Positions 1 through 64,000 of a stretch of DNA of 64,000 nucleotides are shown here, piece by piece. The notes beneath the pieces were generated by a model. It worked only from the letters and a program-made list of their open reading frames with translations, was not told the DNA's origin and did not search any database. Positions within the stretch are counted from its first letter, which is position 1. The number at the start of each line of letters is the position of its first letter. Source of the DNA: Anaerolineaceae bacterium (GTDB lineage: Bacteria; Chloroflexota; Anaerolineae; Aggregatilineales; Phototrophicaceae). The translations under genes and the position numbers were made by a program. The stretch spans positions 1-64,000 of the forward strand of contig WGMX01000018.1 in assembly GCA_016124855.1 (NCBI GenBank). Reading direction: 5' to 3'.

Positions 1-140
1 CCGAAGCCGTACTGGTTGAACTCGGTTCAAGCGTAGGCCTTAAGGTCTCGGTTGCAGTCGGCGTAGACGTCGGTTCAATGGTCGGAGTCAACGTCGCTGT
101 TGCCGAAGCCGTACTGGTTGAACTCGGTTCAAGCGTAGGC
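1..140. repeat. Tandem repeat unit in the Thr/Pro linker
   Basis: Positions 1-38 and 103-140 are identical over 38 bases, a period of 102 bp (34 codons). More diverged copies of the same low-complexity sequence fill the region up to about 350. It encodes the Thr/Pro/Ser linker of the SH3 protein on the minus strand, so copy-number change would alter linker length in frame. Confidence 0.8.
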
Positions 141-1018
141 GTCAATGTCGCTGTTGCTGTGCTGCTTGGGATTAACGTGTTCGTCGCGCTTGGAACCGGT
201 GTTGCAGTCAAGGTTGGCACAGGTGTCAGCGTAAAAGTTAAACTTGGAGTAGTCGTTAAGGTATAACTCGCTGTCAAGGTTGGCGTAACACTAGGCGTAC
301 TCGTCGGTGTCAGCGTAGATGTAGCAGTTGGTGTATGGGTTTCCGTATTTGTCGCCGTAAAAGTTGCTGACGGTGTAAGATTATCGACTGATACAACAGG
401 CAAACTATCAAGATCATCCACCCACAGAACTAAATTACGAGAAATCCAACCAAACCCTTCCCCATAACGGATCATAATCCACGAGCCATCAGCATTTTGG
501 CTAACGGGTTCCACAGCGTCGCCAGTAAAAAGTTGTCCTAACCGCAAGTAAGTTCTACCCGGCCCGGCCCGAACGAAACCAGATTGGGCATCATTATTCA
601 GTTGAACCCAATTTCCAACCGGCGTAAAAGTAGGCAGTAAAATGGGCGTAGCGCTTGGGGTTGTCGGCAAAACAGGTGAAGGGGTTAAATTGGCTACATC
701 AACAATAGGTAGAGTGTCAATATTCTCAACCCAAAATGCCAAATCGCGCCGTATCCAACCATAACCTTTTCCATAAACAATTAATACCCAGTCGCCAGCA
801 GCATTGCGGCTCAATGGACGGACACGATCTCCCGCTAGCAGTTTGCCAACAGGTAAATAGTCACGCCCCGGTCCTCCCCGCACAAAAATATCCTCTTGGA
901 TAACGCTGCTTGTTTCAGGGGTCTCGGTTGGAACAGGCGTATTTTGTGCGTAGGCGATGGCAGAAACCAGCCCAAGCAATCCAATGACTATAGCAACAAT
1001 GATGAGCCGATACTTCAA
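1..1018 (-). CDS. Secreted SH3-repeat protein with Thr/Pro-rich linker (3' part missing)
   Basis: The reading frame is open from a TTG start at 1018 to the window edge, so the C-terminus is missing. TTG is preceded by an AGGATG-like ribosome site (about 1025-1030). The N-terminus ([19 protein letters not shown]) is a signal peptide or membrane anchor. Two bacterial SH3-like repeats follow at about residues 40-90 and 130-180, each with a VR-GPGR-YL...G...GD core and a final YG-G-GWI motif. After them comes a long segment made almost only of Thr, Pro, Ser, Ala and Leu (TSTPTATET-like), typical of extracellular linkers in Anaerolineae. SH3_3 domains in such proteins usually bind cell-wall or surface polymers; the ligand here is unknown. 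The linker is encoded by imperfect tandem DNA repeats. Confidence 0.75.
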
Positions 1019-1089
1019 GACAACATCCTAAATGCTGTTGGACACAATAAGAATTAGTCTAACATGCATATTTCGCTTATACCAGCATC

Positions 1090-1773
1090 CTATTGGCTGG
1101 GCGTTTGCACATCACCGATATTAAAAAAGATTGTTGGCTCAACCACATTACCATTTAACGTAAACTGTACCGACCATGAACCGGGAGTAAATGGGACATT
1201 TGCCGGATCAAGCGGAAACCAGATGCAAAAATTAGTCTGGTCATTTGGCACGGTATAACTACCGCTGCCCACTACTTGACCCTGATACTTCCATTCCACA
1301 GCGACTTTAGCCCCCGCACCAATGCTAGTTGCCCGCGAGGTAGCATATATAATGGGAACATCAGCCGGAAATTGAGATTGCGTACCATCAGCGCAGCCAT
1401 CAGAATCTCGTTTGCGCGCGGCAACTCCAAGATCAACCAGCGTATTTCCCGAAGCATTTGCCGGTTGACCATTATTGGCACTCGGCGCTGAGCCAACTTG
1501 TAAAGCAGGAGTCGCCGGAACAACAGCATTTAAAGTCGCAATCAATTGACGGTTAATACTATTAATATCTGCAACCGTTGTCTCGGCCATTACGGCTGTC
1601 CGTGCAACCGCAATCGCTGTCTCGCCCAATGTTACCGGCATTGCGCTGGCCTCGGCAGCATAAGCAGTATTCTGTGCGCTTAAGGTAGCAGGAACGTTAG
1701 GTGCATTCAGCACTTGACATGCACCTAATAGACTGGCGAGTATCACTAAACACAAAATAACGATGTAACGCAT
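1090..1773 (-). CDS. Putative lipoprotein with Ig-like C-terminal domain
   Basis: The likely start is the ATG at 1773 (MRYIVILCLV), with an AGAGGTG ribosome site 5 nt upstream; an in-frame upstream extension to 1839 lacks such a site. A hydrophobic stretch ends in a lipobox (LLGAC), so the mature protein is probably lipid-anchored at Cys. A low-complexity Ala/Thr segment follows. The C-terminal ~110 residues look like a beta-sandwich: two Cys (in DGCAD and NFCIW) flank alternating strands, ending in a GSWSVQFTLNG motif seen in Ig-like extracellular domains. About 227 residues. No enzyme motif is visible and the function is unknown. It lies upstream of, and on the same strand as, the SH3 protein. 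Confidence 0.65.
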   Translation of the reverse strand: MRYIVILCLVILASLLGACQVLNAPNVPATLSAQNTAYAAEASAMPVTLGETAIAVARTAVMAETTVADINSINRQLIATLNAVVPATPALQVGSAPSANNGQPANASGNTLVDLGVAARKRDSDGCADGTQSQFPADVPIIYATSRATSIGAGAKVAVEWKYQGQVVGSGSYTVPNDQTNFCIWFPLDPANVPFTPGSWSVQFTLNGNVVEPTIFFNIGDVQTPSQ

Positions 1774-1883
1774 ATTCACCTCTAAGGCGATTATAGCAGC
1801 ATCATTAACTACACCAGAGTGACATTTTTGACGTGACAACAGGCTTGTGGGCTAAGTGCAAATCTGATACCATATACAACAAT

Positions 1884-1955
1884 GCCCTCGTAGCTCAGGG
1901 GATAGAGCGCGGCCCTCCGGAGGCTGAGGCACAGGTTCGATTCCTGTCGGGGGTA
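1884..1955 (+). tRNA. tRNA-Arg (anticodon CCG)
   Basis: The cloverleaf folds by eye. The acceptor strand GCCCTCG pairs with CGGGGGT (two G-U type pairs), the D arm is GCTC/GAGC, the anticodon stem is CGGCC/GGCTG with loop CTCCGGA giving anticodon CCG, and the T arm is ACAGG-TTCGATT-CCTGT. CCA is not encoded. No terminator follows; instead the antisense recombinase frame runs into the gene. The wobble pairs in the acceptor stem suggest that the 3' strand was replaced when a mobile element integrated. The better-matching strand CGAGGGC lies at 25109-25115. Confidence 0.93.
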
Positions 1956-3650
1956 TATTCGTACCTTTCATTTCTGGTTTCATACAGTGTTCCACGCACG
2001 ATTAGGAATTTATCTGCCCACTCCTTGAGGCGGAAACTTACAATTCGCTGCATATCCAAGTCGTAAACAATCTCTTCAAAAAGGTTATGAGCAATACCGC
2101 GACGGTTTTCATCGTTGCTGCCTTCCCATAAATGACCAATCTTAGTGAGCGCATCAACACACATAGTTAGCTGTGCATTGAGTTGTTCCGTTTCAGTTGT
2201 ATAGTTTTGCCAATAGGCTAAATCGCGCTCCAATTTCTCTTTTCGACGTAAATATTCCTCTCGTTCCAAATCGCGGTCCTCAAAAAGACTTCTTGCAGCA
2301 ACTATTCGGCGTTCGATTTTTGCAATTGCCGTAGCTTTTTGTTCGATCATGGCTTGTTCATCGGCATGTTCTGCACTTAGGATCGCTAGCGCGTGATTTT
2401 GCATGATGGTGAGCGATTTTTCATCCACAGTTAAGATTTGGCACAAACGCAAAAAATCTTCCTCAAGGTCTGGACTATACACCTGTTTGTGGTTGCACCC
2501 ACATTCAAGGCCGGGGCGATGTCGGTAGCTGCCTAATTTAGTTCCAGATTTGCCTTTCCCACTGAGTTTTGATCGTAGTTTGGGGTTATTTTGTTGAAGG
2601 GCAAGCTGATCACATTTGGCACAATAGACTAGACCTGCCAATGGATAGACACGATCAGGTAGATTTCGCCCACGATCAGGCTGACGATATGATCTTTCGG
2701 TGGCAATCTGCCCTACTCGCCGCAAAAGTTCAACATCAAATACAGCGCGTTCAGGGTCGATAGGAATGGAATTAGGCTCTATGGCGTAGGCAGGGCGATT
2801 TTTCGCTTGTTGTCCGATAACCGTGCCGCCATACTCAATCCAATTGCGGGCAACACGACGCACGTCATCTGTTTCGAGTGGTGATGGCAACCCATGACGA
2901 GTACGAAATGCCCAACCTTCCTCACTCATTACTTTGGAGATACGGGCGAGGCCATAACCAGACACATATAATTCAAGAATTCGTCGCGCACATTCATAGT
3001 ATCCGCGCCATACTGCGCCTATGACAGGTGTTTCGTCACCCTTTTTCCCCGCTTTCCATGTACCATCAGGTAATAACCATGCACCATCATCTAATGGGCA
3101 TAAATAGCCTTCTTTGTTACGTTTTGTACCGAATGGGGGAAGCCCAACCGTAATATTGCGTGCCTTTTTTGTACGCAATATTCGCTTTCCGCCTAAGAGA
3201 AATATCTATGGCATAGTATTCATCAAATATAGCGGCAAGTTGCGCCATCAAGCGACCTTGTGGAGTTGAAAAGTCTATGCTCTTATTCAGGTCAGCAAGC
3301 ACAAGTCGAATATTGTGACTATCAACAAAATCTAAAAGATCGCCAATTCGCCAACCTCGACGATGTAATCGGGACAAGTCGTAGGCAACAATGGCGACTA
3401 CATCAGGATCACTCATTCGTGCTTTTAGAGCTAACCATCCGGGGCGATTGTTTTCATACATACCAGACTTATGCCCTTCCGTATCTTCATACCATTCCAC
3501 TGTCCATTCGTGCATTTCGCAGACACGTTCAATATGTTGTCGCTGTATTTCAGGACTAACAAGGTCTTTTTCGTCCTTGACCCAAGATCGGCGAATATAA
3601 CAAAGGGCTACATTGGGTTTCTCTCGTTTTGGCTTTACATCTGACATCAT
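1895..3650 (-). pseudogene. Large serine recombinase (integrase), frame-shifted
   Basis: Two overlapping frames make one large serine recombinase of about 585 residues. The N-terminal frame (3650 to about 3165) starts at an ATG after AAGGAG. It carries the resolvase catalytic domain with nucleophile Ser22 (CYIRRS), then YDLSRLHRRGW and the STPQGRLMAQ segment. The second frame (about 3165 to 1895) has the recombinase domain (VGLPPFGTKR onward), a zinc ribbon (CAKC ... CGC near 2500-2630) and a coiled coil (KIERRIVAARSLFEDRD). The frames join at a run of six A on the coding strand (3165-3170); with five A the frame is continuous. This may be a real mutation, slippage or a read error. The last 15 or so codons lie antisense inside tRNA-Arg. 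This is the presumed integrase of the 23-kb element. Confidence 0.85.
1939..1949 (+). other. attL core
   Basis: Eleven bases in the T-loop and T-stem of tRNA-Arg, identical to 25100-25110. The next seven bases match at five positions. Sequence to the left is host tRNA and sequence to the right belongs to the element. Confidence 0.65.
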
Positions 3651-3684
3651 AGTCTCCTTCCCAACCACACATTCTCGACTGAAT

Positions 3685-3972
3685 TTACTTTGTCTCTAAT
3701 GCTTGTTTCACCGCAGATAGGAATGCGGTCAAACCATAGACAAGGGAACTTTGTTGACATTCATTTCCACGCGATGTTGCCAAACTAAGGCACACCTCTT
3801 TACTGAATTTCTCTATGGTCTTGAACGAGTACGTATTAACGGTATTCGTTGAGTGTGTATTCTGCTGGTAATCAACTAGGTCTTTAGACACAAAAAAAAA
3901 GTCGTCAATCACTGGATAGCAGCAATTGACGACTCCAAAGCCCAATAGGTATATTGTGCTGTAGCCGACCAC
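3685..3972 (-). CDS. Small hypothetical protein upstream of the recombinase
   Basis: A 95-codon frame from a GTG at 3972 ends 35 bp before the recombinase start, on the same strand. The N-terminal part is hydrophobic (YLLGFGVVNCCYPVIDDFFF) and includes a run of nine A/T bases. The C-terminal 60 residues look like soluble helices (FKTIEKFSKEVCLSL, YGLTAFLSAVKQALETK). I recognise no family. The ribosome site is weak (GAG). Its place, downstream of a perfect hairpin and before the integrase, would suit a small regulator or excision factor, but no helix-turn-helix is evident. It could be a chance frame. Confidence 0.35.
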   Translation of the reverse strand: MVGYSTIYLLGFGVVNCCYPVIDDFFFVSKDLVDYQQNTHSTNTVNTYSFKTIEKFSKEVCLSLATSRGNECQQSSLVYGLTAFLSAVKQALETK

Positions 3973-3998
3973 GCTGCTCTTTTCAGCTTGGTTGGTTA

Positions 3999-4033
3999 GC
4001 TCTCGGTAGGTGCTGGAAACACCTACCGAGAGC
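3999..4033. promoter_or_regulatory. Perfect 14-bp inverted repeat upstream of integrase
   Basis: Arms 3999-4012 (GCTCTCGGTAGGTG) and 4020-4033 are exact reverse complements around a 7-nt loop. Neither strand has a T-run after the hairpin, so a terminator is unlikely. It sits 27 bp before the start of the small frame that leads into the recombinase. An operator or a structural site of the element is the simplest reading. Confidence 0.5.
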
Positions 4034-4239
4034 GACCTGTTGATGTGTAGAATTTGATTAGACTATAGGACGATTTGAATCTTAATGTCAAGTTCGTTTC
4101 CTAATACACTATGAGTCTATTATTTTTAATATGTGCGAGTCAAGATGGCACAAGAGTACCAAATGATAGTAGTCTTCTTATATCAGATCAGAAACCCTGC
4201 CAGATACTCAAGAAATAATATTATGCCACAATCCGCTCG

Positions 4240-4518
4240 ATGACTGAACCGCCCCTCACCATTGATGCCGAAAGATTTGACCGCCTTAGCAATCCTACCG
4301 AAGACTTGCTCTCACAGGTAAGAAAAATCTACCAAGATCATAAGAATGAAGCCGAACGACGTATTGCCTTTCGCACATGGATGGCAGCCTTTCTCACCAA
4401 TGTGGATTTGGCGCTTGTAGACACTAAGGTTGTACGAAACTTCATTGCAAAAAACTTAGAGTTTATAGATGAAGAGTGTAAAAAAATAGTCGATAGAGCG
4501 ATTGAGGGTATTTACTGA
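4240..4518 (+). CDS. Hypothetical 92-residue protein
   Basis: This plus-strand frame starts at ATG 4240 and ends with TGA directly before a hairpin-plus-T terminator, which supports it being a real gene. The protein is mostly helical and charged (DRLSNPTEDLLSQVRKIYQ, RIAFRTWMAAFLTNVDLAL, AKNLEFIDEECKKIVDRAI), without a signal peptide or membrane segment. No family is recognised. No strong ribosome site is visible before the ATG, and no upstream start in frame is available because CGATGA stops it. It converges on uppP. Confidence 0.5.
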   Translation: MTEPPLTIDAERFDRLSNPTEDLLSQVRKIYQDHKNEAERRIAFRTWMAAFLTNVDLALVDTKVVRNFIAKNLEFIDEECKKIVDRAIEGIY

Positions 4519-4542
4519 TAATCGTGAAATACGATTACTTTT
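4519..4542 (+). terminator. Rho-independent terminator
   Basis: A 7-bp stem (TAATCGT/ACGATTA) with a GAAAT loop is followed by CTTTTAA. It begins one base after the stop of the 92-residue gene. Confidence 0.6.
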
Positions 4543-4547
4543 AACCC

Positions 4548-5414
4548 TTATCCGCGTGTCAACGCCACAACAAGGATCACTAAAGTGAGTATCCAGCGGT
4601 AGTAGACAAAGATGTTAGTCGAATTGCTCTGAAGATAACGCATCAGGAAACGGATAGCCATATAACCGCTAATGGTCGCTGCAATGACACCAATTGGAAA
4701 GAGCGTTAAATCGTTTTGTGTAATGCTCCCAGAAGAAATCCCTGCATAAATTTCAGCCAGACTTTTTAAGCCTGCACCCGCAATAATCGGAGCAGAAAGC
4801 AAAAATGAGAAGCGGGCGGCTGACTCACGCTCGAACCCAATGGCTAATCCCGCTGTGATCGTACTACCGGATCGTGATACGCCGGGAAACACGGCAAATG
4901 CTTGGGATACGCCAATTAGTAACGCATCCTTTAAGGTCATTTGTTGCACGTTACGGGTATGTCGGGCAAAGCGTTCAGCCAAGAACAGCAGCAGCCCCAA
5001 GACAATAATGATAACCGCCATCACAATCATTGCCGATGAATTGATGGGTTGATTCGGCGTGTGGAACCAATCGCCAATTTTCCCTTCTAATAACACGCCA
5101 GCAATACCGCCCGGAATACAAGCGATAATGACCAACCAAGATAAACGTCGATTTGGATCATTGCTTATATTTCGTTCACGGATACTGTCAATACCCGCAC
5201 GAATAAGCCGTCCCCAATCTGCCCTGAAATACCATAATACAGACACTAACGTTCCAAGATGCAGTGCCACGTCAAAAGGTAAACTGGTTAATGCGGGATC
5301 GTTCCATCGAAAGAGCCAAGGAACGATAATCAGGTGAGCCGAACTGGATACTGGGATAAACTCGGTTAGACCTTGTATGATACCAAGAATAATAGCTTGT
5401 AAAAGAGTAGTCAA
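4548..5414 (-). CDS. uppP: Undecaprenyl-diphosphatase UppP (BacA)
   Basis: This integral membrane phosphatase recycles undecaprenyl pyrophosphate, the lipid carrier of peptidoglycan synthesis; extra copies give bacitracin resistance. Both family signatures are present: the N-terminal GLTEFIPVSSSAHL motif (about residues 15-28) and the PGVSRSGSTITAGL motif (about residues 175-188). Length is 288 residues, near the usual 260-290, with about eight hydrophobic segments. The start is a TTG at 5414 with GGAG about 10 nt upstream. It ends a same-strand series after the PepSY protein, two-component system and ABC exporter, all inside the mobile element. This context suggests cargo for envelope-antibiotic resistance rather than the sole housekeeping copy. 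Confidence 0.95.
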   Translation of the reverse strand: MTTLLQAIILGIIQGLTEFIPVSSSAHLIIVPWLFRWNDPALTSLPFDVALHLGTLVSVLWYFRADWGRLIRAGIDSIRERNISNDPNRRLSWLVIIACIPGGIAGVLLEGKIGDWFHTPNQPINSSAMIVMAVIIIVLGLLLFLAERFARHTRNVQQMTLKDALLIGVSQAFAVFPGVSRSGSTITAGLAIGFERESAARFSFLLSAPIIAGAGLKSLAEIYAGISSGSITQNDLTLFPIGVIAATISGYMAIRFLMRYLQSNSTNIFVYYRWILTLVILVVALTRG

Positions 5415-5557
5415 AGTGTGTCTTTCTCCAAGTGTGATAACATAGATTGTTAAGAAAATGCAATCGGTAAAATTAATGATTGATCCTGAACAGTGTGAAG
5501 GTACCGCGTAACTAAATCACACGATACCTTCTTAGCTTATCCGCTTATTAGGACAAA

Positions 5558-6253
5558 CTAATTACTTGAATCTGCTACCTGTGTCGCTAAGATGCTGCCG
5601 TTGCCAGCATCCACCTTCACATCACGCCCATCCTTGAGTTGGACGCTGAAGACGAGATAGCCGTTCTCAACATCCAGTTTGATAGTATCGACGGCGCTCC
5701 CAGCATTGGCTTTGAGGGCTGCTGCCTGAGCCGCTTCAACAGTAATCTTTGCCATCGTCTTTAAGGCACTGCAACGGCCTGCATCCGGCATCGTCTGGAG
5801 GAGGGTTTCGTCAACCTTCAGGCTGCCCTTATAAGCCGGGTTTTGGACTTGATCAGCTTCATTACCCGCATTGGCAACATTACCTTCCCCTGCCTGATCC
5901 TGAACTTCTTGCCCATTGGCTTCCGTTCCCGTTTGGTCTTGAACTTCCTGTCCGTTAGGCTGTTCACCGGCAGCATTCACATCCGTTGCTTCTGGTGATG
6001 CGGTGCCCAAAACGATACAAACAGTTGTGTCGGTTTCTGCCTTAGTATCCTCAGGACACTTTGGCTCAGTGGAATCGTTGGCAGTATTCTGATCTTGGAC
6101 TTGATCGGTATCCTGCCCACCGCAGGTTGCAGCCGATTGTGCTTGAACCGCTGTGATATTGCCTAAAAAACCAGTCCCAAACAGCGCTAGCAATGCAAGC
6201 AATGTCACGGTATACAGCGATTCCCGAAGCGATACACGATTTTGGTTCATCAT
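5558..6253 (-). CDS. Secreted PepSY-domain protein
   Basis: The start is taken at ATG 6253 (MMNQNRVS), just after GAGGAA; an upstream in-frame ATG at 6274 has no better site. A signal peptide (TLLALLALFGTGFLGN ... VQAQ) is followed by an acidic Gln/Asn/Asp-rich linker with a repeated NGQEVQDQ unit (about residues 115-140). The C-terminal ~70 residues match PepSY: ITVEAAQAAALKANAG, then beta strands ending DGRDVKVDAGNGSIL. PepSY domains often act outside the membrane as inhibitors or partners of sensor kinases and peptidases. It lies directly downstream of the kinase gene and may modulate it, which is inference from context. Confidence 0.8.
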   Translation of the reverse strand: MMNQNRVSLRESLYTVTLLALLALFGTGFLGNITAVQAQSAATCGGQDTDQVQDQNTANDSTEPKCPEDTKAETDTTVCIVLGTASPEATDVNAAGEQPNGQEVQDQTGTEANGQEVQDQAGEGNVANAGNEADQVQNPAYKGSLKVDETLLQTMPDAGRCSALKTMAKITVEAAQAAALKANAGSAVDTIKLDVENGYLVFSVQLKDGRDVKVDAGNGSILATQVADSSN

Positions 6254-6469
6254 ACATTCCTCATACTTATTCACTTGATCTGTTCAGGCTAAATGCCCGG
6301 ATAGGTTGGTTTGGAGGTCAAAATACACAATAGCTCCTTTGACTCAGTGACCATACTGCACCACCTATCACGAACGATGATTGCGTCTAAAGGTTAATTA
6401 GGGTTTAAGTGATTGAAGATGATCAAAACAGGAGAACAACAGGTAGCTTGGAAAGGATAAATGAAGAAT

Positions 6470-7852
6470 TCACGATTGATTTGAGTGTTCTAATGGTAAA
6501 AGTACTGTAAATGTAGTTCCATGCCCCACGCTGCTTTTAACTCGCAATTGTCCCCTATGTGCCTGCACAATTGCATGTGTAATAGCTAAACCCAACCCGA
6601 AACCGCCTGTCGTTCGGGCACTATCAGCACGATAAAAACGCTCGAATATATGGGGAAGATGCTCTGGTGCAATGCCTATACCGCTATCTGTAATCAGGAC
6701 TTCAATATCGGTCGTATTTCGATTAGCCTCAACGTCGATAATTGACTTGGGCGATGTGTACTTAATAGCATTATCAATCAAATTGGAAAACACTTGATAG
6801 AGGCGATCCGGGTCTCCGTTTACCGGTAAGGTAATCCGCTTATCACGTTTTATGGAAATCTTAACATTACAGGCTTGCGCCTTAGCTTGCCAAGACTCGA
6901 CAATACTGTCAAGGATTTCACCCAAATCAAGCGGTTGCAGATCAACTAGCCCACCTTGTTCTACCCGTGTCAACATCAGTGTTTGTTCGGTCAAGCGGGT
7001 CATCCGATCAACATCAGCTTCCATATTTGCCATCATACGAAGGAGTGTATCCGCATCACGCGGGCGCGAACGAGCAAGGCTGAGTTGTGTTTTAAGGATG
7101 CCTAGTGGTGTTCGCAGTTCATGGGACACATCGGCTGTCAATTGTCGTTCTCGCTGGAAACCCTGTTCTAAGCGTTCCAGCATCGCATCGAAGGTATGAG
7201 CTAGTTCACCGATTTCGTCATTTGGTAGTTGAAGGGTAAGGCGGCGACTGAGATCTTCTGTGCTTATTTGGCGAGCGGTGCGGGTGATCGTGGCTACTGG
7301 CGCAAGTGCGCGGTTTGCTAAGAATAGACCACCCGCGCCGGATAGCAGCACCAATACTGGAACTGCAATCCCTAAACCCAACATGACTTGCCTTATAAAG
7401 ACTTGACTATCTCGAAGCGATTTCGCTATAACGATCACGCCTTGTGGGTGATCTCCTTCTGACAATGGGGCGACCAATAGGCGTATGGGTTCTCCATTCT
7501 TGAGTTGACTGTCAATAAACCCATCATTTGGAATGACCGTTAGTGGCAGTGGGAGATTCTCCAATCGCCCGACTGTTAGTACGGCTGTACCGGACCGTGC
7601 AACGATCCAAGCCATCATGCCCTGAGAACTCAGAGTGTTTCGGTCGGACTCCGATAGTTGAAACTGACCATCCCGTACATCAATGACTGCATTCAATTGT
7701 GAGGCACTCAATCGAAGGCTTTCATCAATTTGCTGGTTCTGCGTTTTTTGGATAACCACTACTAACATCACCCCGAAAATGACCAGAAGCAAACATTCTA
7801 AGGTGATTGTCCACAGAACCAATCGCAGGCGTAGATTGTTAAACTTATTCAT
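6470..7852 (-). CDS. Two-component sensor histidine kinase
   Basis: The ATG at 7852 overlaps the response-regulator stop by 8 nt (ATGAATAA), so the pair is translationally coupled. Order of parts: TM1 at about residues 8-30, an extracytoplasmic sensor region of about 125 residues, TM2 at about 150-175, HAMP, HisKA with phospho-acceptor His in DVSHELRTPLG (about 243), then HATPase_c with N box (NLIDNAIKYT), G1 (DSGIGI) and G2 (GFGLGLAI). About 460 residues, the usual size of QseC/BaeS-type kinases. Phosphate passes to the adjacent OmpR-type regulator. The signal is unknown; neighbours (UppP, PepSY, ABC exporter) point to envelope stress or cationic peptides. Confidence 0.93.
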   Translation of the reverse strand: MNKFNNLRLRLVLWTITLECLLLVIFGVMLVVVIQKTQNQQIDESLRLSASQLNAVIDVRDGQFQLSESDRNTLSSQGMMAWIVARSGTAVLTVGRLENLPLPLTVIPNDGFIDSQLKNGEPIRLLVAPLSEGDHPQGVIVIAKSLRDSQVFIRQVMLGLGIAVPVLVLLSGAGGLFLANRALAPVATITRTARQISTEDLSRRLTLQLPNDEIGELAHTFDAMLERLEQGFQRERQLTADVSHELRTPLGILKTQLSLARSRPRDADTLLRMMANMEADVDRMTRLTEQTLMLTRVEQGGLVDLQPLDLGEILDSIVESWQAKAQACNVKISIKRDKRITLPVNGDPDRLYQVFSNLIDNAIKYTSPKSIIDVEANRNTTDIEVLITDSGIGIAPEHLPHIFERFYRADSARTTGGFGLGLAITHAIVQAHRGQLRVKSSVGHGTTFTVLLPLEHSNQS

Positions 7853-8519
7853 TGCCGCCAATCCGATAGCCTAATCCATGCACCGTCTGAATCAGCTTTT
7901 CATCATGTCCATCGTCAATTTTTCTCCGCAACAAGTGGATATAAACTTCGATCAATTTAGACTCGGAATCATAATCCATATCCCATACCCGTTCGATGAT
8001 TTGCTGCCGTGAAAGTACTTGGTTTGGATGCCGCATCAAGGTTTCGAGCAAAGCATATTCTTTGGCCTTGAGTTCGATCATCTTATCGCCGCGTCGGGCG
8101 TATTTCGTCGCAGTATCCAACGTGAGATCATTGACAACGAGTTCTGCGGTTTTAGCTGATCCCTCACGCCGTCCAAGCGCCCGCACCCTTGCCGTGAGTT
8201 CTTGAATGGCAAAGGGTTTGACAAGATAATCATCAGCGCCACTGTCTAAGCCTTTTACTTTATCGGGGAGGGTGTCACGAGCGGTTAACATCAACACCGG
8301 CATCTTATACCCCGCTGCCCGTAAATCCCGACAAGCGGTTATGCCGTCCTTTTCTGGGAGCATGATGTCGAGCAATATGAGATCGTAGTTGGCACTTTGT
8401 ATCCAGTGCAGGACATCTGCGCCGTTCCCAACGACATCGACGGCATGAGCTTCTTCTTCAAGCCCCTGCCGAATAAGTGCTGCCATTCGGATTTCATCTT
8501 CAACGACTAAGATACGCAT
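7845..8519 (-). CDS. OmpR/PhoB-family response regulator
   Basis: The receiver domain starts MRILVVEDEIR. The phospho-acceptor Asp is in DLILLDIMLPEKDG, and the conserved Lys is in DYLVKPF. A winged-helix DNA-binding domain follows (LKAKEYALLETLMRHPNQVLSRQQI ... IHLLRRKIDD ... VHGLGYRI). The start is set at ATG 8519, where the conserved domain begins; an in-frame extension to 8567 would read into an inverted repeat and is unlikely. It is cognate to the overlapping sensor kinase. It probably controls the exporter operon and/or uppP, by analogy with Bce/Mac-type systems; no direct-repeat target site was identified. Confidence 0.93.
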   Translation of the reverse strand: MRILVVEDEIRMAALIRQGLEEEAHAVDVVGNGADVLHWIQSANYDLILLDIMLPEKDGITACRDLRAAGYKMPVLMLTARDTLPDKVKGLDSGADDYLVKPFAIQELTARVRALGRREGSAKTAELVVNDLTLDTATKYARRGDKMIELKAKEYALLETLMRHPNQVLSRQQIIERVWDMDYDSESKLIEVYIHLLRRKIDDGHDEKLIQTVHGLGYRIGGNE

Positions 8520-8547
8520 GGGTATTGTGTTCTCTTTTCCAAACAGT

Positions 8548-8579
8548 ACATTCTCACAGTTTAACAACTGTGAGAATGT
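8548..8579. terminator. Perfect 14-bp inverted repeat between exporter and regulator genes
   Basis: Arms 8548-8561 (ACATTCTCACAGTT) and 8566-8579 are exact reverse complements around a 4-nt loop; one further flanking pair (8547/8580) matches. It lies between the end of the permease gene and the start of the response regulator, both on the minus strand. There is no U-run on the minus strand, so it may be a weak terminator, an mRNA-processing hairpin or an operator. Confidence 0.45.
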
Positions 8580-8608
8580 ATTCTTCAGATTATCCTATTA
8601 TGCCACCT

Positions 8609-11317
8609 TTAGAGTTCACGTAACGCTTCAATCACCTTGAGGCGGCTCAAGCGCCGTGTACTGAGCAAGGTACTCATAATCATCCCGAATATGACTAATA
8701 AACCGAGTCCACCCAAATCGCGTATTGACCAGATGGGTGTTTGGGTGGGTACGGTAAACACCACCCGCAATAACAGTACCAAGAGTTGCGCGAGAAAGCC
8801 GCCCAACACAACCCCAATGACGAGACTCAATCCGCCGATAGTGATGGCCTCTGCGAAAACAAACTGCCGCAGTTGACCGAGCGTTGTACCTAAGGCGCGC
8901 ATTGCGCCGAATTCACGCCGCCGATCATTGACCATTGCCAAGAGGAAGATGGCAAGACCAAGAGAGATTACCAGTAAGGTATAGATGATTTCGAGGGTTT
9001 CTAACCCATTGAGATTGAGCGCGGTCAGTGTCTTTGCATCAGCATTTATGACCGTATTCACATCTTGTATACGTACTGGCAATACATTGGCAAACTGGGC
9101 AGCATAAGCAGTATGGAGGCTATTGATAGTCGCCTCTGTGCCATCACTTTTCACCAAAAAGAAATCAAGATTGGCGTTGCCTGAACTCTGGATCATAAAG
9201 TCGCGGTTCAGGATGAAATCCGAGTCTTGAGATGAGGTGGAAAGCTGAGTGAAAAAGCCCACAGCAACGGCTCGTGCGTCACTGTACTTGCCAGTAACCC
9301 GATTGTACAACTTCATCAATACCGGATCGCCCAACAAAATATTGAACTTGTCGGCCAGTTCCCGTGAGACAATGACCCCATTGGGTGTATTGGCAAGTGC
9401 ATCAAACGTTTGCTGGGCATTGGTTTCAAAGAACGCATCCGGTGAGTAAGCAACCTTACGGAATTCAGCCACATTGATCCCATAGACCGTTTGCCGTTCC
9501 GCACCAATGAGTGCTTGGTTATCACGGGCGATACCCGTTACTGCAATCACACCCGGTAGTTGCAATTGCTTGGCAAAGTCAGTTGTTTGGGGTGTCGTCA
9601 GTACAGGGGTAATCCGCAAGTCCGATCCGACCACATATTGGGAGTCCAAACGCCGTTCGGTGTTGTAGGTTTTGCCAAAAATCAGTAGGCTAACCCCAAA
9701 AGAGAGTGTGAGCGCAATGACCGTGACTGAGGCGCTTACCCGACCGGAACGGCGGCTGATATTGCGGCCTGCCACATCGCCTAAATCGCCCATTAGCCGC
9801 GATAGCAACTTGGAGAAGGGTGCGGCAGTCCGTTTCAATCCGCCATCCACGATCCGCAGCATCATCAGTGTTGTTCCCAACCAGATGAAAAACGGGATTA
9901 GGAAGATGAAAAAGGACAGTTCGACAGCCGTAGTTTCTACCGCTTTGGGTTTGAACCCCCCATTGACGTTGTTGACATACCAAATCGCTGCCGCGGCTAT
10001 CAGTAAGATGACATCCAGCCATGCTCGCTGCCAGAACGGTTTGCCTTCAATACGGCGCACGACACGTCGCTCCTGCGTAATTTCACGTTGAAGAGCGTTA
10101 TAGGTGGGAATGAATGCAGCCGCAAAGGTCAGGAGTAATCCCGCGCCAAAAGCCATCAACCCTGACGAGGCCAACTGTGGCAGATTGGCGATGGACAAAG
10201 CGCTTGGGCCGAGGGCTAAGGCGACACCGGCTGTACCCAGCAACAGCCCCAATACTGAACCGCCGATTGCCAACAATATGGAAGTTGCGGCTACAATCGC
10301 CATGATTTGGCGTGGTGTTGCCCCGCGTGTCCGTAAGAGGCCAAATTCCCGCCGTTGGGCTTCAGCGAACAGTTCTGCCGCGAATTTACTTAGATAAGCC
10401 GCCAGAGCCACCCCCGGTAGTCCCAAGAAGATCAACAAAATCTTCGCACTTAAGATGTCTGCACCAGCGGATTTGAAGGCCGTTTCCAAATTGTTGACCA
10501 CTCGCAATTGTCCAGTAAATTGGCGTTCGACTAGACGACGAAGAGCCGCCACTTCTTTATTGGCTTGGGTCGGATCAGGGGACAGCGTATCCCGATTGGT
10601 ACGGATGTGAAGCTGCGGATCGAGTGCGTAGACCTGAGTGGTGGTTGTACCCGTCGTCAGGGTCGTGGGTGGCAGTGCCTTCAATTCAGTATAGAGATTG
10701 GCATTAAACCAGTTGATGTCCACAAACAGCAGATCAGACACGAGGGTGTTTTCCGCCTCGCCTGCGGCAAACAGTGGATCAGCGTTAGTCGTATCCACAA
10801 TGCCAGTAACAGGCAGTTCAATGGTTTTGTTAATGCCTTTGAAGGTCACACTCAGCCTATCGCCCACCTTAATTTGTTGGGCAATCGCCATCGTTTCGCT
10901 AATCATGGTTCCTTTAGAATCAAATGTTCCCTGACTGATGTTGAGTAGTCCAAAGGTTTTGAGATAGGTGGGCGTGAGGGCAAACATACGTCCAGCGGGG
11001 CTGCCCGTTGTCGTCCCTACTTTGCTGGCAGTTGCAAAATCAGCCGTAATGACTGGTTCCACCGCTTTTATACCATCTACCGTCGCTAAGTCCTGCGCGG
11101 CCTGCATCACATTCAAATCGGGTGTGATCGCATGTCCCACCATATCAAGCTGTACGGGTGTTAACGCAAGCGTTGTCATCCGCCGAGCAGAGGCATCCAC
11201 GAAAAACAAAATGCTGGCGAATAAGCCAACGGCCAGCGCCAACCCGAACAAATAGGTCAAAGTGCGTCCGGGGGTGCGCCACACCAGTCGGATAGCGTAG
11301 GTTAAGATACTAATCAT
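8609..11317 (-). CDS. Large FtsX/MacB-type ABC transporter permease
   Basis: A 902-residue membrane protein with the layout of double-unit FtsX permeases: TM1 at about 15-40, a long extracytoplasmic domain, three TMs at about 290-420, then a second unit with TM at about 530, another extracytoplasmic domain, and three C-terminal TMs. The last part has the diagnostic RRREFGAMRALG motif and a similar RREFGLLRTRGAT in the first half. The ATG at 11317 overlaps the upstream ATPase stop by 8 nt. Family members export lipoproteins or peptides, or act with sensor kinases in peptide-antibiotic resistance. With two ATPases, a two-component system and UppP beside it, a resistance role is inferred. The substrate is unknown. 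Confidence 0.9.
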   Translation of the reverse strand: MISILTYAIRLVWRTPGRTLTYLFGLALAVGLFASILFFVDASARRMTTLALTPVQLDMVGHAITPDLNVMQAAQDLATVDGIKAVEPVITADFATASKVGTTTGSPAGRMFALTPTYLKTFGLLNISQGTFDSKGTMISETMAIAQQIKVGDRLSVTFKGINKTIELPVTGIVDTTNADPLFAAGEAENTLVSDLLFVDINWFNANLYTELKALPPTTLTTGTTTTQVYALDPQLHIRTNRDTLSPDPTQANKEVAALRRLVERQFTGQLRVVNNLETAFKSAGADILSAKILLIFLGLPGVALAAYLSKFAAELFAEAQRREFGLLRTRGATPRQIMAIVAATSILLAIGGSVLGLLLGTAGVALALGPSALSIANLPQLASSGLMAFGAGLLLTFAAAFIPTYNALQREITQERRVVRRIEGKPFWQRAWLDVILLIAAAAIWYVNNVNGGFKPKAVETTAVELSFFIFLIPFFIWLGTTLMMLRIVDGGLKRTAAPFSKLLSRLMGDLGDVAGRNISRRSGRVSASVTVIALTLSFGVSLLIFGKTYNTERRLDSQYVVGSDLRITPVLTTPQTTDFAKQLQLPGVIAVTGIARDNQALIGAERQTVYGINVAEFRKVAYSPDAFFETNAQQTFDALANTPNGVIVSRELADKFNILLGDPVLMKLYNRVTGKYSDARAVAVGFFTQLSTSSQDSDFILNRDFMIQSSGNANLDFFLVKSDGTEATINSLHTAYAAQFANVLPVRIQDVNTVINADAKTLTALNLNGLETLEIIYTLLVISLGLAIFLLAMVNDRRREFGAMRALGTTLGQLRQFVFAEAITIGGLSLVIGVVLGGFLAQLLVLLLRVVFTVPTQTPIWSIRDLGGLGLLVIFGMIMSTLLSTRRLSRLKVIEALREL

Positions 11318-12008
11318 GCTGAACCTTCTCTCTTTCTAAATGCCCGTCTTTCAAGCGCAAGATGCGGTGGGCACGGCGGGCTGAATCCGGGTCATGAGTC
11401 ACCATCACCAGTGTCAAACCTTCATCTTCAACAAGCGCCATGAGCAAATTGAGAATTTCGCTGGCAGTGGCGCTGTCTAGATTGCCTGTGGGTTCGTCTG
11501 CCAATAACACCAGTGGATGGCTAGCCAGCGCCCGTGCAATCCCCACCCGCTGCTGCTGTCCACCTGATAGTTCGTCGGGAAAGTGTTGGGTTTTGTCACT
11601 CAAGCCAACTTTTGCCAACAAGGATTGAGCGCGTTCTAGCCGTTCCTGCATTGGCACACCTGCTACCAGTAAGGGGAACATGACGTTCTCTAACGCTGTG
11701 AGTACCGGAAACAGATCATAGCCTTGAAAGATGAAGCCTAAGGTATGCCGTCGAAGTGCTGCACTCTCATTTTCTTTGAGTCCTGCCAGCGGTTGACCAT
11801 TGAGCAGAACTTCACCCCGGGTTGGCGTATCTAACCCGCCCAAGAGATTGAGTAACGTACTTTTGCCGCTGCCGCTGGGTCCCATGATCGCAACGAACTC
11901 ACCGGGCATAATCTGAAGGCTGACATCGCATAGCGCGGTTACTTCATCCTTCCCCATGCGATAAGCACGAGTCAAATTGTCGGTTTGGAGGACATACGAG
12001 TTACGCAT
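11310..12008 (-). CDS. ABC exporter ATP-binding protein (MacB/LolD type)
   Basis: The start is set at ATG 12008 (MRNSYVLQ), which overlaps the preceding gene's stop by 8 nt; the longer in-frame extension to 12101 would lie inside that gene. About 232 residues with Walker A (GPSGSGKST), Q-loop (FIFQGYDLFPVLTALENV), signature (LSGGQQQRVGIARAL), Walker B (LLADEPTGNLD) and H-loop (VTHD). It is the classic energising subunit for FtsX/MacB permeases, here translationally coupled to the 902-residue permease. It is one of two adjacent ATPases. Confidence 0.93.
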   Translation of the reverse strand: MRNSYVLQTDNLTRAYRMGKDEVTALCDVSLQIMPGEFVAIMGPSGSGKSTLLNLLGGLDTPTRGEVLLNGQPLAGLKENESAALRRHTLGFIFQGYDLFPVLTALENVMFPLLVAGVPMQERLERAQSLLAKVGLSDKTQHFPDELSGGQQQRVGIARALASHPLVLLADEPTGNLDSATASEILNLLMALVEDEGLTLVMVTHDPDSARRAHRILRLKDGHLEREKVQHD

Positions 12009-12693
12009 GAGCCACCGCCATTTCTTCACTGAGTTGACCATCACTAATCCGTACCTGCCGTCCAGCACGGGCAGCCACGGTTGGATTATGGGTGACAACA
12101 ATCAGAGTTAGCCCACGTTCAACATTCAATCGCTTGAGCAGCGCCATGATACTGTCAGAAGTCACGCTGTCCAGTTCACCTGTGAGTTCATCTGCCAGCA
12201 GCAAATCTGGTTCATTCGCCAAAGCTACAGCAATGGCTACCCGCTGCCGTTCGCCACCCGATAGCTGGTTCGGGCGGTGATGGAGGCGTTCTGCTAACCC
12301 GATTTCGGTCAAAAGTGACGCAGCCCGTCTATGAGCGTTCTCGTGTCCTTCTAACGTCATGGGCAACACCACGTTTTCACTGGCTGTCAGAAAGGGAATG
12401 AGATTGTCCGACTGGAATACAATGCCCACATGCTGACGGCGGAAAGCTGCCCGCTGACCTTCATTCAGACGCGAGAGATCGGTCTCATTGATAATGATGC
12501 GACCGGCACTGACTATAGCCAGCCCGCCAATCAGGTTCATCAGGGTGCTTTTACCACTCCCTGAACGGCCTTGTATAGCGACAAACTCACCGCGTTCTAC
12601 GGTCAGGTTGGCTCCCCGCAGGGCGACGGTTTCCACGTCGCCCTCTTTGTAAATCTTGAACACATCTTGGATGACAAGTGTTGGGGTATTCAT
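12001..12693 (-). CDS. Second ABC exporter ATP-binding protein
   Basis: A 230-residue ATPase with Walker A (GRSGSGKST), signature (LSGGERQRVAIAVAL), Walker B (LLADELTGELD) and H-loop (VTHN). The Walker B region reads ADELTGELD instead of the usual ADEPTGNLD, a mild deviation that keeps the acidic residues. It precedes and overlaps the first ATPase. The pair could form a heterodimer under the double-unit permease, which is an inference from gene order. Confidence 0.9.
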   Translation of the reverse strand: MNTPTLVIQDVFKIYKEGDVETVALRGANLTVERGEFVAIQGRSGSGKSTLMNLIGGLAIVSAGRIIINETDLSRLNEGQRAAFRRQHVGIVFQSDNLIPFLTASENVVLPMTLEGHENAHRRAASLLTEIGLAERLHHRPNQLSGGERQRVAIAVALANEPDLLLADELTGELDSVTSDSIMALLKRLNVERGLTLIVVTHNPTVAARAGRQVRISDGQLSEEMAVAHA

Positions 12694-12703
12694 GGTTTAT
12701 CTC

Positions 12704-13456
12704 TTATTTGACCACTTGATAGGTCAACGCGGTATCACGCACTCCATCCGGGTCAAAATTCTTGATGGGTTCGGTTTCACTGACAACGACCAACCGCCCA
12801 CTGCTGTCCACCAAGTAGTAGCGATCTGTGCGGGCATGAATGGGTTTCTCGGTCACAATCGATTTTCCCGCATCCCATTCGTAGCCTAAAATCACCGCAC
12901 CTGCGACTTGGGTTGAAGCTTTCAGATAAACCTGTTTGTAACCGGGACTATTAGCCTGCACCCGCGCTTCGTCCGCTTGCACATAGGCCATGAGATCAGT
13001 CGGTGGTGTGCCTTTGACGAACTGTACGGCTATTGAAGAATCTCTTGCGGTAAAACACACACCATTGTGAAAAGTCATTTCCTGTGCCCAACTATGGGGA
13101 TAGTCGATACTGAAGCCTTGGTTGCTGTCACGATAGGTTGTCAAGGCTTCGTCCCCCATCTCACCTGAACCGCTCTCAGCAGATGGTTTGGTTGGAACAA
13201 CGGCAACAGTCGGTGATGTGGTGGCAGTAGCCAGAGGGCTGACACCTACTGCGACGGTAGCCTCAGCCAGAACTGGGCTGGTGTCTGCGACGAGAGCATC
13301 AATAAACCCGCATTGGGTCATCGCAGGTTGAACACTGGCAGTAGGTGTTGAAGATTGAGCGCTAAGGCTCATTGAGGGGATGAGAATATTGATGTCTAAT
13401 ATCGCCACTGCTGCAAGCGTGCCTACATACAGTAGCCAAAACTTATGTTGCTTCAT
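12704..13456 (-). CDS. Secreted PsbP/DcrB-like protein
   Basis: The N-terminal signal or anchor (FWLLYVGTLAAVAILDINILIP) is followed by a Ser/Thr/Ala linker and a domain from about residue 105. That domain begins with a phrase typical of PsbP/DcrB folds: a short strand, then DSNQGFSIDYPHSWAQE. The rest (FVKGTPPTDL ... YVQADEARVQANSPGY ... TDRYYLVDSSGRLVVVSETEP) fits this alpha-beta fold. It ends 10 bp before the second ATPase and is probably the first gene of the exporter operon. An accessory or substrate-capture role outside the membrane is possible but not shown. A GGAGAC ribosome site precedes the ATG. Confidence 0.65.
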   Translation of the reverse strand: MKQHKFWLLYVGTLAAVAILDINILIPSMSLSAQSSTPTASVQPAMTQCGFIDALVADTSPVLAEATVAVGVSPLATATTSPTVAVVPTKPSAESGSGEMGDEALTTYRDSNQGFSIDYPHSWAQEMTFHNGVCFTARDSSIAVQFVKGTPPTDLMAYVQADEARVQANSPGYKQVYLKASTQVAGAVILGYEWDAGKSIVTEKPIHARTDRYYLVDSSGRLVVVSETEPIKNFDPDGVRDTALTYQVVK

Positions 13457-13825
13457 GTTTGTCTCCTTGGTTCATAATCCGTAGCAAGAAGACTAAAAGT
13501 GAAAAGTTAAATGGAGTTTAAGTGCCAAAAACGGCAAACAACTTTAGGACGGGGAAAACCAATTTGTTCAACCTCCAAAACGAATGCCCGACAGAATAAA
13601 ACCCCGCAATGCATAAATCCGTCGGACGGGTTAATATTCAGCAATGTTTTGCCTTATGGATTTGAATATTCTTTATCCGCATTGCCTGCGAACTGTTTAG
13701 TCAAGCACACAATCATCCAGTTTGTTGAAAAAGTAGGACAACCGCTGGCAATGTCGGTCGGATGAAGCCAAATTCGGTTATATTGAGCCTAAAAGTTGTT
13801 TTCAAACAGCAGGGAGTGAGGCTCA
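13457..13825. other. Intergenic stretch before the IS remnants
   Basis: I see no convincing gene here; the short plus-strand frame at 13511-13765 has no recognisable protein character. It holds the presumed promoter region of the minus-strand exporter operon and the left flank of the IS1182-like remnant. I could not place that element's terminal repeat. Confidence 0.4.
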
Positions 13826-14338
13826 ATGCTGGGTTACAAGCCGAAAATCTTTAAGCGCCATAATGCTGTATGCCTCGAGGATCTTGTTCCCACAGATAAC
13901 TTCTACCGCCAAGTGGAGGCGAAATTGGATTTGGGTTTTGTCCGGGAGTTGGTTAAAGCGTGCTATCCATCTAATATCGGACGACCTTCCATTGATCCTG
14001 TGACCTTCTTCAAGCTACAGCTTATCATGTTCTTTGAAGGGATTCGCTCTGAACGCCAGCTAATGGAAACGGTCGACCTCAATTTAGCCTATCGCTGGTA
14101 CATCGGTTATGACCTTGGTGAGGACGTTCCTGACCATAGCTCATTGAGTAAAATCCGTGATCGCTACGGGCTGGAAGTGTTCCAGCGCTTCTTTGAGCAA
14201 ATTGTCGAATTATGCCGGAAAGCCGGCTTGGTGTGGGGCAAAGAACTCTATTTTGACGGGACAAAAGTCCGCGCCAATGCCGATGTGGATAGCCTCGAAC
14301 CCCGCTTGGAATTCGTAACTGGCCTTACCCCAGTTTAG
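13826..14338 (+). pseudogene. IS1182/IS5-type transposase, N-terminal fragment
   Basis: It starts MLGYKPKIFKRHNAVCLEDL, typical of the DUF772-type N-terminal domain of IS1182-like transposases (NFYRQVEAKLDL ... RPSIDPVTFFKLQLIMFFEGIRSERQLMETV ... DHSSLSKIRDRYG). It then enters the catalytic part at LYFDGTKVRANAD, where the first Asp of the DDE triad is expected. It stops at about residue 170 instead of about 450, exactly where the left end of an IS3-type element begins (near 14320). The rest of the transposase is gone, so it is inactive. Confidence 0.85.
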
Positions 14339-14796
14339 CGGAGAGTAAAAATGTCCGTTAGACTGAAAGTAAGGAGCAAGAAATGGGAAAGAGCAAGAAA
14401 TACAGCGCGGAGTTCAAACAAGAAGTGCTGAGCATGGTGACAGCGGGTGAGCGAACGGTCAGCCAGATTGAGCGGGATCTAGACATCACGTCGGGACTGA
14501 TCTACAAGTGGCAGCAGCGGTATCGGGTGGTGGAAGACAAGCTGGAACCGAGTGCCGAACGGGCAGAGCAAGCGGAAATCCGACGACTGAAACGAGAGTT
14601 GGAAATCGCGCGGCAGGAACGGGATATCCTAAAAAAAGCCATCCGAGTGTTCTCGCGGGGGGAATCGTGAGCCGCTACCAGTTCATTGCAGCCCATCAGC
14701 AGACGTATCCCGTACAGCGCATGTGCGCGGTACTAGAGGTAACGGCGAGTGGCTTCTACGACTGGCTGCGGCGCAAACCAAGTCCACTCCACATTG
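14320..14796 (+). mobile_element. Truncated IS3-family element
   Basis: The left end lies near 14320 (TGGCCTTACCCCAG, typical of IS3-type termini) inside the IS1182 transposase. orfA is complete, orfB is cut after about 43 codons, and the right end is missing. The break point (about 14796) joins the truncated ardA gene, so a deletion took out the rest of the IS together with the end of ardA. Confidence 0.7.
14383..14670 (+). CDS. IS3-family transposase OrfA
   Basis: A 95-residue protein with the HTH domain of IS3 OrfA (KYSAEFKQEVLSMVTAGERTVSQIERDL, then SGLIYKWQQRY) and the leucine-zipper segment (IRRLKRELEIARQERDILKKA). A good ribosome site (AAGGAGCAAGAA) precedes ATG 14383. The orfB frame begins at 14667 in the overlapping arrangement usual for IS3. 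OrfA is intact, but the element lacks its transposase catalytic part and should not move on its own. Confidence 0.88.
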   Translation: MGKSKKYSAEFKQEVLSMVTAGERTVSQIERDLDITSGLIYKWQQRYRVVEDKLEPSAERAEQAEIRRLKRELEIARQERDILKKAIRVFSRGES

Positions 14797-14804
14797 CCTT
14801 GTAG
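14667..14804 (+). pseudogene. IS3-family transposase OrfB, N-terminal remnant
   Basis: The frame from GTG 14667 encodes SRYQFIAAHQQTYPVQRMC then VTASGFYDWLRRKPS, which matches the start of IS3 OrfB proteins. It then runs into foreign sequence and stops at 14804. The DDE domain is absent. Confidence 0.8.
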
Positions 14805-15235
14805 TCGATGTAGTAAACAAGCTGGATAGGGATGATGACAGTTTCCGCTGTCAGTTCCTCAGCGAAATCGGCCAAGCTCGTGTATTCGCCACAATAGTTT
14901 TCCTCCAGTGCCTGCCGTGCTTCATCCAAGCTGCCACCAAAGTGGCTGACCAGTTCCGCTCCTAGCCTGCCCTGCTCGGCAAGGAACATGGCTAACTTGG
15001 ATACCTGTTCAAAGCCTTCGGATTCCGAAAGGGAACACCCATAAAATCCTTCATAGTCGTGGATTGCCCATTCTTCGGCGTCTGACATGGGAGAGGCAGC
15101 CAGCATGGTTTGAACGTCGGCAAAAATGGATTCCGCGTCCTGGTCGGCATCAATCCATGCGCCATGGAGTATTCCATTGTTGTAGCTGGCAAGGCAGGCG
15201 ACGTAAATGCGGGTGGTGGGTTCGTTCTTGGTCAT
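14756..15235 (-). pseudogene. ardA: Antirestriction protein ArdA, 3' end replaced
   Basis: The frame starts at ATG 15235 (MTKNEPTTRIYVACLASYNN) with an AGAGGG ribosome site. It carries ArdA hallmarks: IYVACLASYNNGILHGAWID, then EEWAIHDYEGF, a GRLGAELVSHFGG-like middle and VYYIDYKAM near the end. ArdA is an acidic DNA mimic that inhibits type I restriction enzymes and is common on conjugative elements. The natural C-terminus after DYKAM is missing; the last ~13 residues are read antisense through the IS3 orfB remnant. At about 159 residues against the usual ~165-170, the fold may be nearly complete, so activity cannot be excluded. Confidence 0.85.
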
Positions 15236-15336
15236 GTTTCCCTCTTGGGTTTGGGTTGCGTTCTGCAACCCGTGCCTCCCGGCGAGGGTGGGGGTAGCAA
15301 AGGCAAGGCCGCAGGGGAGAGATACCGTCTTGAAAG

Positions 15337-16301
15337 TCAAGAGGATACAAGCTTGACTTTGCCATAATTGGGGTCGAAAGGAAGTTGGTTCTTAATGACC
15401 CCGTAAGCTAAATGCAAGAGTTTACCCATGACGGCGACAATCACTTGCAAAGGCTTGAGACCGTAACTAACCATACGTTCAGCAAAAACCTTTAAAACGG
15501 GATTGCAGCGGGCAGCGACGATGGCTGGCATATATAAGGCAGCCCTGAGACTGGCATGTCCCATGCGGGCAATGCCGACCGTATAGTTCATACTACTGCC
15601 CGACTGACGCAAAGTCGGATCCAAGCCGACCATAGCCACCACTTGACGCACATCATCATAGCGAGCCAAATCGCCTAGTTGAGCCAGAATCTAAGCGCTG
15701 GTTTGGAACCCAATGCCGGGAATACTGGTCAGCAGATCGGATTGGGATTTGAGGTGCGGATGGTGCTCAATGTGGCGACGAATATTTTCTTGGGTCTGTT
15801 CAATCTGCTTGTCGAGATAGCTAATCAATTGCTCAATCTGCTTGACCACGATCTTGCTCTTGGGTTTGGCCTCCAAGCGGTTCTTTTCTCGCTGGCGCGA
15901 TTGCTTCAAATCGTCCAAGTGACGTACGAGTTCCCTCAATTCTTCGGCTTCAGCGCTTAGAGGTTGCCACAAGAGTGGCTGTTGGGTTCGGCAGAAATCA
16001 GCAATCAGATGGGCATCAATGGCATCCGTCTTGTGGCGCTTCATCTGACTTTTGTTGTATGCCTTGATCCGTGCCGGATTAATCACGCTGACCCGATAAT
16101 GAGCCTTAAACAGATAATGCATCACACCATCCCCGTAGGTGCCAGTGGCTTCGATTGCCACCCACACCTCATCCCATTGCCTTAAGTAATTGTCCATGCT
16201 TTCCAACCGACCTTCGTGTTGGCAAAAGCCTGCTGCTGGATAGGACTGCTCAGAACACACACCTGTAAGCTGGCTTTCGCCACATCAATCCCCACATACA
16301 T
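15337..16301 (-). pseudogene. IS110-family transposase, inactivated
   Basis: This is a DEDD-type transposase with RuvC-like N-terminus and Transposase_20 C-terminus. Reading from ATG 16301 gives MYVGIDVAKASLQVCVL, with the first Asp. A one-base loss near 16215 then shifts the frame, after which VWVAIEATGTYGD and RHKTDAIDAHLIADF follow. An in-frame TAG at about 15691 interrupts after SIPGIGFQTSA; the same frame then continues ILAQLGDLARYDDVRQVV to the C-terminal domain and stops at 15337. Two independent lesions make it a pseudogene, although the amber could be a single base change from CAG. It sits between ardA and the methyltransferase operon. Confidence 0.85.
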
Positions 16302-16695
16302 TTTCACTTCCTAATTTCCACTCCCTAACTGTTGTTCAGCTTTCCTTGTGAATGCAAGCTCGTGGCTTCAGATACCGTTCAGCCTCGTAACAGTTAGTCG
16401 GTGTGTGGGCCTTATCTCTCCCACAGGCTATTTGCCTTGAGGGGCTACAGGCTCTCACACACCATCTCGTTACCCCTATTCTATGTCTCTTTCTAAGATA
16501 CAAGGGGGATCGCCCTACCTGCACAAGCGTTAGCACGGAAGGCTGGGGATACCCTCTCCTGCGCTCGTCTTGGCCTTGATGCGCGAGGGGCGAAGCACCT
16601 TAGGACATTCACTTATGCAAGGAAATGACGCTAAAAATAAATCGTTCGAATGACCTGAGGTTATGTTCGATAGTACCCGTCACTGTCGCAATACG
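16302..16695. other. Non-coding flank of the IS110 element
   Basis: No gene is supported in these ~390 bp. They lie directly upstream of the IS110 transposase start, the place where IS110-group elements carry a long non-coding end that is transcribed as a guide (bridge) RNA. Short complementary segments occur (GTGTGTGGG near 16400 against CACACACC near 16456). A remnant bridge-RNA gene is possible but unproven. The element's outer end was not located. Confidence 0.35.
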
Positions 16696-19600
16696 TCAAA
16701 CACCGTACAAATTTTTGCAGGCCAACTCGTAATCAGCATATGAGACCAGAGATTTTAAACTATCCCGTAATCCGCTTCTTCGGATGTGAAGTTTTGATTT
16801 AGCCGGATCTAGATAAACTTGTATCGCGGTGCTAGTAGTTTTTATGGTATTCCATTCATCCAAAAGACTTCGGGTCTTGCTCACAACATCAACGTGAGAG
16901 GCATCTAGAGGATTGAACGGTGGGGTCACACCTAACGGAAGTTTGTGTATATGGCGTGCACCAAACTGACCACGGGGTTGAAAGTCCTTAATAATAAGAT
17001 TGATGGCCTCACTATTGAGTAAACCGACAAGATAGATGGCCTCATCTTCAGTCGGCACTGCTGCCCAATAAAGTGTTTGATCTACAATCAATTTATTCGT
17101 GAATTTATCTGCCGGAGCATAGGCAGCACAAGGTAGTGCACCTCCGGCGCCCATAAAAATAAGCCACCCTTCTAAAGGTATCAGCTGTGAAGACAATTTC
17201 CCTCTGGCGCTGTCCAATTTATTGAAAAATTTCTGCGATGAACTCAGTCCATCGGCTTTGAAAATTCTGTCAAACGCTTGGGACGTTGCCGCGCCGTAGG
17301 CCGCTAGACTGGTCTCAGAGATGGGAATCCACTGGCCGTCGGCATTCTTCTCTATCGGCAGCAAAGCCTTCGCTGGAGCACCAATGTCGAACGGTGTGAG
17401 ATGATTTGACAACAAGATTTCAAATACAAACTTCCGATCTATACCGTTGGCGGTGAGTGTGAAGGTTTTATGTTTTTTGGCATCTTCTATTAAATAGCGG
17501 AGGCTTCCCGTAGAACGGTCGATAGGCTTCACGTTCCATTTGGAAGAGGAAGGGGATAATGGGGTAATCTCATGGAAGATCAGAGTTCTTGGCATAATAT
17601 CAGCCCCTTGCCTGAACTCAGCAGGATTAAAAAAGCCATTCATGCCATCTCCCGCCGCAAGGGTGTCCGACCAAGCGGTGCGTCGGCCTTGGGAAATTCT
17701 CTTAAAGGTAAGTTCTGTCATTCCGAGAGGCGAGACCATCTTACCATTAATGGAATCTGGAATAGCTTTATGCGTTATTTCCTTCTTTCCAAAAAGCACT
17801 ATTGCCTCATTTTTGAAAGTCCCTTTCTCGACCCTCCATATGTTGTTAACAAGAAAGGGAACTGGTTTTGCAGTTTTCTGATAATTTGCTTCTCTGAATG
17901 GGTTATGGTGGTGAGCACTAAGAATCGTCTCTGGCAAAACACAGCCTATTACAGCATTGTCGGCTAGATATTTTTCGATGGCATGGAGAAGAAAAGTAGT
18001 CGCTAATTCAATATGTAAATGCGAAGATCCCCCCGGTTTTATTCCATACCCTTCTGCCCTATCTCGCAAGGCATCCTTATATGGGTTATCGGCAACTTTA
18101 CTCAGAGCAAGCCATGGCGGATTGGACACTAGACCATTGAACTGACCAGCTACCAACCCGGGTCGATAGCTATTACGTAATACGAACGCCCAAATACCGT
18201 TATGACCAACCCGTTGGAGCATATCGAGAGAAATAAGGAGTTCCATGCAAAACTTGTGCGTCTCGGATTCCTCATCCTCAGTAAGACTATCACCCGTATC
18301 AAGCAAAGCTTGGGTAACAAGCTCATGTACACCGTTGCTTGTAACAGTTAATGTTGATTGACGAGCGCTCGCCATAGCCATCGCGTAACCGCGATCTAGT
18401 AATGTATCAAAAAGCGATGCATGTTCAGATGAAATTAAGAACGTTGGCAGCTCCACAACCTTGTCATCTAGAATCAACTCATAACTAGCTGTATTGTCAC
18501 TTGTATCTACGTTCTTTGTCAGCGGAGTAATAGCAAATAAGGAATCCGCATGATATATCGGTATAGAAATTTCTTCAATTTCTGTGCCTGCTAACCACTC
18601 GCGTGCTGCCAGAACCCATCCCACCTTCGATAGCATTACAGCTAATGGGTCGATATCAAAACCGGTGATCACTGATGTTAGAAATGTCATGGTTGCCGTG
18701 TTTGCAACCGCTCCAGTAACTTGCAACCTTGCCGCAGCATGTTTGACAGCTTCAACTATCATTGCGCCCGAGCCACAACACATATCCACCAGTCGTGGGG
18801 TCACATCATCCAAGAATTGTTCAAAAACCTCGCTAACGATTTGTTCTGCAAGCCAGGCGGGTGTGAACTCTTGGCCAAGTAAAAGACGCTGAGAACGCTC
18901 GGCTAGCTGAGCCATTATTGAACCAAACAGGTCTTCAGCTGGAGAAGAGGCAAAATCGTAGGCACGTAAGTCATCTTGCATATCTTGAGCAATAGGAATA
19001 AGTATTCTCACGTGAGGCGGCTCATTAAGCCAGCCAAAGTAATCATATTCAACTAAGTTAGATAGACTGCGGGCCTTAAAAAACTCTCCATCCAGAATAG
19101 AAGCTAATTCGTCTTCGTTACTTGCTAATGCTTTTGCCTCAAGAACGTTAGCACAAAGAAGCTTGGCAAGTGTAAGTATATAGAGTTCACCAATATATGT
19201 ATCTTGGTCAAACCCACTAAGTTTTCCCAATTCCCCAAGATAAGAAACGAAGTCACTCCAAAGCTTTTTAATAAGTTCAGCATAGCCTTCGTTGCTTTCA
19301 AATGCGGCGGTCACAAGATCGCGAATCGCATGTATGTGTCGTCTGCAAAACTGACTGGAGAAACCGAGGTCGAAAGCCAAAGTTTCGGCGCCTAGAAGCC
19401 TTGCTCCTTCACGACCCAGATATTTAACTAGAAATTCACCAAGTAGTTGGGCTTCTCGAAGTCCTCCAGCAGAAAAATCTGCTCTGTCGATTTCTTCAAG
19501 TTCCAGATGATTTCGGCCGAAACTTGTTGCTTCAGAAACTGAATTTAGGGGGAGAATATTCTTAATACGATAGGCATACCAATGAAGAGTATCGGAAAGA

Positions 19601-19962
19601 ACTCCAACAATTAAACTTGCTGGTTGTCCATCGTTTAGCAGGCCAGCGCAATAGTCCTTGACTTGATTAAATCCGGACTCGAATAACTGTAGATTGGTAA
19701 GATCCTTTTCGTATTCGATGGCAGTTGCACCCACTAGAGCATCGACGAAACCATAGCTAGACTTGCCTTCTGTGAAAAAATGTAATTGTTTTTCGGAATC
19801 TATCACATGGTAACTAACCCACCACGGATTATTCGGAAACATTTGGGGAAGGTAAGCTGATAGGTTATGTCGAAGAACATCTTCCACCACACCTTGCCCC
19901 ATTAAATTGACAGCCTTGACAAGATATTCTTGCGCCGCGCTAATATTAAAATTAGTGTTCAC
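16696..19962 (-). CDS. Type IIG-like DNA methyltransferase with putative nuclease N-terminus
   Basis: A 1088-residue protein. The N-terminal ~130 residues resemble a PD-(D/E)XK-type fold: GFVDALVGATAIEYEKDL (about 71-88) gives Asp74 and a Glu83-x-Glu85-Lys86 variant of the ExK motif, followed by IVGVLSDTLHWYAYRI as in type I/IIG enzymes. The central part has SAM motif I (VDMCCGSGAM, about 390) after LLLGQEFTPAWLA, and the amino-methyltransferase motif IV NPPW (about 612). The C-terminal third ends with FGARHIHKLPLGVTPPFNPLD, like target-recognition regions of Eco57I/TaqI-type enzymes. It overlaps the upstream methyltransferase by 4 nt. It is best read as a combined cutting and methylating enzyme; the nuclease assignment is tentative. 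Confidence 0.8.
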   Translation of the reverse strand: MNTNFNISAAQEYLVKAVNLMGQGVVEDVLRHNLSAYLPQMFPNNPWWVSYHVIDSEKQLHFFTEGKSSYGFVDALVGATAIEYEKDLTNLQLFESGFNQVKDYCAGLLNDGQPASLIVGVLSDTLHWYAYRIKNILPLNSVSEATSFGRNHLELEEIDRADFSAGGLREAQLLGEFLVKYLGREGARLLGAETLAFDLGFSSQFCRRHIHAIRDLVTAAFESNEGYAELIKKLWSDFVSYLGELGKLSGFDQDTYIGELYILTLAKLLCANVLEAKALASNEDELASILDGEFFKARSLSNLVEYDYFGWLNEPPHVRILIPIAQDMQDDLRAYDFASSPAEDLFGSIMAQLAERSQRLLLGQEFTPAWLAEQIVSEVFEQFLDDVTPRLVDMCCGSGAMIVEAVKHAAARLQVTGAVANTATMTFLTSVITGFDIDPLAVMLSKVGWVLAAREWLAGTEIEEISIPIYHADSLFAITPLTKNVDTSDNTASYELILDDKVVELPTFLISSEHASLFDTLLDRGYAMAMASARQSTLTVTSNGVHELVTQALLDTGDSLTEDEESETHKFCMELLISLDMLQRVGHNGIWAFVLRNSYRPGLVAGQFNGLVSNPPWLALSKVADNPYKDALRDRAEGYGIKPGGSSHLHIELATTFLLHAIEKYLADNAVIGCVLPETILSAHHHNPFREANYQKTAKPVPFLVNNIWRVEKGTFKNEAIVLFGKKEITHKAIPDSINGKMVSPLGMTELTFKRISQGRRTAWSDTLAAGDGMNGFFNPAEFRQGADIMPRTLIFHEITPLSPSSSKWNVKPIDRSTGSLRYLIEDAKKHKTFTLTANGIDRKFVFEILLSNHLTPFDIGAPAKALLPIEKNADGQWIPISETSLAAYGAATSQAFDRIFKADGLSSSQKFFNKLDSARGKLSSQLIPLEGWLIFMGAGGALPCAAYAPADKFTNKLIVDQTLYWAAVPTEDEAIYLVGLLNSEAINLIIKDFQPRGQFGARHIHKLPLGVTPPFNPLDASHVDVVSKTRSLLDEWNTIKTTSTAIQVYLDPAKSKLHIRRSGLRDSLKSLVSYADYELACKNLYGV

Positions 19963-22049
19963 TTCTCAACCTTACGGTTATGTTTTCCTCTACGAGTTAT
20001 GCCATCTGTTACTAGGTCTTCCAAAGTCTTAATATCGGATCTAGATGCCGAGCGCCCTAGAAGTGCAGAAGCTACGACGTAATCTATCTGCTCAATTATG
20101 TTCTTACCCTCAGATTCTTTCGTGCTATTAGCCAGTCGATTGCCTAGATAAGAGAGGTTTTTATATTGAATCGCATCAAGATTTGGCATAGGTAAGCGAC
20201 GTAGATGGGTGGCCTCTACCTTCAATGCACCACCTCCCATTATAGAAGCAGACAATTCTAGCGCAGCACAGCACCAAGACGAATTAAGTAGTGCCAAAAT
20301 ATTATAAACATCAAGTGCTGTCCTTGCATCTAGCCAGAATGTGGAAAAATTAGCATCTATCAATGAGTTTCGGCCGATATTGAGAAAAGTTTTGGGGCGT
20401 GCACCATTGATTCTCGCCATAAACAAATCCGGTCTATGGCGCGGAGCGAAGTCAGGGAGCATATACCAGAATCTAGGTGCCACCCCCTTCTTTGGATCGC
20501 TTACTCGAATGTTTGGTTGTACTGCGGTGAAAGCCAGAATGTGTTTAGGATGCTCTTGCGTCCCAAAATTCGCATTTAGGGCTGCTTTGACTAGAGCTGC
20601 AAGTTGCCCAGGCATGACAGAATAGGCGTTTTTTGCCAAGTCACCATTCTTCTCAATATCCTCAAATAACGCAAAATTCTGAAGAGCCAAAACACGGCCT
20701 TTAAGATTCTTAGCATCAATCGCATATCCATCAGAAAGTTCGGCCTGACTTCGTAAAGCAGGTAATAAGCATGAGAGAGGAACTTCCAAAGCGCCAAGGC
20801 CAAGAATGTTACTTGGAACAATTAGGGCCATATTCTCGGCTTCGCTCAAGATATCAACGTAGAAAAATGCGTTAGCTCCAGTACGCAACCCTTGTCCTAT
20901 ATGAACACCTAAACGTTCTAATGATGGGAGACTAAAATCACCTGTTCCGGTTTCTAGCCAATGGATTAGTTCGTTGGGAATTGGGGAAATAACGATATTA
21001 ACTACTTTTGAGTCAATATCTTGCATGCTGGGAAACCACTTCTGATTGTTACAGATCCCATACAGATTTTCCGCTACCTGTGCGAACTGCACATGCTCAA
21101 CGTCAATTAGCTCATCTTTATGACTAGTACCTGACGCAAGCCAAGTGTGTATCTGTTGAGCAAATCGTCTTTCTTTATCTTTTTGTGAAGGAAATATACC
21201 CTCTACTATACTAGTAGAACCTTTAGCTGCACTAGAAAGTCGCACTCGCAAAAAGGTCTCATTACTCTCATATGTAAAGGCACTTTCCTTTCGGGGAATT
21301 CGTTGGGCAACAAGAAGTGAAGTTTTGACCTGCGCATCACTAAACCATGATGCGTGTTCATCTTCGACAATGAATTTGATTTTGAACCAACGAAGCAGCA
21401 TATAACGAACTAATGCCGAGTAGTCACGACTCAACCAAGCATCTGGCACAACTAAGGCTAAAGTGCCTTCATGGGCGACGAGAGCTGCACATAATATCCA
21501 AGCCGGAACGGCCAAATCAGCTAGACCAGAGTAACCGAAAGCTAAGTTTTTAAACAATGCCCGGTCAGTTTCATCAACAAAGGGGATGATATCCAACACC
21601 TTCAATAGGCCATCCCGAATGTCAGTTGTATTAGGTAAATTGAGTCCATTTTCTATACCATTTGCCATGCTTTGGTAGCGCACATATGGCGGATTAGTGA
21701 TCACCAAATTCCATTGCAATCTGGGGAGTTGATTAAGTGAATTCGGGTTAAAAGCATCTCCCAGAACATAATTGATACGAGGGAGTCGTGTCGTACAAAG
21801 TTCAAGCGCAACAGGATCAATTTCTATAGCTCCGAGATAATTCTCTATGGCTCCTAGTTCTACACAGGCCGCCAATATGTCCCCACTACCAGCCATAGGG
21901 TCTATAACGGAGGAAGCGTTCTCAGCCCCGGATAAAGCTGCCAGCAAACGCCCCAGTGCAACACCAGTAAAATATTGCCCCAGCCTTTTCTGACGGGCCA
22001 CACCACTCAAAACAACTTCCTCTTTCCTTAATTTCTCAGCAAGGCTCAT
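19959..22049 (-). CDS. N6-adenine DNA methyltransferase, TaqI/Eco57I type
   Basis: 696 residues. Near the start is RLGQYFTGVALGRLLA (about 22-37), the usual lead-in to motif I (VIDPMAGSGDILAA, about 48-61). Motif IV follows as NPPYVRYQ (about 118-125), the NPPY signature of adenine-N6 methyltransferases. The region from about 370 resembles a DNA target-recognition domain (LERLGVHIGQGLRTGANAFF, a phrase common in TaqI-like C-termini), ending in ALKVEATHLRRLPMPNL. The start ATG overlaps the stop of the first methyltransferase by 4 nt and its own end overlaps the third gene by 4 nt, so the three are translationally coupled. No nuclease motif is seen. Confidence 0.88.
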   Translation of the reverse strand: MSLAEKLRKEEVVLSGVARQKRLGQYFTGVALGRLLAALSGAENASSVIDPMAGSGDILAACVELGAIENYLGAIEIDPVALELCTTRLPRINYVLGDAFNPNSLNQLPRLQWNLVITNPPYVRYQSMANGIENGLNLPNTTDIRDGLLKVLDIIPFVDETDRALFKNLAFGYSGLADLAVPAWILCAALVAHEGTLALVVPDAWLSRDYSALVRYMLLRWFKIKFIVEDEHASWFSDAQVKTSLLVAQRIPRKESAFTYESNETFLRVRLSSAAKGSTSIVEGIFPSQKDKERRFAQQIHTWLASGTSHKDELIDVEHVQFAQVAENLYGICNNQKWFPSMQDIDSKVVNIVISPIPNELIHWLETGTGDFSLPSLERLGVHIGQGLRTGANAFFYVDILSEAENMALIVPSNILGLGALEVPLSCLLPALRSQAELSDGYAIDAKNLKGRVLALQNFALFEDIEKNGDLAKNAYSVMPGQLAALVKAALNANFGTQEHPKHILAFTAVQPNIRVSDPKKGVAPRFWYMLPDFAPRHRPDLFMARINGARPKTFLNIGRNSLIDANFSTFWLDARTALDVYNILALLNSSWCCAALELSASIMGGGALKVEATHLRRLPMPNLDAIQYKNLSYLGNRLANSTKESEGKNIIEQIDYVVASALLGRSASRSDIKTLEDLVTDGITRRGKHNRKVEK

Positions 22050-23851
22050 GGTGTCGTCTCTAAGAGCTTTTTGGCTCGAACATAAAACTCCTTTGCCCCT
22101 ATTTCTACATCTATCCCCAGTTCGAGACAGCGAGATATGAAGCGGGAATAAAGCCTTTTTGGATCTGCTGTAGCTTTATCCGCGAGCGAGAGTTCACTAA
22201 AGATTTCGCGAACAACACTCTCAATATTTTCTGAACTTTCAATAGCATTTCCCTTAGAAAGAAGTAGGAGCGGATCGCCTTTGACAGAACCTTCAGAAAC
22301 TGTTTGCTTAAAGCTTGCTTGTAGTTTGTCGAGAATGGTTGATGCTCTGACGACCAAGCCAGCTCCACTATACGACTGCGTCAACGCGCGCCATATTTCG
22401 GAACGTGCAGAGTGAAATACAATCGTTGCTAGACCATTAGGTTTGAGTAGGCGTGAAATTTCCTTAAAAACCTTTCCTATCATATTGCTATACTCCGCGA
22501 CGCTTCTACCTTGAGCATCGCTAACGATAATTTCCTTGGAACGATCAGTTGTAGTACCTAACCAAAGTTCATTAATTTGATTAATTTCAGCGTAAGGAAT
22601 GTAATCGCCAAATGGTGGATCTGTAAACACATAGTCAATACTTGAGTTTGGCAGATTTATGTCTTCACTACTGCGGTTATGCACTTTTACTTTGCCAGCA
22701 CTGCCATGTATCAGAGCAAATGACTGCTTTAGAGTCTTTATTTTTCTGGAAACACCTTCAAAAACATTCTTTTCGATTGGTAACCCACTTATATATAAGA
22801 CTCCGCTCTGAGACCCAGTTATTACAAAGTCCCCTTGACCATTTTTTACCACAACACGCGTCATTAAGGTCGAGTGGGAAGAGTTATAGCTCAGAACTAG
22901 AAGCTTTAGAGCGTCTCGTACATTTTCAGGAAAAGCATTGGCTAGATCCCAGAGGGTGGCAACTGCCAGAAAATTACGACTGGTATAAAAATGGTGCAGG
23001 TGCGTTATGCCTTTATGATACCCAGCCCTATGCAAATCGCCCCAAACGATATGTCTAATTGGCGCTGACAGAGGTAAGGGAATATCCTTAATAGAATCAT
23101 TTAGCTCACGATCATCTTCGGTCGGTTCCCTTCGCCATGTACGGGATCCTGTCTTGCCATAAACCTGTACAAGTACCCGTTTCTTACGTTCTGATTTGTC
23201 ATGAGTTAATGGATCAATGAAGGACTCAATCGCGCGTTTACAAGCATTGACTGAACATTTTGCGTGACATGATGGACAATCGAATGCATCTACAATTTGC
23301 AGAGGATAATGCCGCACAGTTGCGTCCCAGTATGATATTTCAGTCTGGCAGTGTGAGCAAATAAGCACATCTGACCAAATAGCATGGCGAAGAAAGCCAT
23401 CATTACCTTCTGAATCCCTAGCTTTATACATCCATCCCAGCTGACTTTGAGCTTGGGCAATTAGTTCTGAGGCGGCCTTGGCAAATACTTCTGGTGAAGG
23501 TGGGTTACAAAGTGTTTGAGCAACAAAGGATCCCAATACCCCAATATCGAAAAGGTGGGCTTTGCGAGGCCCCCATTCCGGCATTACTCCAAGGTTATTA
23601 GCCATACGTTTCATCGCTGGCGTAGGGCGGTCACATAGCAAAGTCGCAATCCCTGTTGTTCCGCTTCCACTAAAGGCATCCAGAATAGTCGCCCCCGTTT
23701 TAGTATGAGTTGCTATGAATACTGCGATTACCTCTGGAGAAATCTTAGTCGGATATGAAAAGGCATTGTAAAGTGGCCCTGTCCGCGACGCAGGCAGCGG
23801 CTCTTCGTAGAGTGATTTTATGTTTACATTGATGCTTTTATGATTTTGCAT
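22046..23851 (-). CDS. Zinc-ribbon DNA methyltransferase (N4/N6 type)
   Basis: First gene of the three-methyltransferase operon. The start is set at ATG 23851 (MQNHKSINVN) after a TTGGAAAAAA site; an in-frame start at 23881 is possible. SAM motif I is ILDAFSGSGTTGIATLL (about 52-68) near the N-terminus, motif IV is TDPPFGDYIPYAE (about 405), and RLLKPNGLATIVFHS fits the later strands. Between them lies a treble-clef/zinc-ribbon region with CSHC (about 162) and CPSC...C (about 195). This resembles Zn-ribbon adenine-specific methylases of the COG1743/DUF1156-like group, which often occur with other accessory defence genes. The partners here are unlike the DUF499/DUF3780 sets I know. Confidence 0.82.
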   Translation of the reverse strand: MQNHKSINVNIKSLYEEPLPASRTGPLYNAFSYPTKISPEVIAVFIATHTKTGATILDAFSGSGTTGIATLLCDRPTPAMKRMANNLGVMPEWGPRKAHLFDIGVLGSFVAQTLCNPPSPEVFAKAASELIAQAQSQLGWMYKARDSEGNDGFLRHAIWSDVLICSHCQTEISYWDATVRHYPLQIVDAFDCPSCHAKCSVNACKRAIESFIDPLTHDKSERKKRVLVQVYGKTGSRTWRREPTEDDRELNDSIKDIPLPLSAPIRHIVWGDLHRAGYHKGITHLHHFYTSRNFLAVATLWDLANAFPENVRDALKLLVLSYNSSHSTLMTRVVVKNGQGDFVITGSQSGVLYISGLPIEKNVFEGVSRKIKTLKQSFALIHGSAGKVKVHNRSSEDINLPNSSIDYVFTDPPFGDYIPYAEINQINELWLGTTTDRSKEIIVSDAQGRSVAEYSNMIGKVFKEISRLLKPNGLATIVFHSARSEIWRALTQSYSGAGLVVRASTILDKLQASFKQTVSEGSVKGDPLLLLSKGNAIESSENIESVVREIFSELSLADKATADPKRLYSRFISRCLELGIDVEIGAKEFYVRAKKLLETTP

Positions 23852-23980
23852 TTTTTTCCAAGAGATAAGATTTGACCACACGTGTATTGTAGAACATTTT
23901 TGCAGTTTTAGGACCGAATATCAGTCCAATATTAACCTGAATGTCATGAGTATGCCTCAATAATAGAATTGCAGTCTCAT

Positions 23981-24168
23981 TTAGTGACAGTCTAATAAAT
24001 TTATCGAGAGCAATTCATCCCAGCGGGTGGTGTAGTGGGGGCTTTTCATTTGGCGCATCATTTGCCAGTGTTGTTTTACCCCAGATGAGGCATAGAAAAG
24101 CGTCTGAGCGCCGTATTTCTGGTTGATGCTATCCAGTGCTTTCATCAGTGCCTCTTCTTTGGCCTCAT
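23981..24168 (-). pseudogene. UmuC (DNA polymerase V) C-terminal fragment
   Basis: The frame ending at 23981 encodes LMKALDSINQKYG, then QHWQMMRQMKSPHYTTRWDEL. This is the C-terminal DUF4113-type tail of UmuC translesion polymerases. Upstream of about 24168 the similarity stops and the sequence becomes the 3' part of the membrane-protein gene in another frame. Only about 55 codons of umuC remain; the polymerase domain is absent. UmuDC-type genes are common on integrative elements, so this is probable element debris. Confidence 0.75.
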
Positions 24169-24855
24169 TGCGGGGGGGTGAGCAGGTCGAGCTGGCGATT
24201 TCGGGCGGGCGTCGCGTTCGGGAACACCTTGTTGCAGATAGCGTCCGTACAGGGCGCGGTAGAGGACGGTAAACTCCACGTCCTGCCATGCCTGTTCACG
24301 GTGGTCGGTCGTGGTACGGCGCTCCAGTGCCAGCGTCGCGAGGCCGTCTCCGGCAACCAGTGCGCCGATGGAGATGATGAAGGCGGAGAGGACGGCCATC
24401 ACCAGTGCCGCCTGGCTGGTGGCGGGGAGGTTGCCAAAGGCTTCAATGATGGATGAAAAAGAAAAGTCACCGAGGTTGACGGCGGAGACGACGGAAGTGA
24501 AGGCTCCGGCGCCGTTAACGAGCATGGCGGTGAGAAATAGCAGGATTTCCAGTGCCCAGAGCGTCCACGGGAGGGCTTCTTTTTCGGCTTTGGCGAGGCG
24601 GCGGCGGAAGGCGGCGTAGAGCAAGCCAAACTCGACACCGATGGGGGCGATAAAGCCCCAACCGGGGGTGAGCTTGTCGAACACGCCTGCCGTGTGCGGG
24701 GCGGAGAGGCCATAGAGGACGAGGGCAACGACTACGATCCAATACGGAACGCTGCCGGTGAGGTGGTCACGGAAGGTGCGGCGCGGGGCTTCGTCGCGCA
24801 TCCAGCGCCGTTGTTCCTGGCGGTAGAGGGTTTCAAGGTTAATCACGTCACTCAT
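24145..24855 (-). CDS. GC-rich integral membrane protein, unknown function
   Basis: A 236-residue protein with a basic, charged N-terminus (LYRQEQRRWMRDEAPRR), four predicted membrane segments (about 36-55, 66-85, 98-118, 148-170) and a Pro/Arg-rich tail. A GAGTGA site lies just before ATG 24855. The tail (SPARPAHPPAMRPKKRH) reads across the junction with the umuC fragment, so the natural C-terminus may be lost. GC content is clearly higher than in the neighbouring methyltransferase operon, which suggests a separate origin. No family is recognised; similar multi-TM proteins occur in mobile elements without known role. Confidence 0.6.
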   Translation of the reverse strand: MSDVINLETLYRQEQRRWMRDEAPRRTFRDHLTGSVPYWIVVVALVLYGLSAPHTAGVFDKLTPGWGFIAPIGVEFGLLYAAFRRRLAKAEKEALPWTLWALEILLFLTAMLVNGAGAFTSVVSAVNLGDFSFSSIIEAFGNLPATSQAALVMAVLSAFIISIGALVAGDGLATLALERRTTTDHREQAWQDVEFTVLYRALYGRYLQQGVPERDARPKSPARPAHPPAMRPKKRH

Positions 24856-25099
24856 AATTTCACTCTAAGCTAATGGAGATTCGGGATGAGATTGAAAGAA
24901 GAAAACTACGCACATAACAGGGAAAACACACCAAGTCCAGTGTACGCGATGCCTCAAGGGTTAGGGGGTGGTATCCGTCCCTTTTCCCGCGTACACGGGA
25001 AAAGACGAGGCAGATTTTAGACTGGTCGCGCTCAACTTGTTATCAAGGTATAGAGGAGAGAAAGTGCTGATTTGCGATGGTCTGTACAAATTACGGCTA

Positions 25100-25116
25100 G
25101 ATTCCTGTCGAGGGCA
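25100..25116 (+). other. attR core with displaced tRNA-Arg 3' end
   Basis: The 11-bp core shared with the tRNA (25100-25110) is followed by AGGGCA. CGAGGGC (25109-25115) is the exact reverse complement of the tRNA acceptor strand GCCCTCG, with A73 next. The sequence before the core (TTACGGCTA) cannot form the T-stem, so this is a 3' fragment only. It marks the right boundary of the integrated element. Confidence 0.7.
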
Positions 25117-25129
25117 TAAATATTTATGC

Positions 25130-25159
25130 AAAACCACTGTCAGAGTGGTTTTTGTTTTT
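25130..25159 (+). terminator. Rho-independent terminator, formerly of tRNA-Arg
   Basis: A 9-bp stem (AAAACCACT/AGTGGTTTT, loop GTCAG) is followed by TGTTTTT. It lies 14 bp after the displaced tRNA 3' end, the normal place for a tRNA terminator, while the tRNA at 1884 has none. Confidence 0.85.
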
Positions 25160-25276
25160 CGTGACAAGTTCTGCTTGCCGCCGCAAAAAAGTGTTACACA
25201 ATTTACTCATGCGGTCGCCAACGTATCGCTGCATATAACCTAATGAGCCAGAATGAACTTCTCCGACGGGTAACGT

Positions 25277-25822
25277 TCAGGTGGTAGAATTTGGTTTTTT
25301 GAGGGAACGGTCGCCCTCTTCGCATAACGCCTGACCAATTTGTGCCGCCCATTGAATAATCTTTTCCCACTCTCGATAATCTCCGGGCGTTGCATCCATC
25401 TTCTTAGCTGCTGCCAGCTCAAACATATTGAGTTCGCCTATATCCAATTTCCCACGAAATATCGCAATATCGTGGGGCTTAATTTGCGCAGCAATAACAC
25501 GCAGGCCAGCGGGAAATTCCCACCCTTGTGCAATTTCTCTTGTCTTGCCCTCCCCCAGCGGCCCGCTGGAAAACAGCCAAACAGGAATTTGTGCTAGTTC
25601 TTGGGCATGCAGCGTCAAAAAGTTTGCGGCTGATAAGCGCCAATTGCCTTCATATACTGCACTACCCAACACAACTGCGTCGTAGCCAGTTATATAGTCC
25701 AACTGATCAATTTCTTTAACGTTTGCACTCACATTGCTAAACTGCTCTAGAGTTTGACCTATGGCACGAGCAATCTCCGCAGTTGATTGGTGCTTACTGG
25801 CATACGCCACTAATATCCGCAT
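25277..25822 (-). CDS. Flavodoxin-domain protein (HemG/FldA-like)
   Basis: 181 residues starting MRILVAYASKHQSTAEIARAIG, the FMN-phosphate binding loop of flavodoxin-like proteins (T/S-rich after strand 1). VVLGSAVYEGNWRLSAANFL (about 50-70) and VWLFSSGPLGE (about 82-92) match flavodoxin_5-type proteins related to protoporphyrinogen oxidase HemG. It probably carries FMN and passes electrons; the partner is unknown. It is divergent from the pyruvate:ferredoxin oxidoreductase gene, with about 390 bp between, so an electron-acceptor link to NifJ is possible but not shown. It is the first host gene right of the element. Confidence 0.85.
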   Translation of the reverse strand: MRILVAYASKHQSTAEIARAIGQTLEQFSNVSANVKEIDQLDYITGYDAVVLGSAVYEGNWRLSAANFLTLHAQELAQIPVWLFSSGPLGEGKTREIAQGWEFPAGLRVIAAQIKPHDIAIFRGKLDIGELNMFELAAAKKMDATPGDYREWEKIIQWAAQIGQALCEEGDRSLKKPNSTT

Positions 25823-26211
25823 ATTTGCACCTCCCGTCTTTCCACTTGGTCACCAATCCTAATATCCGCTACCTAATAGTCCTATTCATGTCGAAAATTT
25901 CAGTCTGACGTCAAAGCTATGTCATGCGATTGTCAGGTTCAGCAGCTCGGTTTCATATTCATTATCGCATTTACGAAGATGTCATCCAGTGAGGGATACG
26001 ACGGTTTTTCATGATAAATGTCACACAGTTATCTGATTTCACGTCACAAATGTACAGAAAGCTTCGAAATAACCGACAAATGCTACGCCTTTGCAATTAC
26101 AGACATCACTAGTAATCCGTCGCATCAAAGGCGCATACTGGACTAAGTCACCGAATTGTTCCGGACATTTGACTATTTATTGTAAACAGGCGAATGAGGA
26201 GAACTCCAAAA
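25823..26211. other. Divergent intergenic region
   Basis: About 390 bp between the flavodoxin-like gene and nifJ. No gene is seen. It must hold both promoters. Repeated TGTCACA/CGTCACA-like words occur at about 26010-26050, but I cannot assign them to a regulator. Confidence 0.4.
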
Positions 26212-29200
26212 ATGAGTAAACGGGCAGTAACAACCATAGACGGCAATGAAGCGGTAGCCCGCGTCGCCTATAAACTGAACGAAGTTATCGCACTATATCC
26301 AATTACCCCTTCCACACCCATGGGGGAATCGGCGGACGAATGGGCAGCGGCTGGTAAACCGAATCTGTGGGGAACTGTTCCGCAGATTGTCGAAATGCAG
26401 AGCGAAGGCGGTGCTGCTGGTGCGATACATGGCGCGCTCCAAGCCGGAGCATTGGCCACCACCTTTACCGCATCACAAGGCCTGCTGCTAATGATCCCCA
26501 ATATGTATAAAATCGCTGGAGAACTCACTTCGGCGGTTTTTCATATTGCAGCACGCTCATTAGCGGCACAAGGTCTGTCGATATTTGGCGACCATAGTGA
26601 TGTGATGGCTGCACGGGCGACTGGCTGGGCCATGCTCTCATCAGCCTCCGTACAGGAAGCGCACGACTTCGCGCTGATTTCAGAAGTGGCTACGCTCAAA
26701 ACACGTTTGCCATTCGTGCATTTCTTTGATGGCTTCCGCACTTCGCATGAAGTCGTCAAGATGGAACTGTTGAACGACGACGATCTACGGGCGATGATCC
26801 CATACGACAAAATTCTGGAACATCGCGCACGTGGACTTTCACCTGACCATCCCATTATGCGGGGTACAGCGCAGAACCCGGATGTTTATTTTCAAGCTCG
26901 TGAAACAGTCAACCCGTATTATGACGTGTGTCCGGGTGTTGTGCAGCAGGCGATGGATGATTTCGCCAAGTTGACCGGACGGCACTATCACCTGTTTGAT
27001 TATGTTGGTGCGCCGGATGCAGAACGTGTGATTGTCATGATGGGGTCAGGCAACGAAGCTGCCCATGAAACAGTCGATTATCTGACTGCGCAGGGCGAAA
27101 AAGTAGGTCTGCTCAAAGTGCGGTTGTACCGACCTTTCGATGTGAAGGGTTTTGTGGCGGCATTGCCGGCAACCGTCAAAGCGATTGCTGTCTTAGACCG
27201 CACCAAAGAACCGGGCAGCGCAGGCGAACCGTTGTATCTGGACTGCCTCAACGCGATGCATGAAGAATGGCAGCACGGGCAGCTCCCACGACTGGTCGGT
27301 GGACGTTATGGTTTATCCTCAAAGGAATTTACGCCCGCGATGGTCAAAGGTATCTTTGATAATCTGGCACAGGCAAAACCGAAGAACCACTTCACGGTTG
27401 GCATCAACGACGATGTGACCAATACCAGTATTGATTTTGATCCTGAATTCTCGATTGAACCGGACTCGGTCATACGGGCGGTGTTTTATGGTCTGGGCGC
27501 GGACGGTACAGTCGGCGCGAACAAAAACTCGATCAAGATTATCGGTGAAAACACGGATAACTATGCACAGGGTTACTTCGTGTACGACTCGAAGAAATCC
27601 GGCTCAATGACGATTTCGCATTTGCGGTTCGGCGCGAAACCCATCCACTCGAATTACCTCATTACCAAGGCCAATTTCGTAGCATGCCACCAACCCGGTT
27701 TCCTCGAACATCATGATATGCTTAAAGACCTTGTTCCCGGTGGTGTTTTCCTGCTGAATACCTATTACAGCGCGGACGAGGTTTGGAGCCATCTGCCGCA
27801 ACCGATCCAAGAACAAATCATCAGTAAGCATGTTAAATTCTATGTCATCGATGCGCTGAAAATTGCCCAAGAAGCCGGCATGAAGGGGCGCATCAACACA
27901 GTCATGCAGGTTTGTTTCTTCGCCATTTCCGGCGTACTGCCGCGTAACGAAGCGATTGATGCGATCAAACACTCGATCGAGAAAACATACGGCAAGAAGG
28001 GCGAAGAGATCGTTGAGAAGAATTTGCAGGCCGTTGACCAAACGCTGGAAAATCTGTTTGAGGTCAAAGTGCCGGCAGCAGTCAGCAGCACTGTAGGCTT
28101 CTTGCCATTCGTTCCAACAGAAGCACCTGATTTTGTACGCGGCGTGCTGGGCGAAATGATCGCGCGGCGTGGTGATCTGATTCCTGTAAGCGCCCTTCCG
28201 GTTGATGGTACATACCCAACCGGTACAGCGCAGTGGGAGAAGCGCAATATCGCGACCGAAATTCCGGTTTGGGATCCCAACATTTGTATTCAGTGCGGTA
28301 AGTGTGCGATGGTCTGCCCACATGCCGTTATCCGCATCAAAGCTTATGACCCCGCATTGCTTGAGGGTGCACCCACTACTTTCAAATCAATGGATGCGCG
28401 CGACACCGAATGGAAAGGCGAAAAATACACCATTCAAGTATCACCTGAAGATTGCACGGGCTGCGGTATCTGCGTTGATGTTTGCCCGGTCAAGAATAAG
28501 TCGATGGTCAACCTCAAAGCCATCAATATGGAACCTCAACCCCCGCTGCGAGAAGCGGAGCGCGATAACTGGAACTTCTTCACGGCGCTGCCGGAAACTG
28601 ACAGGCGCAACATCAAGGTCAATAGTATTCGCCAACAACAAGTCCAACAGCCGTTGTTCGAGTTTTCCGGCGCTTGCTCCGGCTGCGGCGAGACACCTTA
28701 CCTGAAATTGATCTCACAGTTGTTCGGTGATCGCTCGGTGATCGCCAACGCCACTGGCTGCTCGTCAATTTACGGCGGCAACCTTCCCACGACACCGTGG
28801 GCAAAAAACGCGCAAGGACGCGGACCCGCATGGTCGAATTCACTGTTTGAAGACAATGCCGAATTCGGTCTGGGTATGCGAGTCGCACTCGACAAGCAGC
28901 ACGAGATGGCGGTTGAACTCGTCCAGCAGTTGTCAGCCGAAGTCGGGGCTGAACTGGTCGAAAGTTTGTTGACGGCCAACCAATCAGATGAGGCCGGTAT
29001 TCATGACCAACGGGAACGCGTTGCCCTTCTAAAACAAAAATTAGCTGCCAGCCAATCCGACGCAGCACAGCGGCTGCTGCCACTGGCGGATGCACTGGTC
29101 AAGAAAGATGTGTGGATCGTCGGCGGTGATGGTTGGGCCTATGACATCGGTTTCGGCGGCCTCGATCATGTCATCGCCAGCGGACGTAACGTCAACATTC

Positions 29201-29799
29201 TGGTGATGGATACCGAAGTGTATTCAAACACCGGTGGTCAGATGTCGAAGTCCACGCCGCGCGGTGCAGTCGCAAAGTTCGCTGCCGGTGGTAAACCAGC
29301 GGGCAAAAAAGACCTTGGATTAATTGCGATGAGCTACGGCAATGTGTATGTAGCGCGGGTCGCAATGGGGGCGAAGGACGAACAGACGTTGCGTGCCTTC
29401 CTTGAAGCCGAAGCATATGACGGCCCATCGCTGATTATCGCTTACAGCCACTGTATCATGCACGGTATTGATATGAGCCGCGGGATGCGTGACCAAAAAG
29501 CTGCTGTTGACTCCGGTCAATGGCCGTTGTATCGCTATAACCCCGAACGCGCTGACCAAGGCGAAAACCCGATGGTGCTCGACTCGCGTGCGCCAAAGAT
29601 CCCGGTCAAAGATTATCTGCAAATGGAAACACGCTTCAACATGCTGAAGTTTAGCAAGCCAGAAGTGGCGAAGGTGCTGTTCGCTGAAGCGCAAGAAGAT
29701 GTCAATAAGCGTTGGGCGCTGTATGAATATATGGCATCTCAAACACAAAAACCCTCAAACGGACACAATGGTCATAACGGCGAAGGAGATAAGTCGTGA
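26212..29799 (+). CDS. nifJ: Pyruvate:ferredoxin (flavodoxin) oxidoreductase
   Basis: This enzyme converts pyruvate and CoA to acetyl-CoA and CO2, reducing ferredoxin or flavodoxin. It is a single-chain homodimer type of about 1195 residues, the usual size. The start is ATG 26212 (MSKRAVTTIDGNEAVARVAY) with GAGGAG 8-10 nt upstream; the earlier ATG at 26194 overlaps that site. Domain I has YPITPSTPMGESADEW. Two [4Fe-4S] motifs are present (CIQCGKCAMVCP and CTGCGICVDVCP, about 695 and 750). The C-terminal TPP domain has the proximal-cluster cysteines (ACSGCGETPY, ATGCSSIYGG) and GGDGWAYDIGFGGLDH with SNTGGQMSKSTP. It is coupled by a 4-nt overlap to the DHOD-like gene. Confidence 0.97.
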   Translation: MSKRAVTTIDGNEAVARVAYKLNEVIALYPITPSTPMGESADEWAAAGKPNLWGTVPQIVEMQSEGGAAGAIHGALQAGALATTFTASQGLLLMIPNMYKIAGELTSAVFHIAARSLAAQGLSIFGDHSDVMAARATGWAMLSSASVQEAHDFALISEVATLKTRLPFVHFFDGFRTSHEVVKMELLNDDDLRAMIPYDKILEHRARGLSPDHPIMRGTAQNPDVYFQARETVNPYYDVCPGVVQQAMDDFAKLTGRHYHLFDYVGAPDAERVIVMMGSGNEAAHETVDYLTAQGEKVGLLKVRLYRPFDVKGFVAALPATVKAIAVLDRTKEPGSAGEPLYLDCLNAMHEEWQHGQLPRLVGGRYGLSSKEFTPAMVKGIFDNLAQAKPKNHFTVGINDDVTNTSIDFDPEFSIEPDSVIRAVFYGLGADGTVGANKNSIKIIGENTDNYAQGYFVYDSKKSGSMTISHLRFGAKPIHSNYLITKANFVACHQPGFLEHHDMLKDLVPGGVFLLNTYYSADEVWSHLPQPIQEQIISKHVKFYVIDALKIAQEAGMKGRINTVMQVCFFAISGVLPRNEAIDAIKHSIEKTYGKKGEEIVEKNLQAVDQTLENLFEVKVPAAVSSTVGFLPFVPTEAPDFVRGVLGEMIARRGDLIPVSALPVDGTYPTGTAQWEKRNIATEIPVWDPNICIQCGKCAMVCPHAVIRIKAYDPALLEGAPTTFKSMDARDTEWKGEKYTIQVSPEDCTGCGICVDVCPVKNKSMVNLKAINMEPQPPLREAERDNWNFFTALPETDRRNIKVNSIRQQQVQQPLFEFSGACSGCGETPYLKLISQLFGDRSVIANATGCSSIYGGNLPTTPWAKNAQGRGPAWSNSLFEDNAEFGLGMRVALDKQHEMAVELVQQLSAEVGAELVESLLTANQSDEAGIHDQRERVALLKQKLAASQSDAAQRLLPLADALVKKDVWIVGGDGWAYDIGFGGLDHVIASGRNVNILVMDTEVYSNTGGQMSKSTPRGAVAKFAAGGKPAGKKDLGLIAMSYGNVYVARVAMGAKDEQTLRAFLEAEAYDGPSLIIAYSHCIMHGIDMSRGMRDQKAAVDSGQWPLYRYNPERADQGENPMVLDSRAPKIPVKDYLQMETRFNMLKFSKPEVAKVLFAEAQEDVNKRWALYEYMASQTQKPSNGHNGHNGEGDKS

Positions 29800-30782
29800 A
29801 TATCACTACCAATTATCTTGGATTAAACTTACGCTCACCGCTGGTGGCTTCTGCATCGCCACTTTCGGAAAGTGTAGACAACATTCGCCGGATGGAAGAT
29901 GCTGGCGCGGGTGCAGTGGTTTTGTTCTCGTTATTCGAGGAGCAAATCCGGCGTGAACGCGAGACACTCTATCATCACACGACGAACGGCACCGACAGCT
30001 TTGCCGAAGCATTGACCTATTTTCCAGAGCCGGAAACCTACCACACCGGACCGGATCAATACCTAGAACTGATTCGAAAGGCGAAAGCCGCGGTGAATAT
30101 ACCGATCATTGCCAGCCTCAACGGCAGTTCAATCGGTGGTTGGACGTATTTTGCCCGCAAAATGCAGGCCGCCGGTGCAGACGCACTGGAATTGAATGTC
30201 TATTACATCCCGACAGAAGCTAACCTTTCCAGTGAGGACGTCGAAGAAACCTATCTCGAAATCCTCCGTCATGTGAAGTTAGCCGTCAACATTCCGGTTG
30301 CTATTAAACTCAGCCCGTATTTCAGCAATATGGCGAACATGGCTAAGAAGTTGGATGCAACAGGTGTCAACGGATTAGTGCTGTTCAACCGCTTCTACCA
30401 GCCGGATATTGATCTGGAAACACTGGAAGTCAAGCCAAATGTCATTCTCAGTACTCCTCAGGCCATGCGCCTGCCGCTGACATGGATAGGTATCCTATAC
30501 AAGCGGATTGAAGCAGATCTGGCGGCGACCAGCGGCATCCATTCCGGTGGTGATGCCATCAAGATGATTTTAGCCGGTGCAAATGTCGCCATGATGACTT
30601 CGGCGCTGCTCAAAAATGGCATCGACCATCTGCGGGTTGTCGAGAAAGAGATGCGTCAGTGGATGGAAGAACACGAATATGAATCGGTGAATCAGATGCG
30701 CGGCAGCGTCAGCCAGATGCACGCCGAAGACCCGACGGCCTTTGAGCGCGCCCAATATATGAAGGCGCTGACTACATACTAA
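29796..30782 (+). CDS. Dihydroorotate dehydrogenase-like flavoprotein
   Basis: A 328-residue TIM-barrel protein of the DHOD/FMN family starting at GTG 29796, which overlaps the nifJ stop (GTGA). NYLGLNLRSPLVASASPLS and the C-terminal HSGGDAIKMILAGANVAMMTSALLKNG (FMN phosphate site) are clear. Where true DHODs have the catalytic NxSCPN-type motif, this protein reads ELNVYYIPTEAN, so it lacks the catalytic Cys/Ser context. Pyrimidine synthesis is therefore unlikely. Its coupling to pyruvate:ferredoxin oxidoreductase suggests a ferredoxin-linked redox reaction of unknown substrate. Confidence 0.85.
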   Translation: MNITTNYLGLNLRSPLVASASPLSESVDNIRRMEDAGAGAVVLFSLFEEQIRRERETLYHHTTNGTDSFAEALTYFPEPETYHTGPDQYLELIRKAKAAVNIPIIASLNGSSIGGWTYFARKMQAAGADALELNVYYIPTEANLSSEDVEETYLEILRHVKLAVNIPVAIKLSPYFSNMANMAKKLDATGVNGLVLFNRFYQPDIDLETLEVKPNVILSTPQAMRLPLTWIGILYKRIEADLAATSGIHSGGDAIKMILAGANVAMMTSALLKNGIDHLRVVEKEMRQWMEEHEYESVNQMRGSVSQMHAEDPTAFERAQYMKALTTY

Positions 30783-30898
30783 AGCTGTAATCTGAAAGTA
30801 GATAATAAGACAATACCGATGTTCCCATGTTAACCTGATGCAATTAGCTACAGGGTATAAATCAACAGCAACTTTGGTACCTTATTTGAGCTAAGTCG

Positions 30899-30940
30899 AG
30901 TTCCCTACACCACGCTCTATGTTGGTGCAGGGAACTTTTT
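30899..30940 (+). terminator. Rho-independent terminator after nifJ operon
   Basis: The stem GTTCCCTACACCA pairs with TGGTGCAGGGAAC (one A-C mismatch) and is followed by TTTTT. It closes the nifJ/DHOD-like operon. The remaining ~300 bp to ppdK hold no other gene. Confidence 0.85.
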
Positions 30941-31090
30941 ACTCCCCTCGTCAATAGCGAAGCATTTACCCCGAATATCGTTATTCATGTCACCCTATAA
31001 CACGCGCAATGTCAGTACCGGAAATGACATCAGTCGGAGGACAATTAACTCAATGGTTATAAAAATTGTGATTTGAGGGAGTGATGAACA

Positions 31091-33874
31091 ATGGTCACAC
31101 TGACAAAACCCGTTGCTAATAAAAAGCAAGTTGATGGACAAAAAACTGCTCCGCCCAAGCGATGGGTTTATTTATTTGATCAAGTCGAACAAGCCGAAAA
31201 AGAAGTCGGCGGCAAATGGGACAATGTACGCGCCCTGCTTGGCGGTAAAGGTTCTGGTTTGGCGGACATGACCCGCACGGGCGTTCCCGTTCCACCCGGA
31301 TTTACCATCACCACGCAAGCCTGTAACGCTTATCTGGCTGAAGGCGGAAAATTCCCGGCGGGAATGTGGGATCAGGTGCTAGAAGCACTTCAAACGGTTG
31401 AAAAACAATCCGGTAAGAGCTTCGGTAACGTCAAGAATCCACTGCTCGTTTCAGTTCGTTCCGGCGCAAAGTTTTCTATGCCCGGTATGATGGACACCGT
31501 TCTCAACTTGGGTCTTAACGACAAAATTGCGGAAAGCATGGTCGAATTAACCGGCGATGCTCGTTTTGTCTATGACGCCTATCGTCGCTTGGTTCAAATG
31601 TTTGGTTCCGTCGTGATGGGTATTCCAGATGAACCATTTGAAGAATATCTGACTGAAACTAAGAAAGAACGGAAAGTCAAATCAGATGTTGACCTCAATG
31701 CCCAAGATTGGCAGCAGGTCACCAAGCATTTCAAAGCCCTGTACAAGCAATATGTCGGCGATGAATTCCCACAGGATCCGCTCGTTCAAATGGAACATGC
31801 CATTGAAGCCGTATTCAAGTCATGGAACGGCAAACGCGCCATAGATTACCGCAATGCCGCTGGAATTTCTCACAAGTTGGGAACTGCCGTCAACATCCAG
31901 ACCATGGTTTTTGGCAACATGGGTTCTGACTCTGGAACAGGTGTGGCCTTCACCCGCAACCCCTCGACCGGTGAAAAGAAGCTGTTTGGCGATTTCCTGA
32001 TGAACGCGCAGGGCGAAGACGTAGTCGCCGGTATTCGCACGCCCGAACCAATCGCCCAACTCGAACGCGAAAATCCGGCTATTTTCGCTCAATTTGCCGA
32101 TGTAGTATCCAAATTAGAAAAACACTATCGCGAAATGCAAGATGTCGAGTTCACAATTGAAAAAGGCAAATTGTGGATGCTCCAAACTCGCGATGGCAAA
32201 CGGACCGCTCGCGCTGCTGTCCGAATCGCAGTTGAGATGTTTGAAGAGGGCGTCATCAGCAAAGAAGAAGCAGTCCTACGCATTTCACCGCAGCATGTAC
32301 TCCAATTGCTGCATCCACAGTTCGATATTGATGAGAAAGCTCATGCTGAAAAAGCCAATCAAATGGTTGGTAAAGGTGTAAATGCTTCACCCGGTGCCGC
32401 CGTAGGTGTCGTCGCGTTTGACGCAGACGTTGCCGAGAAGTGGGGCAAAGCTGGCAAGGCTGTCATCATGGTTCGCCCTGAAACCAAACCTGATGACGTT
32501 CATGGTATGTTGGCCTCTAAAGGAATTCTGACCAGTCGTGGTGGAGCGACCAGCCACGCCGCTGTTGTCGCCCGTCAATTCGGCGTACCGTGTGTCTGCG
32601 GTGCGGAAATGCTGGACATTGATGTTCGGGGTCGGGTGATGAAGGTTAATGAAATTGAAGTTCATGAAGGCGATACCATTTCAATTGATGGTGGCACCGG
32701 TGAAGTTTTCATTGGTGAAATCAAACGAGTGGAACCCGACTTTGCCCGTGAAACCTATCTGCGTAAGCTCCTAGGCTGGGCTGATGACTTCCGCCGTTTG
32801 GGGGTTTACGCCAATGCCGACTATCCCAACGATGCCCGTCGCGCTCGTGAATACGGCGCTGAAGGTGTTGGCCTGTGCCGTACCGAGCATATGTTCTTCC
32901 AACAGGAGCGCCTCCCTATTGTTCAGGCTATGATCCTCTCCGAGCCAAATAGCAAGGAAGAGAAAGATAATCTGGATAAGTTAGAGGTATTCCAACACGA
33001 TGACTTCTACGGCATTTTCAAAGCGATGGAAGGTCAACCGGTTATCATCCGCTTACTCGATCCACCGCTGCATGAGTTTATGCCTACGCACGAGCAATTG
33101 GCACTACGTGCTGCCGGTCTTCGTTTGATGAATGATCGCCCGAACGAACTACAACGCGTTGAAGAGTTGATGACCGCTGTTGAAGGTCTACAGGAATTCA
33201 ATCCAATGCTCGGTTTGCGTGGAAGCCGTCTGGGTATTATGCGTCCGGCCATCAGTGAAATGCAGGCCCGGGCGTTATTTGAAGCGGCGTGCCAATTAAC
33301 TTTAGAGGGCGTCGAAGTGCATCCTGAAATTATGGTTGCCGTGACCAACCACCCGAACGAAGTGAAGTTCATGCGCAACTTAGTCGAGCGAATTGGTGAA
33401 GAAGTTACGGCGAAATACAACGTTAATCTGGAATACAAAGTCGGTACGATGATTGAACTGCCCCGCGCAGCAATTGTTGCCGACCAAATGGCCGAGTACT
33501 CTGAATTCTTCTCATTCGGAACAAACGACTTGACCCAAACGACCTTCGGAATCAGCCGCGATGATGCCGAGGGCAAATTCTTGCTGAATTACGTTGAAAC
33601 CGGTATGCTGCCTGAGAATCCGTTCCAAGTTTTAGATGAGAGTGGCGTAGGCTTTTTGATTAGATTAGCCGTTGAAAAGGGTCGCAGAGCCCGTCCCTCA
33701 TTAGAAGTCGGCATCTGTGGTGAACATGGTGGTGATCCAAAGAGTATCCATTTCTGCCACGACGCAGGTTTGAACTACGTCAGTTGTTCGCCCTTCCGTG
33801 TACCCGTTGCCCGTCTTTCAGCCGCACACGCTGCGCTAAAAGACCAAGGGGTAAAGATCAAAGAAGACAAATAA
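31091..33874 (+). CDS. ppdK: Pyruvate, phosphate dikinase
   Basis: Interconverts pyruvate + ATP + phosphate and PEP + AMP + PPi. 927 residues, slightly longer than the usual ~875-890 because of an N-terminal extension (about 20 residues) and internal loops. The N-terminal ATP-grasp part has LLGGKGSGLADMTRTGVPVPPGFTI. The swivelling phospho-His domain carries LTSRGGATSHAAVVARQ. The C-terminal TIM barrel has GVGLCRTEHMFF, SFGTNDLTQTTFG and the CGEHGGDPKSIHF segment with the catalytic Cys. The ATG at 31091 has GGGAG about 9 nt upstream. Placed after NifJ, it links acetyl-CoA/pyruvate to PEP for gluconeogenesis or PPi-based glycolysis. Confidence 0.97.
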   Translation: MVTLTKPVANKKQVDGQKTAPPKRWVYLFDQVEQAEKEVGGKWDNVRALLGGKGSGLADMTRTGVPVPPGFTITTQACNAYLAEGGKFPAGMWDQVLEALQTVEKQSGKSFGNVKNPLLVSVRSGAKFSMPGMMDTVLNLGLNDKIAESMVELTGDARFVYDAYRRLVQMFGSVVMGIPDEPFEEYLTETKKERKVKSDVDLNAQDWQQVTKHFKALYKQYVGDEFPQDPLVQMEHAIEAVFKSWNGKRAIDYRNAAGISHKLGTAVNIQTMVFGNMGSDSGTGVAFTRNPSTGEKKLFGDFLMNAQGEDVVAGIRTPEPIAQLERENPAIFAQFADVVSKLEKHYREMQDVEFTIEKGKLWMLQTRDGKRTARAAVRIAVEMFEEGVISKEEAVLRISPQHVLQLLHPQFDIDEKAHAEKANQMVGKGVNASPGAAVGVVAFDADVAEKWGKAGKAVIMVRPETKPDDVHGMLASKGILTSRGGATSHAAVVARQFGVPCVCGAEMLDIDVRGRVMKVNEIEVHEGDTISIDGGTGEVFIGEIKRVEPDFARETYLRKLLGWADDFRRLGVYANADYPNDARRAREYGAEGVGLCRTEHMFFQQERLPIVQAMILSEPNSKEEKDNLDKLEVFQHDDFYGIFKAMEGQPVIIRLLDPPLHEFMPTHEQLALRAAGLRLMNDRPNELQRVEELMTAVEGLQEFNPMLGLRGSRLGIMRPAISEMQARALFEAACQLTLEGVEVHPEIMVAVTNHPNEVKFMRNLVERIGEEVTAKYNVNLEYKVGTMIELPRAAIVADQMAEYSEFFSFGTNDLTQTTFGISRDDAEGKFLLNYVETGMLPENPFQVLDESGVGFLIRLAVEKGRRARPSLEVGICGEHGGDPKSIHFCHDAGLNYVSCSPFRVPVARLSAAHAALKDQGVKIKEDK

Positions 33875-33929
33875 CATCTATCTTTGAACTTGGGGGCTAT
33901 GCTGCGACAGAGCGATAACCCTCCCGAAG

Positions 33930-33969
33930 CACAAAGGATCATCGTTTTGATGATCCTTTGTGCTTTTCG
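33930..33969 (+). terminator. Strong rho-independent terminator after ppdK
   Basis: A perfect 16-bp stem (AGCACAAAGGATCATC and its complement, loop GTTTT) is followed by TTTT. It lies about 55 bp after the ppdK stop. Confidence 0.9.
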
Positions 33970-34083
33970 GTGTATGTCTTGGACACAGCGAAATTTTGGG
34001 CTGCACAAGTTTATGAAATGATAAACGGACCAACCCAATCACTTCAACCTTCGATCCCAAACAACCAGTAATGTGATGAAGAC

Positions 34084-35328
34084 TTACAGTTGTCTGTTAT
34101 TGATCGCTTGAACTGCTTTTTCAAAACACTCAAGAGGTGCTCGTACGCGTCCCGCACCGATCTGACCAATACCCGGTTTTTTATGTGCAATTCCGGTAGT
34201 GATATATGGACGAATACCTGTTTCGATGACCTTAAAAATATCGACGCCGGTAGGCGTGCCGCGCCCATTCAGAATTGGCAGCTTAAAAAGGCTTCCTTCA
34301 CTTATGGTGAGATTATACATTTCCAACATTGCCTGCATCAGTATGTCCGGTGTTCCGCCGATAAAATCGGTAATAGCAGGCGCGCCCCCGACGGCAAAAC
34401 CACCTAAGCCGCTTGCTTCGGTAATGGCACTATCGCCAATATCCAAGTTAGCATCGTCAGCCGTAAACTGGGGAAAATAATGGCCATCGACTACCGGAGA
34501 TGGAGCCGCAAACCACTGCCCTTGAACACGTATACTAAACTCTACTCCGTTGCGCGAAAAAGCTGTTACCAGACTCGAATGGGGAACTGCTTCTGCCTTA
34601 AGCCAAGCCGCTTTACAAGATGCCATAGTCAGATTAAGGAAAAAATAATCCTTACCACGAATAAAACTGATGACCTCATCAATCTCTGCACTGCTCAGGG
34701 AGGTTTTGAGTAATCCTGATGTGAGTGTTTGCAATAATAAGACTAATGCAGCATGGTTACGGCTATGACACTCGTCACCCATTTCAACCGCCTCCGCCAC
34801 CATTGGGAAAATCGGTATTTCACCCAGTCGTAGAACCGTTTCGCGCAGTCGGGGCGCAAGTATGTCACGCATCCAATTTAGGTTGGCTATAACAGAAGGG
34901 TTGTTCGCTCCATAGCGCAGCGTTGCTCCCGAACCTTCGTTTAAATTGCTGTAAGCACGGGTTCCATTAACCGCGTCTTCAACTACCCAAACTGGCATGG
35001 ACGGTGATATAACACCTGCCATCGGCGCGACAGAATCGTGATTATGATTAGGTGCAAACCGTATAGCCCCACTATCACACAGCTTACGAGCCTCATCTAG
35101 GGTCGTCGCCCGTCCTTCGTAAACTACTGCACCTAGAACCGCACCCTGCATCGGCCCGCACATGTTTTGCCATTCAATCGGTGGCCCCGCGTGCAAAATC
35201 ATATCGTCATTCATACCGGGTATAACGTCACGTGCGGTTTGAATATCAATCACTCTCGGTTGTGCCTGATTAAAAATCTGAAGCACTTGGCGGTTTGCAG
35301 TTTCACGTTGGTCAATTGAGGGGTTCAA
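34084..35328 (-). CDS. DUF1116 / AllG-like protein
   Basis: A protein of the DUF1116 (YlbE/AllG) family; in E. coli AllG is a subunit of oxamate carbamoyltransferase with AllF (FdrA) and AllH. Family landmarks seen: VIPGMNDDMILHAGPPI near the N-terminus, CGPMQGAVLGAVVYEG, FAPNHNHDSVAPMAGVISPSM, EMGDECHSRNHAALVLL and a C-terminal GRGTPTGVDIFKVIETGI. The start is put at TTG 35328, preceded by AGGA at 8 nt; an ATG at 35361 would add 11 atypical residues. About 414 residues. It is divergent from the hydrolase genes. No fdrA or allH/DUF2877 gene is beside it, so the complex would need subunits encoded elsewhere. Confidence 0.85.
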   Translation of the reverse strand: MNPSIDQRETANRQVLQIFNQAQPRVIDIQTARDVIPGMNDDMILHAGPPIEWQNMCGPMQGAVLGAVVYEGRATTLDEARKLCDSGAIRFAPNHNHDSVAPMAGVISPSMPVWVVEDAVNGTRAYSNLNEGSGATLRYGANNPSVIANLNWMRDILAPRLRETVLRLGEIPIFPMVAEAVEMGDECHSRNHAALVLLLQTLTSGLLKTSLSSAEIDEVISFIRGKDYFFLNLTMASCKAAWLKAEAVPHSSLVTAFSRNGVEFSIRVQGQWFAAPSPVVDGHYFPQFTADDANLDIGDSAITEASGLGGFAVGGAPAITDFIGGTPDILMQAMLEMYNLTISEGSLFKLPILNGRGTPTGVDIFKVIETGIRPYITTGIAHKKPGIGQIGAGRVRAPLECFEKAVQAINNRQL

Positions 35329-35506
35329 TTTACAAATCCTAACGACGAAAAAAGACATCATAAATGTATTAGGCCATCAATTCATCTGCTATAGACATAT
35401 TGCTATAGGATTCCATTGAAAATTTGTGGCAATCCAGCCAATTCGATGTTTTATGTTATGCGTTCTACTAGCATGTCTATCCTATCGAAACCAAAAGTGA
35501 AAAATT

Positions 35507-35896
35507 ATGGCCTTTGAATTATTTGTAAACGGTACCCTGATGCGCGGTTTGAAACTTCATGCCAATATGGGTAACTCAGTCTTCATGGGCGAATTCCGCA
35601 CTACCCCTTTTTATAGGGTATATACCATTAATGATATACACCCCGGCATGTACCGCGTGAATGATGGCGAAACAGGTGGCGCTGCAATATGGGGCGAATT
35701 ATACCAAGTTGAAGACGACGTATGGAAAGCTATTGAAGCAGGAGAACCGCCGAACTTGTATCGCGGCATGGTCGAGCTTGAAGACGGACGGACAGTTTAC
35801 GGCATTCTGTATCCCCGTGAACTAGCTGAAGGTCACTATCCCGAAATTACCGCATTTGGCGGCTGGCGCGCCTATATGGATTCAAAGACGAAATGA
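35507..35896 (+). CDS. Stand-alone allophanate-hydrolase C-terminal-like domain
   Basis: 129 residues of gamma-glutamylcyclotransferase/AIG2-like fold. It starts FELFVNGTLMRGLKL, has the TTPFYRVYTI strand and a G-G-AIWGELY segment, and ends YPEITAFGGWRAYM. The FGGWRAY ending is the signature of the C-terminal domain of allophanate hydrolases (AtzF-type), which processes the N-carboxycarbamate intermediate. Here that domain stands alone, without the amidase domain. It ends 7 bp before the first cysteine hydrolase, so the two are co-transcribed. A role in breaking down ureide or biuret products is inferred. Confidence 0.8.
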   Translation: MAFELFVNGTLMRGLKLHANMGNSVFMGEFRTTPFYRVYTINDIHPGMYRVNDGETGGAAIWGELYQVEDDVWKAIEAGEPPNLYRGMVELEDGRTVYGILYPRELAEGHYPEITAFGGWRAYMDSKTK

Positions 35897-35903
35897 GGAC
35901 ATT

Positions 35904-36569
35904 GTGCTAACGGTAAAAGCGACACCTTATGATTTCACGTTCGATCCAACAAATACGGCACTGGTCATCATTGACATGCAGCGTGATTTTTTGGAACCTG
36001 GTGGCTTTGGCGAACTATTGGGTAATGATGTGTCGCAGCTTCGTACGGCAATTGCGCCACTTCAAACCGTACTCAACACGGTTCGTGCTAAACAGATGAT
36101 GGTCATTCACACCCGTGAGGGCCATCGTCCCGATCTAGCTGATTTGCCCGAAGCCAAACGCACCCGTGGCAACTTAAGCTGTGGCATTGGCGACGCAGGG
36201 CCGATGGGGCGCATTTTAATTCGTGGTGAAGCAGGACACGAAATTATCGACGAACTCAAACCTATTGCCGGTGAACCGATCATCGACAAACCCGGCAAAG
36301 GCAGCTTTCACGCGACTGATCTGGAATCGATTCTCAAAAATCACAACATAAAGCAGTTGATTGTGACCGGTGTAACAACCGAGGTTTGTGTACATACTAC
36401 TGTGCGGGAAGCAAATGATCGCGGTTATGAGTGCCTCGTCCTTTCAGATTGTGTGGCCTCGTATTTTCCAGAATTTCAAGCGGTCGGTTTGAAGATGATC
36501 GCTGCACAAGGGGGAATATTCGGCTGGGTTGCACCTTCGTCTGCCTTGCTGGAGGCATTGTCGATTTAA
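35904..36569 (+). CDS. Isochorismatase-family cysteine hydrolase (biuret hydrolase-like) 1
   Basis: The start is GTG 35904, with GAGGA 5 nt upstream; a longer frame from 35856 would overlap the preceding gene. Catalytic triad positions are visible: Asp24 (VIIDMQRDFLEPGG), Lys129 (IDKPGKGSFHATDL) and Cys162 (VTGVTTEVCVHTT). The family includes biuret hydrolase, RutB and N-carbamoylsarcosine amidase, which release ammonia from ureido groups. HTREGHRPDLADLP and QGGIFGWV are close to biuret-hydrolase-type members. About 222 residues, the usual size. It is paralogous to the next gene, from which it differs in the lid region. Confidence 0.88.
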   Translation: MLTVKATPYDFTFDPTNTALVIIDMQRDFLEPGGFGELLGNDVSQLRTAIAPLQTVLNTVRAKQMMVIHTREGHRPDLADLPEAKRTRGNLSCGIGDAGPMGRILIRGEAGHEIIDELKPIAGEPIIDKPGKGSFHATDLESILKNHNIKQLIVTGVTTEVCVHTTVREANDRGYECLVLSDCVASYFPEFQAVGLKMIAAQGGIFGWVAPSSALLEALSI

Positions 36570-36759
36570 ACAACCTTTCTTGTACTTTCTGCACAGTCGG
36601 ATTACCGCTTGTATTGAATGCACAAATTTATCCAATAAATCTGCAAGTCTTTCAATATAGGTTTTGGTTTTCGGCATTTCCATAATCTGCCCAATTACTG
36701 TCTATTACGAAAATAACTATCGTATTGATAGTTTACTGCCATTTCGTTTGGAGATGCCT

Positions 36760-37458
36760 ATGGGTACAACCGCGTCGATGTCTGGTAGAGTGCGGGTTGA
36801 GGCCGACCCTTATACGTATGCTTTCGACCCTGAACATACTGCCGTTGTAATCATAGATATGCAGGCGGATTTCTGCGGCAAGGGCGGTTATGTTGACAAA
36901 ATGGGTTATGACATTTCGCTGACGGCCTGTGCCATTGAACCGATTAAGCGGGTGCTGGTAAAAGCACGCGAAATTGGCATGACGGTCATCCATACCCGCG
37001 AAGGTCACCGCCCTGATCTGTCGGACTGTCCACCGAATAAGCTGTGGCGGAGCAAACAAATCGGCGCAGGAATTGGTGATCTCGGCCCACTCGGACGGAT
37101 TCTTGTACGTGGCGAGGCCGGTTGGGACATTATCCCCGAACTTTATCCCATAGATGGCGAAGTGATTATTGATAAGCCCGGTAAAGGCAGCTTTTACGCG
37201 ACTGACCTCGACTTAGTCCTGCATCGTAAGGGCATTACCCACCTGATTTTGACAGGCATCACCACTGACGTATGCGTCCATACCACCATGCGCGATGCCA
37301 ATGACCGTGGTTACGAGTGTCTGTTGCTGGAAGATTGCACAGGCGCAACAGATGTCGGGAATTACGCCAGTGCTATCAAGATGGTCAAGATGCAAGGTGG
37401 CGTATTCGGGACAGTTTCACACTCCGAAAAGCTCATTGAGTCACTCAATCAAATATAA
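36760..37458 (+). CDS. Isochorismatase-family cysteine hydrolase (biuret hydrolase-like) 2
   Basis: The start is set at ATG 36760 (MGTTASMSGR), 6 nt after GGAG; upstream in-frame starts lack a site. The triad is Asp33 (VIIDMQADFCGKGGY), Lys139 (IDKPGKGSFYATDL) and Cys172 (LTGITTDVCVHTT), and the C-terminal MVKMQGGVFGTV carries the Gln found in biuret-hydrolase-like enzymes. 233 residues. It is clearly related to the previous hydrolase, so the cluster has two enzymes for similar amide bonds in sequence or for two substrates. The importer ATPase begins 24 bp downstream. Confidence 0.88.
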   Translation: MGTTASMSGRVRVEADPYTYAFDPEHTAVVIIDMQADFCGKGGYVDKMGYDISLTACAIEPIKRVLVKAREIGMTVIHTREGHRPDLSDCPPNKLWRSKQIGAGIGDLGPLGRILVRGEAGWDIIPELYPIDGEVIIDKPGKGSFYATDLDLVLHRKGITHLILTGITTDVCVHTTMRDANDRGYECLLLEDCTGATDVGNYASAIKMVKMQGGVFGTVSHSEKLIESLNQI

Positions 37459-37482
37459 CAGTAACGATTGGAGCAACGACGT

Positions 37483-39009
37483 ATGGCAGAATTCATCGAG
37501 CTGGAAGGCATTAGTAAAACCTTTCCCGGCCTAAAAGCTAATGAAGATGTCAACCTCAAGATAAAAAAGGCTCAGGTTCACGCCCTATTGGGAGAAAATG
37601 GCGCGGGCAAAAGTACGCTTATGAAAGTGCTTTATGGTTCATATCGGGCTGACTCCGGCACAATTAAAGTCGATGGTCAGGCGGTCACGATCAACAGTCC
37701 TGCTGATGCGCGTGCCGTCGGCATCGGCATGGTGTTTCAAAGTTTCATGTTGATACCAGCTTTTACCGTCACAGAAAATATTGCACTTAGTCTCAAGGAA
37801 TTAGGGCTGGTTATTGACAAAAAGGAAATTGAAAAAGGCATCCGGGAGATATCTGACAAATATAACTTTGATGTCGATCCAAATGCTTACGTATGGCAGC
37901 TCTCGCTTGGAACTCAACAAAAAGTCGAAATTATCAAACTGGTGATGGGCGGCGCTAGGTTGTTAATTTTTGATGAACCCACCAGCGTCCTTGCACCGCA
38001 TGAAGCCGAAGGTTTATTCAAGATTTTTGACGGTCTGCGCGCTAATGGTTACTCGATCATCTTTATTTCGCATAAACTCAATGAAGTCTTGGCCTGTTCC
38101 GACGAAATTACTGTTCTGCGCCGTGGAAAAGTCGTAGGAACCATCTCACGCGCTGAAGCTAATGAAGAAGTTTTAGTATCGATGATTATTGGGGCAAAGA
38201 TGGCAAGCAGTCGCGAATATGCCCGCAAGCCCTTAGCGCTTGACCGCAAACCGATACTCCAACTCAAAGACATTGTGGCTAACAATGACCGCGAACGCAT
38301 AGCCCTCGACAACATGAACCTGACAATTTATGCCGGTGAAATTTTGGGTATCGCCGGTGTATCTGGTAACGGACAGAAAGAACTTGGAGAGGTTATTCAG
38401 CGGCTTCGCCTAATTAAATCCGGTTCCATCCATTTTGACGGGCAAGAAATCACCCAGTTAAGCGTGTCCAGAGTCAAGCAAGCAGGCATTGCTTGCATTC
38501 CCGAAGATCCACTGCGGCAGGGAGCAGTCGGAACGATGACTGTTGAGGAAAATCTCGCGCTGGGCGACGAGAGTTCCAAGGATTGGCTGCCGATGAATTG
38601 GGAAACTGCCCGCGCAAAAGCCAGCTACATTACTGACCACTTCCATCTCAAAATGCCTCGCTTAAATGTACCGATACAGGCTTTATCTGGCGGTAACGTT
38701 CAGCGGATTGTGTTTGCGCGCGAGATGGCCGCAAATGCCAAACTGCTGCTGGCTTACTATCCCACACGTGGAACAGACATTAATGCGGCGGAAATTATCC
38801 GTACGGTACTGCTCAATTATCGGAACGCTGGCGGAACCATATTATTGGTTTCGGAGGACTTAACTGAACTTCTGTCTATTAGTGACCGATTAATTGTGAT
38901 GTATCACGGTCGCAACGTCGGTGAATGCCAGCCCGAAAACGCTGACATTAACGAAATCGGCCATTTAATGACAGATGGCAAATATGCGGCTCATGGACAG
39001 GTAGCATAA
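37483..39009 (+). CDS. BMP-type ABC importer, double ATP-binding subunit
   Basis: The start is ATG 37483 (MAEFIELEGISKTF) after GGAGCAACG. Two fused ABC domains of the sugar/nucleoside class: domain 1 has Walker A GENGAGKST, a Q-loop with VFQSFMLIPAFTVTENI, LSLGTQQKVEI as signature and LLIFDEPTSVL; domain 2 has a degenerate Walker A (GVSGNGQKEL), LSGGNVQRIVFAREM and LLAYYPTRGTD. A degenerate second site is normal in this class. About 508 residues. It works with two permeases and a BMP-family binding protein downstream. The adjacent hydrolases suggest import of a ureide or purine-breakdown compound rather than a nucleoside. Confidence 0.93.
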   Translation: MAEFIELEGISKTFPGLKANEDVNLKIKKAQVHALLGENGAGKSTLMKVLYGSYRADSGTIKVDGQAVTINSPADARAVGIGMVFQSFMLIPAFTVTENIALSLKELGLVIDKKEIEKGIREISDKYNFDVDPNAYVWQLSLGTQQKVEIIKLVMGGARLLIFDEPTSVLAPHEAEGLFKIFDGLRANGYSIIFISHKLNEVLACSDEITVLRRGKVVGTISRAEANEEVLVSMIIGAKMASSREYARKPLALDRKPILQLKDIVANNDRERIALDNMNLTIYAGEILGIAGVSGNGQKELGEVIQRLRLIKSGSIHFDGQEITQLSVSRVKQAGIACIPEDPLRQGAVGTMTVEENLALGDESSKDWLPMNWETARAKASYITDHFHLKMPRLNVPIQALSGGNVQRIVFAREMAANAKLLLAYYPTRGTDINAAEIIRTVLLNYRNAGGTILLVSEDLTELLSISDRLIVMYHGRNVGECQPENADINEIGHLMTDGKYAAHGQVA

Positions 39010-39022
39010 AGGGGGCAAAGGT

Positions 39023-40141
39023 ATGGCAATCGTAAATGCGGAAGATACTTCTATACCACAACCGGCGGAGATAACCGTACTGCCGATAGCACTGCCTGAA
39101 AAAACGGGGATTCCGAAATGGGCGAGAGGCATCGGTGCATTCCTGCTGTCAATCTTAATGGCAATGGTCGTGTTTGGAGCTATTTTACTGCTGCTGGGCA
39201 AGAATCCGGTTGATGTTTATACCAGTATATTGAAGGGGACACTCGGCAGTACATACGGTTTGAGCGAAATCGTCGTCAAGATGATACCGTTCATTCTATG
39301 TGCGTTAGCTGTCGCTATTCCCGCACAACTCGGGCTCATCACCGTTGGTGGGGAAGGCCAGATATATATTGGCGCAATCTTCGCGGGCTTTGTCGCGCTC
39401 CAATTAGGTGATTCCGTATCTACGCCCATCCTCATTCCACTGCTTGTAATCGCAGGTATGCTCGGTGGTGCGTTGTGGGGCGGCCTGTGCGGCGTGCTGC
39501 GAGCCTATTTGAACCTGAATGAAACGATTTCGTCGCTGCTGCTCACCTACATTGCCAGCTTAACGATGGACTTTTTGGTGAGTGGACCGCTCAAAGATCA
39601 TTCACGAATGGCACAAGGGCAAGCCTACAGCCCCAATTTCCCTGCCAATGCTATGCTACCCACCTTCTTTGATACCCGAATTAGTTTAGGCATAGTTTTC
39701 GCACTAGCGGGTGTCGTCTTCTATTTCTGGTTGTTTAAATATACGCGCTGGGGCTACAAGATGCGGGTGGTGGGTGGAAATCCTGAAGCAGCCATTCGCA
39801 GTGGCATCAAAATTGGTCGTTACATTGTGATCGCGATGATGCTTGGAGGCGCATTCGCTGGTCTTAGCGGCATGATTGAGGTCATCGCAATTCAGGGGCG
39901 CTTACGTGGTGGAATATCGAATGGCTATGGCTACGTGGGATTTTTAGTGGCTTGGCTAGCAGCGCAGCGACCGGGTGGGATTGTATTCATGGCGGCGCTA
40001 CTCGGACTGATTTCATTTGGCGGGGATACATTGCAGTTTGCCAACAACCTTCCGGCATCGACTGTGAATATCTTGATGGCTCTCATCCTGTTTTTTGTCT
40101 TACGCAATCAAGGGCTTCGCGCCCGGCAGGAGAAATCGTAG
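39023..40141 (+). CDS. BMP-type ABC importer permease 1
   Basis: 372 residues with about nine membrane segments after a 35-residue cytoplasmic N-terminus. GLITVGGEGQIYIGAIFAGFVAL and LNLNETISSLLLTYIA match the BPD_transp_2 family (YufP/NupB-like). The motif GGNPEAAIRSGI (EAA-like loop) for ATPase contact lies at about 250. It starts 13 bp after the ATPase and its stop abuts the start of permease 2. Confidence 0.92.
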   Translation: MAIVNAEDTSIPQPAEITVLPIALPEKTGIPKWARGIGAFLLSILMAMVVFGAILLLLGKNPVDVYTSILKGTLGSTYGLSEIVVKMIPFILCALAVAIPAQLGLITVGGEGQIYIGAIFAGFVALQLGDSVSTPILIPLLVIAGMLGGALWGGLCGVLRAYLNLNETISSLLLTYIASLTMDFLVSGPLKDHSRMAQGQAYSPNFPANAMLPTFFDTRISLGIVFALAGVVFYFWLFKYTRWGYKMRVVGGNPEAAIRSGIKIGRYIVIAMMLGGAFAGLSGMIEVIAIQGRLRGGISNGYGYVGFLVAWLAAQRPGGIVFMAALLGLISFGGDTLQFANNLPASTVNILMALILFFVLRNQGLRARQEKS

Positions 40142-41062
40142 ATGGATCCAATACTTTTTATCCAATTGATCCTGACGGGTTCGATTCGTTCCGGAACTTC
40201 CGTTTTGTATGCTGTGCTGGGCGAAACTGTCAGCGAAAAAGTAGGCGTGGTCAATCTTGGTACCGAAGGTTGCATGCTCATGGGAGCGTGCGCCGGATTT
40301 ATTATTACCTATCAGACCGGCAATCCTTGGTTGGGTGTTTTGGTCGCCGGATTGGCAGGTGGTTTGCTCAGTTTGGCCCATGCCTATTTGGTGATTAGCT
40401 GTGGTGCGAACCAGCTTGCCAGCGGACTTGCAATGCTTTTTCTAGGATTGGGACTGACCGCACTTCTCGGGCGCGACTATGTAAAAGTCAGTATAGAGGG
40501 ATTTAATCCAATTCCGATACCATTTCTCTCCACGATTCCGTTCATCGGAAAAATCCTTTTCAACCACGATATTATGACCTACGTGGGCTTCTTAATCGGG
40601 CCCGCGTTATGGTTCTTGATGTACCGCACCCGATGGGGGCTTTCAATACGAGCCGTCGGTGAAAGCCGTGCCGTTGCCTTTTCGACGGGGCGCAATCCAG
40701 TACGTATTGCGTATATGGGGGTGTTCATCGGTGGAATTCTTGCCGGACTGGGAGGCGCGCAATTGTCTATTGCGTTTACGCACTTCTGGGTCGAAAACAT
40801 GACACAAGGTGCAGGCTTCATCGCAGTCGCATTGGTTATCTTTGCTATGTGGCATCCTATCCGCGCCATCGCCGGTGCTTTACTCTATGGCGGCGCTTAT
40901 TCACTTCAACTTACCCTTCAAACGATGGGGGTCGGCATCCCGCCTGCCCTACTCCAGATGGTGCCCTACGTCCTCACGCTAATTGTTCTGTTGGCATGGA
41001 GTAAGGCTAGCAAACGAGCCATGCCTGCGGAGCTGGGAAAGGCTTTTGGAGCGCAAACTTAA
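40142..41062 (+). CDS. BMP-type ABC importer permease 2
   Basis: 306 residues with about eight to nine membrane segments. SEKVGVVNLGTEGCMLMGAC near the N-terminus and the cytoplasmic loop GESRAVAFSTGRNPVRIAYMG are typical of the second permease (YufQ/NupC-like). The ATG follows the stop of permease 1 directly. It forms the translocation pore with permease 1. Confidence 0.92.
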   Translation: MDPILFIQLILTGSIRSGTSVLYAVLGETVSEKVGVVNLGTEGCMLMGACAGFIITYQTGNPWLGVLVAGLAGGLLSLAHAYLVISCGANQLASGLAMLFLGLGLTALLGRDYVKVSIEGFNPIPIPFLSTIPFIGKILFNHDIMTYVGFLIGPALWFLMYRTRWGLSIRAVGESRAVAFSTGRNPVRIAYMGVFIGGILAGLGGAQLSIAFTHFWVENMTQGAGFIAVALVIFAMWHPIRAIAGALLYGGAYSLQLTLQTMGVGIPPALLQMVPYVLTLIVLLAWSKASKRAMPAELGKAFGAQT

Positions 41063-41160
41063 GCGCAGCGAGCAGCAAGACTGATTTCTCAGAGTGATTT
41101 GTAGCAATACATTCACTCGACTCTTTATCACGGTTTCTCTATGAAAGGATATGATGTTCT

Positions 41161-42369
41161 ATGTTCCGCCCTTTTAAACGCGCAAAGTTTTTCCTGAGTA
41201 GTTGTCTTATTTTGTCATTTGCAATGCTCACGCTTGCGCCTATGGTCGCTGCTCAGGACGCGACTGCAGAAGCCACGATGGCAGCGGATAGTCTTCCTGC
41301 CGAGTGTGGCAACACGCCCGGTACAATCCGTGATTTAGCAGCCCAAATTAAAGCTGACCCGACAAAATCGGTCAAAATTGGATTTCTATTTGTTGGTCCT
41401 GTAGACGACTTCGGCTATAACTACGCCGCGAATCAAGGTCGTTTGTGCCTCGAAGCGGTTTATCCCGGCAGCACCGTTTATGCCGAAAATGTCCCCGAAA
41501 GTGCCGAGGCTGAACGCGTCATGGAGAATATGATTCAGGCTCAAGGTGTTTCCATTATTTTCCCGACCAGCTACGGCCATTATGATCCGGCAACACAGGT
41601 CGCCAAGAAATATCCGAACGTCACATTCTTCCATATGGGTGGGCCGGCTGAAGTTCCGCCGAACCTCGGCACTTTCTTTGGTGACATCTGGCAAATGGTC
41701 TATGTCTCTGGGTTTACAGCAGGAAAGATGACCAAAACAGGGAAACTAGGCTATATAGTTGCATTCCCGATTTCGCAAACACTGCTCAATGTCAACGCTT
41801 TTGAACTCGGCGCAAAGGCTGCCAACCCGAACGCAACGACTACAGTCGTGTTTACAGGCAGTTGGTGCGATCCCGCAAAGCTTTCGGCAGCGTCCAATAA
41901 CCTTGTAGATCAAGGTATTGATGTACTGACCATGCATCAAGACTGCCCGAAACCAGTCATTGAAGTGGCTGATCGTCGCGGGGTATATGTCGTTGGATAT
42001 CATGCGGATGGCAGTAGTGTTGCCCCGAAGGCGTGGCTTACAGGCTCCATGTGGGTTTGGGGGCCGACCATGCTGATGCTGACAGATCAGGCCATTAATG
42101 GCAAATATACACCGTCGGTGTTGTTCTACGGCCCCAAGGAAGGCATAGTTGATCTAGCTCCGTTCGGAACTGAAGTTCCACAAGATGTACAGGATGCGAC
42201 GCTGGCACTCAAAGCACAGGTCATTTCTGGAGAAGTATTCCCCTTCACCGGCCCGGTAAAAAATCAGAATGGTGATGTTGTGATCGCTGATGGTGAAAAA
42301 CCTGATGAAGCAACACTTCAATCTATGGATTATCTAGTTGAAGGCGTAGTTGGAACACTGCCTCAATAA
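41161..42369 (+). CDS. BMP-family substrate-binding protein
   Basis: 402 residues with a Sec signal peptide (LSFAMLTLAPMVAAQ) and a short Ala/Thr linker, then the BMP fold: VKIGFLFVGPVDDFGYNYAANQGR, IIFPTSYGHYDPATQVAKKYPNVTFFHMGG and GKLGYIVAFPISQTLLNVNAFELGAKAANP. TGSWCDPAKLSAASNNLVDQGIDVLTMHQDCP and VVGYHADGSSVAPKAWLTG are typical of the urea-derivative/purine-type BMP subgroup. AAAGGA lies upstream of the ATG. It captures the substrate outside the membrane for the three preceding components. Confidence 0.93.
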   Translation: MFRPFKRAKFFLSSCLILSFAMLTLAPMVAAQDATAEATMAADSLPAECGNTPGTIRDLAAQIKADPTKSVKIGFLFVGPVDDFGYNYAANQGRLCLEAVYPGSTVYAENVPESAEAERVMENMIQAQGVSIIFPTSYGHYDPATQVAKKYPNVTFFHMGGPAEVPPNLGTFFGDIWQMVYVSGFTAGKMTKTGKLGYIVAFPISQTLLNVNAFELGAKAANPNATTTVVFTGSWCDPAKLSAASNNLVDQGIDVLTMHQDCPKPVIEVADRRGVYVVGYHADGSSVAPKAWLTGSMWVWGPTMLMLTDQAINGKYTPSVLFYGPKEGIVDLAPFGTEVPQDVQDATLALKAQVISGEVFPFTGPVKNQNGDVVIADGEKPDEATLQSMDYLVEGVVGTLPQ

Positions 42370-42390
42370 CAACTAATTGAATTGGACAAT

Positions 42391-42429
42391 ACGTGACAGT
42401 GCCGTACAGATCATATGGCACTGTCATGT
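42391..42429 (+). terminator. Hairpin after the BMP operon
   Basis: A stem of about 13 bp around TGACAGTGCC/GGCACTGTCA with a 13-nt loop lies 21 bp after the last stop. It lacks a T-run, so termination may need other factors. The remaining bases up to 42711 hold no gene; they should contain the promoter of the next gene. Confidence 0.6.
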
Positions 42430-42711
42430 TCAAGAAACTTCGACTCTTTCGTCAATTCCCCTTATCGAGATTCGCTCTTCACGCGCTGCTTGAAATCTCC
42501 AAAACATTACTGCTCCATTTTGCCAGTCAAAGAGCGCAACTTTTTTTCTCAGATTGATTAAAAACGCTAGTCTCGACGTGGCTAAATAATCGGTATGAGT
42601 TAAACTGAGATTGTGATCCTTTTTCGCTCTAATGGGTTTTGTAAATTATTTGAACTGAGGGAGGTGACACCCGGAACCTAACCCGTACTTATTATTGATG
42701 GAGCAATTAAT

Positions 42712-43683
42712 ATGCGCTTTTTGAGGACGTTTATACTGATTGTACTTTTTGGGGGAATGGTTGTTGCTGTAGTCCACGCCCAAGATAACGTAGGCGTAGG
42801 TAAAAAGCTAACGATTGGTTTTTCGCAAGTTGGTTCGGAAAGCGATTGGCGTACAGAATTTACGCGGGTAATCAAAGCTGAGGCACAAGAGCGTGGCATT
42901 AATCTACTGTTCCTAAACGCAGAAAATAGTCAAAAAAACCAAATAAACGCGATCCGTTACTTTATTGCTCAACATGTAGATGCCATTATTCTTGCCCCAG
43001 TCATTGAAACTGGTTGGGATCAAATACTTCATGAAGCTAAAGACGCCGGCATTCCGGTGGTCATTATAGATCGTAACGTAACGGCTGATGAATCGCTATA
43101 TTTGACCCGTGTATCTTCAGATTTCGTCTATGAAGGGCGTTTAGCCGCCGCATGGCTTGCCCAAGCAACAGCGGGCAGGAAATGTGAGATTGTAGAATTA
43201 GAAGGAACGGTTGGTTCTAGTGCTGCGCGTGATCGTCAAATTGGGTTTAATGATGTCATTAAGTATTTTCCAGATATGCAGGTCATTGTTTCGCAGTCGG
43301 GGGATTTTATAAGGGAGAACGGTAAAAAAATTATGGAAAGCATCCTTAAAACTGAAAATCCATCCGACATTTGCGCGGTTTGGGCCCATAACGACGATAT
43401 GGCGATTGGCGCCATTCAGGCGATTAAGGATGCTGGAATGAAGCCCGGCAAAGATATTCTGATTGTTTCCGTTGATGCCATTCCCGATATTTTCAAAGCC
43501 ATGGCTGATGGTGAGGCGAATGCAACCATTGAACTTAGTCCTTATTTAGGCGGGCCGGCATTTGACGCCATCATATCATATTTACAAGGACACGAGATAC
43601 CTAAATGGATTCCAGTTACGGGGAAAATCTATTTTCCTGATACCGCGGCAGCAGAATATGCAAAGCGCAAACAACAATCTTAA
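42712..43683 (+). CDS. Sugar ABC substrate-binding protein (YtfQ-like), orphan copy
   Basis: 323 residues with a signal peptide (FILIVLFGGMVVAVVHAQ) and a periplasmic-binding-protein type 1 fold: LTIGFSQVGSESDWRTEF, DAIILAPVIETGWDQIL, VVIIDRNV and VWAHNDDMAIGAIQAIKDAG. SQVGSESDWR and the EGRLAAAWLA segment match galactofuranose-type YtfQ proteins. GGAG lies about 8 nt before the ATG. It has no transporter genes directly after it but is strongly similar to the binding protein at 46035, so it may feed the same importer with a different sugar. Confidence 0.9.
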   Translation: MRFLRTFILIVLFGGMVVAVVHAQDNVGVGKKLTIGFSQVGSESDWRTEFTRVIKAEAQERGINLLFLNAENSQKNQINAIRYFIAQHVDAIILAPVIETGWDQILHEAKDAGIPVVIIDRNVTADESLYLTRVSSDFVYEGRLAAAWLAQATAGRKCEIVELEGTVGSSAARDRQIGFNDVIKYFPDMQVIVSQSGDFIRENGKKIMESILKTENPSDICAVWAHNDDMAIGAIQAIKDAGMKPGKDILIVSVDAIPDIFKAMADGEANATIELSPYLGGPAFDAIISYLQGHEIPKWIPVTGKIYFPDTAAAEYAKRKQQS

Positions 43684-43810
43684 GACGATTCCTAGCCTTG
43701 CTGCTAAACCATTGGGGCATAATTCTGTTACTTATCCCGGTTCATTTATTCGACTTATTTTCTAAAATAGAACATTGAGCACTGCCTAATACGATAGATG
43801 AGGAAGTTCT

Positions 43811-44833
43811 GTGCCAAAGTCCAAAGCTACGCGTCCTACATTATTGGATGTTGCTGAAATGTCCGGCGTCTCGTACCAGACTGTATCACGAGTAATTAAT
43901 AACCACCCTTATGTATCGGATGACGCACGACAACGAGTCGAAGTTGCGATAGAAGCATTAGGCTACCGCCCCAATAAGGTAGCAACTAAATTACGGTCAA
44001 AGTCATCCAAGACAATCGCCATTATCCTCTTTGGGAGCTGGTTTCATGGGCCGGTTCAAATTGCGCTTAATGTTGAAATGGCAGCGCGAACAAACGGCTA
44101 TGATGTCATCTTGATGAATGTGACCGACACTCAGGTTCAGGTGGTCAAAGCCCTTCAACATGTTAACGGTTGGGATATTGAAGGACTCATCATGATCATT
44201 CCTGCCCAAAGTGTCCCTATGGAAGAAATACGTTCCATATGTGGTGATATTCCGATTGTTCATATTGATTCGCATACTTCGACTGAAGTCCCATCGGTAG
44301 CACTAGATGAGGCTTATGGAACAGAACAAGTGATTGAACATTTGATTTCGCTAGGGCACACGCAGTTCTGTGAAATTAGCGGCCCACTTAATTGGGTTAG
44401 CGCTCAAATTCGGCACGAGACATGTATCCAAGTTTTTAGAAAACACGGCCTCGAATTACCTATACACGTCGAAGGCAATTGGACAACGCCGGGGGGATAT
44501 CAGGCGATGCGACGGTTATTAGATGCCAAGCATCCATTTACGGCGGTGATTTCGGCTAATGATAATATGGCCTTTGGCGCAATGAGAGCTTTAGAGCAGC
44601 ACGGATTAAGTGTACCTAAGGATATCTCTCTGGTTGGATTTGATGACATTCCCGAAGCGGCTTACCTGTCTCCACCACTTACTACAGTCCGGCATAATTA
44701 CATTCAGCTTGGTATCGTGGGTTTTGAGTATTTGCTCCAGCTAATTGATGAACACGATGCTCCTATCCGGCAGCGGCTTATCACTCCCCGTTTGATTATT
44801 CGCGAAAGCACAATGCCAGTCTCCAAGTCCTAG
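43811..44833 (+). CDS. LacI-family transcriptional regulator
   Basis: 340 residues from a GTG at 43811 with AGGAAG upstream. The N-terminal HTH and hinge are canonical (TLLDVAEMSGVSYQTVSRVINN, then YRPNKVATKLRSKSSKTIAI), followed by a sugar-binding effector domain (ISANDNMAFGAMRALEQHGL, VGFDDIPEAAYLSPPLTTVR). It lies between two YtfQ-like binding-protein genes and upstream of the importer. The palindromic operator at 45601 is its likely target, and the transported sugar its likely inducer. Confidence 0.93.
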   Translation: MPKSKATRPTLLDVAEMSGVSYQTVSRVINNHPYVSDDARQRVEVAIEALGYRPNKVATKLRSKSSKTIAIILFGSWFHGPVQIALNVEMAARTNGYDVILMNVTDTQVQVVKALQHVNGWDIEGLIMIIPAQSVPMEEIRSICGDIPIVHIDSHTSTEVPSVALDEAYGTEQVIEHLISLGHTQFCEISGPLNWVSAQIRHETCIQVFRKHGLELPIHVEGNWTTPGGYQAMRRLLDAKHPFTAVISANDNMAFGAMRALEQHGLSVPKDISLVGFDDIPEAAYLSPPLTTVRHNYIQLGIVGFEYLLQLIDEHDAPIRQRLITPRLIIRESTMPVSKS

Positions 44834-44914
44834 AAGTTCAAACAGAAATTGATGAAGGTTAACCTCTACAAATCTCTTCGCCTTTAAAATTGATAAACCT
44901 ATTCTGCTGAAACT

Positions 44915-45066
44915 GCACAATTTGCAGTAATTCCGCCAAATTGACTGGCGGATGGCTCGGCTAACAGCGCTGAATTGACATTTTGTGTTGGCGGGACGAT
45001 CACTTAATGCCACCGAGTCGACACAGGTTCGGCGGGATTTTCGGTTACTGCCACCGCGTTGCAATT
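44915..45066. repeat. Dispersed intergenic repeat, copy A
   Basis: About 152 bp that align with 61711-61863. Twenty-two bases are identical (44967-44988 against 61764-61785), and much of the flank matches with scattered changes (for example GCGGGACG, AATGCCAC, TGCCACCGC, GCAATT). On the minus strand both copies can be read as a peptide with SVALS-RPA-TKCQFSA. Whether that is coding or chance is unclear. Confidence 0.75.
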
Positions 45067-45444
45067 GTGGCATTTGCATAGCGGAGATAAGCGGGAAAGC
45101 CGCCGAAAATACATGGACGGATACGGATTAACCACAAAGAGACAAAGAACGAAAAGAACATGTAGAGAAGCAGGTTGGATAGCATTAAGTGGTGGAGTCT
45201 AGAATTTCCATGTTCCTCTACCCTAAATCCCACATCAGCAACGTTAGCAGACGGACAATCATTGCACAAGTTCAGATTGTCCGTTATCACTCTGCTGATA
45301 GACGCTGCGCAGCGAGGGGACTTCATGCGGACAGGTCTGGGACGTGTCCCTACGAAATCAGGTGTTTAAGGAACACGGTGCTATAAAAATTACTCTCCAC
45401 GGTTTAGTGGGATGCTACCCGAGTAGAATTCCTCCCTCATTATA

Positions 45445-45456
45445 GAACAAACGTTC
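45445..45456. promoter_or_regulatory. LexA-like box (GAAC-N4-GTTC)
   Basis: GAACAAACGTTC fits the Gram-positive-type SOS box consensus. It is not close to a gene start and lies in the shared repeat block, so it may be part of the repeat instead of a working operator. Confidence 0.3.
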
Positions 45457-45570
45457 ATTACAAGCAAGCAATTTTGGTTCGAGTTTCCAAACTTTTGGAT
45501 AGTTTCTAAGTCAAAATCTGCCTAGAACCGAGGCCCAAAAGATTCAATACATTTTTCCTTGAGCAATTTC

Positions 45571-45599
45571 TTGACTTTTCTACAAATATGCGACATTAT
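45571..45599 (+). promoter_or_regulatory. Sigma-70-type promoter of the sugar-importer operon
   Basis: A -35 box TTGACT (45571-45576), a 17-bp spacer and a -10 box CATTAT (45594-45599). The operator palindrome begins 2 bp downstream, at the expected transcription start. The leader to the binding-protein start at 46035 would be about 425 nt long and holds no recognised gene. Confidence 0.65.
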
Positions 45600-45600
45600 A

Positions 45601-45618
45601 TGTGTGAACGTTCACACA
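45601..45618. promoter_or_regulatory. Palindromic LacI-type operator
   Basis: TGTGTGAACGTTCACACA is a perfect 18-bp palindrome with the central CG typical of LacI-family operators. It overlaps the predicted transcription start of the operon. The LacI regulator encoded 0.8 kb upstream is the likely ligand-controlled repressor. Confidence 0.7.
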
Positions 45619-46034
45619 CGGAGGTGCTGTTCACGCAGGTTAATATATATCTTTGGGAATTGTGATACTAAAGCTTAATTAATTTTGCTGCCTCAAAATT
45701 ACACTTGAATTCATAAATATCTGGTTATGGTAGCAATATTTAACGTTATTACTTTCACTCGATAAGCTGATTAATCCGCAATTCCACTGAAAAACTATCC
45801 TGTCGCGTTATTTTCCTAACCATCTTCGCAACATTAGGAGATGGTCTAGTTTTTGTTTGCCCCTTAGCGGGGAATGAATACGAATATCAGGCATGAGGGC
45901 CATCAGCTTGATAACGTAGATTGCATAACGGGTTGCCATTCTTGGCGAAAGGAGGCTCGATTCAGACGGAAACATTAACACATCACAAAAATCGAAAGTT
46001 TCAGGTTCGTATTTACTATTTAAGGAGTGTTACG

Positions 46035-46994
46035 ATGCGGTTTTTAAGAGCAAGTCTTATGGTTGTGTTACTGCTGGTGCTATCGCTGACCGCAGTTCAT
46101 GCACAAGACAAGAAATTGACGGTTGGCTTCGCCCAGACTGGTTCAGAAAGTGGATGGCGCACAGCATTTACTAATGCGATGAAGGCTGAGGCGGAAAAGG
46201 AAGGAATCGACTTAAAGTTCAGTGATGGTCAACAAAAGCAGGAAGTCCAGATTGCGGCGCTGCGTTCATTCATCGCCCAACAAGTTGACGCTATCTTGCT
46301 GGCTCCTATCGTTGAAACAGGCTGGGACGCCGTTTTAAAGGAAGCACAAGACGCGAATATCCCTGTGATTTTGGTTGACCGGGGTGTGAGCGCCGATCCC
46401 TCTCTATATGTTACCAGAGTGGCGGCGGACTTCAACCACGAAGGTCGTTTGGCTGCTGCATGGCTGGCGCAGGCGACACTTGGTGAATGCAATATTGTGG
46501 AAATTCAAGGTACTGTTGGCTCGAGCGCCGCGCTTGACCGCATGAAGGGTTTTGGTGAAGTGATTGCCCTCTTCCCCGGAATGAAGATTGTCGCGACTCA
46601 AGTTGGTGATTTCACCCGTGATGGCGGCAAAAAGGTTATGGAAGGTTACATCAAGTCACTGGATGGTCTCAAGGATGTCTGCGCTATTTGGGCGCACAAC
46701 GATGACATGCTCCTCGGTGCAATCCAAGCCTTGAAGGAAGCCGGTATTAAATCCGGTAAAGATGGCATCAAGACCATCTCCGTGGACGGCGTGTGTGATA
46801 TGTTCAAGGCTATGGCGGATGGGGATGCTAGCGCTAACGTAACGCTGCTCCCGGACTTGGGGCCAATCGCTTACCAAGCGGTGCGCGATACGCTTGCCGG
46901 GAAGCCGGTTGAGAAACGTATCGTTATGCCCAGCCCGATGAACTTCCCTGACACAGCGGCAGAACAATATGCCAAGTGCAGTGCAGCTTCATAA
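46035..46994 (+). CDS. ytfQ: Sugar ABC substrate-binding protein (YtfQ-like)
   Basis: The start is ATG 46035 (MRFLRASLMV) with AAGGAG about 9 nt upstream; the frame is open further up but without support. A signal peptide (VVLLLVLSLTAVHAQ) precedes the type-1 periplasmic binding fold: LTVGFAQTGSESGWRTAF, DAILLAPIVETGWDAVL, VTRVAADFNHEGRLAAAWLA and IWAHNDDMLLGAIQALKEAG. These match the galactofuranose-binding YtfQ family. It is first in the importer operon, followed by the ATPase and two permeases in YtfQRT-YjfF order. It is a close paralogue of 42712-43683. Confidence 0.92.
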   Translation: MRFLRASLMVVLLLVLSLTAVHAQDKKLTVGFAQTGSESGWRTAFTNAMKAEAEKEGIDLKFSDGQQKQEVQIAALRSFIAQQVDAILLAPIVETGWDAVLKEAQDANIPVILVDRGVSADPSLYVTRVAADFNHEGRLAAAWLAQATLGECNIVEIQGTVGSSAALDRMKGFGEVIALFPGMKIVATQVGDFTRDGGKKVMEGYIKSLDGLKDVCAIWAHNDDMLLGAIQALKEAGIKSGKDGIKTISVDGVCDMFKAMADGDASANVTLLPDLGPIAYQAVRDTLAGKPVEKRIVMPSPMNFPDTAAEQYAKCSAAS

Positions 46995-47008
46995 GCTGTG
47001 CTGAAGTG

Positions 47009-47039
47009 GTGTGGGCACTCTGGCAAAGGGTGTCCACAC
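47009..47039 (+). terminator. Intra-operon hairpin after the binding-protein gene
   Basis: GTGTGGGCAC pairs with GTGTCCACAC (one mismatch, 11-nt loop) 15 bp after the stop, with no T-run. Such hairpins often protect the binding-protein mRNA and lower expression of downstream transporter genes. Confidence 0.45.
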
Positions 47040-47141
47040 CCATGTTACTCATTCGTTAAACGGGTTTTACAGCATCTAGGCAAACGGTGTTTATAACCCT
47101 TTTTACATCTTAACGGTTCATAAATATTGTTTTTGCAGTTG

Positions 47142-48668
47142 ATGAGCGATCAAATCACTATGACAGACACAGTCCATAAGACCCCGCTGCTCGAAATTCA
47201 CAATTTGACTAAAACGTTCCCCGGTGTACCTGCCCTGTCTTCGGTTGATTTTACGATGTATCCCGGAGAAGTTCACGCGCTGCTGGGTGAAAACGGCGCA
47301 GGAAAATCCACACTGATTAAGGTTATCACCGGCGTTTACAAGAAAAATGCGGGGAAAATACTACTAGACGGCAAAGAAATTGAGCCGAGCAGTCCGCACG
47401 ATGCACAGGCACTCGGTATCAGCACGGTTTATCAAGAAGTGAATCTGATCCCAACGCTGTCGGTGGCCGAAAATATCTATTTAGGCAGACAGCCTAAACG
47501 ATGGGGAATCATTGACACGGGGGCAGCAATCCGAAATGCCAAGCGGCTGCTTGAGACTTATGATATTCAAATTGATGTTTCACAACCACTCGGGTCTTTT
47601 TCGGTCGCAGTTCAACAAATCGCGGCAATCGCGCGGGGCGTTGATCTTTCCGCCAAAATTCTGATCCTCGATGAGCCTACTTCAAGTTTGGATGCCAATG
47701 AGGTCAAAACCCTTTTCTCGGTGATTCGCTCACTGAAAGAAAAAGGCATTGGGATTTTGTTGATTACCCACTTCCTTGACCAAGTGTATGAAATCTCCGA
47801 CCGAATCACCATTCTTCGTAATGGCGTCAAAGTATCCGAGCATTTGACAAAAGAACTCCCCAGAATGCAGTTGGTTTCCGAGATGTTAGGCAAGGAATTA
47901 ATCGAAGAATTGTCTCCCCACAAGGTGCATAAATCCGACAATCAAGACGTTTTCTTGAAAGTACAAGGGTTAGGCAAACGCGGGGTAATGCAGCCATTCG
48001 ACCTTGATATCAGAAAAGGTGAAATTGTCGGTTTAGCCGGTCTGCTAGGTTCAGGGCGAACTGAAACCGCGCAGCTCATTTTCGGGATTACCCACAGTGA
48101 CACGGGGCATATGTCCATCAATGGAACTGTAGTGAATTTCAGTTCTCCCCGAAGCGCGATTTTACGCGGTTTTGGGCTATGTCCTGAAGATCGCAAAGCA
48201 GAAGGCATCATCGGGGATTTGTCGATCCGCGAAAACATTATTTTGGCATTACAGGCCAAGCGCGGATGGTTCAAGTTCTTGAATTATAAGCGACAAGAAC
48301 AATTAGCAGACGACATGATTAAAGCGCTGCATATCGCCACTCCAGATTCACAAAAAGTTGTCAAGGAACTTTCGGGTGGCAACCAACAAAAAGTGATTTT
48401 AGGCCGCTGGTTGGTTTCGGAACCCGAATTCTTAATATTAGACGAACCTACACGGGGCATTGATGTCGGGGCGCACGCGGAAATTATCAGCATCATCAAG
48501 GACTTGTGCGCTAAGGGAATGCCGCTGCTGGTCATTTCATCAGAACTTGCGGAAGTCGTCGATTACAGTGACCGCGTAGTCGTGCTGCGCGATCGTAAAA
48601 AAGTCACCGAACTTCAAAGGGACGAAATTAGCCAGAACTCAATTATGAAGGCCATCGCGGAGAGCTGA
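47142..48668 (+). CDS. ytfR: Sugar ABC importer, double ATP-binding subunit (YtfR-like)
   Basis: About 508 residues. Domain 1: LLEIHNLTKTFPGVPAL, Walker A GENGAGKST, a Q-loop with YQEVNLIPTLSVAENI and LILDEPTSSLD. Domain 2: GLLGSGRTETAQL, LSGGNQQKVILGRWL and LILDEPTRGIDVGAHAEI. These match the RbsA/YtfR class of sugar ATPases. Start choice is uncertain among TTG 47127, ATG 47142 and ATG 47160; none has a strong ribosome site, which fits reduced expression behind the hairpin. The stop overlaps the next start by one base. Confidence 0.93.
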   Translation: MSDQITMTDTVHKTPLLEIHNLTKTFPGVPALSSVDFTMYPGEVHALLGENGAGKSTLIKVITGVYKKNAGKILLDGKEIEPSSPHDAQALGISTVYQEVNLIPTLSVAENIYLGRQPKRWGIIDTGAAIRNAKRLLETYDIQIDVSQPLGSFSVAVQQIAAIARGVDLSAKILILDEPTSSLDANEVKTLFSVIRSLKEKGIGILLITHFLDQVYEISDRITILRNGVKVSEHLTKELPRMQLVSEMLGKELIEELSPHKVHKSDNQDVFLKVQGLGKRGVMQPFDLDIRKGEIVGLAGLLGSGRTETAQLIFGITHSDTGHMSINGTVVNFSSPRSAILRGFGLCPEDRKAEGIIGDLSIRENIILALQAKRGWFKFLNYKRQEQLADDMIKALHIATPDSQKVVKELSGGNQQKVILGRWLVSEPEFLILDEPTRGIDVGAHAEIISIIKDLCAKGMPLLVISSELAEVVDYSDRVVVLRDRKKVTELQRDEISQNSIMKAIAES

Positions 48669-49744
48669 TGACTACAAAAGAATCACTTCCAACCAAAACA
48701 CAAGCTGCCACCAACAATGCCCTATCCAATTGGCTGCGAAACAGCCGACGCGCCATTTGGCCATTGGCGGCTCTTGCACTGATTTTGCTCGTTGACAGCT
48801 TAATCTCCGACAATTTCTTCGGCATCCGTGTCGTCAATGATCCACTTTATGGCGGGCATCTGTATGGCAATGTGATTGATATTCTCAAGAATGCCGCGCC
48901 GGTATTACTTCTGGCAACGGGCATGTCTTTGGTAATCGCCACTAAGGGCATCGATTTGTCGGTGGGCGCGATTATTGCAATTTGTGGAGCCGTCGCCGCT
49001 GTGCTGGTTGGCAAGGGAGACGCACCGCCCACTTTGCCCGTGCCATTGGTCATATTGGTTAGTATTGGCGTTGGCGCACTGTGCGGCTTATGGAACGGCA
49101 TTCTCGTGGCATTCTTTGATATACAACCCATCGTCGCCACACTTATTTTGATGGTCGCCGGACGAGGCATCGCCCAGATGATTACGCAAGCCACAATTGC
49201 CACCTTCGTAAATGAAGGTCTGGCATTTCTGGGAGTCGGTTATATTTTTAGTCTGCCAGTTTCAATTTTTATTTCGCTTGGGGTGCTGGTTCTTGTTTAC
49301 CTGTTGGTGAGACGCACGGCTATCGGCCTGATGATTGAATCGGTCGGGGCAAATGACAAGGCCAGCTATTATGTGGGAATCAATGCACGTTTAATCAAAT
49401 TATTCGCGTATGTTGTTTCAGGCATTTGTGCTGCGATTGCGGGACTCATTGTGGCTGCGAATATTCGGGGCGCGGATGCTAACAATGGTGGATTATATCT
49501 TGAACTAGATGCGATTTTGGCGGTTGTCATTGGCGGTGCATCGCTTAATGGGGGTCGGTTTTACCTCGGTCTGAGTGCGATCGGGGTTCTGATTATCCAG
49601 AGTATGAATACAGGAATTCTTATTAGCGGCATCCAACCCGAATTTAATCTGGTTGTCAAAGCAATCGTCGTCTTACTTGTTTTGTTCATTCAATCAGAAG
49701 TCGTCCGCAGTTCCATTGGACGACGGTTGCGGAGAACGACATGA
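48668..49744 (+). CDS. ytfT: Sugar ABC importer permease (YtfT-like)
   Basis: 358 residues with about nine membrane segments. VLLLATGMSLVIATKGIDLSVGAIIA and AVVIGGASLNGGRFYLGLSAIG are signatures of RbsC-type permeases. The first ~30 residues are a cytoplasmic tail. Its start overlaps the ATPase stop, and its stop overlaps the next permease start (ATGA). Confidence 0.92.
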   Translation: MTTKESLPTKTQAATNNALSNWLRNSRRAIWPLAALALILLVDSLISDNFFGIRVVNDPLYGGHLYGNVIDILKNAAPVLLLATGMSLVIATKGIDLSVGAIIAICGAVAAVLVGKGDAPPTLPVPLVILVSIGVGALCGLWNGILVAFFDIQPIVATLILMVAGRGIAQMITQATIATFVNEGLAFLGVGYIFSLPVSIFISLGVLVLVYLLVRRTAIGLMIESVGANDKASYYVGINARLIKLFAYVVSGICAAIAGLIVAANIRGADANNGGLYLELDAILAVVIGGASLNGGRFYLGLSAIGVLIIQSMNTGILISGIQPEFNLVVKAIVVLLVLFIQSEVVRSSIGRRLRRTT

Positions 49745-50745
49745 AATCACGTTTTCTTACGCTTGGAATAACGCTGCTGGTGTTTATAGCGTTATATTTA
49801 GTCGGTTGGGCACGCTTTAAGGGCTTCGGATCGACCGTTGTACTGGCGAATATACTTTATGACAATGCTTTCTTAGGCATTACTGCTGTTGGCATGACAT
49901 TTGTAATTCTTTCGGGCGGCATCGATTTATCGGTCGGTTCAGTGATTGCGTTCGTTGGCGTGTTCTGCGCGCTCATGATCCAAAATACTCAACTTCATCC
50001 TTTGATTGTATTTGGGATGGCATTGATTATCGGGACGCTCTTTGGTGCGACGATGGGCACCATTATCCATTATCTGAAAATTCCAGCGTTTATCGTCACC
50101 TTAGCAGGCCAATTTTTAGCGCGAGGGTTAATCTTTTTACTGACTACGCGATCAGTCGGGGTTACACATGAGTTTTACCAACAAGTCTATGATATTTCGA
50201 TTAAACTGCCGTCCGGAGGGAGGCTGTCATTTCTGGCGATGATTTTTCTGGCCGTTCTGGTTGGCGGTATATTTATTGCTCACTTCACTGAATTTGGGCG
50301 CGATATATACGCAATGGGGGGCAATGAGAATGCTGCGCTGCTCTTAGGCGTGCCAGTTGCTCGTACCATGATTGGGGTGTATGCACTGAGTGGTTTCCTC
50401 GCGGCTCTTGCCGGTGTCGTCTATTCCTTATATACGTCTTCGGGTTATCCATTAGCTACGGTCGGCGTAGAACTGGACGCAATTGCAGCAGTCGTTATCG
50501 GAGGAACCTTGCTTACGGGGGGTGTCGGTTATGTCGCCGGAACCTTCATAGGCATTCTTATCAACGGGACGATTCAGACTTATATTACTTTCGACGGTAC
50601 ATTGAACAGTTGGTGGACAAGAATTTTGATCGGCTTTTTGCTGTTTGTTTTCATTGCACTGCAAAAGTTCTTGAGCAGTAGCAGCGGACAATCCGTATTC
50701 AGGTTCGCGCGCGGATTACGCAGGGCCGAACAAACAGCGAATTAA
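49741..50745 (+). CDS. yjfF: Sugar ABC importer permease (YjfF-like)
   Basis: 334 residues, about nine membrane segments. GMTFVILSGGIDLSVGSVIAF and AVVIGGTLLTGGVGYVAGTFIG are typical; MGGNENAALLLGVPVARTMI is the ATPase-contact loop. With YtfT it forms a heterodimeric channel as in the galactofuranose system. It ends the operon; no clear terminator follows in the 130 bp before the sensor kinase. Confidence 0.92.
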   Translation: MKSRFLTLGITLLVFIALYLVGWARFKGFGSTVVLANILYDNAFLGITAVGMTFVILSGGIDLSVGSVIAFVGVFCALMIQNTQLHPLIVFGMALIIGTLFGATMGTIIHYLKIPAFIVTLAGQFLARGLIFLLTTRSVGVTHEFYQQVYDISIKLPSGGRLSFLAMIFLAVLVGGIFIAHFTEFGRDIYAMGGNENAALLLGVPVARTMIGVYALSGFLAALAGVVYSLYTSSGYPLATVGVELDAIAAVVIGGTLLTGGVGYVAGTFIGILINGTIQTYITFDGTLNSWWTRILIGFLLFVFIALQKFLSSSSGQSVFRFARGLRRAEQTAN

Positions 50746-50875
50746 TCAGATTGTTAGCAATAGGTATCGCTCTATGGATGAGTGCTATAAGATAATTAGT
50801 TGAATTTTCCGACAAAAATTCACTGGAGTTCTATACTGAAAAAGACTTTATCCGTCGAAATCGTTAGTTAAAATT

Positions 50876-52723
50876 ATGAACCGATTATTTGCCAATGTAA
50901 GCTTGGGCGTAAAACTTAACTTTCTGGTCTTGTTGGTCTTGGTGATTCTACTGGTCGGTATCGTACTTCTACTGAAGCAGAACACGCAGAACCTGACTGA
51001 AGTTATCGGTGGGCAGCGGATTACAGAAGAAGCCAATATTATCCGCAGCCGGTTGGCGGAAATTGAAGATGGACTTGGCGTGAACATCAATTTTTTGGTT
51101 TCGAGTGTTAGTTTTTTCCAAGCGGTCGGACGACGAGATCAAGTTGAAACCAATGAAATTATCACCCGCGCCAACGCGTCATTGAAATTGGACGACATCA
51201 CCGTTGTTGATGGTGACGACAAGCGGCTAGTCGATACCCAAGTCGATGAAGATCAGGCTGAGGAAGATAAGCTCCTAAGCCGCGCACTCGCTGGCGACGA
51301 AAGCACGGCACTTCTGATTGAAAAGAATTCTGGGCAAATCGAAATTAGTATTGCCATCGCAGCGCCAATTGTGAGCAGTAACGGTAATATCTTGGGGGCA
51401 ATTCAGATAGGCCGACATATTAGTGATAAGTTTCTTGAGGATCTCACATTTGGACGTGCCGACATCAGTCTGGGGCTGATCTATGATGACAAAATACAGG
51501 CGCGGACATTTCCCGATGGACAGGATGACATTTCAACCCATGTTTTGAGCAATGGTATCGCATTCGAAGCTGACTCCGTTTCGCTCGCACAAAGTGGTCA
51601 AAGCGTCATTCTTAACCATCTGGTGTTGGGGGATGGTGGTGTTCCTCATACGCTAGCTTATATACCGATTTTGTCCGACTCGGGTACGTCGCCGGCAGTG
51701 ATTATGATTCAGGTAGAACTAAAAGACATTTATTCGTTTCAGAATGTCACTTTACTTAATACGATTATCATTTTTGCGGCGCTGACCTTGATTGCCCTAG
51801 CCATCATTTATATCAATATTTTTCGCACGATGATTAGCCCGCTGAACAAACTCAAAACAATTGCACACACGATGACCAGCGGCCAATATGATGAGCGCGC
51901 CCCCGTGAATACAAAGGATGAAGTTGGGCAAATGGCAGAGGCCTTTAATGAAATGGCAAATGCCATTCAGCAGCGTGAAATCAGCCTTCAGGCGGCACGC
52001 GAACAAGCTGAACGCGCCGACAAAGTAAAGTCGATGTTTTTAGCAAGTGTTTCACACGAATTAAGAACCCCGCTGAATGCCATTATTAACCTGACCAAGT
52101 TTGTCATGATTGGTTTATATGGGCCGGTAAACTCTGAACAGGTTGATACACTGGGCAAGGTCGAGCGCAGCAGCAAGCATCTTCTCAACCTGATTAATGA
52201 TGTGCTTGACATATCCAAAATTGAGTCAGGTTCGCTTGAACTTTTCGTCGAAGATGGCCTAAAAATTAACGACATTATTCGTTTGGCTGTTGAGACTGGG
52301 CGCGGATTGTTAGCCAATAAGCCCATCGAAATTGTGCTCGACCTTGATCAAGAGCTGCCGCCGTTACGCGGTGACGAACAACGCATACGGCAGATTATAT
52401 TGAACCTCGTGTCCAATTCATGTAAGTTCACAGACGAAGGGCAGATCGTCGTCAAAAGCTATCAAGAAAAGCAGGAAGTCGTCATTTCAATTTGTGACTC
52501 GGGTCCCGGAATTGATCCGAAGCATCATGAAACGATATTTGAGGTTTTCCGGCAAACTAAAGTCGGCCTACGCAAGAGTGAGGGCACTGGCTTAGGACTT
52601 CCCATTTCGCGTCGATTAACCGAAGCCCATCATGGACGGTTATGGGTCAACAGCGCGCTGGGACAGGGTGCTACCTTCTATGTTGCATTACCCATTAGTT
52701 CGTGTCTTGAACTCACGGTATAG
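50876..52723 (+). CDS. Membrane sensor histidine kinase with extracytoplasmic Cache-like domain
   Basis: 615 residues. TM1 at about 15-35 and TM2 at about 295-318 enclose a sensor region of about 260 residues that resembles a double-Cache fold (AIAAPIVSSNGNILGAIQIGR is a typical Cache strand-loop). HAMP (ISPLNKLKTIAHTM) follows, then a short coiled coil, HisKA with the phospho-acceptor in ASVSHELRTPLNAI (about 396) and HATPase_c (NLVSNSCKFTDEG, DSGPGI, GTGLGLPISRRL). No receiver is fused. Two receiver genes follow, which are the likely phosphate acceptors. The ligand is unknown. Confidence 0.92.
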   Translation: MNRLFANVSLGVKLNFLVLLVLVILLVGIVLLLKQNTQNLTEVIGGQRITEEANIIRSRLAEIEDGLGVNINFLVSSVSFFQAVGRRDQVETNEIITRANASLKLDDITVVDGDDKRLVDTQVDEDQAEEDKLLSRALAGDESTALLIEKNSGQIEISIAIAAPIVSSNGNILGAIQIGRHISDKFLEDLTFGRADISLGLIYDDKIQARTFPDGQDDISTHVLSNGIAFEADSVSLAQSGQSVILNHLVLGDGGVPHTLAYIPILSDSGTSPAVIMIQVELKDIYSFQNVTLLNTIIIFAALTLIALAIIYINIFRTMISPLNKLKTIAHTMTSGQYDERAPVNTKDEVGQMAEAFNEMANAIQQREISLQAAREQAERADKVKSMFLASVSHELRTPLNAIINLTKFVMIGLYGPVNSEQVDTLGKVERSSKHLLNLINDVLDISKIESGSLELFVEDGLKINDIIRLAVETGRGLLANKPIEIVLDLDQELPPLRGDEQRIRQIILNLVSNSCKFTDEGQIVVKSYQEKQEVVISICDSGPGIDPKHHETIFEVFRQTKVGLRKSEGTGLGLPISRRLTEAHHGRLWVNSALGQGATFYVALPISSCLELTV

Positions 52724-52747
52724 TCAGCGCTGTGGAAAGGATTTGAT

Positions 52748-53152
52748 GTGTCCGACCCGGTAATTTTGTATGTCGAAGACGATGCATTAAGTCGAGAAGT
52801 CATGCAAACGCTTTTGGTGCGTGGTTTAGGCTATAAGAACGTTACTGTTTTTGAAAGCAGCCATGAATTTGGGGCAAAATTAGATACACTTACCACAATT
52901 CCTGACATTATTTTCTTAGATATTCATGTAGAGCCAATTGATGGTTTTACCATGCTGGGTTTGATACGCCAGCGTAACCAATTTAATGGAACACGTGTTG
53001 TCGCGCTTACAGCGAGCGTCATGAATGAGGAAGTGAAAATGCTAAAAGAGGCCGGTTTTAATGGCGTAATCGCAAAGCCACTAAACTATGAGACCTTCCC
53101 GACTACTTTGCGCCATATTTTGGCCAAGGAAGATATCTGGTATATCAAATGA
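52748..53152 (+). CDS. Single-domain response regulator
   Basis: A 134-residue CheY-like receiver without output domain, starting at GTG 52748 with GGAAAGGA upstream. Acidic pocket VEDDA, phospho-Asp in IIFLDIHVEPIDG, Thr in ALTAS, and Lys in GVIAKPL. It is 24 bp after the kinase. It could be a phosphorelay intermediate or act through protein contacts. Confidence 0.92.
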   Translation: MSDPVILYVEDDALSREVMQTLLVRGLGYKNVTVFESSHEFGAKLDTLTTIPDIIFLDIHVEPIDGFTMLGLIRQRNQFNGTRVVALTASVMNEEVKMLKEAGFNGVIAKPLNYETFPTTLRHILAKEDIWYIK

Positions 53153-53175
53153 GATCGACATAAACCACTATGAAG

Positions 53176-53200
53176 AACACCTCAGAGCGCGGTGTTTTTT
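53176..53200 (+). terminator. Rho-independent terminator
   Basis: A short stem AACACC/GGTGTT with a 9-nt loop is followed by TTTT. It separates the kinase/receiver pair from the second receiver. Confidence 0.6.
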
Positions 53201-53280
53201 AATCAAACTGCACCATTGATGGCGTGCAGATTTAAGTGTACAACAGAACGAATACCAATCTGGAATTGGGTAACAAACTA

Positions 53281-53667
53281 ATGATTGACCGACATGCCCT
53301 GATCATTGATGATGATGCCTACAGCATTCACATTATGGAACGCTTTCTCGACCAAGAAAATGTGTCCTATACGTCTGTACTCGACACATCCAATTTAGAA
53401 AGTATCTTACAGACTATTGATAAAGTGGATGTTGTATTTCTTGATCTTGAGATGCCCAAACGGGACGGCTACGAGATACTGGAAATTCTGAAAGTGTATA
53501 TCGAACCCCGAGTCCCGGTTGTGGCTTGTACTGTTCATACAGCGGAAATTCAACACACACGCAAGTTGGGCTTTTATAGTTTTGTTGCCAAACCATTGGA
53601 CATGGATCGCTTTTCGAACCAATTAAACCGCATCCTGAACGGAGAGCCGGTTTGGGATGCCCGTTAG
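53281..53667 (+). CDS. Second single-domain response regulator
   Basis: The start is set at ATG 53281 (MIDRHALIIDDDAYS); a GTG at 53236 would add 15 atypical residues. About 128 residues with acidic pocket IDDDA, phospho-Asp in VVFLDLEMPKRDGYEIL, Thr in ACTVH and Lys in FVAKPLDMD. No output domain. It is paralogous in kind, not close in sequence, to the previous receiver and sits after a terminator, so it may be separately expressed. Confidence 0.9.
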   Translation: MIDRHALIIDDDAYSIHIMERFLDQENVSYTSVLDTSNLESILQTIDKVDVVFLDLEMPKRDGYEILEILKVYIEPRVPVVACTVHTAEIQHTRKLGFYSFVAKPLDMDRFSNQLNRILNGEPVWDAR

Positions 53668-53720
53668 AACCTTGCTTAGCTGTAAGCAGGGCAAAAGGCA
53701 GAAGACAATTTTCCCGGTTG

Positions 53721-55202
53721 TTAGGTAGTCAGCACAACTCTGAAACCAATTGTCGAATAACGATGCACAGGATCTAGCTTAAAGTAGAAGGTGGTTTTGG
53801 CACGTTCCATTGACCCTAAGTACGATCCACCCCGAACGATATAGCTAATTGCGGGCGGCGCAGATGGAAGAATACCGGTTGTACTCGCTGCTTGACTGAC
53901 TTGTTTAGTCGAGCACCATTCCCAAACGTTTCCAGCCATATCATAAACACCAAACGGACTCACACCTTGGGGATATTTCCCAACCGGCGTGGTGGATTTA
54001 ATACCACTTTCGCTCGTGTTACAGGAGGTTTTGTCAAACTTGTTTCCCCAAGGGTATCGATGGGTCGTATTGCCCTGTGCGGCGCGCTGCCACTGCTGTT
54101 CGGTAGGCAACGAAACTTTTTGTCCGGTCTTGGCGTTCAACCACAAACAAAAAGCTGTTGCCTCGTACCAGCAAACATACCCACGTGGCATGTCTTTGGT
54201 TTCGGTCGGTTTAGGTTCCACGGCCTTCATATGTCCCTTGTGCCATTCACACGCTTCGTTGGAGAAACTCCACCACTTATCGTTGGCATAGCCATCGGGC
54301 GCATCTACGAATGCTTGGTACTGCTCGTTTGTAATAGGGAATTTGCTGATCTTATAAGCATCAACATGGTATATGACCCGTTTACGCTCGCGTTCGACTA
54401 TGACCTCCCCTGCCGGCACATCACACCAGACCGGCACAGTCGGCATTAGACAAAGCGCTGCCAAACCTTCGGGATCGTAATCTGGAAAATCACGGCGAAA
54501 GTCATTAAAGGCATTACAACCAATTTGAAAGGTTCGGTGCCGCTTAATGAGCGCGACGATGGGACGATATTCGCGTTCAGCATTGCGCAAATACGACTGC
54601 TTTTCGAGTGCTGCTTCAGCTTCTTTGATAACAGCATTCAAATCGATAAATTTGGATGCATACCCGTTCTCTTGGGCAGTTTTCAATAAATAAACGGCGC
54701 GATCAAAATTTCCGGCGTCTAAGGCTTCAGCAGCTTCATCAATGACACTGGCTGCGTCAACGGTAGGTGGCTGCACAGCACCGGCCAAAGTCGATGCCGT
54801 GATATTAATAGATGGCGCTTTTGGTTCGCGTTCTGCCAAGTGAATAGAATTTAGGATTTGTTTGACGGCCTTAACATCAAATCCGTTGCTGAAATCCGCG
54901 TAGTGAATATCTTTTAACTCGCCAGCAAGAGGCGTATTGGGATGGATAAGTACGGGGAAGATATGCTTGCCCAATTTATGGGCAATTGAAAATTCTTGTT
55001 TACAGTAATCCGATGTCACTGATTCTTTAGAAAGCAAGTAAACAAAACCCTCGCACCATGTTAAGCGCTTAAGGATTTCTTCCCACCACTTTTGACCAGC
55101 AGCAATCCGGTGGTCATACCAGACCTCATGAACGTCCAGCGTCTCCACAATCTGCTGACAAAATGGCTTGTCTACCCTCGCATAGCTTATAAATAAACGC
55201 AT
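53721..55202 (-). CDS. TIR domain - FGE/sulfatase-modifying-factor fusion protein
   Basis: The start is ATG 55202 (MRLFISYARVDKPFCQQIV). The N-terminal ~135 residues are a TIR domain: LFISYARVDK, VWYDHRIAAGQKWWEEI, VYLLSKESVTSDYCKQEF; Glu70 aligns with the catalytic Glu of NAD-cleaving TIRs. A helical, repeat-like linker follows (about 165-260). The C-terminal ~230 residues are a formylglycine-generating-enzyme-like domain: YKISKFPITNEQYQAFVD, CWYEATAFCLWLNAKTG, SLPTEQQWQRAAQG, YPWGN, YDMAGNVWEWCS and IVRGGSYLGS. Such fusions are frequent in Chloroflexota and may sense or bind ligands through the C-type-lectin-like FGE fold. Signalling or defence is possible; neither is shown. Confidence 0.9.
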   Translation of the reverse strand: MRLFISYARVDKPFCQQIVETLDVHEVWYDHRIAAGQKWWEEILKRLTWCEGFVYLLSKESVTSDYCKQEFSIAHKLGKHIFPVLIHPNTPLAGELKDIHYADFSNGFDVKAVKQILNSIHLAEREPKAPSINITASTLAGAVQPPTVDAASVIDEAAEALDAGNFDRAVYLLKTAQENGYASKFIDLNAVIKEAEAALEKQSYLRNAEREYRPIVALIKRHRTFQIGCNAFNDFRRDFPDYDPEGLAALCLMPTVPVWCDVPAGEVIVERERKRVIYHVDAYKISKFPITNEQYQAFVDAPDGYANDKWWSFSNEACEWHKGHMKAVEPKPTETKDMPRGYVCWYEATAFCLWLNAKTGQKVSLPTEQQWQRAAQGNTTHRYPWGNKFDKTSCNTSESGIKSTTPVGKYPQGVSPFGVYDMAGNVWEWCSTKQVSQAASTTGILPSAPPAISYIVRGGSYLGSMERAKTTFYFKLDPVHRYSTIGFRVVLTT

Positions 55203-55351
55203 GACTGCCAACCCAGTTAATATGTACCCTTAATCAATATAGTTCTATATTTCTCGATAGTGTACATAAGGATACGTATATTACAAAACTGTAACCGATT
55301 TTATGGTGTATACATGCTTTTTGTACTATTGCATGATATGCTCATCATACT

Positions 55352-56530
55352 ATGCAAAGACATGCTACTAAGCTAAGAGAAATTACGAATCTTTTCTTAA
55401 GATATTGGGCTTGGATAGTACGATTTATCATCTTTTGGCTGGTTGTTGGTCTCATTTCACCGGCACTTCCCCGTGCTCCGCTACAGGCGCAGCAAACTGT
55501 TGACACCACAAAACCAATGGTTTGTGTTCACACTCGCCTGATTGACGAAGTCTATGAGTGGAAAATTCAACGCTCTTTGCAACTTGTACGAGAAATGGGA
55601 GCGACAACAATCGTTGAGTTCTTCCCGTGGGCATATGGTGAACCCTCGCGCGGAAATTACGATTGGGCCTCATTCGACCGAATAGCTCGACAAGCACATA
55701 ATCAAGGTTTGCACATCATCGCCCGAATGGGTCTTGTGCCGGAATGGGCACGGAACCAAACCGGAAATCCGACAACGCTTAATTATTTACCGGATGAATC
55801 TTTCCAAGCATTTAGTGATTTTGTCGCCATATTTGCCAAGCGTTATGCTGGAACCATTGACCAAATTATTATCTGGAACGAGCCCAATTTGTCCTTCGAA
55901 TGGGGGTATCGTCCAGTTATCGCGTCTGATTATGCTCGACTGCTCAAAACCGTTTATGCTCCGGCACACGCTGCTAATCCTGATGTCATGATTCTGGCCG
56001 CTCCACTTGCTCCAACATTGGAACCAGCCGGTAGTCCTAATGGGCTAAATGATTTGCTCTACTTAAAGGCGTTGTATGAAGCGGGCGCAGCACCCTATTT
56101 CGATGCTCTAGCGATGCACACTTACGGCTTTACCGAACCACCGGAAGCCCTTCCTTCGCCGAACGATTTGAACTTCCGCCGCGCAGAGCTTTTACATCAA
56201 ATCATGCTGCAATACGATAATCCCCAAAAACCCGTATTTATCACCGAGAGTGGCTGGAATGATAACCCGCGCTGGACGAAAGCGGTTCGTCCTTCGCAGC
56301 GTGTTGCTTACACGGTCAATGCCTTTGAATGGGCAGAGACTAATTGGCCGTGGCTCGATAAATTATGTTTGTGGGTACTGAGGTATCCTGCTAACACGCG
56401 AAGTTACCCTGATAATTTTGCGTTGATAACACCCGATTTCGAACTCACGCCGATTTATTATGCAATACAAGCCTATGCACGGGGCTGGCAGCAAGGGAAA
56501 GACCTATGGTTACCCGCGCCCGTTCGCTAA
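55352..56530 (+). CDS. Secreted clan-A glycoside hydrolase-like protein
   Basis: 392 residues with an N-terminal membrane anchor or signal (IVRFIIFWLVVGLISPALP). The rest is a TIM barrel of clan GH-A, closest in style to GH39/GH5-like proteins: the acid/base Glu lies in IIIWNEPN (about 173) and the nucleophile Glu in KPVFITESGW (about 303). EFFPWAYGEPSRGNYDWASFD is a typical strand-3 region. Both catalytic Glu are present, so it should be active on a polysaccharide; the substrate is not predictable. The following gene starts 25 nt before its stop, implying co-translation. Confidence 0.85.
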   Translation: MQRHATKLREITNLFLRYWAWIVRFIIFWLVVGLISPALPRAPLQAQQTVDTTKPMVCVHTRLIDEVYEWKIQRSLQLVREMGATTIVEFFPWAYGEPSRGNYDWASFDRIARQAHNQGLHIIARMGLVPEWARNQTGNPTTLNYLPDESFQAFSDFVAIFAKRYAGTIDQIIIWNEPNLSFEWGYRPVIASDYARLLKTVYAPAHAANPDVMILAAPLAPTLEPAGSPNGLNDLLYLKALYEAGAAPYFDALAMHTYGFTEPPEALPSPNDLNFRRAELLHQIMLQYDNPQKPVFITESGWNDNPRWTKAVRPSQRVAYTVNAFEWAETNWPWLDKLCLWVLRYPANTRSYPDNFALITPDFELTPIYYAIQAYARGWQQGKDLWLPAPVR

Positions 56531-57312
56531 ATTTTTTCGTCATATTTGTAGCACTGACGCTGTGGGCATGGGGGCTATCAGGGGTAATATTCTGGATCCG
56601 GTGGAACTCGGTTACACGCCCTAACGCTCCCATTAAAGAACTTTTTCCTTACGGAGAAATTCGCATCGGGGTAGACGCGAGTTATCCGCCATTCGCCGTC
56701 GCAACCAGTGATGATTTATATGGCATTGATATTGATATAGGCAAAGCTGTTGGAAAACGACTCAATGTTCCTGTGCGCTTCATCAATATGGGTTACGACG
56801 GCTTATATGACTCACTAAAGGCTGACCAAGCAGATATTCTCATTTCAGCGCTTACCATCGATTATTCGCGCAGTGGAGATGTCTTGTATACGGTTGCTTA
56901 CTTTAATGGGGGTCAAGTTCTCGTCACCGATAATCAACATCCATTGGCGAATATGAACGAGATTAGTGGACATACCTTAGCTTTTGAGTTTGGTTCGGAC
57001 GCAAACCTGACAGCACGGGCGTGGCTCAGACGAATTGCACCTTTCCAACTGATGCCTTATGAAACCCCGAACATTGCGCTCGATTCAGTTCGGCTTGGTG
57101 ACAGTGACGCGGCCTTAGTCGATTCAACGAGTGCGGGCCTATATCTGCGCCAGCATCCAGATTGGCGGGTACAAGAGGTTCAAGTCACTGATCTGCTATA
57201 TGCAATTGCGGTCAGCACTAAAAGAGGTAATACATGGGCAGCCGTCAATAACGCGCTCAAATCGCTTATAGACGACCGGACAATTGCAGCAATTCTTAAG
57301 CATTGGCTTTAA
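56506..57312 (+). CDS. Amino-acid-type ABC substrate-binding protein, membrane-anchored
   Basis: 268 residues. An N-terminal membrane anchor (FFVIFVALTLWAWGLSGVIFWI) is followed by an SBP_bac_3 domain: IRIGVDASYPPFAV, YGIDIDIGKAVGKRLNVPVRFINMGYDGLYDSL and KADQADILISALTIDYSR. This is the fold that binds amino acids or serves as a sensor domain. No ABC permease or ATPase is next to it. It overlaps the glycosidase gene and converges with the ParA gene (4-bp overlap of the ends). The ligand and the transporter partner are unknown. Confidence 0.85.
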   Translation: MVTRARSLNFFVIFVALTLWAWGLSGVIFWIRWNSVTRPNAPIKELFPYGEIRIGVDASYPPFAVATSDDLYGIDIDIGKAVGKRLNVPVRFINMGYDGLYDSLKADQADILISALTIDYSRSGDVLYTVAYFNGGQVLVTDNQHPLANMNEISGHTLAFEFGSDANLTARAWLRRIAPFQLMPYETPNIALDSVRLGDSDAALVDSTSAGLYLRQHPDWRVQEVQVTDLLYAIAVSTKRGNTWAAVNNALKSLIDDRTIAAILKHWL

Positions 57313-58073
57313 GCGAGCAGTTCGTCAACCAGCGCTCGATAGGCCTGTGCACCGGCACTTTCCGGCGCGTAATCAACAACAGCTTTTCCGACATGGGGGG
57401 CATCTGCTACCGTTGGGTCATATGGGATAGCGGTGCGAAACACTTGTCCCGGTAATAATGTGCGAATGTCAGCCAGAACTTTAGCAGCAAATAACGATTC
57501 TGAGTCGAAAAATGTCGGCAAAATGCCCCGTAATTTTAGATTAGGGTTACCCATGCCAGTGCGAACATGGCTGATAATATCTTGAACCGCCTTTATTCCT
57601 TGCATTGCCGGATAATTACATTGAATCGGGATAATGAGTTGATCAGCAGCGATCAAGGCCGAAACCGTTAGTACATTAAGACCGGGGGGTGTATCAATCA
57701 GAACAAAGTCGAACGTATATTGTGTTTCGCGCAGAACTGTTCGCAATCGCCCCAGAGGATGTTGTTCCTGTACCATACGGATGGCCGCTGTAGCCAAATC
57801 CACGCTGCCGGGAACAAGTGCTACCAGCGAACCAAAGGTCTGCATGACTCTCACAAGTGAGATTTCAGGATACATCAGTAAAGAATAACTGCTTCGTGTG
57901 AGGCGATAGGGATCGTATCCCATAAAGACTGTTAAGCTGGCCTGAGGGTCGAGGTCAACTAATAACACGCGTTTGCCGCGGCTGGCAAGCACCAAGCCAA
58001 GGTTTAACACAGTGGTTGTTTTTCCAACCCCACCTTTTTGGTTAGCAACCGCTAGAATATATGTCACACACAC
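57309..58073 (-). CDS. ParA/Soj-family ATPase
   Basis: 254 residues of the MinD/ParA family: deviant Walker A KGGVGKTTTVLNLG (about 13), RVLLVDLDPQASLTVFMG and DFVLIDTPPGLNVLT. The start is GTG 58073, or GTG 58067 in the same frame. ParA proteins position DNA or large complexes using ATP-driven patterns on nucleoid or membrane. No parB or parS-like sequence is beside it, so it is an orphan and could position a surface or polysaccharide machine, given its neighbours. Confidence 0.9.
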   Translation of the reverse strand: MCVTYILAVANQKGGVGKTTTVLNLGLVLASRGKRVLLVDLDPQASLTVFMGYDPYRLTRSSYSLLMYPEISLVRVMQTFGSLVALVPGSVDLATAAIRMVQEQHPLGRLRTVLRETQYTFDFVLIDTPPGLNVLTVSALIAADQLIIPIQCNYPAMQGIKAVQDIISHVRTGMGNPNLKLRGILPTFFDSESLFAAKVLADIRTLLPGQVFRTAIPYDPTVADAPHVGKAVVDYAPESAGAQAYRALVDELLA

Positions 58074-58132
58074 GTCCAGTAATTATGCAAGAATAAAGGC
58101 GATTATACCCTAAAAGGCTGGAATGTTGCCTA

Positions 58133-59263
58133 ATGAGCCATTATACTTCTCAAATTATGCACGTTGGGATAGACACACGCCTCACCTACTACCGCACCGG
58201 CGGCATCAGCACTTATATGAGACGGCTGGTTTCCGCTTTGGAGGTAATTGATAGTCATAACGATTATACAATTTTCCAAAGTCGTAAGGCTGCAACATCA
58301 ATAGCAGACCGCTTCAAGACGGCTAAATTATGGACACCATGTCATCACCGAATCGAACGGCTTGCCCTCTCGGTGGAATTGGCGCGTTTTGGTCTGGACA
58401 TTCTACACAGTCCGGACTTTATCCCACCCTTACGCGGGGCGCGCAAACATGTTATCACGGTGCATGACTTGACGTTTCTTCACTATCCGCAGCACCTCAC
58501 CGAAGAAGCCCGTCATTATTACAACGACCAAATTCAAGCAGCGGTTAAACAGGCAAATCACATCCTTGCGGACAGCAATGCAACAAAAATTGATCTCATC
58601 AATATGCTGCGTGTGCCAGCCGAGAAAATCACTGTACATATGCTGGGTGTTGATGAACAATTTTGTCCACTTGATGTGGATATACTTGAAGCACAGCGGC
58701 AAAAACATCAGTTGCCGGAACAGTACATTTTGTTCGTGGGAACATTTGAGCCGCGCAAGAACATTCTTGGATTGTTGCAAGCATACAAACACCTGCTAGC
58801 AGATTTGCCCGATGCACCGCCAATCGTATTAGTCGGTAGACGGGGATGGTTGTTTGACGAAACCATGCAAAACATTCGTGACTTAAATCTTGGAGACCGT
58901 ATTTTGTGGCGTGAGAACATTGACGACAGCGATTTACCCGCCGTTTATAATCTGGCTTCGGTTTTAGTTTTGCCCTCGTTTTATGAAGGTTTTGGTTTCC
59001 CTGCATTAGAAGCAATGGCCTGTGGAACTGTTCCAATTGTCAGCAACCGCTCATCATTACCGGAAGTCGTCGGGGATGTAGGACTGCAAATTAACCCTGA
59101 TGATATAGACGCGCTAAAAGAAGCTGTCCAGAAGGCTATAACGGACACCGATTGGCGAGTGCATCAACAAGAGCTAGGACTGGAACGTGCCAAGCAATTT
59201 CGATGGGAGACTACAGCGCAAATTGCACTATCGGTTTATCAAGCGGTAGGGGCAGCGATATGA
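58133..59263 (+). CDS. Glycosyltransferase family 4 protein
   Basis: 376 residues with GT-B fold. VGIDTRLTYYRTGGISTYMRRL at the N-terminus is typical of GT4 acceptor-side loops; the donor side has ILFVGTFEPRKNILGLLQAY, the EX7E region PSFYEGFGFPALEAMACGTVPIVSNRSSLPEV and a C-terminal RFRWETTA-like helix. It transfers a sugar from a nucleotide donor, probably in surface-polysaccharide synthesis. The start may be ATG 58133 or the internal ATG at 58157. It overlaps the next glycosyltransferase by 4 nt. Confidence 0.92.
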   Translation: MSHYTSQIMHVGIDTRLTYYRTGGISTYMRRLVSALEVIDSHNDYTIFQSRKAATSIADRFKTAKLWTPCHHRIERLALSVELARFGLDILHSPDFIPPLRGARKHVITVHDLTFLHYPQHLTEEARHYYNDQIQAAVKQANHILADSNATKIDLINMLRVPAEKITVHMLGVDEQFCPLDVDILEAQRQKHQLPEQYILFVGTFEPRKNILGLLQAYKHLLADLPDAPPIVLVGRRGWLFDETMQNIRDLNLGDRILWRENIDDSDLPAVYNLASVLVLPSFYEGFGFPALEAMACGTVPIVSNRSSLPEVVGDVGLQINPDDIDALKEAVQKAITDTDWRVHQQELGLERAKQFRWETTAQIALSVYQAVGAAI

Positions 59264-60477
59264 AAATCTTGTTTGTCACTGCCAGCCTGCCCTATCCACC
59301 GCAGCAAGGGGGTGCACTACGCACGTATGGCTTGCTTCACGGTTTACATCAGGCGGGGCATGAGCTAACGCTTTTGAGTTTTAGCGATACAGATACGAGC
59401 TACATGGGTACACCACTCGAGACATTTTGCAAAAAAATAGAAACCGTTGCGTTCCCCACGCGTTCCAAAAGTGATCGACTGCGCGATTTGTTGCTTACGA
59501 GCGAGCCGGATATTGGTCGGAGACTGTATAGTGAAGCCTTTGAGAAACGACTCAAGGAATTGATCAAGACCGATCAGTTCGATGTGATCCAATTTGAGGG
59601 AATTGAGGTGGCCTGTTACTTACCTGTTCTGCGGCAAGTAGGAACACGAGCCAAACTCGTTTATGATGCCTTTAACGCCGAGGCAAACATGCAGTACGCG
59701 ATCTTTGAAATTGATCGCGGCAATCCTCGACGTTGGTTAGCGGCGGCTTATTCGTTCGTGCAATCACGACGGATTAGAAAATTTGAAAACGAGCTGTGCC
59801 AACTGGCCGATCTGGTTATCGCGGTATCCGCAGAAGATGCTGCTCTTTTGCAAAGTTACAACCCAAAAAACAAAGTTCCGGTGGTAGCCAACGGTATTTT
59901 TGCGAATGAGTACGAAAAACAAAGCAGCGAGTTGAATTTGGGCAATCAAGCATTAGTCTTTACTGGCAAGATGGATTACCGCCCGAATGTTGACGCTGTG
60001 TTGTGGTTTGTTTCCCAAATTCTGCCTAGAGTCAAACAGTTGGCAGCGGATGTCAAATTTTACATTGTAGGACAAAAGCCCCACGAAAGTTTGGAACCCC
60101 TGCGCGATAATTCCAGTGTGGTCGTGACAGGATGGGTCGAAAGTGTGTTACCCTACTTAAAAGGCTGTGAGGTTTACATCGCCCCATTACGGATGGGCAG
60201 CGGTACACGACTCAAAATACTGGAAGCGATGGCCGCAGGTTGCGCAGTTGTGGCTACGACAATGGCAGCCAGCGGGATGCAGCGTGAGACTGAAATGGGT
60301 ATGATGATTGCGGATAACCCAGATCAGATGGCGGATATCATCATTAAGTTATTAAACACACCTACACTTCGTTCCAAGTTAGGTGCAGAAGCAAAGGCTT
60401 ATGTGAACAAGCATTACGATTGGTCGGTACTCATTCCCGATCTTTTAGCGGCCTTCGAGGCTATCGAGCGTGGATAG
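59260..60477 (+). CDS. Glycosyltransferase family 4 protein (WcaI/PslH-like)
   Basis: The start is ATG 59260 (MKILFVTASLPYPPQQGGAL), overlapping the previous stop (ATGA). About 405 residues. PPQQGGALRTYGLLHGLHQAGHELTLLSF and LVYDAFNAEANMQ mark the N-terminal half; the donor half has LVFTGKMDYRPNVDAVLWFV, VVVTGWVESVLPYLKGCEVYIAPLRMGSGTRLKILEAMAAG. This arrangement is common in exopolysaccharide clusters. It overlaps the heptosyltransferase-like gene by 8 nt. Confidence 0.92.
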   Translation: MKILFVTASLPYPPQQGGALRTYGLLHGLHQAGHELTLLSFSDTDTSYMGTPLETFCKKIETVAFPTRSKSDRLRDLLLTSEPDIGRRLYSEAFEKRLKELIKTDQFDVIQFEGIEVACYLPVLRQVGTRAKLVYDAFNAEANMQYAIFEIDRGNPRRWLAAAYSFVQSRRIRKFENELCQLADLVIAVSAEDAALLQSYNPKNKVPVVANGIFANEYEKQSSELNLGNQALVFTGKMDYRPNVDAVLWFVSQILPRVKQLAADVKFYIVGQKPHESLEPLRDNSSVVVTGWVESVLPYLKGCEVYIAPLRMGSGTRLKILEAMAAGCAVVATTMAASGMQRETEMGMMIADNPDQMADIIIKLLNTPTLRSKLGAEAKAYVNKHYDWSVLIPDLLAAFEAIERG

Positions 60478-61666
60478 AGAAGCGCTGGTCATCCGCAACC
60501 AAGCCATGACCGAGGCGTTTCACAGTACGCCACTAAAGCATCAAGCACGGCGCGCCTTATTGAGGATGGCTTCACATTTCCCAATACCCAACGGAAGGCG
60601 CACACACACAGATCGCATTCTGTTGATTCGGCCCGACCATCTGGGTGACGTGTTATTGACTGCACCAGCTATTCATGCCCTAAAGAGCGCTAATCCACAG
60701 TTGGAGATTCATGCATTAGTCGGGCCGTGGTCAGCCGACGTAATGGCTAACTTCCCGGAAGTTGATCTGGTTTTGACACTGCCCTTTCCCGGGTTCAGCC
60801 GAACTGCCAAAGAAAATCTACGTTCGCCATATCAGTTAGCCGTATCGACAGCAGCGCATCTACGAAGGATTGGTTATGGTTGTGCCATTATTATGCGCCC
60901 TGACCATTGGTGGGGCGCACTCGTCGCACAGCTTGCTGGAATCCCAACACGCATTGGTTATGATTTAACGGATGTTACCCCGTATCTGACTGAGGCCGTA
61001 CCGTTTACCCATGAGCATGCGGTCCTCCAAAATGTTCGGTTATTGCACAAGTGGGTCAAGTCGCCTCAACCTGAACATTTGGTCAACGACTATCTTGTGC
61101 ATGAGAATGACCGCGCTTATGTCAACGGATATCTTAGTACATGGGGTGTCCCCCATGCAAAGCCGATCTTTTGTATTCATCCCGGTACGGGTACAGCCGT
61201 AAAACATTGGACGGAAGCCGGTTGGGCGCAGGTGGCGGATATATTGACCGAACAATTGAATGCTCAGGTGGTATTTACCGGCAGCGAGAAAGAATTGGCA
61301 CTGGTTCGACGGATAATCGGCAATATGAAGCAGCCAGCCGTTATCACCGCAGGCGACACGGGTGTTGGTCAACTTGCGGCGCTGTTCCGACGGGCAAAAG
61401 TTGTTCTTGGGCCGGACAGTGGCCCGCTGCACCTCGCCGCTGCGGTACAAACGCCCACCGTGACCTTATTTGGCCCTGCCGATCCGGTTGAATTTGGGCC
61501 GTGGGGTTCGCCACAAAAACATATGGTACTAACCAGTGACATTGGCTGCCGCCCGTGTCGGGTGATTGATTGGTCAGGGGATGACCTCAGCTATCATCCG
61601 TGCGTTCGTGAGATTACCGTTGCCCGCGTTTTGGATGCGGCGCGACGTGTTGTTCAATCGACTTAA
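60470..61666 (+). CDS. Glycosyltransferase family 9 (heptosyltransferase-like)
   Basis: 398 residues from GTG 60470. DRILLIRPDHLGDVLLTAPAIHAL begins the GT9 domain at about residue 48; FCIHPGTGTAVKHWTEAGWA and LGPDSGPLHLAAAVQTPTVTLFGPADP are the donor-site motifs. CRPCRVIDWSGDD near the end is a typical Cys-containing loop. GT9 enzymes transfer heptose or related sugars to surface glycolipids. A Chloroflexota-type cell may lack classical LPS, so the acceptor is uncertain. Third gene of the overlapping glycosyltransferase series. Confidence 0.92.
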   Translation: MDREALVIRNQAMTEAFHSTPLKHQARRALLRMASHFPIPNGRRTHTDRILLIRPDHLGDVLLTAPAIHALKSANPQLEIHALVGPWSADVMANFPEVDLVLTLPFPGFSRTAKENLRSPYQLAVSTAAHLRRIGYGCAIIMRPDHWWGALVAQLAGIPTRIGYDLTDVTPYLTEAVPFTHEHAVLQNVRLLHKWVKSPQPEHLVNDYLVHENDRAYVNGYLSTWGVPHAKPIFCIHPGTGTAVKHWTEAGWAQVADILTEQLNAQVVFTGSEKELALVRRIIGNMKQPAVITAGDTGVGQLAALFRRAKVVLGPDSGPLHLAAAVQTPTVTLFGPADPVEFGPWGSPQKHMVLTSDIGCRPCRVIDWSGDDLSYHPCVREITVARVLDAARRVVQST

Positions 61667-61710
61667 ATGACGACCAAAACGCAAAAACTGCGAAATATGC
61701 TGCAAATTCA

Positions 61711-61863
61711 GCACAATTTGCACATTTATCCGCTGAAATGACCGGCGGGATTGAGAGAGCAAGGCGCTGAATTGACATTTTGTGTCAGCGGGACGCTCAC
61801 TCAATGCCACTGATTCGTCACAACCTCGGCGGATGGTTCGGTTAATGCCACCGCTACGCAATT
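61711..61863. repeat. Dispersed intergenic repeat, copy B
   Basis: The partner of 44915-45066, about 153 bp, with a 22-base identical core (61764-61785). It is followed, as at copy A, by a GAAC-type box and by the GGTTCGAGTTT-CAAACTTTTG block (61997-62018). The 415-bp gap between glycosyltransferase and PPK2 genes holds only this repeat material and a short hairpin (GGAATGGT/ACCATTCC at 62041-62061). Confidence 0.75.
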
Positions 61864-61940
61864 TGTGCATGTCACTGCTTTGTTTGCTGGTTCTTTAAGC
61901 AGGCGAACATTGATTTGTGGCACAACACCCCTTCAGTATA

Positions 61941-61952
61941 GAACGTATATTC
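61941..61952. promoter_or_regulatory. LexA-like box, imperfect
   Basis: GAACGTATATTC, one mismatch from GAAC-N4-GTTC. It occupies the same place relative to the repeat as the box at 45445. Confidence 0.2.
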
Positions 61953-62081
61953 TTATTTCATTTTAAGACAATCGCCTATCATAGTCAAGCAAAATCGGTT
62001 CGAGTTTACAAACTTTTGAGCGCGGTAATTTGTACGAAAAGGAATGGTCTGAAACCATTCCCTACGAAAAATAATCGGTGT

Positions 62082-62903
62082 TTAATCGGGAATGACGACC
62101 TTTTCTAATCCGACATCCGGCGGGGGAAAACGTGGATTCATATCTTCCAATGTGGCGACGATGGTTTTAGCCACGACGAGGTCACGGTACCACTTGTGAT
62201 TGGCGGGGACGATGTGCCAAGGGGCATAATCGGTATTACAGCGCTCAAGCAAGGCTTCGTAAGCGTCCATGTAACTATCCCATTGTTCACGTACAGGCAA
62301 ATCACCCAGCTCGAATTTCCACTGCTTATCGGGGTTTTCCAACCGTGATATTAGACGTTCCTTTTGCTCATCTTTGCTGATGTGCAAATAAAATTTCAAG
62401 ATACGTGTGCCGTTGGCAGCCAATAACTGCTCAAACTGATTAATGTAGTCATAACGTGTCTTCCAAACTGACTTCGGAACAAGGTTATTCACACGCACGA
62501 TCAGCACATCTTCATAATGGCTGCGGTTAAATACACCTATGTAACCTCGTGGGGGGGCATATTGATGGACACGCCATAAGAAATCGTGGGCGAGTTCCTC
62601 CGGCGTAGGGGCTTTGAAGGAGGCCACACGCACGCCCTGCGGATTTACGCCTTCAAAGACTTTACGGATAACGCCATCTTTCCCGCCCGTATCCATCGCT
62701 TGAAAGACAACCAATAATGATTGTTTACCTTCGGCATATAAGATTTCTTGTAAGTCTTCTAATTTCTCTTTGAGTTTGATTAACTCTAAATCCGCGCTGG
62801 CCTCGTCTAAATCTTCATGAAAGTCAGGATCATATTGCTGGAGTTTGACGGCGCTGCCGTATTTCGGAGTGAGTTTATATTTAGCCACAACAAAGCCTTT
62901 CAT
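62082..62903 (-). CDS. Polyphosphate kinase 2 family protein
   Basis: 273 residues of the PPK2 family, which phosphorylates nucleotides (ADP/GDP or AMP) with polyphosphate. Walker A is FQAMDTGGKDGVIRKVF (about 88-104), the lid/Walker B region is GVFNRSHYEDVLIVRV (about 143-158), and HISKDEQKERLISRLENPDKQWKF and DYAPWHIVPANHKWYRDLVVA are class-typical. A single PPK2 domain of this length fits class I or III; the class cannot be fixed by eye. It lies between the repeat region and the NFACT-type gene, transcribed on the minus strand. Confidence 0.95.
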   Translation of the reverse strand: MKGFVVAKYKLTPKYGSAVKLQQYDPDFHEDLDEASADLELIKLKEKLEDLQEILYAEGKQSLLVVFQAMDTGGKDGVIRKVFEGVNPQGVRVASFKAPTPEELAHDFLWRVHQYAPPRGYIGVFNRSHYEDVLIVRVNNLVPKSVWKTRYDYINQFEQLLAANGTRILKFYLHISKDEQKERLISRLENPDKQWKFELGDLPVREQWDSYMDAYEALLERCNTDYAPWHIVPANHKWYRDLVVAKTIVATLEDMNPRFPPPDVGLEKVVIPD

Positions 62904-63020
62904 AAGCGAGTTATTTATCCGGTAATTCTCTAAAGCGGGAGCACACGTAGGTGTTCCCCTACATCAAGCGGCTCTTTAGCGAAGAAATTTACGGGATAAG
63001 CCACAAAGCGATACTTATTC

Positions 63021-64000
63021 TCATTGTAAATCGGATTTTTCATCGTGGGGTGCGACGCTATAGGTTTCTTCGTTCTTATAGGTGACCATACCCTGCGCTG
63101 CCCCTTTAATCTTTTTGACGTAGAGACAGCGTGTAACATCCACTTCAACTTTGCCATCAGTGCGGCGAGAACTGTAATAGGCCGCAACAGATGCTGCAAA
63201 TTCAATCAACGACTGGGGTACAGCGCGACCATCAAACTTGATTACGACATGGGCGCCGGGAACGCCGCGCGCATGAAGCCATAAATCTTGTCCACCGCCT
63301 TTGCTAAAGGTTACGATTTCATTCTGGCGGCTGTTGCGTCCTATCCAGATGACAAAACCGTCTTTGGTGACGACACGTATAGGGGCGCTTTGTCCACTGC
63401 CAGCAATTTTCTTGGCGGCTGCTCCCTTCCAATGACCGCCGGACTGCAAAATTTGGCGCACTTCGTCAATTTCCGGCCAACTGGAGGCAAATTCCAAATC
63501 GGTGGTGAGCTGCGCCATTTGATCCAATTCATTACGAGTTTCCCGAATAAGGCCGGGCACGTCATCCAGCGCTTTTTTGGCTTTGTCATAACGCCCGAAA
63601 TAGGCCTGAGCGTTGTCCAACGGCGACAGCTTGGGATCGAGCTGAATCACAAGATCCGGTTTATCGATGTCATATTGGGCTTTGAGTTCAGTTTGACCCG
63701 GTTGAAGGGCATATTGATAGGCGAGAATCAGCTCACCGCTCTGGCGAAGGACATCGCGCTCCTGCTCGTCGGTCATGGAACGTTCTAAGGAGGCTAAACG
63801 CGCGCCAAGTTTAGCTTGGGCTTCTACAATGGCTTCGTGCACAGGCACTTTCGCGGCGCGATAAGCTTCTTCGCCAACAGGTGCGCCATAATAAGCTGTC
63901 AGCGCTTCAACAAGACTATCAGTCGGTCGCCATGTCGATTGACTTTTAATGGGATAAACACTATAAGCAGCAACTCCATTTTCGTTTTCGACAATTCCCG
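63021..64000 (-). CDS. NFACT/Rqc2 (RqcH)-like protein, 5' part missing
   Basis: The frame is open to the window edge; the visible part starts inside the NFACT-N domain (VYPIKSQSTWRPTDSLVEALTAYYG). It continues through the coiled-coil middle (about 63400-63850) to the NFACT-R domain: VVTKDGFVIWIGRNSRQNE, DLWLHARGVPGAHVVIKF and VTRCLYVKKIKGAAQGMVTY. RqcH-type proteins bind obstructed 50S subunits and add alanine tails to stalled peptides; some were named fibronectin-binding proteins. An internal GTG at 63848 is not the true start. Confidence 0.9.
   Translation of the reverse strand, partial: GIVENENGVAAYSVYPIKSQSTWRPTDSLVEALTAYYGAPVGEEAYRAAKVPVHEAIVEAQAKLGARLASLERSMTDEQERDVLRQSGELILAYQYALQPGQTELKAQYDIDKPDLVIQLDPKLSPLDNAQAYFGRYDKAKKALDDVPGLIRETRNELDQMAQLTTDLEFASSWPEIDEVRQILQSGGHWKGAAAKKIAGSGQSAPIRVVTKDGFVIWIGRNSRQNEIVTFSKGGGQDLWLHARGVPGAHVVIKFDGRAVPQSLIEFAASVAAYYSSRRTDGKVEVDVTRCLYVKKIKGAAQGMVTYKNEETYSVAPHDEKSDLQ

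Follow-up and report, generated by a model that had tools for sequence, protein, structure and literature searches.

A probable triuret and biuret salvage operon with a stand-alone AH_C protein and a lone AllG in an Anaerolineaceae genome

In the genome of an Anaerolineaceae bacterium, a compact cluster of genes probably serves the salvage of triuret and biuret, with a stand-alone AH_C protein that would act as a ureide decarboxylase, a lone AllG that would be a ureide enzyme, and a urease as the sink; this joint reading, drawn from sequence comparisons, is the one somewhat favoured here. The cluster lies in the window, i.e. the whole stretch of 64,000 nucleotides analysed, and its features are listed in Table 1. 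Profile searches recovered at 34084-42429 every gene named in an earlier sequence-only reading, the BMP importer included, and the ureide/biuret salvage cluster proposed there is upheld. The cluster is a variant of published triuret/biuret operons, and its oddity lies in an AllG without AllF and AllH. Because of this resemblance the unknown ureide suggested earlier is not required, the TrtA and BiuH signatures pointing to triuret and biuret.

Table 1. Features of the cluster, with positions in the window.
Feature	Position	Strand	Evidence or remark
Lone AllG (DUF1116)	34084..35361	-	PF06545, 266 bits (cut-off 27); transcribed away from the operon
Gap between divergent genes	35362..35506	.	145 bp; probable promoter/operator region
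Stand-alone AH_C (AtzF C-terminal-like); proposed N-carboxy-ureide decarboxylase	35507..35896	+	PF21986, 99.9 bits (cut-off 27)
TrtA-type hydrolase (triuret)	35904..36569	+	6xix score and specificity residues
BiuH, biuret amidohydrolase	36754..37458	+	NF050097, 390 bits
BMP-type ABC importer, double ATPase domain	37468..39009	+	PF00005, two stretches
ABC importer permease 1	39023..40141	+	PF02653 (BPD_transp_2)
ABC importer permease 2	40142..41062	+	PF02653 (BPD_transp_2)
BMP/PnrA-like substrate-binding protein	41161..42369	+	PF02608, 156 bits

The two enzymes at the head of the operon, both described earlier as biuret-hydrolase-like, are isochorismatase-fold hydrolases, and the description fits the second, which is BiuH; structure scores and residues assign the first to the TrtA type. 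The first scores 281 bits against the TrtA structure 6xix and 249 bits against 6azo of the BiuH series. At the residue positions given for TrtA in a part of PMC7948467, it has the complete catalytic triad (D24, K129, C162), the substrate residues E72, K132 and Q202, and F29, and at the positions that discriminate TrtA from BiuH it carries F35, N41, E160, Y187 and I205, all TrtA-type; A134 is replaced by S, a change that the same source describes as not deleterious. This protein is thus predicted to be a triuret hydrolase by type and not a second biuret hydrolase. Its start is most likely GTG 35904, seven bases past the AH_C stop and preceded by AGGA, and not TTG 35856. BiuH passes the equivalog model NF050097 (390.1 bits against a cut-off of 370), scores 358 bits against PDB 6azo, and carries Y, Y, D, T and V at TrtA positions 35, 41, 160, 187 and 205, which is the BiuH pattern; its reading frame opens at TTG 36664, and ATG 36754 is the likely start. 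The chemistry of both enzymes has been published, with TrtA presented as ultraspecific for triuret, a half-life of roughly 20 min for carboxybiuret, and triuret as a constituent of human urine (PMC7948467, in part), and the conversions of allophanate to urea and of carboxybiuret to biuret are both given as spontaneous in the portion available of PMC6219798.

The importer gene set is complete, with a BMP binding protein, a double ATPase and two BPD_transp_2 permeases; the top NCBIfam names for the permeases and the binding protein are B6-importer models, every one of them under its cut-off. In the pathway proposed, this importer would take up the ureide, and TrtA, as assigned from its specificity residues, would convert triuret to carboxybiuret and ammonia. 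Carboxybiuret would lose CO2 to give biuret, either spontaneously or aided by AH_C, and BiuH, as assigned by the equivalog model, would release ammonia from biuret to yield allophanate, which would in turn lose CO2 to give urea, again spontaneously or via AH_C. A single locus on a different contig encodes urease alpha, beta and gamma, UreD, UreF, a CobW/UreG-family protein and the urea transporter UrtA; with such a locus present, allophanate could drain to urea and, if flux follows gene content, to ammonia.

The isolated AH_C was described correctly by the sequence-only reading: the protein, of 129 amino acids, has the C-terminal domain of AtzF without an amidase-signature domain, either fused or as a separate protein. 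A search of the whole assembly returned GatA as the single PF01425 amidase-signature gene, in agreement with the absence of an AtzF amidase noted earlier. The suggestion that separate proteins replace the fused AtzF was not supported, as no separate amidase was found and a sink of urea and urease is more economical; likewise, an AtzF split over two proteins was rejected, the second half being missing from the assembly. Since no AtzF amidase was found in the genome, allophanate would lose CO2 to urea, and it is for this reason that AH_C is proposed as an N-carboxy-ureide decarboxylase, acting on free small molecules and not as a second domain of AtzF. A decarboxylase role for AH_C reportedly goes back to work on the C-terminal domain of AtzF. 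In the part of PMC3944691 available, on the other hand, a truncated AtzF is as active as the whole enzyme, and for the 14-kDa part a role in oligomer assembly is merely suggested.

A stand-alone AH_C is no novelty, as it recurs in a phylum sample of 400 genomes and in E. coli, the solved structure 5c5z also being the best PDB match of the window protein. Among the 15 AH_C-positive genomes of that sample, 11 have AH_C and TrtA no more than about 2.1 kb apart; in a search of 98 genomes of the family, AH_C directly adjoins TrtA in all five AllG-positive genomes. AH_C-like proteins with neither TrtA nor AllG nearby occur in three genomes (G053, G159, G301).

What remains unusual is the AllG lacking its AllF and AllH partners. 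It is the sole PF06545 match in the window genome, and neither partner was found in the assembly, as the sequence-only reading had anticipated: PF11392 (AllH) has no match in the whole assembly, and the best AllF match there, of 38.7 bits in a 292-amino-acid frame, was taken as a CoA ligase and set aside. Assembly completeness is 97.7% and contamination 9.1%, which makes these absences strong, not final; within that completeness, the possibility that either partner is encoded at another site was rejected. A gap in the assembly as the cause of the loss was rejected as well, for the cluster lies inside its contig and a genome of a second genus (G449) has AllG in the same place, also without AllF. 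The 'lone' AllG labels of three other loci (L005, L118, L121) are artefacts, their AllF lying beyond the locus limits or beyond the database searched, and the number of label changes over the quick tree was accordingly disregarded.

The AllG frame is intact over 425 codons, scores 360 bits against PDB 3clq, and is 43% identical to YlbE of E. coli K-12 over 405 residues. Its AlphaFold model matches 3clq with Z 50 over 404 residues at 1.9 A, and the remaining rows of the fold comparison reach Z 4.0 or less, with no sign of a new fold. Near-invariant columns are kept at 39 of 41 positions in the window protein and 38 of 41 in that of G449. Between these two genomes AllG has a pN of 0.24, close to that of TrtA (0.22), and a pS of 0.82, these being raw values and not a dN/dS since synonymous sites are saturated. 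From these comparisons AllG looks to be under constraint, and its retention without two partners hints that the subunit may work alone. In the tree, the lone AllG clade has support of 100/100 on a long stem branch (0.83). That it is an in-place remnant of the family's AllFGH was rejected with caution: one clade with the AllG of the relatives described below gave a p-AU of 0.0005, in a test for which 33 of 87 rows were picked by hand, the group was named after a quick tree, and long branches may matter. As the least certain step of the pathway, AllG is proposed as a self-standing ureide enzyme that would cleave the N-carbamoyl bond of allophanate or biuret by hydrolysis or phosphorolysis.

Both G449 and G436, the latter one of three genomes from the family of the window genome, have preserved the order AH_C-TrtA-BiuH-ABC-permeases-BMP. 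All three (G436, G437, G448) share AH_C-TrtA with the window and two share BiuH, the contigs of G448 and G437 stopping after BiuH and TrtA, respectively; the ABC-BMP importer is present in the one with sufficient contig. They differ in carrying AllF-AllG-AllH in the divergent position, where the window has AllG alone. Since these relatives have AllFGH beside the same operon, the allophanate sink may be a carbamoyltransferase, and the lone AllG may do that job.

Outside the family, TrtA and BiuH occur together, as in the window, in the trtA-biuH-atzF operons of Herbaspirillum and Rhizobium (PMC7948467, in part). Published contigs of nitrifiers have trtA, biuH and bmpA-nupABC side by side, the importer being termed nucleoside type (PMC12625717, in part), and a K. 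pneumoniae plasmid has the same gene kinds, likewise with a BMP-type importer. The window differs from all of these in keeping only the C-terminal domain of AtzF and in adding the lone AllG. Comammox shares an AllG-family protein beside the triuret/biuret genes, but there allFGHK stands alongside a trtA-biuH-atzF-bmpA-nupABC set (same part of PMC12625717), whereas the window has AllG and AH_C only. The module of ExPEC/ColV E. coli (cysteine hydrolase-DUF2877-FdrA-DUF1116-carbamate kinase-AH_C-cytosine permease) shares a TrtA-type hydrolase (67% identical, with the same specificity residues), a stand-alone AH_C and an AllG (49% identical), and differs in its complete AllFGHK, its cytosine-permease-like transporter in place of the BMP importer, and the lack of BiuH in the locus. 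A set of this kind, its permease a different one, was matched in 1547 out of 5426 complete E. coli genomes, and PDB 5c5z is the structure of its AH_C. E. coli Nissle 1917 also carries the module.

These comparisons allow for other readings. AllG, with or without unrecognised partners, might consume allophanate or biuret with phosphate to give carbamoyl phosphate, from which a carbamate kinase would make ATP, so that urease would be unneeded. AllF, AllG, AllK, TrtA and AH_C occur together in 8 of the 15 AH_C-positive genomes of the phylum sample, which suggests that an AllFGH-type carbamoyltransferase acts on TrtA products there, and E. coli CFT073 has the same gene set; the conserved residues of AllG are kept, and the carbamate kinase that the sequence-only reading had proposed to look for is present. 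This kinase, however, is encoded on a different contig as part of another cluster, next to a gene of the OTCase family, and the oxamic transcarbamylase of E. coli, with which the window shares AllG, is reported in the part of PMC11326118 available to need AllF, AllG and AllH together, so that this reading is judged unlikely. Also doubtful, though put forward tentatively, is the bolder proposal that AllG bears the AllFGH active site and works alone in this lineage on allophanate or biuret, and that TrtA/AH_C modules with AllFGHK form an ATP-yielding phosphorolytic triuret pathway, running through TrtA, decarboxylation by AH_C, carbamoyl transfer to phosphate and carbamate kinase; among these modules would be the E. 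coli locus, which more than one in four of the complete genomes of that species carry.

For the lone AllG, a relic status or a shift to a regulatory or binding role with no catalytic part is quite improbable; its long branch, divergent gene and missing partners would fit, but the intact frame, the few amino-acid-changing relative to silent differences and the conserved columns in two genera argue otherwise. Equally, triuret and biuret could be names of the nearest homologues only, the cluster acting on another ureide such as a purine or pyrimidine breakdown product, in line with the nucleoside label of the published importer and with AllFGH being known for oxalurate (PMC11326118, in part); with the discriminating residues in place in both hydrolases and the ultraspecificity published for TrtA, this is very unlikely. 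The salvage of triuret and biuret with a urease sink is retained as the working reading.

Names for the oxamic transcarbamylase genes date only from 2024, and in that part of the paper (PMC11326118) the active-site subunit is left unassigned; in a conserved lone AllG this enzyme would have a natural minimal version, which makes the active-site question directly testable. With TrtA-AllFGHK-AH_C recurring as a set, triuret also becomes a concrete candidate substrate for the E. coli AH_C and its ExPEC/Nissle locus, replacing the RutB/pyrimidine proposal of PMC12928451.

As regards regulation, the gap between the divergent genes holds inverted repeats, including exact 8-nucleotide arms at 35391-35398 and 35473-35480, which may be due to chance. 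A sigma-70 scan gave no site within the gap, promoter and terminator scans of the locus gave numbers no different from the range of shuffles, and Rfam had 0 matches in 33500-43000. In L080, one of the TrtA/AH_C loci, the gene that separates these two encodes a membrane protein for which neither Pfam nor NCBIfam gave a match. It has no tblastn match in L040, L105, L110 and L112; outside the window's family, each of the 10 TrtA/AH_C stretches in the phylum sample gave a tblastn match, as did a Terrarubrum gene named 'regulator' (51%).

Profile searches of the window confirmed in kind and place the gene list of the sequence-only reading (see the table), and the cluster is, on a balance that leans moderately in its favour, a variant of a triuret/biuret operon that is neither AtzF (allophanate hydrolase) nor AllFGH (the oxamic transcarbamylase of E. 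coli). It is classed in this way because the defining parts of both were searched for and not found. The C-terminal domain of AtzF, AH_C (PF21986), is present as a stand-alone protein, whereas the amidase was not found in the assembly; AllG is present, whereas AllF (FdrA) and AllH (DUF2877) were not found there. The sequence data directly show which genes are present, which were not found in this assembly, the synteny, the residue signatures and the constraint.

Genes of the cluster in the window
Feature	Position	Strand or direction
AllG (DUF1116)	34084-35361	minus
AH_C	35507-35896	divergent from AllG
First hydrolase	35904 (GTG start) to 36569 (stop)	same as AH_C
Second hydrolase	36754-37458 (likely)	same as AH_C
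ABC ATPase, two permeases, BMP binding protein	after second hydrolase; BMP protein ends 42369	same as AH_C

Both hydrolases had been read as biuret-hydrolase-like; this holds for the second, a biuret hydrolase (BiuH) by score and residues, and fails for the first, which by both measures is of the triuret hydrolase (TrtA) type. The first matches TrtA best (281 bits to 6xix vs 249 to 6azo) and the second the BiuH series (358 bits to 6azo vs 236 to 6xix); the second lies above the BiuH equivalog cut-off of 370 bits and the first below it (297). In the accessible text of PMC7948467, 6XIX is TrtA and 6AZQ is BiuH, and 6azo was treated as belonging to the same protein series as the latter. By the residue list in that text, the first hydrolase carries D24, F29, F35, N41, E72, K129, K132, E160, C162, Y187, Q202 and I205 of TrtA, with S for A134, a change described there as not deleterious, and the diagnostic positions of the second read as in BiuH. 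Such typing divided 28 hydrolases, from the window and the fetched loci, into 20 of TrtA type and eight of BiuH type, one of the latter (locus L122) retaining I at 205. By homology, TrtA would convert triuret to carboxybiuret, and BiuH biuret to allophanate.

No AtzF amidase was found, as had been proposed for the cluster: among amidase-signature proteins the window's assembly yielded GatA only (621 bits, cut-off 481). Contig C30 encodes urease alpha (995 bits, cut-off 680), beta and gamma, UreD, UreF, a CobW/UreG-family protein and the urea-binding protein UrtA (above cut-off), with presumed ABC genes adjoining; a second PF00449 match, on contig C7, is weak (22.9 bits) and contains an internal stop. 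Because this urease/UrtA locus is present, and because allophanate and carboxybiuret lose CO2 spontaneously to give urea and biuret, respectively (PMC6219798, accessible text), the cluster would be workable without AtzF. Ureides would be taken up by the cluster's own importer, and the pathway would end in urea and then urease. AH_C may decarboxylate carboxybiuret and/or allophanate, by analogy with reported findings for the second domain of AtzF.

AH_C recurs as a protein on its own: PF21986 is present in 15 of the 400 genomes of a phylum sample, the window's own counted, and its gene context was read in all 15. TrtA lies within ~2.1 kb of AH_C in 11 genomes, and its fetched stretch is shared by AllG in 10, carbamate kinase (AllK) in nine and AllF in eight. 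AH_C-like proteins with no TrtA, AllG, AllF or AllK neighbours occur in G053, G159 and G301 (that of G301 partial); the 11.5-kb AH_C contig of G025 carries AllG and an amidase fragment and lacks TrtA, and in G193 and G376 AllG lies on contigs other than AH_C's. A membrane protein of no known family stands between TrtA and AH_C in all ten TrtA/AH_C stretches outside the window's family. The eight stretches with AllF, AllG, AllK, TrtA and AH_C keep the order AllF-AllG-AllK-TrtA-membrane protein-AH_C in all but G225, where AllF-AllG follow AH_C. On a Terrarubrum plasmid (L119, 9031-15146), TrtA is followed by a membrane protein, AtzF, a DUF4089 protein, AtzE and HpxZ; this membrane protein, annotated 'regulator', is 51% identical to that of L080, from the TrtA/AH_C modules, and the arrangement may represent another wiring of carboxybiuret breakdown.

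The order in E. coli CFT073 is cysteine hydrolase (TrtA-type, 67% identical), DUF2877, FdrA, DUF1116, carbamate kinase, AH_C and cytosine permease. TrtA-type hydrolase, AH_C and AllG are common to this module and the window, whereas the cytosine permease is found in CFT073 and the BMP importer in the window. Compared by eye, the stretch in 5c5z, the PDB entry of E. coli AH_C, reads the same as CFT073 AH_C, and we take the protein to be that named c4763. The crystal-structure title quoted in the accessible text of PMC7558591 agrees with this name. Of 5426 complete E. coli genomes, 1547 match a 7.2-kb locus query, 1542 of them across 80% or more of the query, and the module is a candidate for triuret utilisation in ExPEC and Nissle 1917. 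Its content (TrtA-type hydrolase, AllHFGK, AH_C, cytosine permease) is the same at L105:16190-23403 (CFT073 4528189-4535402) and in a plasmid copy, L121:8983-16193; 127 of the 1616 matched places are on plasmids. Locus GR 29 of PMC12928451, for which the accessible text suggests pyrimidine nitrogen, comprises RutB-, CodB-, YqeA-, FdrA- and YahG-like genes, and the lengths of these five genes equal those in the E. coli locus. TrtA-BiuH-BMP contigs with allFGHK alongside are already published (PMC12625717, accessible text). Among the papers listed by literature searches with thin coverage of subscription papers, none treats TrtA-AllFGHK-AH_C as a module for triuret or describes a lone AllG.

The AllG proteins of six TrtA/AH_C modules (ExPEC, G040, G065, G153, G296, G339) cluster with moderate support (92/88); in a quick tree those of G195 and G357 join them, and those of G225, G193 and G436/G437/G448 fall outside. 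The grouping is compatible with a ureide substrate other than oxalurate for the AllFGH of such modules; confidence in the overall reading is slightly reduced because the grouping is not uniform.

The reported lack of FdrA and AllH was borne out in the window's genome, where a profile search of the assembly gave no AllH match and the AllF profile reached only 38.7 bits, in a 292-aa frame presumed to be succinyl-CoA-ligase-like. AllG occurs in 71 of the 400 phylum-sample genomes and AllF (threshold E 1e-30) in 69; four of the 71 (G000, G025, G161, G268) had no AllF at that threshold. When all candidates were rescored, an AllF piece was seen to adjoin the contig-edge AllG of G161, leaving three AllF-less genomes, of which G025 is 81% and G268 86% complete. 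Within the window's family AllG is present in 5/98 genomes, and in none of the other 16 assigned to the window's genus. AllF-AllG-AllH runs divergently from AH_C-TrtA in G436, G437 and G448 (the first and last of which also show BiuH), whereas in the window AllG alone holds the divergent position. The arrangement in the window, a lone AllG divergent from AH_C-TrtA-BiuH-ABC-permeases-BMP, recurs in G449, which belongs to another genus; a search of its genome for AllF reached at best 53.5 bits, in a match of CoA-ligase type.

Forty-one AllG columns are at least 97% conserved in 79 rows treated as AllF-linked, which are not independent, since some duplicate a single gene. Of these columns, 39 are kept in the window and 38 in G449, against 33 in the least conserved AllF-linked row and 26-35 in six other AllG rows without nearby AllF. 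Between window and G449, AllG has a pN of 0.24 and a pS of 0.82, given as raw values rather than dN/dS because pS is saturated; pN of the neighbours is 0.22 (TrtA), 0.14 (AH_C) and 0.11 (BiuH). The two AllG proteins form a clade (support 100/100, stem 0.83). From column retention, pN against pS and the separate clade, this AllG looks like a distinct, constrained lineage and not a decaying leftover. Forcing the pair into a clade with the family's AllF-linked AllG was rejected (p-AU 0.0005). An AlphaFold model of the window's AllG (14 sequences, mean pLDDT 79) matches the AllG-family entry 3clq over 404 residues. The lone AllG may be a ureide-acting enzyme. Oxamic transcarbamylase activity needs three genes according to PMC11326118, whose abstract, Discussion and one Results section contain no assay of AllG alone.

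A search of the genome for carbamate kinase found it on contig C42, where ~6 kb (L102, 6089-12162) hold an M20 peptidase, an OTCase-family carbamoyltransferase, the genome's carbamate kinase and a threonine-synthase-like PLP enzyme; two further frames separate the peptidase from the OTCase-family gene. This set presumably resembles E. coli ygeW-ygeX-ygeY-yqeA. Downstream of the cluster, window 42712-50745 encodes a YtfQ-like sugar-binding protein (below cut-off) and beyond it, by eye, a LacI-like regulator, another binding protein and ABC importer genes of the sugar type. G268 (contig C21, L035) has two AllG paralogues with no AllF nearby, each adjoining a long frame (6914-9554 and 16614-19335; the frame at 8166-9554 is glutamine-synthetase-like by Pfam), and these pairs suggest a further AllG role. 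In a BMP importer operon of G254 and G175 (L036/L037), an AllG gene separates the gene for the BMP binding protein from that for the ABC ATPase, and each genome encodes a further AllG, plus AllF, elsewhere. In six loci of acetic acid bacteria/Roseobacteraceae (L056-L061, ~9200-12500), a tandem pair of AllG genes comes after AllF.
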